IMG/VR virus record: IMGVR_UViG_3300027906_000084
Coordinates: 1-30,760 of that record
Direction: 5' to 3' (one strand)
From: a virus
Length of the DNA: 30,760 nucleotides
Positions within the stretch are counted from its first letter, which is position 1. The number at the start of each line of letters is the position of its first letter. This document shows positions 1 through 30,760 of this stretch, piece after piece. A program made the position numbers and the translations under genes. The notes below the pieces were generated by a model. The model saw nothing but the letters and a program-made list of their open reading frames with translations, was not told the origin of the DNA and did not search any database.

Positions 1-3000
1 CTGCGATTGCAACCCTAACATCTATAGGAACTAGTTCACCAGAAATTACAGATAGATATTACTTAGACAATGGACAAAGAGATGGTTATTATGACCACGC
101 TAAGTTAGTATTAAAACAAGGACAAACAACACCCAACAATCAGATAACAGTTATCTTTGATATGTTTACAGGTGGTGCTGGTGACTTCTATGATGTATCA
201 TCATATACTGGTGCTGGGCTTGCATACAAAGATATTCCAAACTTCACACCAAACAAGGTTGACTTGGGCGGTTTTGAACCAGATGGCCAATTTGAACTTG
301 CAGATGCAGTAGACTTTAGACCATCAGTTGGACAATCATTTGGTAATACTGCTTTTGGTGGTAATAGTTTTGTATATGACCAAACATCAGTCTTAGACTT
401 AAGTGCATATGGAACAGCAGGCAATGGCGCAGGTATATTAAAATCTCCTTTCGCTTATGAAAACAGAAGTTTCGAATCTGCTAGATTAAACATAGATGGC
501 AATGCTAATGCTGACATATCAACTTCAAGGTCATCTTTCTCAAGATGTCCATTACCAACATCAATGATTAAAGGTAATATAAGTTTCTATGTTCCAAGAA
601 TTGATAAAGTGTTCTTACATAGAAGTGGTTCATGGGAAATATCACAAGGTAATCCTTCAATAACACCACAAAGACCTATCGCAATCGATGATTCATTAGA
701 GATGTTTGAATTATTCATTCCTGCATTTACTCAGAACGCAAGTGAGATTACTGTTAAGTCAAAAGATTATCGAAGATTTACAATGGGTGACATTGGTAAA
801 ATCAATCAAAGAGTCACAACTCTAGAAAGGGTTACTGCATTATCCTTATTAGAGAAAGATACACAAACAAAACAAATTTTAGATGCAGATGGTTTCGATA
901 GATACAAGTCAGGTTTCTTAGTAGATAACTTTAGGGGACATAAAATTGGTGATGTTTCACATCCAGATTATCATGTTGGTATCGATACTAAAGTTGGTCA
1001 ATTAAGACCACAATCATATTCACAATTCTTTGATATAGATTTAAGCACATCTCAATCAACAGGTTACCAAAAGACTGGTGACTTAATCACATTACCTTAT
1101 ACAGAAGTATCGTATATAAATCAAAGTAAAGCATCAAGACATGTTAATGTTAACCCATATCATGTATTTGCATTTATAGGTAATGTAAAATTAGAACCAG
1201 AGTCAGACATATGGAATGACTCAGAACAATTACCAGAAGTTAGAATAAACAGAGAAGGAAACTTTGATGCTGTTATGGCTGAAAATGCAAACTCAATGGG
1301 AACAGTTTGGAATAACTGGCAAACCACATGGGTTGGTGAACCAACAGTCGTAGATTCATCAGTTGAAGCAACAGTGCCTGGTTCGTGGTCTGGTGATCCT
1401 TCACAAGGTGGTAGTTGGGTTCAAGGAACAATAATAAACAAAGAGATTACTGAAACACCAGAAATTCAATCAAGACAAGGTGTTAAAACATCAGTAGTTG
1501 AAGACTTTGTTGAAACAAGAAACAACAGAGTTGTAAGTGTATCTGTTATACCTTTCATTAGAAGTAGAGAGATAAAGATAACAGGAACAAACTTAAAACC
1601 ACTTACAAACCATTACATATACTTTGATGGTATCAGAGTAGACCAATATACAAGACCTGATAGTGCAACATATTCACAAGATAGTGGAACAACAGTTGCA
1701 TCTGGAGTAAAAACAGATGGTAATGGTAAAGTAATATGTCATTTTAACATACCAAATGACCAGTATCAAAGATTCCCAACAGGACAAAGAGCTGTTAGAG
1801 TAACCTCTAGTGCAACGAATTTGAGTAATCCAGATTCAGCAGGAAATGGAATGTATCAGGCACAAGGATTATTAAACAGTTCACAAACAGAAGTTGTTTC
1901 GACAAGAAATGGTAGAGTAGTCATAGAAAGAATATCAGGTGAAAGAGCTATAACCCATATGGGTGAGAGAATAAATGTTGAAGGTGATGGTTCATTACCA
2001 CCACCACCGCCAGTTGCTCCACCACAACCACCTGCACCGCCGCCACCACCACCTCCGGCGAACTTACCGATTACAACACCACCTCCGGCACCAGCACCTG
2101 TTCCGGTACCTGCACCAGTTCCTGCGCCTGCGCCGGTTCCAGTGCCTGCTCCGATACCTGCACCAGTTCCGCCACCAAATCAGGTAGAGATAAGGGATGA
2201 TGAACCAGAAGAAGAAGCTTGGTCAGACCCATTAGCAGAATCATTCTTAGTAGAATCAGATGGTGGTATGTTCTTAACATCTATAGATGTATATTTTAAA
2301 ACTAAGTCTACAAGTCTACCTGTTTCTATAGAAATTAGAAACATGGTAAATGGTTATCCAGGTAAAATGACTATACCATTCTCAATAGTCACAAAGAATC
2401 CTGCTGATGTTAATACTTCAACAGATGGTTCAGCTGCAACAACATTTACATTCGAATCACCAGTTTACTTAGAAGATAATGGAGAATATTGTTTCGTAGT
2501 ATATACTAACTCAACAGATTACAATTGTTATATCTCAAGAATGGGTGAAACAGATTTAATCACAGGACAAACTATATCAGGTCAACCATATGCTGGTTCA
2601 TTGTTTATGTCACAAAACGCATCTACATGGACAGCAGAACAAACAGACGACCTTAAGTTTAATATGAAGATTGCTGAGTTTACAACAGATACATATGCAA
2701 ATGTTATATTTGAAAATGCACATTTACCAGAATCGAAATTACAAAACAACTCAATAGAAGTTTATAGTGACCAATCATTCTTTAGAGTTTATGCTTACTC
2801 TCATGGATTATACGATACAGATTCAAATGTCGTTATATGGGGAGTTGAAGGAGATAAAGACAACGGCGCACTTAAACTTGGAACACCAAGTGCGATTAGT
2901 GGTGCTGTGACAGCTACGACTTATATAACAGGTTCAGGCGGTAGCACAGAGGCTGCAGTTACCGGTGGTTCAGGTTCAGGCCTTGGAGTAAAAGTTGTTG

Positions 3001-4070
3001 TCGATTCAGGTGATACAGATGCAGTAAACGCTATTACTATTACTGATCCAGGTTATGGATATGCAACTACAGATACAGTCACAGTCACAATTAACAGTCA
3101 AACATTCACAGTAGGCATTACAACAATTGGAGACACATTAGGTGGTATGCCAATTGATGCCATTAATAAAAGTTTTGCTAATATCGCAAACTATGAAATA
3201 GATTCATTCACTTGCACACCAGATTTAACAAGTTATGGTTTAGATTCAAATAACGCTGTTCAATCTACAATAGGTGGTGGTGATACTTCTTATATGACTA
3301 AGAACTTGTATTATGATGTATTACATACTATGATACCTTCTTTAACATATAAAGATTGTGCAATGATTAGTAGTGTAAGAAGAACAGGAACAAATTCTCC
3401 TGAGTCTTCTTCTTTAGATACAACATACACATTACGCTCAACAAACGATTTCATAACATTAAATGATAACAACTTCTTTGAGAACCCAAGTATAATTTCT
3501 TCAAGTATAAATGAACAAGAAGAACAAACAGGCGGACCCACGAACAAATCATTTGAATGTAGATTACAGTTCTATACTAGGAACAAAAACTTATCACCAG
3601 TTGTTGATATTGGAACAATTGGTTGTTTAGGTATTATGAACAGAGTTAATGACATTGATTCATCAAGTGATTTAACAACTAATTCAGTTTACATAGATTC
3701 AACAGAACCAGATGGCGACAACAACGCAATGGTTTATATAACAAGAAAAGTTAATCTTAAGAATCCTGCAACGACATTGAAAGTTATTTCAGATAACTTT
3801 AGACCACCAGACACAGATTTGAAATTTATGTATAAGATATTGAAGAATGATGAAACAACACCTATAGATGACTTAGGGTTTGAATACTTCAATACACTTG
3901 GTGCACCAGATACAGCAATAGAACAAGATGCTAGAAACTTTAAAGAGTATGAATATACTGCTGAAGGTTTACCAGAGTTCACAGGTTTTGTAGTTAAGAT
4001 TGTTGGCCAGGCAAAAAATACAAGTATTGTTCCATTAGTGACAGCACTTAGATGTATTGCGCTTGCATAA
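1..4070 (+). CDS. Large baseplate/tail structural protein, 5' end outside window
   Basis: The frame (codons from base 3) is open from the window edge, so the Met at 162 is probably internal; at least 1,355 residues are visible. The first visible stretch, with RYYLDNGQRDGYYDHAKL, resembles the DUF4815-type region of large virion proteins of marine T4-like phages (family assignment from memory, not searched). Counting from Met162, residues 1-600 are mixed beta-rich sequence. Residues 613-672 form a proline stalk of poly-P followed by (A/V)P repeats. After it comes an acidic DEPEEE patch and then WSDPLAESF, a motif I associate with marine phage structural proteins. Residues 910-1000 are a Gly/Thr/Ser-rich beta module, followed by a further globular C-terminus. 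It is followed after 4 nt by a small coiled-coil gene. Probable role: baseplate or tail-fibre attachment component. The structural role is likely; the exact position in the virion is not known. Confidence 0.8.
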   Translation, partial: AIATLTSIGTSSPEITDRYYLDNGQRDGYYDHAKLVLKQGQTTPNNQITVIFDMFTGGAGDFYDVSSYTGAGLAYKDIPNFTPNKVDLGGFEPDGQFELADAVDFRPSVGQSFGNTAFGGNSFVYDQTSVLDLSAYGTAGNGAGILKSPFAYENRSFESARLNIDGNANADISTSRSSFSRCPLPTSMIKGNISFYVPRIDKVFLHRSGSWEISQGNPSITPQRPIAIDDSLEMFELFIPAFTQNASEITVKSKDYRRFTMGDIGKINQRVTTLERVTALSLLEKDTQTKQILDADGFDRYKSGFLVDNFRGHKIGDVSHPDYHVGIDTKVGQLRPQSYSQFFDIDLSTSQSTGYQKTGDLITLPYTEVSYINQSKASRHVNVNPYHVFAFIGNVKLEPESDIWNDSEQLPEVRINREGNFDAVMAENANSMGTVWNNWQTTWVGEPTVVDSSVEATVPGSWSGDPSQGGSWVQGTIINKEITETPEIQSRQGVKTSVVEDFVETRNNRVVSVSVIPFIRSREIKITGTNLKPLTNHYIYFDGIRVDQYTRPDSATYSQDSGTTVASGVKTDGNGKVICHFNIPNDQYQRFPTGQRAVRVTSSATNLSNPDSAGNGMYQAQGLLNSSQTEVVSTRNGRVVIERISGERAITHMGERINVEGDGSLPPPPPVAPPQPPAPPPPPPPANLPITTPPPAPAPVPVPAPVPAPAPVPVPAPIPAPVPPPNQVEIRDDEPEEEAWSDPLAESFLVESDGGMFLTSIDVYFKTKSTSLPVSIEIRNMVNGYPGKMTIPFSIVTKNPADVNTSTDGSAATTFTFESPVYLEDNGEYCFVVYTNSTDYNCYISRMGETDLITGQTISGQPYAGSLFMSQNASTWTAEQTDDLKFNMKIAEFTTDTYANVIFENAHLPESKLQNNSIEVYSDQSFFRVYAYSHGLYDTDSNVVIWGVEGDKDNGALKLGTPSAISGAVTATTYITGSGGSTEAAVTGGSGSGLGVKVVVDSGDTDAVNAITITDPGYGYATTDTVTVTINSQTFTVGITTIGDTLGGMPIDAINKSFANIANYEIDSFTCTPDLTSYGLDSNNAVQSTIGGGDTSYMTKNLYYDVLHTMIPSLTYKDCAMISSVRRTGTNSPESSSLDTTYTLRSTNDFITLNDNNFFENPSIISSSINEQEEQTGGPTNKSFECRLQFYTRNKNLSPVVDIGTIGCLGIMNRVNDIDSSSDLTTNSVYIDSTEPDGDNNAMVYITRKVNLKNPATTLKVISDNFRPPDTDLKFMYKILKNDETTPIDDLGFEYFNTLGAPDTAIEQDARNFKEYEYTAEGLPEFTGFVVKIVGQAKNTSIVPLVTALRCIALA

Positions 4071-4074
4071 TATT

Positions 4075-4287
4075 ATGAAAAACTATATTAATGTAGAGGG
4101 TTATAGTGACATTGTAAGAGAAGAAAGTTCTCATGCGATTGTTAATACTGATTCAGAACAATATAGATTAGTGATGAAGAGAAGAGACTTGATGAGAAAT
4201 CAGAGAGAAGAGATAAATACTTTAAAGGATGAAGTATTAGAAATTAAAAATTTATTGAAAGAAATGGTAGAGAAATTACATGGCTAA
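4075..4287 (+). CDS. Small coiled-coil virion-associated protein
   Basis: The product is 70 aa from ATG 4075. An upstream TTG at 4057 is also in frame but lies inside the preceding gene, so I prefer the ATG, which begins 4 nt after that gene's stop. The N-terminus (MKNYINVEGYSDIVREESSHA, first residues) is followed by NTDSEQYRLVMKRRDLMR. Residues 45-68 (REEINTLKDEVLEIKNLLKE) have clear heptad spacing and should form a coiled coil. Short proteins with this layout sit next to tail genes in other marine T4-like phages (from memory). The last 8 nt overlap the start of the next fibre gene, suggesting translational coupling. It may be a small adaptor or oligomerisation factor; the function is unknown. 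Confidence 0.75.
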   Translation: MKNYINVEGYSDIVREESSHAIVNTDSEQYRLVMKRRDLMRNQREEINTLKDEVLEIKNLLKEMVEKLHG

Positions 4288-5878
4288 AACAGTAGACAAT
4301 TTTGCAACGATAGAAGATTTTAGAAAGCAATATAACGAACTTGCATACGATGTGGGCGATGTCGTTGGCCTGAATACTGCCTTAAAAAGCGGATCAAACG
4401 ATACCATAGTAGATGCGATTAATGTATTAGATAACAAACAATTCTTCTTACAAGAATTCGTATATGTCGCAACAAACAACCAAGTCACCTTTAGTGGTGC
4501 AGATTCATTAACTAATAGTTTAATATTTAAAAAAGACCATGTTCAAGTTTATAAAAATGAACGACATTTAGTAGAAGATGTAGATTACATTGTTGGAAGT
4601 TCAGATGGTGCAGGTGCCTTTTTATCAATAATATTACAAGGAACTTATGCATCTGGTCAAGCCAATGCAATGTCTGCTGGTGACAGACTTACAATATATT
4701 CATACACTGGTGCATTTATAGGAACTGAAATTGCTGGTTCAGCATCAACATTCTTCCAGAAAAGTGGATCCGGAAACAACGAAATCTACAATACAAACGC
4801 AGGTGGTATTATCTTAAATGGTGATAACTCATCTGCAACAACGACTTTAGAATCAGGATATACCGTTCAACTCGCAGGTAAAACATTTGCAGAAGATGAT
4901 ATTATAACAACAGTTGCAGGTAAAAAGTTTCAGGCACCAATCTTATCTGATTCAATCGCATCACTAACAGCAGGTTCATTAACAGGCGCAGTAAACATAA
5001 CTGCATCAGGAACAGTTCAAGCAGAACAACTAACAACAACAGATGATGCAACAATCACAGGTGCCGCTACAGTAGGCGAAACTTTAGGTGTCACAGGCAC
5101 TACAACATTAACAAATTTAATAACAACTGGTAATGTAGACTTAGGGGATGCCATTGCAGATACAATCTCATTTGGTGGAACTGTTGATACGAATATAACA
5201 CCCAATGTAAACAATACAGGTAAAGTTGGTATCTCAACTAGAAAATGGGATGAGATGCATGCTACAGATTTTCATGGCAACCTAACTGGTAATGTCACAG
5301 GAAATGCTGATACCGCAACAACACTTGCAACTCCAAGAAATATAAGTGGTGTAGCATTTAATGGTTCTGCAAATATAGAATTAAATACTTCTCATATTGA
5401 TGAAGATTCTGGCTCTAATAAATATTTTACAGATGCAAGAGCAGATACTCGTGCTGATGTAAGAATTGCCGCCTCGTCAATTGGTGCATTACAGGATGTT
5501 ACCGTTTCTGGAACTCCAAATGCTGGGCAAATACTAGTATGGGACACAGGTTCAGGTGGTCGTTGGACAGTCGCAAACAATTCAAATACAACTGATTCTG
5601 TATCAGAAGGTGTAAACAAATACTTTACAGATGAAAGAGTGAACGCTGTTATTGTCGCTGGTAATGGTCTCGCTAAGGCATTTGTTGATGATCCAGATGG
5701 TAGTGGAGATACAAGCGTAGATGGACAAACAACTTTAAGTGTGAATACAAGTAATGGGGTTAAGTTAGATGGAGACGATGTCGAGTTAGACTACAGTGTT
5801 ATAACCGATGGTGACTTATCTGGAGGACTACCTAGTGGTTCTGGAAAGTCAGTTGGCCACTTATACTTTTTAATATAA
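4280..5878 (+). CDS. Tail-fibre-like structural protein
   Basis: The product is 532 aa. The N-terminus (MAKTVDNFATIEDFRKQYNE) is an attachment-like segment. Residues about 57-145 form a beta module (FVYVATNNQVTFSG ... VQVYKNERHLVEDVDY ... AGDRLTIYSYTGAF) that is also seen in the product of the gene at 10678. The middle is low-complexity Thr/Ala/Gly-rich beta sequence (TLGVTGTTTLTNLITTGNVDLG). The C-terminal third carries repeats of the type NKYFTDARADTRADVRI and NKYFTDERVNAVI, which recur in marine T4-like fibre proteins. It ends KSVGHLYFLI. The start overlaps the upstream coiled-coil gene by 8 nt. No chaperone-type (S74) C-terminus is present. It is probably a short fibre or adhesin; the receptor is unknown. 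Confidence 0.8.
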   Translation: MAKTVDNFATIEDFRKQYNELAYDVGDVVGLNTALKSGSNDTIVDAINVLDNKQFFLQEFVYVATNNQVTFSGADSLTNSLIFKKDHVQVYKNERHLVEDVDYIVGSSDGAGAFLSIILQGTYASGQANAMSAGDRLTIYSYTGAFIGTEIAGSASTFFQKSGSGNNEIYNTNAGGIILNGDNSSATTTLESGYTVQLAGKTFAEDDIITTVAGKKFQAPILSDSIASLTAGSLTGAVNITASGTVQAEQLTTTDDATITGAATVGETLGVTGTTTLTNLITTGNVDLGDAIADTISFGGTVDTNITPNVNNTGKVGISTRKWDEMHATDFHGNLTGNVTGNADTATTLATPRNISGVAFNGSANIELNTSHIDEDSGSNKYFTDARADTRADVRIAASSIGALQDVTVSGTPNAGQILVWDTGSGGRWTVANNSNTTDSVSEGVNKYFTDERVNAVIVAGNGLAKAFVDDPDGSGDTSVDGQTTLSVNTSNGVKLDGDDVELDYSVITDGDLSGGLPSGSGKSVGHLYFLI

Positions 5879-5882
5879 TGAT

Positions 5883-7082
5883 ATGTCAGACGATATTTTT
5901 ATAAAACATGGTCTAGGAAGTTTTCAACAGCCTTATAACGCAAGAACGCCTGCAAACTCCCAAGAACCAAATATTCGTAATACGCAAGAACCTAATATTA
6001 GGAATCAGCAAGAGCCTAATATAAGGAACCAACAAGAACCGAATATAAGAAATTACCAAGTTCCTACTACCTATAATCATAGGTCGCCTTCAACATACGA
6101 CCATAGGTCACCTACTACATATAATCACAGAAGTCCTGCTATTACTCAAGCAACATATCAAGCAAGACAACCAGGAACATATCAACATAGAAGTCCTTCA
6201 ACATATAGGCATCCGTTAATATATCAACACCCTACGACTTATGACCATAGGTCGCCTGCGATTGCAAACGGACAACAACCTAATATAAGGAACACTCAAC
6301 AACCTTTGATTGCAAACGCACAACAACCTACGATTAAGTCTGCTCAACAACCAAACATTAGAGATGGTCAACAACCTACGATTAAGAATGCTCAACAACC
6401 TACAATTAAGAGTGGTCAGGAACCCAATATTAGAAGTTCAAGAGAACCTACTACATATTCAGCTCAAGGTAGAACACCTTCCACATATAACTTTAGGTCG
6501 CCGTTTACATATAACGCTAGAAACCCTTCTACATATAGTGCAACAGGAACAAGAACTGTTCCTGATGCCCAAGTTATTGATAATACATTAAAGGGAAGAG
6601 GATCCGATATGCAACTGGAAGACAGTGCTGCTGCTGAAGCATTTATTGATGTTAAAGTATATTATAATACGCCTGCCAATGGTGGTAGACTTGAAGTTAC
6701 CTGTCATGGTGGCGGAGCGCCCAATAGCACAGGCAACAGTCCTACAACTCCCAATGATAAAGTTTATTGGTTTAATGCCGACCATGATGTGTCTATAGGT
6801 GGTTATACTGTAAAATATACTAAAACAAATGTTAGCGCTGACAATGGAGGCTTTACGCATACAACAATAGGAACTTCTGCAACATCTGTTCCAACAGGTG
6901 GATTTGGCAACGCACTAAGATTGCGATATTTTTGTGAAGCAGAAGCAGATGCAGGTTCAGATGATGAGCAGGATGGTGATTTTGATATAAATTTAATTTT
7001 TGAACACGCAACTTTACCTACTTATACTTATACAGCTAATTGGGATTGTGTTGCTTCGGCATCCTCACAAGGTGGCGAATAG
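5883..7082 (+). CDS. Proline-periodic repeat fibre protein with globular C-terminal domain
   Basis: The product is 399 aa. Residues 15-227 are repeats of the types PNIRN(A/Q)Q(E/Q), P(T/S)TYxHRS and P(T/L)I(K/A)xAQQ. The 27 prolines from position 17 to 227 are all at odd positions, so every spacing is even (6, 8, 10 or 12). Residues 228-399 are non-repetitive: an acidic start (GSDMQLEDSAAAEAFIDVKV), two Cys, several Gly-rich loops and a C-terminal beta-rich segment ending CVASASSQGGE. This suggests a fibrous stalk topped by a globular, possibly receptor-binding, head. Paralogous repeat stalks occur in the products of the genes at 7096, 15089 and 16576. No signal peptide or membrane segment is seen. 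I do not know a characterised homologue; fibre function is inferred from context and architecture. Confidence 0.75.
   Translation: MSDDIFIKHGLGSFQQPYNARTPANSQEPNIRNTQEPNIRNQQEPNIRNQQEPNIRNYQVPTTYNHRSPSTYDHRSPTTYNHRSPAITQATYQARQPGTYQHRSPSTYRHPLIYQHPTTYDHRSPAIANGQQPNIRNTQQPLIANAQQPTIKSAQQPNIRDGQQPTIKNAQQPTIKSGQEPNIRSSREPTTYSAQGRTPSTYNFRSPFTYNARNPSTYSATGTRTVPDAQVIDNTLKGRGSDMQLEDSAAAEAFIDVKVYYNTPANGGRLEVTCHGGGAPNSTGNSPTTPNDKVYWFNADHDVSIGGYTVKYTKTNVSADNGGFTHTTIGTSATSVPTGGFGNALRLRYFCEAEADAGSDDEQDGDFDINLIFEHATLPTYTYTANWDCVASASSQGGE
5925..6563 (+). repeat. Tandem 18/24-bp coding repeats (P-x5 / P-x7 units)
   Basis: The repeat encodes residues 15-227 of the product of the gene at 5883. Units of 24 bp (P-x7) and 18 bp (P-x5) predominate. 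Identical peptides use different codons; for example the Asn-Ile-Arg triplets vary at third positions. The array therefore looks maintained by protein-level selection rather than by very recent slippage. Confidence 0.9.
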
Positions 7083-7095
7083 GAGATGATGTAAA

Positions 7096-7893
7096 ATGGC
7101 ACAACAACCTTATCCATACATTGCACAAGGACAACAACCTGTTATTGCACAGGGTCAAGAACCTAACATTAGAAATGCTCAAAACCCCTATCCTTATATT
7201 GCAAATAAACAGAGTCCGTTTACCTATAATCACAGGTCACCGTTTACTTATCAGCATAGGTCACCGTTTACTTATCAACATAGAAGTCCGTTTACCTATC
7301 AACATAGAGTGCCATATACCTATAATCATAGGTCACCCTTTACATATAATCATAGAGGTCCGACCACTTATAACCACAGAAGTCCGTTTACTTACAATGT
7401 TCAACAACCTAATATAAGGAATGCACAAACGACTGCTAACAAACAGCAACCTAGTAATGCACAAGAACCTAATATAAGAAACAATCAGACACCTTATATT
7501 GCAAGACAACCTCTTGTTGTTCAAGAACCTAACATTAGAGACCAACAAGAACCTAATATTAGGAATCAACAAGAACCTAATATAAGGAATGCACAAACGA
7601 CTGCTACTTATGACCATAGGTCACCTACTACTTACAATCATAGGTCACCATTGACATATCAACATCAGTCTCCTGCAACATATGACCACAGAAGTCCAGC
7701 GATATATCAACATCCAAGTATTAGCACCAGACAAATAAATCAAGTCGCTAAAGTAAAAGGTGTTTTCAATAAAACTGCACCCAATACTGTAGAGAAAGTA
7801 GAAGAAGTATTCGTTAAAAAAGACAACACTGGACCTTCAGGAACAGTAGAGAAGATACATCAAATGGTACCTACTGGACAGTTTAGTAATTAA
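7096..7893 (+). CDS. Proline-periodic repeat fibre protein, short basic/acidic C-terminus
   Basis: The product is 265 aa, preceded by AGGAGA at the end of the upstream gene. Residues 3-207 are almost entirely repeat: PYPYIA(N/Q), PFTYxHRS, PNIRN and PSNAQE units. All 27 prolines in that stretch fall at odd positions. Residues 208-265 are not repetitive and carry two similar KV-type strings (TVEKVEEVFVKK and TVEKIHQMV) spaced about 20 residues apart, which may be a short helical or oligomerisation segment. Unlike its upstream neighbour it has no large globular head. It lies 13 nt downstream of that gene and probably belongs to the same transcript. No enzymatic motif is visible. It is likely a structural or fibre stalk protein. 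Confidence 0.72.
   Translation: MAQQPYPYIAQGQQPVIAQGQEPNIRNAQNPYPYIANKQSPFTYNHRSPFTYQHRSPFTYQHRSPFTYQHRVPYTYNHRSPFTYNHRGPTTYNHRSPFTYNVQQPNIRNAQTTANKQQPSNAQEPNIRNNQTPYIARQPLVVQEPNIRDQQEPNIRNQQEPNIRNAQTTATYDHRSPTTYNHRSPLTYQHQSPATYDHRSPAIYQHPSISTRQINQVAKVKGVFNKTAPNTVEKVEEVFVKKDNTGPSGTVEKIHQMVPTGQFSN
7102..7716 (+). repeat. Tandem 18/24-bp coding repeats, second array
   Basis: The repeat encodes residues 3-207 of the product of the gene at 7096. A run of nine P(F/Y/T)TY(N/Q)HR(S/V/G) octads sits in the first half and PNIRN octads in the second. The octad phase is kept even where a proline is replaced (QTTANKQQ, QTTATYDH). Confidence 0.9.
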
Positions 7894-7897
7894 AATA

Positions 7898-7905
7898 TAT
7901 AAATA
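7898..7905 (+). promoter_or_regulatory. T4-type late promoter octamer TATAAATA (leaderless configuration)
   Basis: This is an exact match to the T4 late promoter octamer, in the 17-nt gap between two genes. It is followed by 5 nt (GTTGT) and then the ATG at 7911. With the T4 spacing (octamer end at about -6) transcription would begin at the A of the start codon. No Shine-Dalgarno sequence is present. Confidence 0.75.
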
Positions 7906-7910
7906 GTTGT

Positions 7911-8243
7911 ATGGCAATTATAGCAAATTTATTCATAGACCAAGGAACAGACTTCGAAATAGTAGTTGATGTTTCAGATGCAACTGGTGAAACTTTAAAT
8001 TTAACTGGATATACATCAGCTGGTCAAATCAGAAAGACATATGGTTCTAGTACCAAAGTAGACTTTACTACTTCACATGGAACACCTGCTGACGGAAAAG
8101 TCACAATGTCTCTTACTGATACTCAAACAGCTGCATTAACTTCGGGTAGGTATGTTTATGATATGAATATAACTAGTTCTGGAGGTAAAATAACCAGAGT
8201 AGTTGAAGGCCAGGCAATTATAACACCAGGAGTCACAAGATGA
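7911..8243 (+). CDS. Small virion structural protein, Ig-like/BppU-N-like fold suspected
   Basis: The product is 110 aa starting MAIIANLFIDQGTDFEI. The sequence runs through NLTGYTSAGQIRK, a TMSLTDTQT segment and RYVYDMNITSSGGKITRVVEGQAII. Small proteins with this pattern (IDQG near the N-terminus, NLTGY..G.IRK, then S.G..tRv.eG) are common in the fibre regions of marine T4-like phages and resemble the N-terminal domain of baseplate upper proteins such as BppU (resemblance from memory). It is predicted to be all-beta. The exact late-promoter octamer lies 5 nt upstream of its ATG and no RBS is visible. The stop overlaps the ATG of the next gene by 4 nt (ATGA), so the two are probably co-translated. 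Confidence 0.75.
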   Translation: MAIIANLFIDQGTDFEIVVDVSDATGETLNLTGYTSAGQIRKTYGSSTKVDFTTSHGTPADGKVTMSLTDTQTAALTSGRYVYDMNITSSGGKITRVVEGQAIITPGVTR

Positions 8244-8479
8244 GTATAAAGGGAGTAGTATCAAGAGTCGCTACTATCGGTGGTGTATTATCTAACACAA
8301 CTAACCTAAGAGCAAAACAAGTATCAGTTGGTAGTGGAGGTTCAGCCGACCTATCTTCTAAGAGTATTCAAGAGCTCTCAGATGTAAATGCATCTGAAAC
8401 AAATGACGGACTTTTGACATATAATGCTACAACAGACAAGTGGGAAACCACAACAGTTTTAGATGGTGGAACTTTCTAG
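8240..8479 (+). CDS. Small fibre-associated protein ending in GGTF
   Basis: The product is 79 aa (MSIKGVVSRVATIGGVLSNTT). The middle is Gly/Ser-rich. The C-terminal half, with SIQELSDVNASETNDGLL followed by a KWETT segment, resembles the sequence found near the ends of marine phage fibre proteins. It ends LDGGTF. The products at 9092 (IDGGTF) and 12927 (INGGTF) end the same way. The start overlaps the stop of the upstream gene (ATGA). It is likely a short virion protein or a fibre tip element; the function is unknown. Confidence 0.65.
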   Translation: MSIKGVVSRVATIGGVLSNTTNLRAKQVSVGSGGSADLSSKSIQELSDVNASETNDGLLTYNATTDKWETTTVLDGGTF

Positions 8480-8538
8480 TTAGGAAGTTGCCAACTAAAT
8501 TCAATTTTATTAGAGCGTGATGAGAGGCGTGTGAATGA

Positions 8539-8925
8539 GTGAAATGGATCTTTACTATATTACTTCTTGTAGCTGCAGCTGGTAGCTGCGAACCTTTACA
8601 AGCAAAACCTTCCGATTGGGACAAAAAGGACCAAAAACTTTGGAGGTCATATCTAGCTCTTTCTGCTCTTGATACCTATCAAACATTCAAAATGATAGAT
8701 TGTCAGAAACAACCTCATTGTCCTCTCATTGAAAAAAATCCATTCTTAGGAGAAAGACCTGGAAAGGGAGAATTAGTTGCTCTTAAAGTCGTGGGTAATC
8801 TAATTATATACCAAATGTTAGAACAATCTCCACCCGATGATAGAACTAAAGCTTTGAGATGGTTAAACGGTGTTCAAGGTTTAGTTGTTACCCATAACGG
8901 TTTTTATTATTACAAAAAGTTCTAG
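8539..8925 (+). CDS. Exported or lipoprotein-like small protein of unknown function
   Basis: The product is 128 aa from GTG 8539, preceded by GAGAGG. An ATG 4 bases upstream is in another frame and stops after a dozen codons, so it is rejected. The N-terminus MKWIFTILLLVAAAGSC is a signal peptide; Cys17 sits in a near-lipobox (AGS-C), with a possible signal peptidase I site at LQA22. The mature part has DTYQTFKMIDC with a second Cys five residues later, then EKNPFLGERPGKGE, a hydrophobic stretch LVALKVVGNLIIYQ (79-92), and a second weaker one (107-119). The EKNPFLG..P pattern recalls a family of small integral membrane proteins seen in phages and bacteria, but I cannot name it with confidence. 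Its place inside a fibre cluster suggests host-envelope function such as lysis or superinfection exclusion (inference). Confidence 0.65.
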   Translation: MKWIFTILLLVAAAGSCEPLQAKPSDWDKKDQKLWRSYLALSALDTYQTFKMIDCQKQPHCPLIEKNPFLGERPGKGELVALKVVGNLIIYQMLEQSPPDDRTKALRWLNGVQGLVVTHNGFYYYKKF

Positions 8926-8943
8926 TTTCGAACATTCTAATCG

Positions 8944-8951
8944 TATAAATA
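8944..8951 (+). promoter_or_regulatory. T4-type late promoter octamer TATAAATA with long leader
   Basis: An exact octamer 140 nt upstream of the fibre gene at 9092. It is followed after CTA by TTACAAAC, which partly matches the GTRTAAAC element seen at other late promoters of this window. The predicted start is near 8957, giving a leader of about 135 nt. Confidence 0.75.
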
Positions 8952-8956
8952 CTATT

Positions 8957-9091
8957 ACAAACATCATTGTGTCAATCAGTGAGACACGAACCTCATAGTG
9001 AGAGGATTGATATATTATAACCTTTCTCGAATAGTGCAGAGAAAAAATTAAATTTAATTTTATAATCATTTATTTTTAGAGGAAATAAAAA
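8957..9091 (+). promoter_or_regulatory. Structured 5' leader of the fibre gene at 9092
   Basis: Three inverted repeats lie between the late promoter and the ATG. The first is a long-range stem, 8970-8977 with 9005-9012 (core TCAATC/GATTGA), enclosing a small hairpin 8979-8983 with 8992-8996. The second is a stem TTTCTC/GAGAAA, 9023-9028 with 9039-9044, loop of 10. The third is a perfect 18-nt palindrome at 9044-9061 rich in A and T, which competes with the second for base 9044. An RBS, AGAGGA at 9078-9083, follows in an unpaired A-rich stretch. No other leader in the window is this long. The folding is by eye only. Confidence 0.5.
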
Positions 9092-10651
9092 ATGGCAACA
9101 GTAATTCAAATCAAACGAAGCACTGGCTCATCCGCCCCAGGTACATCAGATTTAGCTGAAGGCGAATTGGCCTATGTTCAGGATAGGTCGAATTCTGGCG
9201 CTGGCGCAAAACTTTACATCGAATCAGTAGATTCAGATAACTCTACCGCATTAATCCAAGCGATTGGTGGTAAGTATTATACTGATATGCTTGCTGGGTC
9301 GACTGCTACTCCTGCCGACTTTAAAGTTGGTAATAGTGCATCGACTGGTGGTACTTTAAAACTTATGGAAGATACCGATAACGGTTCTAACTATGTAGGT
9401 CTTAAAGCTGCAAACACTCTAGGTAGTAATGTCACATGGACATTACCTAGTGCTGACGGTTCGGCTAACCAAGTTATTGCAACAGATGGTTCAGGAACCC
9501 TATCTTTTGCTTCAACAACTTCGACCATCGCAGGTGCGACTGATACTAATATCACAACTCCCGCTGATGCGTCCTTACTATTTTATGACACAGGCACATC
9601 TAAATGGATAGATAATGTCATGTCTGGTGACGCTACCATGGCAGACACAGGTGCTTTAACAATCGCTGCTGGTGCAGTAGAGAATGCTATGTTAGCAGAC
9701 GATGCTGTAGGTGCTGACGAGTTAGCTGCAAACGCAGTTGTAACCGCTTCTATGGTTAACGATGCAGTCACAGCAGACAAACTTGCTTCAAGCGCAGTAG
9801 TTACCGCATCTATCGTAGATAATGCAGTGACTTTAGACAAAATTGCAGACGCTGTAATTATTCTAGAATCAGAAGGTATTTCATCTAACGATGTAGATAC
9901 TGGATTCCCAACTGCAGCTGCTGTAAAAGATTATGTAGATACTAACATCACTGCTCAAGACCTTGACTTTCAAGGTGATTCAGGTGGTGCTTTATCAATC
10001 GATTTAGATAGTGAAACTTTAACTATCGCTGGTACTGCAAACGAAATCGAAACATCAGGTTCTGGTAATACAATTACAGTTGGACTTCCAAACAATGTAA
10101 CCATTGGTGGAAACTTAACAGTTAGTGGAACAACCACTACAGTTAATTCAACTACTGTATCTATCGCTGACCCTGTATTCGAAATTGGTGCAGACAGTTC
10201 AGATGATAACCTAGACCGTGGTATTAAATTCAAATACAATGACGGTTCAGCTAGAGTCGGATTCTTCGGATATGACGATTCATCTCAAAAGTTTGTTGCA
10301 TTAAGACTTGCAACAGACAGTTCTTCAACATTCTCAGGAACAGCTATGACTGCTGCTTTCGGTGGTATTGAAGGTACAGGTTTAGCACTTTCTGGTTCAA
10401 TAACTTCTATTGATGGTTCAGCTCCTACCGCTGGTCAATTATTAATTGGTCACGCAGGTAATGGCGATTTCGCCGCTGGAACACTAACTGCTGGAGATGG
10501 TATCGACATCACTAACGCTAATGGTAGTATTACCATTGATGGTGAAGATGCGACTACAACTAATAAAGGTATCGCTTCATTTGCAAGTGCAAACTTTACA
10601 GTAAGTTCAGGTGCTGTCACTATCACTGCTATAGACGGCGGAACATTTTAA
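9092..10651 (+). CDS. Tail fibre protein with Mtd-like N-terminal segment
   Basis: The product is 519 aa with a good RBS (AGAGGA). Residues 1-60 (MATVIQIKRSTGSSAPG ... DLAEGELAYVQDRS ... KLYIE) resemble the N-terminal attachment domain seen in Mtd-like and many marine phage fibre proteins. Residues 117-140 carry the module PSADGSANQV..TDGSGTLSFA, shared with the products at 10678 and 12007. Residues 195-252 are repeats of ENAMLADDAVGADEL / NDAVTADKL / DNAVTLDKI type, consistent with a helical or coiled shaft. Residues 336-396 hold the GGNLTVSGTTTTVNSTT ... FGYD module shared with 12007 and 13145. The C-terminus is IDGGTF. It is transcribed from the long-leader late promoter at 8944. Host recognition or fibre shaft function is inferred; no reverse transcriptase is nearby. 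Confidence 0.85.
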   Translation: MATVIQIKRSTGSSAPGTSDLAEGELAYVQDRSNSGAGAKLYIESVDSDNSTALIQAIGGKYYTDMLAGSTATPADFKVGNSASTGGTLKLMEDTDNGSNYVGLKAANTLGSNVTWTLPSADGSANQVIATDGSGTLSFASTTSTIAGATDTNITTPADASLLFYDTGTSKWIDNVMSGDATMADTGALTIAAGAVENAMLADDAVGADELAANAVVTASMVNDAVTADKLASSAVVTASIVDNAVTLDKIADAVIILESEGISSNDVDTGFPTAAAVKDYVDTNITAQDLDFQGDSGGALSIDLDSETLTIAGTANEIETSGSGNTITVGLPNNVTIGGNLTVSGTTTTVNSTTVSIADPVFEIGADSSDDNLDRGIKFKYNDGSARVGFFGYDDSSQKFVALRLATDSSSTFSGTAMTAAFGGIEGTGLALSGSITSIDGSAPTAGQLLIGHAGNGDFAAGTLTAGDGIDITNANGSITIDGEDATTTNKGIASFASANFTVSSGAVTITAIDGGTF

Positions 10652-10677
10652 TTAACGCTGTTCAATAGGAGGAAGAT

Positions 10678-11502
10678 ATGGCAACAGTTATACAGTTTAA
10701 ACGAAGTTCTACTCAGAATGATACTCCAGCTACAAGTGATTTAGCACTTGGTGAGTTGGCTATCAATACCTATCACGGTAGAGTATACACTGAGAAAAAT
10801 GACGGATCAGCTGCAATAGTAGAGGTTGGGTCAGTCCCAGCATCTCTAACTATTAATAACGCTATAACTTTCCCAACCGCAGATGGTTCTGCCAATCAAG
10901 TATTGCAAACTAATGGCTCAGGCACATTATCGTTTGCAACACTAGGTGGTTCTGGTATATCAATTTTCAAATACACATGCACAGGTAATCAGACTGTATT
11001 TACAGGTAATGATGATGATTCAAACTCATTGTCATATACTGTAGGTTCAGAACAAGTATACTTGAATGGTGTTAAGTTAATTGATGGAGGTTCAGATTAT
11101 ACTGCAACCAACGCCACTACCGTCACTTTGGCACAAACAGCGATATCTGGAGATGTATTAGAAGTAGTAGCGATAACAGCTGCGGACTTAGTCCAAGGCT
11201 ATTACACCGCTTCAGCTTTAACAACAACTAATGCAAACCAGGTATTGAGTTCCAATGCAGTTGCGAATAAGGCAATCAAGTATGTGTTGAGTGCAACACA
11301 TGCTACTGCCGGCACCCACGCTGCTGAAGTATTGTTAATTAATAACGGATCGGCCGCATTTTTCGTTCAATACGGAGATGTATTTTCAACGGCATCATTG
11401 TTTACGCTGACTGCTGATGTTAATTCAGGAAACATGAGATTACTCGTGACTCCTGCTAACACCAACACAACGATAGACACTTTTCAAATCAGACATTCAT
11501 AA
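10678..11502 (+). CDS. Modular tail fibre protein with shared C-terminal domain
   Basis: The product is 274 aa with a strong RBS (AGGAGGA, 10667-10673). The N-terminus MATVIQFKRSSTQND..ATSDLALGELAIN is a paralogue of the N-terminus of the preceding gene. Residues 64-87 hold the PTADGSANQVLQTNGSGTLSFA module (shown here only in part by its key residues). Residues 96-170 form a beta module with VYLNGVKLIDGGSDYT and GDVLEVVAI. The C-terminal domain, 197-274 (KAIKYVLSATHA ... EVLLINNGSAAFFVQYG ... GNMRLLVTPANTNTTID), is a divergent copy of the domain that ends the next two gene products. It is likely one of several alternative or cooperating adhesins. Confidence 0.82.
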   Translation: MATVIQFKRSSTQNDTPATSDLALGELAINTYHGRVYTEKNDGSAAIVEVGSVPASLTINNAITFPTADGSANQVLQTNGSGTLSFATLGGSGISIFKYTCTGNQTVFTGNDDDSNSLSYTVGSEQVYLNGVKLIDGGSDYTATNATTVTLAQTAISGDVLEVVAITAADLVQGYYTASALTTTNANQVLSSNAVANKAIKYVLSATHATAGTHAAEVLLINNGSAAFFVQYGDVFSTASLFTLTADVNSGNMRLLVTPANTNTTIDTFQIRHS

Positions 11503-11515
11503 GGGGGAATAAAAA

Positions 11516-11926
11516 ATGGCTATAACAAATAGTTTTAAACTTGCAGAGTTAGTTAGACATCTTTCTTATGACTCAACAACTGATAGTATTTTAACAACTA
11601 AATCTATGACAAGTAAGGATAAGGCGAGAGGGGCAGCTACTAAAACAGCTACAACTCAGTTCAACTTAGACACATTTGCTCATGCGAGTTTTAGGGCTGC
11701 AAAATACATCGTTGCGATGTCCAGAGGAAGTGACTTTCACTCAACGGAAATAATGTTAGTCCACGATGGTTCGGCTGTGACAATAACACAATACGGCACA
11801 TTAAAGGATGCAAGCATAGCGACATTCGATGCAGACATATCTGGCGATAATGTCAGACTAAGATGCACACCAGCATCAAGTTCGTCAAGTGTAATTAAAT
11901 TCGAGAGAATTTTAGTAGACGCTTAA
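11516..11926 (+). CDS. Small fibre/adhesin protein with shared C-terminal domain
   Basis: The product is 136 aa with an AAGGGGGA RBS. Residues 1-57 are a short N-terminus (MAITNSFKLAELVRHLSYD). Residues 58-136 (SFRAAKYIVAMSRG ... TEIMLVHDGSAVTITQYG ... DNVRLRCTPASSSSSVI) are the same domain as residues 188-270 of the product at 12007. Proteins with this (R-A/S-AKY ... HDG ... QYG ... VRL) domain recur in marine T4-like fibre clusters (from memory). A strong terminator follows 21 nt after the stop, so this is the last gene of the transcript that starts at 8944. Confidence 0.78.
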   Translation: MAITNSFKLAELVRHLSYDSTTDSILTTKSMTSKDKARGAATKTATTQFNLDTFAHASFRAAKYIVAMSRGSDFHSTEIMLVHDGSAVTITQYGTLKDASIATFDADISGDNVRLRCTPASSSSSVIKFERILVDA

Positions 11927-11947
11927 AATAATCAAAACATTATGTTT

Positions 11948-11975
11948 AAAGGGGACTTCGAGTCCCCTTTTTTTT
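11948..11975 (+). terminator. Rho-independent terminator
   Basis: The perfect stem GGGGACT/AGTCCCC has a 3-nt TCG loop and is followed by eight T. Three flanking A-T pairs extend the stem to 10 bp. It lies between 11516-11926 and the late promoter at 11994. Confidence 0.95.
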
Positions 11976-11993
11976 GGTTTAGTTCCCAAATAA

Positions 11994-12001
11994 CATAAAT
12001 A
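11994..12001 (+). promoter_or_regulatory. Late promoter CATAAATA (one mismatch, leaderless configuration)
   Basis: One mismatch to TATAAATA. It follows the terminator and lies exactly 5 nt (ACACC) before ATG 12007. No Shine-Dalgarno sequence is present. Confidence 0.65.
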
Positions 12002-12006
12002 ACACC

Positions 12007-12819
12007 ATGGCAACTAAAGCAAAATTTTACGCAGATTTAGGACTACAATCTGAATTGGCATCACAAATAGATGGAGATTTGACTGTTGCAGGTAATTTAA
12101 CAGTCACAGGAACTACAGTCACAGTTAATTCAACAACAACATCAGTTGGTGATTCAATGATGGAATTAGCGAATCAAAACACTAGTGCCGACTTAATTGA
12201 TATTGGTTTCTACGGAAACTATAACGATGGACTATCAGATGGTGGTGCATCAGAATACACAGGTTTGTTCAGAGATGCATCTAATTCTACATGGACATTA
12301 TTTGATGGTCTAGAATCAGAACCTTCCACTACAGTTAATACTAGTGGAACAGGATACGCTCTTGCAGATTTAAAAGTGGGAGATTTAACTTCTACTACTT
12401 TGACAGCTGCAAGTTTAACATATCCAACATCAGATGGTTCTGCCAATCAAGTTTTACAAACAAATGGTAGTGGAACACTATCTTTTGCGAATCGTGATTT
12501 AGTATCTGGAACATTAACCACAACATCTACAAGTGCAACAACTCTAGATAGTATTGCAGTTGCAACTTATAGAAGTGCAAAATATTCTGTATCAATATCT
12601 GACGCTACAGGAAGCGACTATCAAATAACAGAAGTTCATGTTGTTCATGATGGCACAAGTGCATCTATAACTCAATTTGGTACAGTTCTACAAGGAACTT
12701 CTTCTGAGTTGGGAACATTTACTGTAGACATTAATAGTGGTAGTTTAAGATTAAGAGTTGCAAGTGCATCTTCTAATTCCACTGTATATAAATTTAAAAG
12801 AATAGACCATTCGGTTTAA
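12007..12819 (+). CDS. Modular tail fibre protein with shared C-terminal domain
   Basis: The product is 270 aa. The N-terminus is MATKAKFYADLGLQSELASQ. Residues 24-98 are the GDLTVAGNLTVTGTT ... NSTTTSVGDSMMELANQ ... FYGNYNDG module also found at 9092 and 13145. Residues 139-161 hold the TSDGSANQVLQTNGSGTLSF module. Residues 188-270 form the C-terminal AKY/HDG/QFG/LRLRV domain shared with the two genes upstream. It is transcribed from its own late promoter, which lies 5 nt from the ATG with no RBS. A weak hairpin and a second late promoter follow. It is likely a short fibre or adhesin. Confidence 0.82.
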   Translation: MATKAKFYADLGLQSELASQIDGDLTVAGNLTVTGTTVTVNSTTTSVGDSMMELANQNTSADLIDIGFYGNYNDGLSDGGASEYTGLFRDASNSTWTLFDGLESEPSTTVNTSGTGYALADLKVGDLTSTTLTAASLTYPTSDGSANQVLQTNGSGTLSFANRDLVSGTLTTTSTSATTLDSIAVATYRSAKYSVSISDATGSDYQITEVHVVHDGTSASITQFGTVLQGTSSELGTFTVDINSGSLRLRVASASSNSTVYKFKRIDHSV

Positions 12820-12853
12820 AAACCTAAACTATTTTGCAAAGAAGTTATAAAAG

Positions 12854-12875
12854 ACTCTCTAAAGAGAGTGTTTAT
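12854..12875 (+). terminator. Weak terminator-like hairpin
   Basis: Stem ACTCTC/GAGAGT at 12854-12859 and 12864-12869 with a 4-nt TAAA loop, followed by the T-rich stretch GTTTAT. The T-tract is interrupted, so termination is likely to be partial at best. Confidence 0.4.
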
Positions 12876-12877
12876 CT

Positions 12878-12885
12878 TATAAATA
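12878..12885 (+). promoter_or_regulatory. T4-type late promoter octamer TATAAATA
   Basis: Exact octamer, 41 nt upstream of ATG 12927. After ATG it continues GTGTTATA, a weak version of the downstream GTRTAAAC element. A 6-bp inverted repeat, TGGTGT/ACACCA (12887-12892 with 12907-12912), spans the predicted start site; the RBS AAGGGA follows. Confidence 0.75.
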
Positions 12886-12926
12886 ATGGTGTTATAAGAC
12901 AAACTTACACCAAAAGGGACACATAA

Positions 12927-13145
12927 ATGGCGACAACAACAACATTTGTAATTGAATATGGGTTATCAGTAGGTTCAACGGAAGTAATAACATCCGCAGG
13001 AAAGATAGTTGCAAGTGCATTGTCAACTATAGATTCAGACGATGTTTCAGAAGGTTCAACAAACCTTTACTACACTTCTGGTAGATTTAATAGTGCATTT
13101 GATACTCGATTGGGATCAGCAACTATTAACGGAGGTACCTTCTAA
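12927..13145 (+). CDS. Small fibre protein, duplicate of the N-terminus of the next gene
   Basis: The product is 72 aa. Residues 7-33 (FVIEYGLSVGSTEVITSAGK) align with residues 6-31 of the next product (FIIKNGLTIGSTEAIDSSGD). Then comes SEGSTNLYYTSGRFNSAFDTRL, a fibre repeat also found as SEGVNKYFTDERV in the product at 4280 and as TEGSSNLYYTNARA in the product at 13145. It ends INGGTF. The stop and the next ATG overlap as TAATG. It is either a separate small virion protein or a fibre cut down to its two ends. Confidence 0.65.
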   Translation: MATTTTFVIEYGLSVGSTEVITSAGKIVASALSTIDSDDVSEGSTNLYYTSGRFNSAFDTRLGSATINGGTF

Positions 13146-15061
13146 TGACAGCTAAAAATTTCATAATCAAAAACGGTCTGACTATAGGTTCAACAGAAGC
13201 CATAGATAGTTCAGGAGATTTAACCGCAGCTTCATTTGGAACAGCTGCAAACGAGGCGATTGACGATAGAGTCAACGCTCTTTTAACCGCAGGGACAGGC
13301 GTATCATTATCATATGATGACGCTGCTGGGACCCTAACAATAAATGGTCAAGTGGGTGATGTCACAGGAGTCACAGCAGGAGACGGACTTTCTGGTGGTG
13401 GCAACAGTGGTGCAGTCACAGTTGCACTAGACCTAAATGAATTAACAGGCGCAGTAGTCGCTGTTGGTGCAGATAGTATTCCATTCATCGATGCAACTGA
13501 TAACTCAACTAAGAAAGAGAGTATCGCAGACTTTGTATCAGGAATTGCTGGGACAGGTCTTACTGCAAGTTCAGGACAATTAAGTATATCAGAAACAGGA
13601 GATATATCAAGTGTTGTCGCAGGAACTGGTTTAACAGGTGGTGGAACATCAGGAGATGTCACTGTTAATGTTATAGGTGGTGATGGTATCACTGCAAACG
13701 CAAACGATGTGGCATTATCATCATCAGTCGCAGGTGATGGTTTATCATTCTCAAGTGGTGTTCTCGCAGTAGGTGTAGATGACTCTTCAATCGAATTAAA
13801 TTCAGATGCAGTTAGAGTAAAAGCAACTGGTATCACAAACGCCATGCTTGCAGGCTCAATTGCAAACGCAAAACTAGTAAACTCTGCTATCACAATTGAT
13901 GGTTCTTCTACTGCATTGGGTGGTTCAATAACTACTACCAATACTGTAGATATGGGTGATGGTTTTAAAGTCGAAGATGGTGATGGAACAGAAGTCACAA
14001 TAACAGAAAACAAACAAATTAAATTTGTAGAAGGTGGTGGCGTAGACATCAACTTTACAGATGTAGATAGTGGTGCAGACGGAGATGAATTCGATTTGAC
14101 ATTCACTATTCCTGCAAATGGTGTCACAAATGCCATGCTTGCAGGTTCAATTGCAAATGACAAACTCGCAGGTTCAATTGCAAACAGTAAACTTGCAAAC
14201 TCAAGTATAACAGTTGGAGATGGTTCTAACACAACTGCAATCTCATTAGGTAATACAGTAACCTTTGCCGCTGGTGAGGGTATGGATGTTGCAGAGAGTT
14301 CAGGAACAGTCACATACACAAGTGAACTTGCAACAGAAACAAACGCTGGTGTCGCAACATTTGATGGTACAGACTTTACTGTATCTTCTGGTGATGTGAC
14401 AATGAACGCAGAAAGAATTCAAGATATCGTTGGTGCAATGGTAACATCAAATACTGAGAGTGCAATTACAGTTGCATATCAAGATGGTGATGGAACTTTA
14501 GACTTTACAGTATCAAATACAGACTCAATAACAGAAGGTTCATCTAACTTATACTACACTAACGCAAGAGCACAGGCCGCAATAACTGCTGGCACAGGTG
14601 TTGCAGTGAGTAGTGGTGCAGTAAGTATTGGCCAGGCAGTTGCAACTTCAAGTAATGTTCAGTTTGCAAACTTAACACTTTCTGGAAACTTAACAGTTAA
14701 TGGTGCAACTTCAACAGTAAGTTCTACTAACACAACACTTACAGATAACTTGATAGAACTTAATAACGGTGCTGGTTCAAACGCAAATGACTCAGGTATT
14801 GTTATTGAAAGGGGTTCTACAGGTGATAATGCATTTATGGGTTGGGATGAATCAGCAGATAGTTTCGTATTAGGAACAACAACAGCTACTGGATCATCAA
14901 CAGGAAATCTAACTATAACTCCTGTTGCAACATCAACTGGTGCATTAACCATCACTAACGCTTCAAACAGTGGTGGCACGGCAAGAAACATATATCAATC
15001 AACCTCTGCACCTGGAGGAGGTGACGGAGCAGTTGGAGATTTATGGATTCTTTACTCTTAA
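13145..15061 (+). CDS. Long modular tail fibre protein
   Basis: The product is 638 aa and starts in the TAATG overlap with the preceding gene. The N-terminus is MTAKNFIIKNGLTIGSTEA. Long Gly/Ala/Thr/Val beta-rich stretches follow, with internal repeats: GDGLSGGG / GTGLTGGG-type turns, and two copies of TNAMLAGSIAN(A/D)KL, which extend to a third as AGSIANSKL. Near the C-terminus lie EGSSNLYYTNARAQAAITAG and then the GNLTVNGATSTVSSTNTTL ... GWDES module shared with 9092 and 12007. It ends APGGGDGAVGDLWILYS. This architecture (repeat shaft plus shared modules) is typical of marine T4-like fibres. The long antisense ORF inside it is a shadow of this biased composition. Confidence 0.85.
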   Translation: MTAKNFIIKNGLTIGSTEAIDSSGDLTAASFGTAANEAIDDRVNALLTAGTGVSLSYDDAAGTLTINGQVGDVTGVTAGDGLSGGGNSGAVTVALDLNELTGAVVAVGADSIPFIDATDNSTKKESIADFVSGIAGTGLTASSGQLSISETGDISSVVAGTGLTGGGTSGDVTVNVIGGDGITANANDVALSSSVAGDGLSFSSGVLAVGVDDSSIELNSDAVRVKATGITNAMLAGSIANAKLVNSAITIDGSSTALGGSITTTNTVDMGDGFKVEDGDGTEVTITENKQIKFVEGGGVDINFTDVDSGADGDEFDLTFTIPANGVTNAMLAGSIANDKLAGSIANSKLANSSITVGDGSNTTAISLGNTVTFAAGEGMDVAESSGTVTYTSELATETNAGVATFDGTDFTVSSGDVTMNAERIQDIVGAMVTSNTESAITVAYQDGDGTLDFTVSNTDSITEGSSNLYYTNARAQAAITAGTGVAVSSGAVSIGQAVATSSNVQFANLTLSGNLTVNGATSTVSSTNTTLTDNLIELNNGAGSNANDSGIVIERGSTGDNAFMGWDESADSFVLGTTTATGSSTGNLTITPVATSTGALTITNASNSGGTARNIYQSTSAPGGGDGAVGDLWILYS

Positions 15062-15067
15062 TAAATA
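15060..15067 (+). promoter_or_regulatory. Late promoter AATAAATA (one mismatch)
   Basis: One mismatch to TATAAATA. It overlaps the stop of the preceding fibre gene and is followed after GTA by GTTTAAGG. The predicted start is near 15073, with ATG at 15089 and a modest RBS AAGGA between. Confidence 0.6.
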
Positions 15068-15088
15068 GTAGTTTAAGGACTTTATAAT

Positions 15089-16576
15089 ATGGCAACAGGC
15101 TCGCAGAAGGTAAAAACTCCAACAGGTTGGAACGCAACGCAAGGTGCATGGGTAAAGACTGCCTCAGGAACATGGAAAGATGTAGACCAAATCTACATCA
15201 AGACTCCTAGTGGTTGGAATAACGCATCAGGACAAGAGAGTGTTCAACAACCTTATCCCTATATTGCTAATGCTCAAGAACCTAATATAAGAAACGCACA
15301 AACACCTTATCCCTATATTGCAAACGCACAAGAACCTAATATAAGAAACGCACAAGCGCCTTATCCTTATATCGCAAACGCACAAGAACCTAATATTAGA
15401 AACCAACAACAACCTGCAATTTATAGGCATCCTGCAAACGCACAAGAACCTAACATTAGAAACGCTCAAGAACCTAACATTAGGGACCAACAAGAACCCA
15501 ACATTAGAAACGCACAAACAACAGTCACTTATGACCATAGAAGTCCTTCAACATATAGAGACCCAAGGACATATCAACATCCGTCTACATATGACCACAG
15601 AAGTCCTTTAACATATGACCATAGAAGTCCTTCATCTTACGACCATAGGTCGCCGACTACTTATGACCATAGGTCGCCGTTTACATATAGGAATCCATTT
15701 ACTTACAACCATAGGTCGCCCTATACATATAATCATAGGTCGCCCTTTACATACGACCATAGGTCGCCGTTTACATATAGGAATCCGTTTACTTACAACC
15801 ATAGGTCACCGTTTACTTACAACCATAGGTCACCTTTTACATATCAACATAGAGTTCCGTTTACCTATCAGTCGCCATTTATTGCATCTGCTAGACAACC
15901 GAACAACGCAAGACAACCTTTCACCTATCAGTCGCCATTCATTGCAGCTGCTAGACAACCGAACAACGCAAGACAACCGAATAACCATAGACAACCAGGT
16001 AACGCTAGACAACCTGGTACTGCAAGAAGTCCAGTGACATACAGTTATCGTAATCCAATTGGTGGAGGCGGTGGTGGTGGTTGCTTCGCTGCTGGTTCAT
16101 TAGTATGGCTTGCAGATGGAAGTCAGTCACCTATTGAAAATGTTGTAATGGGACAAATGATAATGACATGGAACGAATCTACTAAGTTAATAGAACCTAA
16201 ACCATGTTCAATCATAATGGAACCAAGAATGTGTTCTGTATATGATGTTATATTATCAGATGGTAGAATTATGCAAACAACAGATAGTCACCCGCTTATG
16301 TTAAATGGTCAAGAATGGGGTGCTATTGATGTTGATAAATGTGTGAGAGAACATGACTGGATGGAAGGAGTTAATTCACACGAAATTAAAATTGGGGATT
16401 CATTATTCTCTATGACTGACGCTATCATGTTTGATAGACAAGACGAAAGTGGTTTAGAAATAATGGATATAAACGAGAACGCAGATATGACTGTATATAA
16501 TTTAAGTGGTGTTGAAGATAATCACACATACTTTGTTAATGGCATGTTAGTGCATAACTTCCACGAGAAACTATAA
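15089..16576 (+). CDS. Proline-periodic repeat fibre protein with C-terminal Hint (intein-like) domain
   Basis: The product is 495 aa. Residues 1-48 hold a short Trp-rich duplication (KTPTGWN ... WVKTASGTW ... KTPSGWN). Residues 53-323 are P-x5/P-x7 repeats whose 39 prolines, 55 to 323, are all at odd positions. A G7 hinge at 325-331 leads to Cys332 and a Hint domain of 159 residues (332-490). The domain has a block A start CFAAGSLVWLADGS, a block B motif TTDSH (Thr398, His401), and a C-terminal block VYNLSGVEDNHTYFVNG followed by MLVHN (His489-Asn490). The residue after Asn490 is Phe, not Cys/Ser/Thr, and only FHEKL follows. It therefore resembles bacterial intein-like (BIL) domains rather than a splicing intein. 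No homing endonuclease domain fits in its length. Probable role: fibre protein that self-cleaves or ligates at Cys332. The stop overlaps the next ATG. Confidence 0.85.
   Translation: MATGSQKVKTPTGWNATQGAWVKTASGTWKDVDQIYIKTPSGWNNASGQESVQQPYPYIANAQEPNIRNAQTPYPYIANAQEPNIRNAQAPYPYIANAQEPNIRNQQQPAIYRHPANAQEPNIRNAQEPNIRDQQEPNIRNAQTTVTYDHRSPSTYRDPRTYQHPSTYDHRSPLTYDHRSPSSYDHRSPTTYDHRSPFTYRNPFTYNHRSPYTYNHRSPFTYDHRSPFTYRNPFTYNHRSPFTYNHRSPFTYQHRVPFTYQSPFIASARQPNNARQPFTYQSPFIAAARQPNNARQPNNHRQPGNARQPGTARSPVTYSYRNPIGGGGGGGCFAAGSLVWLADGSQSPIENVVMGQMIMTWNESTKLIEPKPCSIIMEPRMCSVYDVILSDGRIMQTTDSHPLMLNGQEWGAIDVDKCVREHDWMEGVNSHEIKIGDSLFSMTDAIMFDRQDESGLEIMDINENADMTVYNLSGVEDNHTYFVNGMLVHNFHEKL
15245..16057 (+). repeat. 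Tandem 18/24-bp coding repeats, third and longest array
   Basis: The repeat encodes residues 53-323 of the product of the gene at 15089. Three PYPYIANAQE/PNIRNAQ decad-octad pairs come first, then PNIRN octads, then a long run of P(F/S/T)TY(D/N)HRS, ending in six-residue P(N/G)(N/T)(A/H)R(Q/S) units before the G7 hinge. Confidence 0.9.
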
Positions 16577-17451
16577 TGGTAGGACAACAGCCAGTCATTG
16601 GAAACACGCAACAACCTGGGAATACGCAGACGCCGTATACCACCCAGACGCCGTTTACTTCAAGAACGCCTTTCACTTATCAAAACCCTTTCACTTATCA
16701 GGCAAGGGAACCTAATAATGCAAGGACGCCGTTTACATATCAAAACCCTTTCACTTATCAGGCAAGGGAACCTAATAACGCAAGACAACCGAACATTAGA
16801 AGTGCTCAACAACCGAACATTAGAAGTGCTCAAGAACCTAATATAAGAAACGCACAAAGTCCTTCTAATGCACAACAACCTACAATTAAGTCTGCTCAAC
16901 AACCAAACATTAGGAATATACAAGAACCTAATATTAGAGATGCACAAAGTCCTTCTAACGGACAACAACCTACGATTAAGAATCAACAGGAACCTAATAT
17001 AAGGAACAATCAAGAACCTAATATAAGAAACCAGCAAGAACCTAATATAAGGAATGCACAAACGACTTCTAACTATCAGCATCCTGTAAATGCACAAGAA
17101 CCTAATATAAGAAATCAACAGCAACCTTCAACATATGACCATAGGTCGCCGACTACTTATGACCACAGAAGTCCGTTTACTTATAATCACAGGTCGCCTT
17201 CTACTTACAGGCATCCTGCAAGTTCTCAAACAACAGTCACATATGACCACAGAAGTCCTTCTACATACGCAAGACAAGGACAACAACCGTCAACATATGA
17301 CCACAGAAGTCCTTCAACATACGCAAGACAAGGACAACAACCATCTACTTACGACCATAGGTCGCCATCTACATATGCTAGACAAGGGCGAACACCAGTT
17401 ATCCGTTGGGATGGAACTGGCGCTTGGCCTGGAACACCTATTACTTCGTAG
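16576..17451 (+). CDS. Proline-periodic repeat protein downstream of the Hint gene
   Basis: The product is 291 aa, with ATG overlapping the stop of the Hint-domain gene (TAATG). Residues 4-274 are repeat; the 35 prolines from 6 to 274 are all at even positions, so all spacings are even. Units include PFTYQN, PFTYQARE, PNNART, PNIR(S/N)AQ, PTIKSAQQ and PSTYDHRS. Three copies of PSTYDHRSPSTYARQG(Q/R) occur near the end. The final segment (VIRWDGTGAWPGTPITS) is non-repetitive, with two Trp. There is no globular head. Translational coupling suggests it is made in fixed ratio with the Hint protein, possibly as its partner (inference). Confidence 0.75.
   Translation: MVGQQPVIGNTQQPGNTQTPYTTQTPFTSRTPFTYQNPFTYQAREPNNARTPFTYQNPFTYQAREPNNARQPNIRSAQQPNIRSAQEPNIRNAQSPSNAQQPTIKSAQQPNIRNIQEPNIRDAQSPSNGQQPTIKNQQEPNIRNNQEPNIRNQQEPNIRNAQTTSNYQHPVNAQEPNIRNQQQPSTYDHRSPTTYDHRSPFTYNHRSPSTYRHPASSQTTVTYDHRSPSTYARQGQQPSTYDHRSPSTYARQGQQPSTYDHRSPSTYARQGRTPVIRWDGTGAWPGTPITS
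16585..17397 (+). repeat. Tandem 18/24-bp coding repeats, fourth array
   Basis: The repeat encodes residues 4-274 of the product of the gene at 16576. It contains near-identical longer duplications: a 20-residue unit PFTYQN/PFTYQARE/PNNART occurs twice in tandem, and an 18-residue unit PSTYDHRS/PSTYARQGQQ is repeated near the end. These suggest some more recent duplication within this array. Confidence 0.88.
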
Positions 17452-17452
17452 A

Positions 17453-17460
17453 CATAAATA
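17453..17460 (+). promoter_or_regulatory. Late promoter CATAAATA with GTATAAAC downstream element
   Basis: One mismatch to TATAAATA, just after the stop of the repeat gene. After TCC it is followed by GTATAAAC (17464-17471), identical to the element downstream of the promoter at 22130. The predicted leader is 19 nt to ATG 17485, carrying only a weak GGA. Confidence 0.65.
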
Positions 17461-17484
17461 TCCGTATAAACCGGATTCTATATT

Positions 17485-19017
17485 ATGAGTATCAAGTCTA
17501 AAACTTTAAGTGACACTATAGCCATTCTAGAAAAAGAAGATTGGAAAGACCCTTCTTTCCATATGCATATGGGTGGTTTCAATATCGATGAACCCTATGA
17601 AGACGAAGAGGCATACAAGTCTTTAAAGTATATAATCAAAGAAAATAATCTAAAACTTAAAAGGGTTACATGGGGAGATGTAGTTAAGTTAATTAAAGAA
17701 GGTAAGTTTTCTGGTTGGAACGCATTACAATCTCAGTCTTTTGGTTATCAATATTTCTTACCACATGGTTATACATATAAACCAAAGGAACCACATCCTG
17801 GCAAAATCGGCATGGACTTCAAAAATTCAAATGATGAATATGAAAATATAGGAAAACATGTTGATGATTTTGATGATCCAACTTTAGAAGATAACATAAA
17901 TTCTGTATACTATCATGCCGCTAAAGCACATTGGTTAACTAACAGCATAAGAAAGGAAGGTTTATGGAATCCAATTCAAGGCAAAGTTGTCAAAGCTCAC
18001 CAAGGATATAGAATAGAAATTCATCCAGGTTCTGTTCGTTCTCCTGTATTTGAATGTCTAGATGATTGGGATATGGAAATGTGGATATGGGACGAATATG
18101 ATGCTATACCTGTTCCCGAAATACAAATAGAAGAAATTATAGAGTGGGCTAAAGTAAAGATACTTGCGAATACAGATAAGTATCATAAGAACATTGCCTT
18201 TGCATTTGTTCATGGTTATATAGAAATACTAACTGATTTATTACAGTTGACTTTCCGAAAAGAAGTATATGAGTTTAATGAAAAGGTTAGCAAGTTAGCT
18301 AAAGGTAAACACTTAAATGTATATATTGGTTATGATTCAAGACATCAGAATCTTGCAGAATTAAATAAGAAGTGTATTGAACATGCATGTAGATATGGTG
18401 CAGGTAGTGGAGATGTTCATAGTCTAATGAACAAATGGAAACCAGAGATTAACTTTCTTGACATATCTAAGATTCCAGAATATACTAGAGACTACGCAAA
18501 TCAATCCACTGAATTTACATACAGTAGATTCTTAATACCTTACTTAGAAAATTACGAAGGATTTAGTATATTCTTAGACGATGATATACTATTTACTAAG
18601 AGTCTATGGCCAATGTTCTACTTTTTGGATCCAGACGATGCAGTCGCATGTATACAATATGACTTTGACAAGTATCCAGAAACCAAATTTGATGGCGAAA
18701 AGAATGTTTCATATCCGAAGAAACTATGGTCTTCGCTGATGATATTTAACAATGGTCATGAAGACTGTAAGAAACTAACACCCGAAATTGTTAATAATGC
18801 AAGTGGACAATACTTACATCAGTTCGAATGGACTGATAAGATATCTGAGATACCAGAACATTATGTATTTACAGAAGGACATGATACAAGAGAAACTAAT
18901 TGGAGACCTAGTGCGATACATTACACAAGAGGCGGACCATGGATTGAAGGTATGGATATCACCGAGATAGACGAACTAAATACTTATAGAAACCTATTGA
19001 ATAGATTTGAAGAATAA
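17485..19017 (+). CDS. Glycosyltransferase (GT-A type) with ParB-like N-terminal region
   Basis: The product is 510 aa. Residues 276-490 look like a GT-A nucleotide-sugar transferase of GT8-like type: HLNVYIGYDSR (strand 1), FTYSRFLIPYLENYEG, then FLDDDILF (Asp365-367, a DxD-type metal/nucleotide motif) and IHYTRGGPW (478-486), similar to the HxxGxxKPW end motif of GT8. Residues 145-190 (LTNSIRKEGLWNPIQG ... GYRIEIHPGSVRSPVFE) have the spacing of a ParB/sulfiredoxin-like core, but this is weak and by eye. Residues 1-140 are unassigned. The probable reaction is sugar transfer to a phage protein or host polymer. It directly follows the repeat fibre genes and precedes two 2OG oxygenases, which makes virion protein glycosylation a reasonable guess. 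Confidence 0.75.
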   Translation: MSIKSKTLSDTIAILEKEDWKDPSFHMHMGGFNIDEPYEDEEAYKSLKYIIKENNLKLKRVTWGDVVKLIKEGKFSGWNALQSQSFGYQYFLPHGYTYKPKEPHPGKIGMDFKNSNDEYENIGKHVDDFDDPTLEDNINSVYYHAAKAHWLTNSIRKEGLWNPIQGKVVKAHQGYRIEIHPGSVRSPVFECLDDWDMEMWIWDEYDAIPVPEIQIEEIIEWAKVKILANTDKYHKNIAFAFVHGYIEILTDLLQLTFRKEVYEFNEKVSKLAKGKHLNVYIGYDSRHQNLAELNKKCIEHACRYGAGSGDVHSLMNKWKPEINFLDISKIPEYTRDYANQSTEFTYSRFLIPYLENYEGFSIFLDDDILFTKSLWPMFYFLDPDDAVACIQYDFDKYPETKFDGEKNVSYPKKLWSSLMIFNNGHEDCKKLTPEIVNNASGQYLHQFEWTDKISEIPEHYVFTEGHDTRETNWRPSAIHYTRGGPWIEGMDITEIDELNTYRNLLNRFEE

Positions 19018-19034
19018 GATATAATGGAGAGATT

Positions 19035-19586
19035 ATGAATATGTTAATTTATTGTGAGAACGGAAATCTCACTATTAGAAAACCAAACGGACTTGAATAT
19101 GATTTCAAGAATACAGACAAACCAGAATTAGGGTTTGATTATGATGTATTAGTGTATGATGATATAGAAGTCAAGATTTTAAAATGGGAAGATGGTAAAC
19201 AATTCGATGACCAAGCTCAGATTAATCTAGTTGATTCTGAAATTGATGCGATTGAAACATACATATCAAATTCAGCACCACCAGAAGGAGTAAGTCTCCA
19301 AAATCAATATAGTGAAAACCTTCAACGAATGTGTGAGGGTTATGTTATGGAACAATCTGATTGTTATGGATTTTCTAATGTAAACGATGTGCTTGCAGCT
19401 GGTAGAGAGGGTTCAAATCATCCTATGAGGTCAGATGCAAGACGAGTATTAGAATACTATGATGCAGTATGGAATGTTTATGTGAATGTAGTTAATGAGA
19501 TTAAAAACACTAGAGAAGATTCTTTAAATGTTTTTGAAGATTACTCAAATCAAATTCCTTCGCCCCAAACAGCACTCATAGACTAA
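19035..19586 (+). CDS. Conserved hypothetical protein, possible fibre assembly factor
   Basis: The product is 183 aa with GGAGA 5 nt upstream of ATG 19035; a second Met at codon 3 is possible. Residues 1-60 (MLIYCENGNLTIRKPNG ... VLVYDDIEVKIL) look like a small beta domain. A short Asp/Glu-rich linker follows. The C-terminal half, with NHPMRSDARRVLEYYDAVWNVYVN, is helical and recalls the tail-fibre-assembly-type C-termini (A..L..Y.DAVW) found in several phage proteins; this is only a pattern resemblance. No catalytic motif or membrane segment is visible. It sits between the glycosyltransferase and the first 2OG oxygenase, so a role as adaptor or chaperone is conceivable. Confidence 0.6.
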   Translation: MNMLIYCENGNLTIRKPNGLEYDFKNTDKPELGFDYDVLVYDDIEVKILKWEDGKQFDDQAQINLVDSEIDAIETYISNSAPPEGVSLQNQYSENLQRMCEGYVMEQSDCYGFSNVNDVLAAGREGSNHPMRSDARRVLEYYDAVWNVYVNVVNEIKNTREDSLNVFEDYSNQIPSPQTALID

Positions 19587-19589
19587 ACT

Positions 19590-20324
19590 ATGAATCAAGA
19601 CCTAGAAATAATCTATCTAGATAGACCGTTTCGTTTAGTTGACTTTCCCATAAAGAATAAGATTTATGTGATAGACAATTATCTAGAAACAAGTCTACAT
19701 CATTGGATTAATAATAAATGCACCAACAGTGCAATGTGGTCTAAAACAAATCAAGTTAAAGGTCATAGTAAAACTGGACTTCCTCATCATTCATTTTGGG
19801 GTGCATCATTTTTTCAAGGCAGAAATGGAGAAACACATAGAGATGATAATTGTGTGACTGAACTCCAATCAATTCCTTTTAGATGGTTCAATAGAAGAAT
19901 ATGCACGGACTTTGGATTCAAATGGAAAAGATTTCAATACATGGGTGTCAACTCTCAGACATATGGTCAACATGGAACAACTCATGCTGATTGCAGAGAA
20001 GAAGATGAATGGAATATTTCATTCTTGTATTACTATAATACATATTGGAATAAAGAATGGGGTGGTAATCTAAGAATATATGATGAACCACAACAAGGAT
20101 TAGATGGTAGAAACGAACACATTAGGAATCACGAAATCGGAAACATTGAGTTTGTTCCGAATCGATTGTTGATGTTTGACGGAAGATTACCGCATGGTGC
20201 AGATGCACCAACAGAAAGAGCGAGATATATGGATAGACGCTCAATAGTTCTAAGAGGAGATGAAATAGAACTAGTAAACAAAGAAGATTTTTATAATGCC
20301 AACGATAGATTTCACTACATTTAA
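19590..20324 (+). CDS. 2OG-Fe(II) oxygenase, prolyl-4-hydroxylase-like
   Basis: The product is 244 aa. It carries the iron triad HxD...H with His132 and Asp134 (in YGQHGTTHADCREEDEW) and His202 (in DGRLPHGADAP). Arg217 (RRSIVLR) is placed to bind 2-oxoglutarate. Between them are the expected strands ISFLYYYN and WGGNLRIYDE. The fold is a double-stranded beta-helix. The family couples 2-oxoglutarate decarboxylation to hydroxylation, often of proline in peptides. Such genes are common in marine T4-like phages, but their substrates are mostly unknown. Here the nearest candidates are the four proline-rich repeat proteins upstream (inference). It begins 3 nt after the preceding gene and overlaps the next by 29 nt. 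Confidence 0.85.
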   Translation: MNQDLEIIYLDRPFRLVDFPIKNKIYVIDNYLETSLHHWINNKCTNSAMWSKTNQVKGHSKTGLPHHSFWGASFFQGRNGETHRDDNCVTELQSIPFRWFNRRICTDFGFKWKRFQYMGVNSQTYGQHGTTHADCREEDEWNISFLYYYNTYWNKEWGGNLRIYDEPQQGLDGRNEHIRNHEIGNIEFVPNRLLMFDGRLPHGADAPTERARYMDRRSIVLRGDEIELVNKEDFYNANDRFHYI

Positions 20325-21150
20325 CGAAGAGAGTTTAAGAAACTTTAAACCTGTTCTAGCCAAATCAGTCTCTCCAGATTGGTGGAAGAAAATGAAAATC
20401 TTTCAAGCAGTAAGAGGTAGAAGAACACAAACTATTCGTGCATGTCCAGCTATGCATGATTGGTTAAAGTCTGGTTGGTATATTCTCGCAAATAGAGACA
20501 TAGAAGTCTTAGTTGGACAAGATAGAGAAGGATTATCTAACGAAAACTTTATCACTTTAGATAGTTCAGACTCAGGTTATAATTCACCATCGCATCCATC
20601 TGAACAGTTTGATAATGCATTTGATTATATAAAGAATAATAAAGGTCATGTTAAAGATGCATTTAAAATGAGAAATCCTTGGAACATTATTACACCACCA
20701 GGCTATTCTACTTTCTACTTAGAACCATTTCTATTTCAGAATGATTACTTTGCAACATGGCAAGGCATCATAGATACAGATAAGTTTAATACGAATTTAG
20801 ATAACTCACAAATCATATTCTATCCAAAAACAGAAGAGTCGTTTACTATAACGAAAGGAACACCACTAGTTCAAATTATACCATATAAAAGAGAAGAATG
20901 GACTGCAACATATCAGTTAAAAGATGCCAATACATGGCATGAGAATAGAAGTAAATACACAACTAATGCAGATATGCCAGCTATGGATGAACAAGGAAGA
21001 AGAGTGTATGATTCATATAAAGACAATGAAGAGAAGAAATTAGGTCCATATAGAGCAGAAGGATATTGGCAAGAGAAAGGACAGTTCTATGGAGAAGATG
21101 AACCACCTCCAGAATGTCCGTTCCATGAGGGAGAAAAAGATGGCAGTTAG
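20296..21150 (+). CDS. Conserved hypothetical protein, DUF6065-like
   Basis: The product is 284 aa and overlaps the upstream oxygenase by 29 nt. Recognisable conserved blocks are CPAMHDWLKSGWYI (50-63), NPWNIITPPGYSTFYLEP (about 127-144), QGIIDTDKF and TKGTPLVQIIPYKRE (about 189-203). This order (CP..DW..GW, W.I.TP.GYS, G.IDTD, GTPL.Q..P..R) matches what I recall of DUF6065-type proteins, which often neighbour 2OG oxygenases; I could not search. The C-terminus is acidic and ends in CPFHEGEKDGS. No enzymatic triad is obvious. It may be an accessory protein of the oxygenase pair or a separate cupin-like domain. Confidence 0.65.
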   Translation: MPTIDFTTFNEESLRNFKPVLAKSVSPDWWKKMKIFQAVRGRRTQTIRACPAMHDWLKSGWYILANRDIEVLVGQDREGLSNENFITLDSSDSGYNSPSHPSEQFDNAFDYIKNNKGHVKDAFKMRNPWNIITPPGYSTFYLEPFLFQNDYFATWQGIIDTDKFNTNLDNSQIIFYPKTEESFTITKGTPLVQIIPYKREEWTATYQLKDANTWHENRSKYTTNADMPAMDEQGRRVYDSYKDNEEKKLGPYRAEGYWQEKGQFYGEDEPPPECPFHEGEKDGS

Positions 21151-21853
21151 ATTTATGTTTCCAACTTATCTATTCCAGAAGTCATTTCTACATGTAGAAA
21201 GAGATAAGTGTTCAACTATGACCAAAGAGTATTTTGGTTTATTAAAGAATGAAATGGACGCAATGAAGAAAAGAGATAAAGGAAGATTCTTATCAAATCA
21301 AGAATCGAGTAGTTGGCAATCAAACGATGGTGTAGAAACTAATCCTATATTTGTGGGTGCAATAAGGCAAATAAAGAGAGTGGTAAGAGATGAAATGATG
21401 CCATTTATGGGTGCAGAAAAGGATAGTTTTGATATAGATTTTCATAATTCGTGGGCAAACATTAATGGTTTTGGTGCATGGAATTCTCCACATTTACATA
21501 ATGGTTGTTTCTATTCTGGTGCTATGTATATACATGCAGACGGAGATGAAGGAGATATACAGTTTGTTGATAAAGACTCTAAGATTGTGGGTGAAATGCC
21601 TGCTGTTCCTAAACTACACGATTGTATTAAAATCCCGCCTAGAACAGGAGACTTGTTATTGTTTCCTAGTGGTTCTATGCATATGGTCGCACCAAATTTA
21701 AGTGATAAAGATAGATACAGTATATCATTCAACTTTAATGTTAGAATGAGGAATTATACACTAGGAAGAAGCGAAGATGTTCATGTTAGAAAGAACATAA
21801 AAAACATAGATAACATATGGGATATAGATGAGAACGGCGACCTCATTTACTAA
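21140..21853 (+). CDS. Second 2OG-Fe(II) oxygenase
   Basis: The product is 237 aa from ATG 21140. A longer in-frame reading begins at 21089, but the AGGGAG RBS at 21126-21131 and the MAVRFMFPTYLFQK start favour 21140. Candidate metal ligands are His118 and His120 (SPHLHNGCFYSG) and His181 (FPSGSMHMVAPN), with Arg192 (DRYSISFNFN) for 2-oxoglutarate. PPRTGDLLLFPSGSMH is a classic DSBH strand pair. The pattern matches the putative 2OG oxygenase family with an HxH start (TIGR02466/PF13759-type, from memory) and is distinct from the prolyl-hydroxylase-like gene at 19590. It overlaps the upstream gene by 11 nt. Substrate unknown. Confidence 0.8.
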   Translation: MAVRFMFPTYLFQKSFLHVERDKCSTMTKEYFGLLKNEMDAMKKRDKGRFLSNQESSSWQSNDGVETNPIFVGAIRQIKRVVRDEMMPFMGAEKDSFDIDFHNSWANINGFGAWNSPHLHNGCFYSGAMYIHADGDEGDIQFVDKDSKIVGEMPAVPKLHDCIKIPPRTGDLLLFPSGSMHMVAPNLSDKDRYSISFNFNVRMRNYTLGRSEDVHVRKNIKNIDNIWDIDENGDLIY

Positions 21854-21856
21854 ATA
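21849..21856 (+). promoter_or_regulatory. Possible weak late promoter ACTAAATA
   Basis: Two mismatches to TATAAATA. It overlaps the stop of the preceding gene and lies 6 nt before ATG 21863. It is listed because position and spacing resemble the leaderless late promoters; the support is weak. Confidence 0.25.
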
Positions 21857-21862
21857 TAAGCT

Positions 21863-22123
21863 ATGGAAATTGCAATCGACCCACACATGCTATGGAACCT
21901 GGTGCTTACTGTTATAGTGATACCTGGTGGTTGGATAATTAGAAGTATCTTCGCCGAACAAAAAAGAATTGATATACTTATCAATAAGACTAGAGAAGAA
22001 ATCGCAAAAGATTATGTTACCAGAGAACAAATGGAACAGACTTTCACAAGACTTATTGACTCAATAGAACGCATAGACGAGAAGATAGATAGACTCCAAA
22101 CAAAAACTTATTTCCAAGATTAG
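21863..22123 (+). CDS. Small membrane protein with cytoplasmic coiled coil
   Basis: The product is 86 aa. Residues 9-27 (MLWNLVLTVIVIPGGWIIR) form one transmembrane segment near the N-terminus. Residues 32-80 (AEQKRIDILINKTREEIAKD ... IERIDEKIDRLQTK) form a long charged helix with coiled-coil spacing. Small membrane/coiled-coil proteins in this position, just before gp13, occur in other marine T4-like phages (from memory). It lacks the features of a typical holin (only one clear segment) and has no lipobox. Possible roles include lysis control or membrane anchoring; none can be proven from the sequence. Confidence 0.68.
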   Translation: MEIAIDPHMLWNLVLTVIVIPGGWIIRSIFAEQKRIDILINKTREEIAKDYVTREQMEQTFTRLIDSIERIDEKIDRLQTKTYFQD

Positions 22124-22129
22124 AATTAC

Positions 22130-22137
22130 TATAAATA
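22130..22137 (+). promoter_or_regulatory. T4-type late promoter octamer TATAAATA for the neck operon
   Basis: Exact octamer between 21863-22123 and gp13. It is followed after GTA by GTATAAAC (22141-22148), with predicted start near 22143, leader 19 nt, RBS AGGA at 22149-22152. The arms ATAGTAG and CTACTAT (22135-22141 with 22154-22160) form an inverted repeat that could only fold in read-through RNA. Confidence 0.85.
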
Positions 22138-22161
22138 GTAGTATAAACAGGAACTACTATT

Positions 22162-22977
22162 ATGGCAACACCAAACAGTAAAGCAACATTTAAAGAATAC
22201 ATCAAGAGAGCCCTTGGAGCTCCTGTTCTTGAAATCAATGTCGATGACGACCAGTTTGACGATAGAATAGACGAAGCTCTACAATATTTTCATAATTACC
22301 ATTATGATGGTAGTATAAAGACTTATTTAAAACATCAAATGACAGATACTAAGTCTGCCGCTATGAAAACAGACGAACAATTCATAGAGAATGCCGCTGG
22401 AACTCATGACTATACTAACGAAGTTGTTAAACAACAAAAGAATTATATCATCTTACCAGACTTCGTTCTCGCAGTAATGAACATATTCCCTTTCAATGAT
22501 AAGAGTAATCTTAACATGTTTGATATGAGATATCAATTAAGATTAAACGACTTATACAGTCTAACATCAACAAATATTCTATACTACGAACAAGTTCAAC
22601 AACAACTATCTTTAATGCAACATGTATTAGTTGGTAGAACACCAATAAGGTTTAACCAACACATGAATAGATTGTATCTAGATATGGATGTAGAAAGTAT
22701 CTACAAAGATGAATATTTAATCATAGAATGTTATAGGAAACTAGACCCTACAAACTTTACAGATGTCTATAATGATATGTGGTTAAAGAAATACGCAACC
22801 GCAAAAGTAAAATACCAATGGGGAGAAAACTTATCTAAGTTCCAAGGTATTGCGTTGCCTGGAGGAGTGACTCTTGACGGAACACAAATGAAACAAGAAG
22901 CTCTAGAAGAAATACAACGACTCGAAGAAGAGTCAAGATTAAATCATGACATGTTACCTATGGATATGATTGGATAA
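22162..22977 (+). CDS. 13: Neck protein gp13
   Basis: The product is 271 aa (T4 gp13 is about 309). The N-terminus MATPNSKATFKEYIKRALGA, the acidic DDDQFDDRIDEALQYFHNYH helix, YIILPDFVLAVMNIFPFND and IIECYRKLDP..FTDVYNDMWLKKYATAKVKYQWG are the conserved blocks of T4-type gp13. It forms the head completion (neck) complex with gp14 that seals the packaged head and joins it to the tail. It has its own late promoter with a good RBS and is followed after 6 nt by gp14. The gene order 13-14-(insert)-15-16-17-18-19-20 supports the call. Confidence 0.93.
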   Translation: MATPNSKATFKEYIKRALGAPVLEINVDDDQFDDRIDEALQYFHNYHYDGSIKTYLKHQMTDTKSAAMKTDEQFIENAAGTHDYTNEVVKQQKNYIILPDFVLAVMNIFPFNDKSNLNMFDMRYQLRLNDLYSLTSTNILYYEQVQQQLSLMQHVLVGRTPIRFNQHMNRLYLDMDVESIYKDEYLIIECYRKLDPTNFTDVYNDMWLKKYATAKVKYQWGENLSKFQGIALPGGVTLDGTQMKQEALEEIQRLEEESRLNHDMLPMDMIG

Positions 22978-22983
22978 TGAGAT

Positions 22984-23838
22984 ATGCCTACTAATGTTTT
23001 TTTCAACCATGCAGTCTCAACAGAACAACAACTATACGAAGATTTAGTAGTTGAGTCTTTAAGGATTTATGGTCACGAAACCTATTATCTGCCTAGGCAA
23101 GTAATAGAAGAAGATACTATTCTGAACGAAGATGTTCAGTCTAAGTTTGGTGATGCGTATTCGGTTGAGATGTATATAGAAAATGCAGAAGGTTTCGAAG
23201 GAGAAGGAGACCTTATGTCTAAGTTTGGTGTTCAAGTTAGAGACCAAGCAACCTTTGTCATATCACTAAGAAGTTGGGAAAGATTCATTTCCCTAGACTC
23301 AAACCTTGCAACATCATTCAGACCCAATGAAGGAGATTTAGTATACTTCCCTTTAAGTGGTTCAATGTTTGAAATCAAATTTGTAGAACATGAGGATCCA
23401 TTCTATCAAGTTGGTAAACTATTTGTATTTAAACTTAGATGTGAACTCTTCGAATACAGTCAAGAAGATTTCGATACAGGCATAGGCGACATAGACCTAA
23501 TAGAAGACGAACAGGCATACTCATTAAGTATGACAATGGGTAGTGGAAACTCAAAAGACTATGTTGCGAATGAGGACATAAAGATAGGTAGCACAGTTGT
23601 CGCAGAGGCTGTTTCATGGCATCAACCTACAAGTAAACTACTCGCAAAAGATATAACAACAACCCTAGAAGTGAACGATGTATTAGTTGGTGCTGTTTCA
23701 GGCGCACAATTTACAATAACATCAATAGATGATAGAATGACATTCGCTAACGATGCAGCCGCTCAGAATCTAGATTTCGAAAGTAAGGATTCATCATACC
23801 TCGACTTGAGTGAAACGAATCCATTTGGAGAACCATAA
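22984..23838 (+). CDS. 14: Neck protein gp14
   Basis: The product is 284 aa (T4 gp14 is about 256). The N-terminal block MPTNVFFNHAVSTEQQLYED, then GHETYYLPRQVIEEDTI, YSVEMYIENAEGFEGEGDLM and SKFGVQVRDQATFVIS, are characteristic of gp14. Residues about 187-284 are a C-terminal extension of beta-rich sequence (SWHQPTSKLLAKDIT ... VNDVLVGAVSGAQFTITSID) of a kind also found in other marine phage neck proteins. It acts with gp13 in the neck. The stop overlaps the start of the acyl carrier protein gene (TAATG), coupling the two. Confidence 0.92.
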   Translation: MPTNVFFNHAVSTEQQLYEDLVVESLRIYGHETYYLPRQVIEEDTILNEDVQSKFGDAYSVEMYIENAEGFEGEGDLMSKFGVQVRDQATFVISLRSWERFISLDSNLATSFRPNEGDLVYFPLSGSMFEIKFVEHEDPFYQVGKLFVFKLRCELFEYSQEDFDTGIGDIDLIEDEQAYSLSMTMGSGNSKDYVANEDIKIGSTVVAEAVSWHQPTSKLLAKDITTTLEVNDVLVGAVSGAQFTITSIDDRMTFANDAAAQNLDFESKDSSYLDLSETNPFGEP

Positions 23839-24053
23839 TGATAGAAAAAATGATTGCCGATGTTCTTAACATCGACCAAGATACAGTGAGAGATGAATGT
23901 AACCTAGTAGAAGACTTAGGTGCAGACTCATTAAACATCGTTGAATTAGTAATGCAAATTGAAGAACAATTTGACATGGAAGTTCCTGATGAAGATGCAG
24001 AAAACATACACACTGTAGCAGATATAAAACAGTATATAGAGGACTACTCATAA
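23838..24053 (+). CDS. acpP: Phage-encoded acyl carrier protein
   Basis: The product is 71 aa, slightly shorter than bacterial AcpP (about 78). It has the ACP signature: LVEDLGADSLNIVELVM with Ser31 in the DSL motif for 4'-phosphopantetheine, followed by EEQFDMEVPDEDAENIHTV and a final helix ADIKQYIEDY. The recognition helix II (DSLNIVELVMQIEEQF) is essentially intact, as is the acidic character. It should therefore be a substrate of host holo-ACP synthase and enter host fatty-acid or lipid metabolism, or a phage lipidation step. It is inserted between gp14 and gp15 in the T4 core order and translationally coupled on both sides (TAATG overlaps). A metabolic or a virion-related role is open; the family assignment is firm. 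Confidence 0.93.
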   Translation: MIEKMIADVLNIDQDTVRDECNLVEDLGADSLNIVELVMQIEEQFDMEVPDEDAENIHTVADIKQYIEDYS

Positions 24054-24217
24054 TGAAAAAAGAAACTATAATAGGAGTTATCTTTGCAATAGGTTTTATA
24101 ACCTTATTTGTTCAGAACCATCTTCTAATGAAAAAAATAAATATGGTAGAAGAAAAACCACATCTACACCTCTCGGTGCAAGAGGGTGATAAGATAGAGG
24201 CATCACGAGACAAATAA
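24053..24217 (+). CDS. Tiny single-pass membrane protein
   Basis: The product is 54 aa from ATG 24053, which overlaps the stop of the ACP gene (TAATG). It ends at TAA 24215-24217, overlapping the ATG of gp15 in the same way. Residues 5-21 (TIIGVIFAIGFITLFVQ) form one transmembrane segment after a basic MKK start; the rest (KKINMVEEKPHLHLSVQEGDK...) is hydrophilic. I found no family. The tight coupling to ACP and gp15 argues that it is a real gene, and a membrane partner for the ACP is one possibility (inference). Confidence 0.7.
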   Translation: MKKETIIGVIFAIGFITLFVQNHLLMKKINMVEEKPHLHLSVQEGDKIEASRDK

Positions 24218-25251
24218 TGTTCGGAACTTATTTCTATAATGAAACTATTAAACGATGCGTATCAGTATTTGGTACCATGTTTAATAACATACAGATTAAG
24301 AAAATTAAGGCTGATGGAACAGTCTTATCTTCACCTATGGTTCCATTATCATATGGACCCAAACAAAAGTTTTTAGATAGAATCGCTGAAGAAGCTAATC
24401 TTTCAGATAGAAATAGAAGTGCAATATCATTACCTCGTATGGCATTTGAACTTACAGGTTTTGAATATGATGTTGCAAGACAACAGAACAAACTCATAAG
24501 AGCTGCAAAGTCTACTTATGAGGCAGATGGTAAGAGAGGGTTTCAATATAATCCAGCACCATACAATTTAAACTTTACATTATCTATTCTAACAAAGAAT
24601 ATGAATGATGCATTGCAGATAGTAGAACAAATACTTCCATACTTCCAACCAGAATATACAGTCACGATGAAAATGGTAGATGCAATGCCTGATAATAGAG
24701 ATGTGCCTATCATTTTAAACAGTGTGTCTTTTCAAGATGACTATGAAGGTTCATTCGAAGATAGAAGAATAATAGAATACACTTTAGATTTTACAATGAA
24801 GACATACTTCTTTGGACCTGTATATACAGGCAATCTTATCAAGAATGTTATTGAAAGAACTTATCTTGGAGATGGCAACACTGCATTTTCTACATCTGAG
24901 ATAACTGCCGCTGGTCTAATTAAAGAAGTTAAACACTATGAACCTGCATTTGCAGAAAGATGTAATGCAGTGTCTAACTCTACAACGGTGACCTTTGCCA
25001 CTGCGATAAATAGTAAGATAAGTGTTGCAGATGAGGTGTTCGGAACAAACTTAGGAACTAATCCGACTATTGCCTCTATTGCATCAAACAAACTATCAAT
25101 TGTATTATCAGCTGCTATAACAGTTGATGCGAATACTAAACTTAAGTTTGTTGGTTCAGTAGACCCAGCAGACACATTTGTAGTTGCAGAAAATGTGACA
25201 TATTATGATGACGGCGCAAGATATACTTTTGCTGATGAAGATAACAGTTAA
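24217..25251 (+). CDS. 15: Tail sheath terminator / tail completion protein gp15
   Basis: The product is 344 aa (T4 gp15 is about 272). Conserved gp15 blocks are MFGTYFYNETIKRCVSVFGT, PLSYGPKQKFLDRI, ISLPRMAFELTGFEYD and YNLNFTLSILTKNMNDALQIV, followed by the FQDDYEGSFEDRRIIEYTLD and FTMKTYFFGPV segments. gp15 caps the top of the tail tube and sheath and connects to gp14/gp13. The last 90 residues (from about 253) are an extra Ser/Thr-rich beta segment, SNSTTVTFATAINSKISVAD ... VSVDPADTF-like, with no T4 counterpart that I recall. The start overlaps the tiny membrane gene (TAATG), so it may be translated by re-initiation. Confidence 0.93.
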   Translation: MFGTYFYNETIKRCVSVFGTMFNNIQIKKIKADGTVLSSPMVPLSYGPKQKFLDRIAEEANLSDRNRSAISLPRMAFELTGFEYDVARQQNKLIRAAKSTYEADGKRGFQYNPAPYNLNFTLSILTKNMNDALQIVEQILPYFQPEYTVTMKMVDAMPDNRDVPIILNSVSFQDDYEGSFEDRRIIEYTLDFTMKTYFFGPVYTGNLIKNVIERTYLGDGNTAFSTSEITAAGLIKEVKHYEPAFAERCNAVSNSTTVTFATAINSKISVADEVFGTNLGTNPTIASIASNKLSIVLSAAITVDANTKLKFVGSVDPADTFVVAENVTYYDDGARYTFADEDNS

Positions 25252-25253
25252 TT

Positions 25254-25661
25254 ATGAACGAAATAGACCAGAAGTTAGATGATATTCTAAATATCGAATC
25301 CGATATTAAAAAAGAAACTCAAGTAGTTAAACTTCCTTCTCGACATGAGAACATGGAAACAGACTACAAATATGCTAGAGAAAATCTTTATGGACTCGTA
25401 GAACGAGGACAAGATGCAATCGAAGGTATATTACAACTTTCTAAAGAAACGGAACATCCTCGTGCCTACGAAGTCGCAGGCCAATTAATCAAAACTGTTG
25501 GAGAGACAGCAGAAAAGTTAATAGACCTTCAACAAAAATTGAAGAAGTTAGAGGGCGAAGAGACTAAAGTTGGAACACAACACAATCATTTATATGTTGG
25601 TTCAACATCTGAGTTGCAAAAATTTCTAAAGAAAGATAAACAAAAGAATGGTTCAAGCTAA
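25254..25661 (+). CDS. 16: Terminase small subunit gp16
   Basis: The product is 135 aa (T4 gp16 is about 164). The core YARENLYGLVERGQDAIEGILQLSKETEHPRAYEVAG, given here in parts (YARENLYGLVERGQDAIEGI and PRAYEVAGQLIKTVGETAEK), is the conserved central coiled-coil region of T4-type gp16. The subunit forms an oligomeric ring that recognises concatemeric DNA and regulates gp17. It starts 2 nt after gp15 and overlaps gp17 by 14 nt, which is the usual arrangement for this pair. Confidence 0.92.
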   Translation: MNEIDQKLDDILNIESDIKKETQVVKLPSRHENMETDYKYARENLYGLVERGQDAIEGILQLSKETEHPRAYEVAGQLIKTVGETAEKLIDLQQKLKKLEGEETKVGTQHNHLYVGSTSELQKFLKKDKQKNGSS

Positions 25662-27231
25662 AAACGAAGGATACTTAGGTAATAACCTAATCAAGAGAGC
25701 CGGTGTTGAAACAAAATACACGCAGGAAGAGATAGCTGAATATCAATTATGTTCATCAGACCCTTGTCATTTCATAGAAAAATACACCCAAATCATATCA
25801 CTAGATGAAGGACTTGTGCCCTTTAATCTGCGTGGTTATCAAGAACAGTTAATCAATCACTTTAATGAACATAGATTTAGTGTTGTTTTGGCTGCAAGAC
25901 AGTCAGGTAAATCAATAACATCTTGTGCATATCTACTATGGTATCTTCTATTCACACCAGAAGTCACTGTGGCGATTCTGGCGAACAAAGGGGCGATTGC
26001 TAGAGAGATGGTAGCAAGAATAGTAACCATGTTGGAAACCGTGCCATTCTTCTTACAACCAGGCGTAAAGATACTAAACAAAGGTAATATAGAGTTTGGT
26101 AATGATAGTAAACTAGTGGCAGCTGCAACATCTTCAAGTTCGATTCGTGGTATGTCAATTAACATGTTGTATCTGGATGAGTTTGCTTTCGTAGAAGATG
26201 CAGAAACATTCTATACTGCAACATATCCAGTGGTAACATCTGGTAAAGATTCTAAGGTTATTATCACATCTACTGCAAATGGTGTGGGTAATATGTTCCA
26301 TAAGATATATGAAAGTGCGGTTCATGGTAATTCAGAATATGAGGATTTCTTAATTAGTTGGTATGATGTGCCAGGAAGAGATGAGGAATGGAAGAAACAA
26401 ACCATCGCAAACACATCAGAGGCGCAATTCGAACAAGAGTATGGTAATAGTTTCTTAGGAACAGGTAATACACTCATCAATGCAGACACCTTATTAGGTA
26501 TGAGAGCATTAGACGGAGAATGGAAGAAAGATGGTTTAACTGTTTATGAGAGACCACAAGAGGGACATGATTACATAACAACAGTCGATGTATCGCAAGG
26601 AAGAGGGTTTGACTGGTCGACTTTTAGTATATTCGATGTAAGTAAGAGACCATTTAGACAGGTTTGCACCTATAGAGACAACATGATTAGCCCTTTGCTG
26701 TTTCCGGATTTAATAAATAAGTATTGTAGTAGATATAATGAATCCCTAGTTATCATAGAGAATAACGCAGAGGGTTCAATGGTCGCTACTCAGTTGCATT
26801 ATGATATTGAATATCCAAATGTATTCGTTCAAGGTTTAACGAAAGCAGAAGATATAGGTATCACAATGTCTAGAAAGATTAAAAGAGTTGGATGTTCTAC
26901 TTTAAAAGAACTTCTAGAAGAAAATAGACTCGTTGTAGTAGATAGACCCACAATAACAGAACTAATGACATTTGTTAATAAGGGGTCGTCATTCGAGGCA
27001 GATAGAGGATATCATGACGATATGGTCATGAATTGTGTTCTTTTCGCATGGTTTGTCACCACCGAATTTTTCACACACTTAACGGATACTGCTGTTAAAG
27101 ACCTATTGTATTCTGAACAACAGAAGATGATAGAAGACGATATGTTACCAGCAGGAGTATTTGGAGAACAGAACTCAGATACATTTGTAGATTCAGATGG
27201 ACAATTATGGTCTACAGAAGGTTTAAAGTAG
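25648..27231 (+). CDS. 17: Terminase large subunit gp17
   Basis: The product is 527 aa (T4 gp17 is 610). N-terminal ATPase: Walker A ARQSGKS (83-89), Walker B MLYLDE (173-178, Asp177 with catalytic Glu178), and a STA coupling motif at 208-210. C-terminal RNase H-like nuclease: Asp314 (TTVDVSQGRG), Glu371 (VIIENNAEG) and Asp457/458 (YHDDMV), whose spacing fits T4 Asp401/Glu458/Asp542. It pumps and cuts concatemeric DNA at the portal. The set of active-site residues is complete, so the enzyme should be functional. It begins inside gp16 and is followed by two late promoters for gp18. Confidence 0.97.
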   Translation: MVQAKNEGYLGNNLIKRAGVETKYTQEEIAEYQLCSSDPCHFIEKYTQIISLDEGLVPFNLRGYQEQLINHFNEHRFSVVLAARQSGKSITSCAYLLWYLLFTPEVTVAILANKGAIAREMVARIVTMLETVPFFLQPGVKILNKGNIEFGNDSKLVAAATSSSSIRGMSINMLYLDEFAFVEDAETFYTATYPVVTSGKDSKVIITSTANGVGNMFHKIYESAVHGNSEYEDFLISWYDVPGRDEEWKKQTIANTSEAQFEQEYGNSFLGTGNTLINADTLLGMRALDGEWKKDGLTVYERPQEGHDYITTVDVSQGRGFDWSTFSIFDVSKRPFRQVCTYRDNMISPLLFPDLINKYCSRYNESLVIIENNAEGSMVATQLHYDIEYPNVFVQGLTKAEDIGITMSRKIKRVGCSTLKELLEENRLVVVDRPTITELMTFVNKGSSFEADRGYHDDMVMNCVLFAWFVTTEFFTHLTDTAVKDLLYSEQQKMIEDDMLPAGVFGEQNSDTFVDSDGQLWSTEGLK

Positions 27232-27237
27232 TTCTTA

Positions 27238-27245
27238 GATAAATA
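27238..27245 (+). promoter_or_regulatory. Upstream late promoter GATAAATA of gp18
   Basis: One mismatch to TATAAATA, 6 nt after the stop of gp17 and 13 nt upstream of a perfect octamer. Together they make a tandem late promoter in front of the sheath gene, one of the most heavily expressed virion genes. Confidence 0.5.
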
Positions 27246-27250
27246 AAATA

Positions 27251-27258
27251 TATAAATA
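27251..27258 (+). promoter_or_regulatory. T4-type late promoter octamer TATAAATA of gp18
   Basis: Exact octamer followed after AAA by GTGTAAAC (27262-27269). The predicted start is near 27264. Hairpins: AAAAGT/ACTTTT (27258-27263 with 27271-27276) and ATGTA-AAAA-TACAT (27280-27293). RBS AGGAGA (27298-27303) lies 5 nt before ATG 27309. Confidence 0.85.
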
Positions 27259-27308
27259 AAAGTGTAAACAACTTTTACAATGTAAAAATACATTAACAGG
27301 AGAAAAGT

Positions 27309-29321
27309 ATGGCATTTCAAGTTTCACCAGGCGTTCAAGTCAAAGAGATTGACTTATCGAATGTTGTCCCAGCAGTTTCCTCAACAAGAGGCGCTTTCGC
27401 TGGAATATTCCAATGGGGTCCTGTTGATGAAGTAAAAACAGTTTCAGACGGACAACAGTTAGTTGATGAATTCTTCCAACCGGCTAATACAGACGCTGGA
27501 GCTGAAGACTTCTATTCAGCAGAATCATTTTTGAAATATGGTTCTTCACTATCTGTTGTAAGAATATCTAATACTGGATTATTCTCAGCAAACGCTAGTG
27601 GAAACGGCGCAACATTATTAAAACACTCTGATGATTACACAAATACTTTCAAAAGTGGTGGTAGTGCAGGTACAGTAGGACAATGGACTAGTAGATTCGC
27701 TGGTGCTTTAGGTAATTCACTTAAAGTTTCAGTGTGTGCTTCTAGTGACGCTTACTTCAATAATAGTGCATCTCTAATAAACAATGGGTCAGGTTACGCA
27801 ATTGGATCAACAGCAGTTGTTGTTGACAATGGCGCTCTGTTCATCGTTGGAGATATTCTTAAATTCGCAAATCATGATAATCATTATAAGATTACTGCGA
27901 TTGCGACTCATACCTTAACAATTGAAGCTTTAAACCAACCTGCTGGCACAGGTCTAGTCGCTGCTCTCGTAGATAACGAAGCAGTAGATAGATATTGGGA
28001 ACATTATGCATTATTCGATAAGAAACCTGAAACATCAGCTCACGCTGCTCTGATTGGTGCATCGAATGATGAAATACATGTTGTCGTATCAGACGAAGAT
28101 GGTGCTATAACAGGAACTAAAGGGACTGTATTAGAGTCTCATGGTTTTGTTTCATGCGCTACTGACGCTAATGATAGTGTTGGTAACTCTAATTATTATA
28201 GAGATGTAATCGAAAGAGATTCATCATATGTTTATTGGTCAGGTCACAAGACCGGCGCCACAGGCACACACGCAACTGTGAATGAACATAGAACATTGGC
28301 GACCGCAGTAGGAACTGCGTTCACACGACCAAGTCTTCCAATCACTAACTCATTGAGTGGTGGTGCTGATGGAAGAGCTAACCCAACAGTCGGACAAAAA
28401 ACTGATGCATGGGACAAACACTTTGCAGATGGCGAGTTAATCGACATATCATTCCTAATCGTGGGTTCTACAGGAACCGATGGTGGGGGTGGTTCAGAAG
28501 CTGCACAAGATATAGTCGCAGACCATAACAGTTTAGTTAATGCTGCTATCTTAATCGCTGAGGCGAGAAAAGATTGCATCGTTGTTGCATCACCTAGAAG
28601 GGCTTCAGTAGTGAATGTCGCTTCTGAGTCTGCACAAGTGACTAATGTTAAGGCAGATTTCGCATCAGTGACTTCTAGTTCATATTGTGTTCTAGATTCC
28701 AGTTGGGTATACCAATACGAAAGATACAACGATAGATACTGTTGGATTCCAGGCAATGGACACACCGCAGGCATCATGGCAAGGGCAGACTTACTGCAAG
28801 ACCCATGGTATTCACCTGCTGGGTTCTCAAGAGGGCAATACATGGGTATTACCAAACTTGCGCTTAATCCAAAACAATCATCTAGAGATGACATGTATCG
28901 TGCAAGAATTAATCCAATAGTCACCTTCCCAGGACAGGGAACAGTTCTATTTGGAGATAAGACCGCATTAAGTTCACCTTCTGCATTTGATAGAATCAAT
29001 GTAAGAAGACTATTCATCACTTTAGAAAAGGCAATATCAACTGCTGCTAAGGCTCAATTATTTGAATTCAACGATTCATTTACAAGGGCATCATTTAGGG
29101 CTGCTGTAGAACCTTTCTTAAGAGATGTAAAAAACAGGAGAGGTTTAGTAGACTTTTCTGTAGTTTGTGACGAAACAAACAATACAGATGCTGTTCAAGA
29201 TAGAAACGAATTCGTTTGTTCAATATTCTTGAAACCAACTAAATCAATTAACTACATAACATTGAACTTTGTCGCTGCTAAGAGTGGCGTTCAGTTCGAA
29301 GAAATTTACGGCGCAGTTTAA
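27309..29321 (+). CDS. 18: Tail sheath protein gp18
   Basis: The product is 670 aa (T4 gp18 is 659). The N-terminus MAFQVSPGVQVKEIDLSNVV and the segment PAVSSTRGAFAGIFQWGPV are diagnostic of T4-type sheath. Conserved C-terminal blocks include WYSPAGFSRGQYMGITKLA, FPGQGTVLFGDKTALS, FDRINVRRLFITLEKAIS and FEFNDSFTRASFRAAVEPFL, ending in EEIYGAV. Residues 155-235 hold a variable insertion domain typical of the sheath surface. The protein contracts around the tail tube to drive injection. It has a strong RBS and a tandem late promoter. gp19 follows 13 nt downstream and is probably co-transcribed. Confidence 0.96.
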   Translation: MAFQVSPGVQVKEIDLSNVVPAVSSTRGAFAGIFQWGPVDEVKTVSDGQQLVDEFFQPANTDAGAEDFYSAESFLKYGSSLSVVRISNTGLFSANASGNGATLLKHSDDYTNTFKSGGSAGTVGQWTSRFAGALGNSLKVSVCASSDAYFNNSASLINNGSGYAIGSTAVVVDNGALFIVGDILKFANHDNHYKITAIATHTLTIEALNQPAGTGLVAALVDNEAVDRYWEHYALFDKKPETSAHAALIGASNDEIHVVVSDEDGAITGTKGTVLESHGFVSCATDANDSVGNSNYYRDVIERDSSYVYWSGHKTGATGTHATVNEHRTLATAVGTAFTRPSLPITNSLSGGADGRANPTVGQKTDAWDKHFADGELIDISFLIVGSTGTDGGGGSEAAQDIVADHNSLVNAAILIAEARKDCIVVASPRRASVVNVASESAQVTNVKADFASVTSSSYCVLDSSWVYQYERYNDRYCWIPGNGHTAGIMARADLLQDPWYSPAGFSRGQYMGITKLALNPKQSSRDDMYRARINPIVTFPGQGTVLFGDKTALSSPSAFDRINVRRLFITLEKAISTAAKAQLFEFNDSFTRASFRAAVEPFLRDVKNRRGLVDFSVVCDETNNTDAVQDRNEFVCSIFLKPTKSINYITLNFVAAKSGVQFEEIYGAV

Positions 29322-29334
29322 GGAGTATAAGTAA

Positions 29335-29832
29335 ATGGCAAGTATAGACCAATTTAAAGCACAATTACTCGGCGGAGGCCCAAGGGCTAATAGATTCCGA
29401 GTCTTTATACCTAGAACTGGTAATAAGATTGAATTCTTATGTCAGTCAGCACAGATTCCTGCTGCTACTGTAGGTGTAGTTGAACAACAGTTTAGAGGAC
29501 ACATTCTGAAACTCGCAGGAGACAGAACATTCGAACCTTGGACTGTGACAATAATTAATGATATAGAATTTTCATCAAGAACTTCTCTAGAGGGATGGCA
29601 AACAGACATCCAAGAACTAGACAGTGGTGAAGGTATGACTTCATTAGACTACTTAGTAGACAGAGCATTTGTTGAACAATTAAATAAAGACGACTCAGTT
29701 CTTGCGAGATACGAATTCTTTAACATGTTTCCAACCTCAATAGGGGCTATTGACTTATCTTATGAGACAGTCGATGCATTGGAGACATTTGATGTTGAAT
29801 TCCAGTATTCTCATTGGGAAAGAGTCCTTTAA
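29335..29832 (+). CDS. 19: Tail tube protein gp19
   Basis: The product is 165 aa (T4 gp19 is 163). The N-terminus MASIDQFKAQLLGGGPRANR, the FRVFIPRTGNKIEFLCQSAQIPA segment (shown in part) and GAIDLSYETVDALETFDVEF are typical of T4-type tube proteins. It polymerises into the inner tube through which DNA passes. RBS AAGGAG lies just upstream. An inverted repeat and the gp20 promoter follow directly. Confidence 0.96.
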   Translation: MASIDQFKAQLLGGGPRANRFRVFIPRTGNKIEFLCQSAQIPAATVGVVEQQFRGHILKLAGDRTFEPWTVTIINDIEFSSRTSLEGWQTDIQELDSGEGMTSLDYLVDRAFVEQLNKDDSVLARYEFFNMFPTSIGAIDLSYETVDALETFDVEFQYSHWERVL

Positions 29833-29840
29833 TTTCGTGA

Positions 29841-29864
29841 ATAACACCCCATTTAGGGTGTTAT
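29841..29864 (+). terminator. Hairpin after gp19, possible terminator overlapping the gp20 promoter
   Basis: Perfect 9-bp stem ATAACACCC/GGGTGTTAT with a 6-nt loop (CATTTA). No T-run follows (AAATATTATT), so termination is uncertain. The last three bases of the 3' arm are the first three of the TATAAATA octamer at 29862. Confidence 0.5.
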
Positions 29865-29869
29865 AAATA
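29862..29869 (+). promoter_or_regulatory. T4-type late promoter octamer TATAAATA of gp20 (leaderless configuration)
   Basis: Exact octamer, 5 nt (TTATT) before ATG 29875, with no Shine-Dalgarno sequence. The spacing is identical to that at 7898 and 11994. Confidence 0.75.
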
Positions 29870-29874
29870 TTATT

Positions 29875-30760
29875 ATGGAAATTTTTGGGTTTGAAATATC
29901 TCGTAAAAAAGACGAGTTAAGAGTAAAAGATGTGACAAAGAAGTCAGTGGCTTCTTTCGTTGCACCTGTCGAGGACGATGGAACACCCATTATCCAACAA
30001 TCGCCAGGTGGTTTCATATCAGGAGGAGCATATGGTTCCTACATAGATATGGAAGGCGGTATCAAGAATGAGGTCGCACTCATCCGAAGATACCGTGAAA
30101 CATCTCTGGTTCCAGAATGTGATATTGCTATCGAAGATATAGTAAATGAATGTATAGTTTCAGATACCCAAGATAGAATAGTTTCATTAGACTTAAGAGA
30201 TGTAGAATTGTCAGATGGCATCAAAACTAAGATGCATGACGAGTTTAAGGGGATCCTCTCCTTAATGAAATTCCATCAAAATTCGCATGAACTATTCCGT
30301 AAGTGGTATGTTGACGGCAGGATTTATTTCCATAAAGTCGTTGACAGTAAGAGACCACAACAAGGTATGGTCGACATAAGAGTTGTTGACCCTATGAAAA
30401 TCAAGAAGGTTAGAAATGTCGAGAAAGAGAAAGACGCTAAAACCAAGATTGATGTAATAAAGAAAGTTGAAGAATTTTATGTCTTCAGCGATAAAGGTTT
30501 CGAAAAAGGTAGTGCCAATGAAGGCTCTACAGTAAAAATCGCACCAGAGGCGGTAAGTTATACAACTTCTGGTATGTTAGATTACACTAAGAATGTAGTC
30601 ATAGGTTATTTACACAAGGCATTGAAGACTGCAAATCAGTTATCAATGATGGAAGATGCACTTGTTATCTATAGGATATCAAGGGCACCAGAAAGAAGAA
30701 TTTTCTACATTGATGTAGGAAACCTTCCAAAGGCAAAGGCAGAACAGTATCTTGCAGATA
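29875..30760 (+). CDS. 20: Portal vertex protein gp20, 3' end outside window
   Basis: The first 295 codons are visible and open to the window edge (T4 gp20 is 524 aa). The start is MEIFGFEISRKKDELRVKDV. Conserved portal blocks are GGFISGGAYGSYIDMEGG, EVALIRRYRETSLVPECDIA, IEDIVNECIVSD, LFRKWYVDGRIYFHKVVD, GMVDIRVVDPMKIKKVRNV, and DALVIYRISRAPERRIFYIDVGNLPKAKAE. The position right after gp19 fits T4 synteny. The portal is the dodecameric head vertex through which gp17 packages DNA. The ATG is 5 nt from an exact late promoter and has no RBS. Confidence 0.95.
   Translation, partial: MEIFGFEISRKKDELRVKDVTKKSVASFVAPVEDDGTPIIQQSPGGFISGGAYGSYIDMEGGIKNEVALIRRYRETSLVPECDIAIEDIVNECIVSDTQDRIVSLDLRDVELSDGIKTKMHDEFKGILSLMKFHQNSHELFRKWYVDGRIYFHKVVDSKRPQQGMVDIRVVDPMKIKKVRNVEKEKDAKTKIDVIKKVEEFYVFSDKGFEKGSANEGSTVKIAPEAVSYTTSGMLDYTKNVVIGYLHKALKTANQLSMMEDALVIYRISRAPERRIFYIDVGNLPKAKAEQYLAD

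What the first reader, a model, noticed from the sequence alone, without database searches (positions are those of the whole stretch)
5925..17397. Four repeat proteins whose prolines obey strict even spacing
The repeat stalks of the products at 5883, 7096, 15089 and 16576 mix units of 6, 8, 10, 12, 14 and 16 residues with very different side chains (PNIRNAQE, PFTYNHRS, PNNARQ, PYPYIANAQE). Counting by eye, all 124 proline-to-proline spacings are even (27, 27, 39 and 35 prolines), so every proline in a stalk sits on the same parity. Insertions and deletions have apparently been accepted only in multiples of two residues (6 bp). That is the signature of a continuous two-residue alternation, as in an extended beta strand or beta-spiral fibre with two faces: for P-F-T-Y-x-H-R-S, P/T/x/R on one face and F/Y/H/S on the other. 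I know of no named fold with this rule.
Basis: partly seen in the sequence, partly recalled or inferred. Interest (0 to 1): 0.85.

Follow-up and report, generated by a model that had tools for sequence, protein, structure and literature searches.

The report
Two-chain mirror-matched phage fibre
Neighbouring genes of a marine virus of bacteria encode pairs of long repeat proteins whose repeat patterns are mirror images of each other, which suggests that the two chains zip together head-to-tail, unit by unit, into one thin fibre, something like the two strands of DNA but made of protein.

Summary
It is a shadow of something larger. The genes form two adjacent pairs (A 5883 + B 7096; C 15089 + D 16576). 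Reading C N-to-C and D C-to-N gives the same series of proline spacings; A/B behave alike. In 49 non-redundant IMG/VR pairs every pair beats 500 unit shuffles, and 3831 of 3831 spacings inside matched stalks are even. Units face complementary units: TY-octads face IR/IA-octads, TY-hexads face NA-hexads, YPYIA-decads face TYARQG-decads. The strongest residue covariation crosses chains, on one face, in the same antiparallel register for all three unit lengths. Between related genomes, indels in one chain recur at the mirrored site of the other. A natural A-B fusion has odd 7- and 9-residue units, yet mirrored, so mirroring is the rule and evenness follows from it. Best reading: a heterodimeric antiparallel beta-ribbon, prolines on non-hydrogen-bonded edge positions, forming a phage fibre. 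AlphaFold was uninformative (pLDDT 28 and 42). No structure, Pfam family, named phage or paper found here describes it.

The parts
5883..7082 (+). Gene A: chain 1 of pair A/B (399 aa)
   Evidence: antiparallel proline match to B, K=230, 23 P-P matches
5931..6563 (+). A stalk, P17-P227, 27 prolines, all spacings even
6564..7079 (+). A C-terminal domain, no Pfam match; differs in length and sequence between relatives; at the end opposite to B's C-terminal domain
7096..7893 (+). Gene B: chain 2 of pair A/B (265 aa)
7108..7716 (+). B stalk, P5-P207, 27 prolines
7729..7890 (+). B C-terminal domain (VAKVKGVF...VEKIHQ), weakly similar to the C N-terminal domain (hhalign probability 73.5, P 3e-5)
15089..16576 (+). 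Gene C: chain 1 of pair C/D (495 aa)
   Evidence: K=329, 34 P-P matches with D
15089..15250 (+). C N-terminal domain (TPxGWN...GAWVKTASGTWKDVDQIYIKT)
   Evidence: chain-2 register is fixed relative to it
15251..16057 (+). C stalk, P55-P323, 39 prolines, 268 residues first to last proline
16082..16558 (+). Hint (intein-like) domain at the C end of C, after a Gly run, starting at Cys332
   Evidence: Pfam Intein_splicing E 1.9e-6, below its curated cut-off
16576..17451 (+). Gene D: chain 2 of pair C/D (291 aa); ATG shares one base with the stop of C
16591..17397 (+). D stalk, P6-P274, 35 prolines, 268 residues, equal to C
17398..17448 (+). D C-terminal motif (P)VIRWDGTGAWPGTPITS, conserved; its leading proline faces C P55

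Best explanation
Each adjacent gene pair encodes the two complementary chains of one hetero-oligomeric fibre. In the stalk, chain 1 (A or C) and chain 2 (B or D) run antiparallel and pair residue by residue over about 200-550 residues as a beta ladder. A unit of one chain faces a unit of equal length and opposite type in the other: PFTYNHRS faces PNIRNAQE or PYIANAQQ, PFTYQN faces PNNARQ, PYPYIANAQE faces PSTYARQGQT. Residue i of chain 1 faces residue K-2-i of chain 2, where K is the sum of facing proline positions. The alternating pairs of an antiparallel ladder put one parity on hydrogen-bonded sites and the other on sites whose NH points away from the partner. Proline has no NH and is kept on the second parity, which is why every spacing is even; it would also stop further strands from adding to the edge. 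Register is written in the side chains (F facing A/G, L and T facing Q, D facing R), so only the right partner fits along its full length. One end of the fibre carries the conserved domains (C N-terminus with D RWDG motif; A N-terminus with B C-terminal domain), the other a variable or Hint domain. SHOWN: pairing relation, antiparallel sense, register, unit code, mirrored indels, two faces. INFERRED: beta-ladder geometry, role of proline, two-strand cross-section, place on the virion (gene context between a large tail-fibre-region protein and neck/terminase genes), and a length of roughly 70-90 nm if fully extended.
For: (1) Mirror match: for C/D the best i+j register matches 0.86 of prolines against 0.50 for mismatched genomes, own partner ranked first in 32 of 34; A/B 0.77 against 0.47; parallel reading 0.54/0.52. 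All 49 pairs exceed all 500 unit-order shuffles, median z 9.2 and 8.2. (2) Stalk lengths match over a wide range (190/190, 310/310, 554/554, window C/D 268/268); in Hint-bearing C/D pairs r = 0.999. (3) Register is fixed: K - length(D) is 36-38 in 32 of 34 C/D pairs. (4) Unit code in 1571 blocks: TY8:IR8 564, TY8:IA8 175, TY6:NA6 300, YPYIA10:TYARQG10 143; NA6:NA6 9, IR8:IR8 none listed. (5) Covariation on unique unit pairs: top cross-chain couplings at position sum L-2 (8-mers 1:5, 1.01 bits; 6-mers 1:3 and 3:1; 10-mers 1:7) and the sum-L diagonal, in 6- and 8-mers well above within-chain couplings (0.14 bits in TY:IR 8-mers); F faces A/G, L faces Q, D faces R in 9 of 9. (6) Mirrored indels: 34 of 72 chain-1 indels have an equal-size chain-2 indel at the mirrored site against 4 in an unmirrored control; L131/L136 match +8, +2, +12. 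(7) Natural A-B fusion with mirrored odd units; L173 has one more 7-mer than L034 in both halves. (8) Strict two-face residue segregation.
Against: Both AlphaFold2 jobs (in-frame C-D read-through of L134, 553 aa; its 159-residue junction hairpin) gave no confident structure (mean pLDDT 28 and 42), so the beta ladder is not independently supported. In 10:10 blocks one within-chain coupling (4-6, 0.70 bits) is as strong as the cross-chain ones. Some pairs deviate: L140 matches only 29 of 64 prolines, L015 has a one-residue break, and L147/L148/L053/L119 show uncompensated indels of 18-88 residues, possibly collapsed repeats in assembly. TY6:TY6 occurs 38 times. No virion proteomics; all homologues are uncultured. 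Oligomeric state beyond the pair is unknown.
Confidence: 0.87

Rival explanations
1. Homotrimeric parallel fibre (beta-spiral or gp5-like triple beta-helix) for each protein separately; even spacing just keeps inside/outside alternation.
For: Standard design of phage fibres; sub-threshold Pfam Gp5_trimer_C hit in A 129-185 (E 3.5e-4, 21.1 bits against cut-off 30.9); parity rule and two faces fit.
Against: Gives no reason for mirror-matched unit series, the unit-pair code, cross-chain covariation or mirrored indels between neighbouring genes. Ten relatives gave no gp5 hit. A 6/8/10 mixture would change prism girth from level to level.
Confidence: 0.04
2. The mirror arises at DNA or RNA level: D is an inverted copy of C, or the two parts of the mRNA base-pair.
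For: An inverted duplication would reverse unit order.
Against: blastn of C vs D and A vs B finds 27 and 20 plus-strand and no minus-strand matches. Facing units are both read in sense with proline facing proline, and CCN cannot pair with CCN. Covariation is at amino-acid level (F:A, D:R).
Confidence: 0.01
3. Higher-order version, compatible with the best explanation: several C/D ribbons associate (sandwich, coiled bundle or closed barrel), the hetero-ribbon being the building block.
For: All aromatics lie on one face, which may pack against another ribbon; known phage fibres are multi-chain; a bare two-stranded ribbon of 268 residues would be very thin.
Against: No covariation evidence of a third partner was sought beyond A-D cross-matches, which are at background.
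Confidence: 0.45
4. Intrinsically disordered linkers whose repeat patterns match by shared ancestry of the neighbouring genes.
For: AlphaFold2 gave only low confidence; low-complexity composition; C and D share unit sequences on the plus strand.
Against: Shared ancestry gives parallel, not mirrored, similarity; disorder imposes no parity, no register and no 1-bit cross-chain coupling.
Confidence: 0.02

Closest known systems
T4 gp5 C-terminal triple-stranded beta-helix (Pfam PF22178)
   Same: Phage structural protein with octad repeats and a two-residue in/out alternation (general knowledge); weak sub-threshold profile hit in A
   Different: gp5 is a parallel homotrimer with VxGxxxxx octads of fixed length (general knowledge); here unit lengths vary 2-16+ and the partner is a different, antiparallel chain
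Beta-spiral fibre shafts (adenovirus fibre, T4 short tail fibre)
   Same: Thin, extended, repeat-coded fibre stalk
   Different: Parallel homotrimers with one repeat type (general knowledge); no hetero-chain code
Collagen-like phage fibres
   Same: Proline-rich repeats; here too, 2OG-Fe(II) oxygenase and glycosyltransferase-8-like genes lie next to the fibre genes
   Different: No Gly-X-Y triplets; proline period is 6/8/10, not 3
Coiled-coil heterodimers and DNA duplexes (analogy only)
   Same: Two complementary chains whose register is written in facing residues; antiparallel as in DNA
   Different: Prolines every 6-10 residues exclude helices; units of three lengths act as the alphabet
Hint / bacterial intein-like domains
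   Same: C-terminal domain of C begins at Cys after a Gly run, has TxxH-like TDSH and ends in VHN (sequence)
   Different: A terminal add-on absent from about half of the C relatives

Membership tests
T4 gp5 C-terminal trimerisation domain (PF22178) | Profile score above the curated cut-off | tested here: not met
   21.1 bits against 30.9 in A only; none of ten relatives listed
T4 gp5 C-terminal trimerisation domain (PF22178) | Octads of constant length with V and G at fixed places | tested here: not met
   Units of 6, 8 and 10 intermixed, PNIRNAQE / PFTYNHRS types
Homotrimeric parallel fibre shafts (beta-spiral) | Chain pairs with copies of itself, in parallel | tested here: inconclusive
   Nothing in the sequences points to it: antiparallel self-match at background 0.48-0.55, neighbour match 0.92/0.77, parallel reading of partners at background; the oligomer itself is not testable here
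Collagen-like proteins | Gly-X-Y triplets | tested here: not met
   Gly absent from one face (0) and rare on the other (15) in the window stalks
Antiparallel two-chain beta ladder (proposed) | Facing positions sum to a constant; strongest couplings at i+j constant and on the i,j+2 diagonal, same face | tested here: met
Antiparallel two-chain beta ladder (proposed) | Strand geometry in a model or map | tested here: inconclusive
   AlphaFold2 pLDDT 28 and 42
Hint / intein-like domain (C residues 332-490) | Profile match above curated cut-off | tested here: inconclusive
   Intein_splicing E 1.9e-6, 28.2 of 35.8 bits; relative L160 passes for Hom_end_hint, 37.4 against 32.1
Hint / intein-like domain (C residues 332-490) | Self-cleavage | not testable with these tools
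   Needs protein chemistry
Phage tail fibre | Present in virion tail appendage | not testable with these tools
   Only gene context: next to tail-fibre-like and neck genes

The most novel reading that the evidence does not exclude
A natural protein duplex: two gene products annealing antiparallel along hundreds of residues through a small alphabet of complementary units of 6, 8 and 10 residues, with compensatory evolution of whole units, comparable in logic to base pairing; each virus makes at least two orthogonal duplexes (A/B and C/D).
Probability: 0.8. Interest if true: 0.96.

Novelty: categorically new. Interest (0 to 1): 0.93.

Why it matters
If right, this is a way of building a fibre that none of the known phage-fibre designs covers: length and register are set by complementary sequence in two chains instead of by three copies of one chain. 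It offers a readable code (unit types, facing residues) that can be tested with short synthetic peptides, and a source of programmable, orthogonal protein zippers. It also poses an evolutionary puzzle: how matching insertions arise at mirrored places in two neighbouring genes.

Tried and rejected
AlphaFold2 on an in-frame C-D read-through (L134, eight-row alignment) and on its junction hairpin: no confident structure, so no fold search was run. Named phages: tblastn hits in Mycobacterium phage ThetaBob, Gordonia phage Spooky and Vibrio phage F23s1 lie antisense to the annotated feature and were taken as chance; the remaining hits (mostly Vibrio phages) fall in the Hint part only. Genome-contig scan: no relative. 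PDB: only a weak Hint hit and chance hits. Parallel pairing, self-pairing and cross-pairing of A/B with C/D: background. DNA inversion: no minus-strand similarity. Simple mutual information versus register shift is confounded by unit phase and was replaced by the within-block test. Eight paper searches found no description of such a fibre. Direct BLAST of the C N-terminus against the B C-terminus was not significant; profile comparison weak.
Full report
CONTEXT. The window is a whole IMG/VR fragment of 30,760 bases from a T4-like marine myovirus. Its terminase is closest to Phage C48C1 (56%, Kyanoviridae) and to Synechococcus phages (about 45%). The four repeat genes lie between a large structural protein (DUF4815, phrog_358), tail-fibre-like genes, and the neck/terminase/sheath genes. 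I call them A (5883), B (7096), C (15089) and D (16576). A and B are neighbours; C and D overlap by one base.

OBSERVATION. The stalk prolines number 27, 27, 39 and 35 and all 124 spacings are even. Viral loci with relatives were collected (later added relatives of one fused protein). Over the regions first taken as homologous the count was 5043 even and 289 odd, the odd ones mostly from terminal domains. Inside stalks as later defined by the match between partners, 49 non-redundant pairs give 3831 even and 0 odd. Each parity has its own residues: P, I, T, N, Q, R on one face; Y, F, H, A, E on the other (P 3929:0, Y 3:2568, F 9:1225, H 5:780).

THE PAIRING. Adjacent repeat genes have stalks of matching length (268/268 in the window C/D pair; 190/190 to 554/554 elsewhere). 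Prolines coincide when chain 2 is read backwards. For the window C/D pair 34 prolines coincide at i+j = 329; for A/B 23 at i+j = 230. Written out, C forward ends ...6,8,8,8,6,8,8,8,6,8,6,6,8,6,6,6,6,8 and D backward ends the same way; where one chain has a 16 the other has 8+8, where one has 10 the other has 2+8. Own partners match far better than partners from other genomes and than parallel readings, and A, B, C and D match only A-B and C-D. Shuffling the order of chain-2 units never reached the observed match in 500 trials for any of the 49 pairs. The pairs were thinned by shared 12-mers but remain related by descent, so they are not 49 independent events.

THE CODE. Cutting both chains at coincident prolines gives 1571 blocks. 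A TY-type unit nearly always faces a non-TY unit of the same length. Within TY8:IR8 blocks, TY position 1 and IR position 5 share about 1 bit on unique unit pairs, several times any coupling inside the TY chain. The joint table is chemically sensible: F with A or G, L with Q, T with Q, D only with R. The same register (position sum = unit length minus 2) and the same diagonal (sum = unit length) are top-ranked for units of 6, 8 and 10 residues, and for 8- and 6-mers whichever chain carries the TY unit. Same-face direct and one-sided diagonal couplings at constant i+j are what an antiparallel beta ladder would give (established knowledge of beta-sheet geometry; inference).

EVOLUTION. Between genomes with at least 80% identity in both chains, 34 of 72 chain-1 indels have an equal-size chain-2 indel at the mirrored site, against 4 when positions are not mirrored; 141 of 146 indels are even. 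Examples: L131/L136 (+8, +2, +12), L017/L049 (-26, +14, -16), L124/L128 (-2, +4, +8). The L034 family fuses an A-like N-terminus and a B-like C-terminus in one 526-541-residue protein. It has runs of 7- and 9-residue units, odd yet mirrored between its halves (mirror z 5.3-7.4 against shuffles), and L173 has one more 7-mer than L034 in both halves. So the deepest constraint is equality with the facing strand; evenness is the usual consequence.

ENDS. In 32 of 34 C/D pairs the register is fixed relative to the C terminus of D (K minus length 36-38): the first stalk proline of C faces the proline before the RWDG motif of D. The C N-terminal domain and the B C-terminal domain would sit at the same end and are weakly similar by profile. 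The other end carries the variable domain of A or, in about half of the C proteins, a Hint domain.

MECHANISM. In an antiparallel ladder, alternate residue pairs are hydrogen-bonded to the partner or point their NH outward. Proline is acceptable only at the latter, which yields the parity rule in a two-stranded ribbon and would also discourage a third strand. This step, the cross-section and the place on the virion are inferred. Both AlphaFold2 jobs were uninformative.

NOVELTY. Searches of PDB sequences, Pfam, PHROGs, about 50,000 phage records and the open-access papers gave no match to the stalks and no description of such a fibre. Subscription papers were not searchable.

Noticed in passing
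window 17485-19017, 19590-20324, 21089-21853: Glycosyltransferase-8-like gene (sub-threshold) and two 2OG-Fe(II) oxygenase genes (PF13640 8e-10, PF13759 8e-19) follow the fibre genes; relatives of these genes lie in the held flanks of 51-53 of 73 loci with a repeat pair. They may hydroxylate and glycosylate the proline-rich fibre, as in collagen; untested.
   Followed up: partly
window 16082-16558: Hint/intein-like domain at the C end of C with Cys after a Gly run and VHN near the end; possible self-cleavage or C-terminal ligation of the fibre.
   Followed up: partly
window 8240-8479, 9092-10651, 12927-13145: Three fibre-region proteins of different length end in GGTF, perhaps a shared docking tail.
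   Followed up: no
window 3-4070: A run of about 60 residues of almost only P, A and V (PAPVPVPAPVPAPAP...) interrupts the DUF4815 protein.
   Followed up: no
window 7911-8243: Small protein with a sub-threshold match to LtfC-like beta-sandwich (PF23926, E 0.0017) directly after B.
   Followed up: no
L034 5302-6879; L173; L174: Natural A-B fusion with 7-, 9- and 11-residue units mirrored between its two halves: a single-chain version of the fibre.
   Followed up: yes
L147, L148, L149: Near-identical genomes differ by 44 or 88 residues in one stalk only; either repeat collapse in assembly or true uncompensated variants.
   Followed up: no
L140: The pair with the poorest mirror match; many 4-residue PFTY/PFIQ units and long IGTTDATGST-type units, perhaps a variant code.
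   Followed up: no
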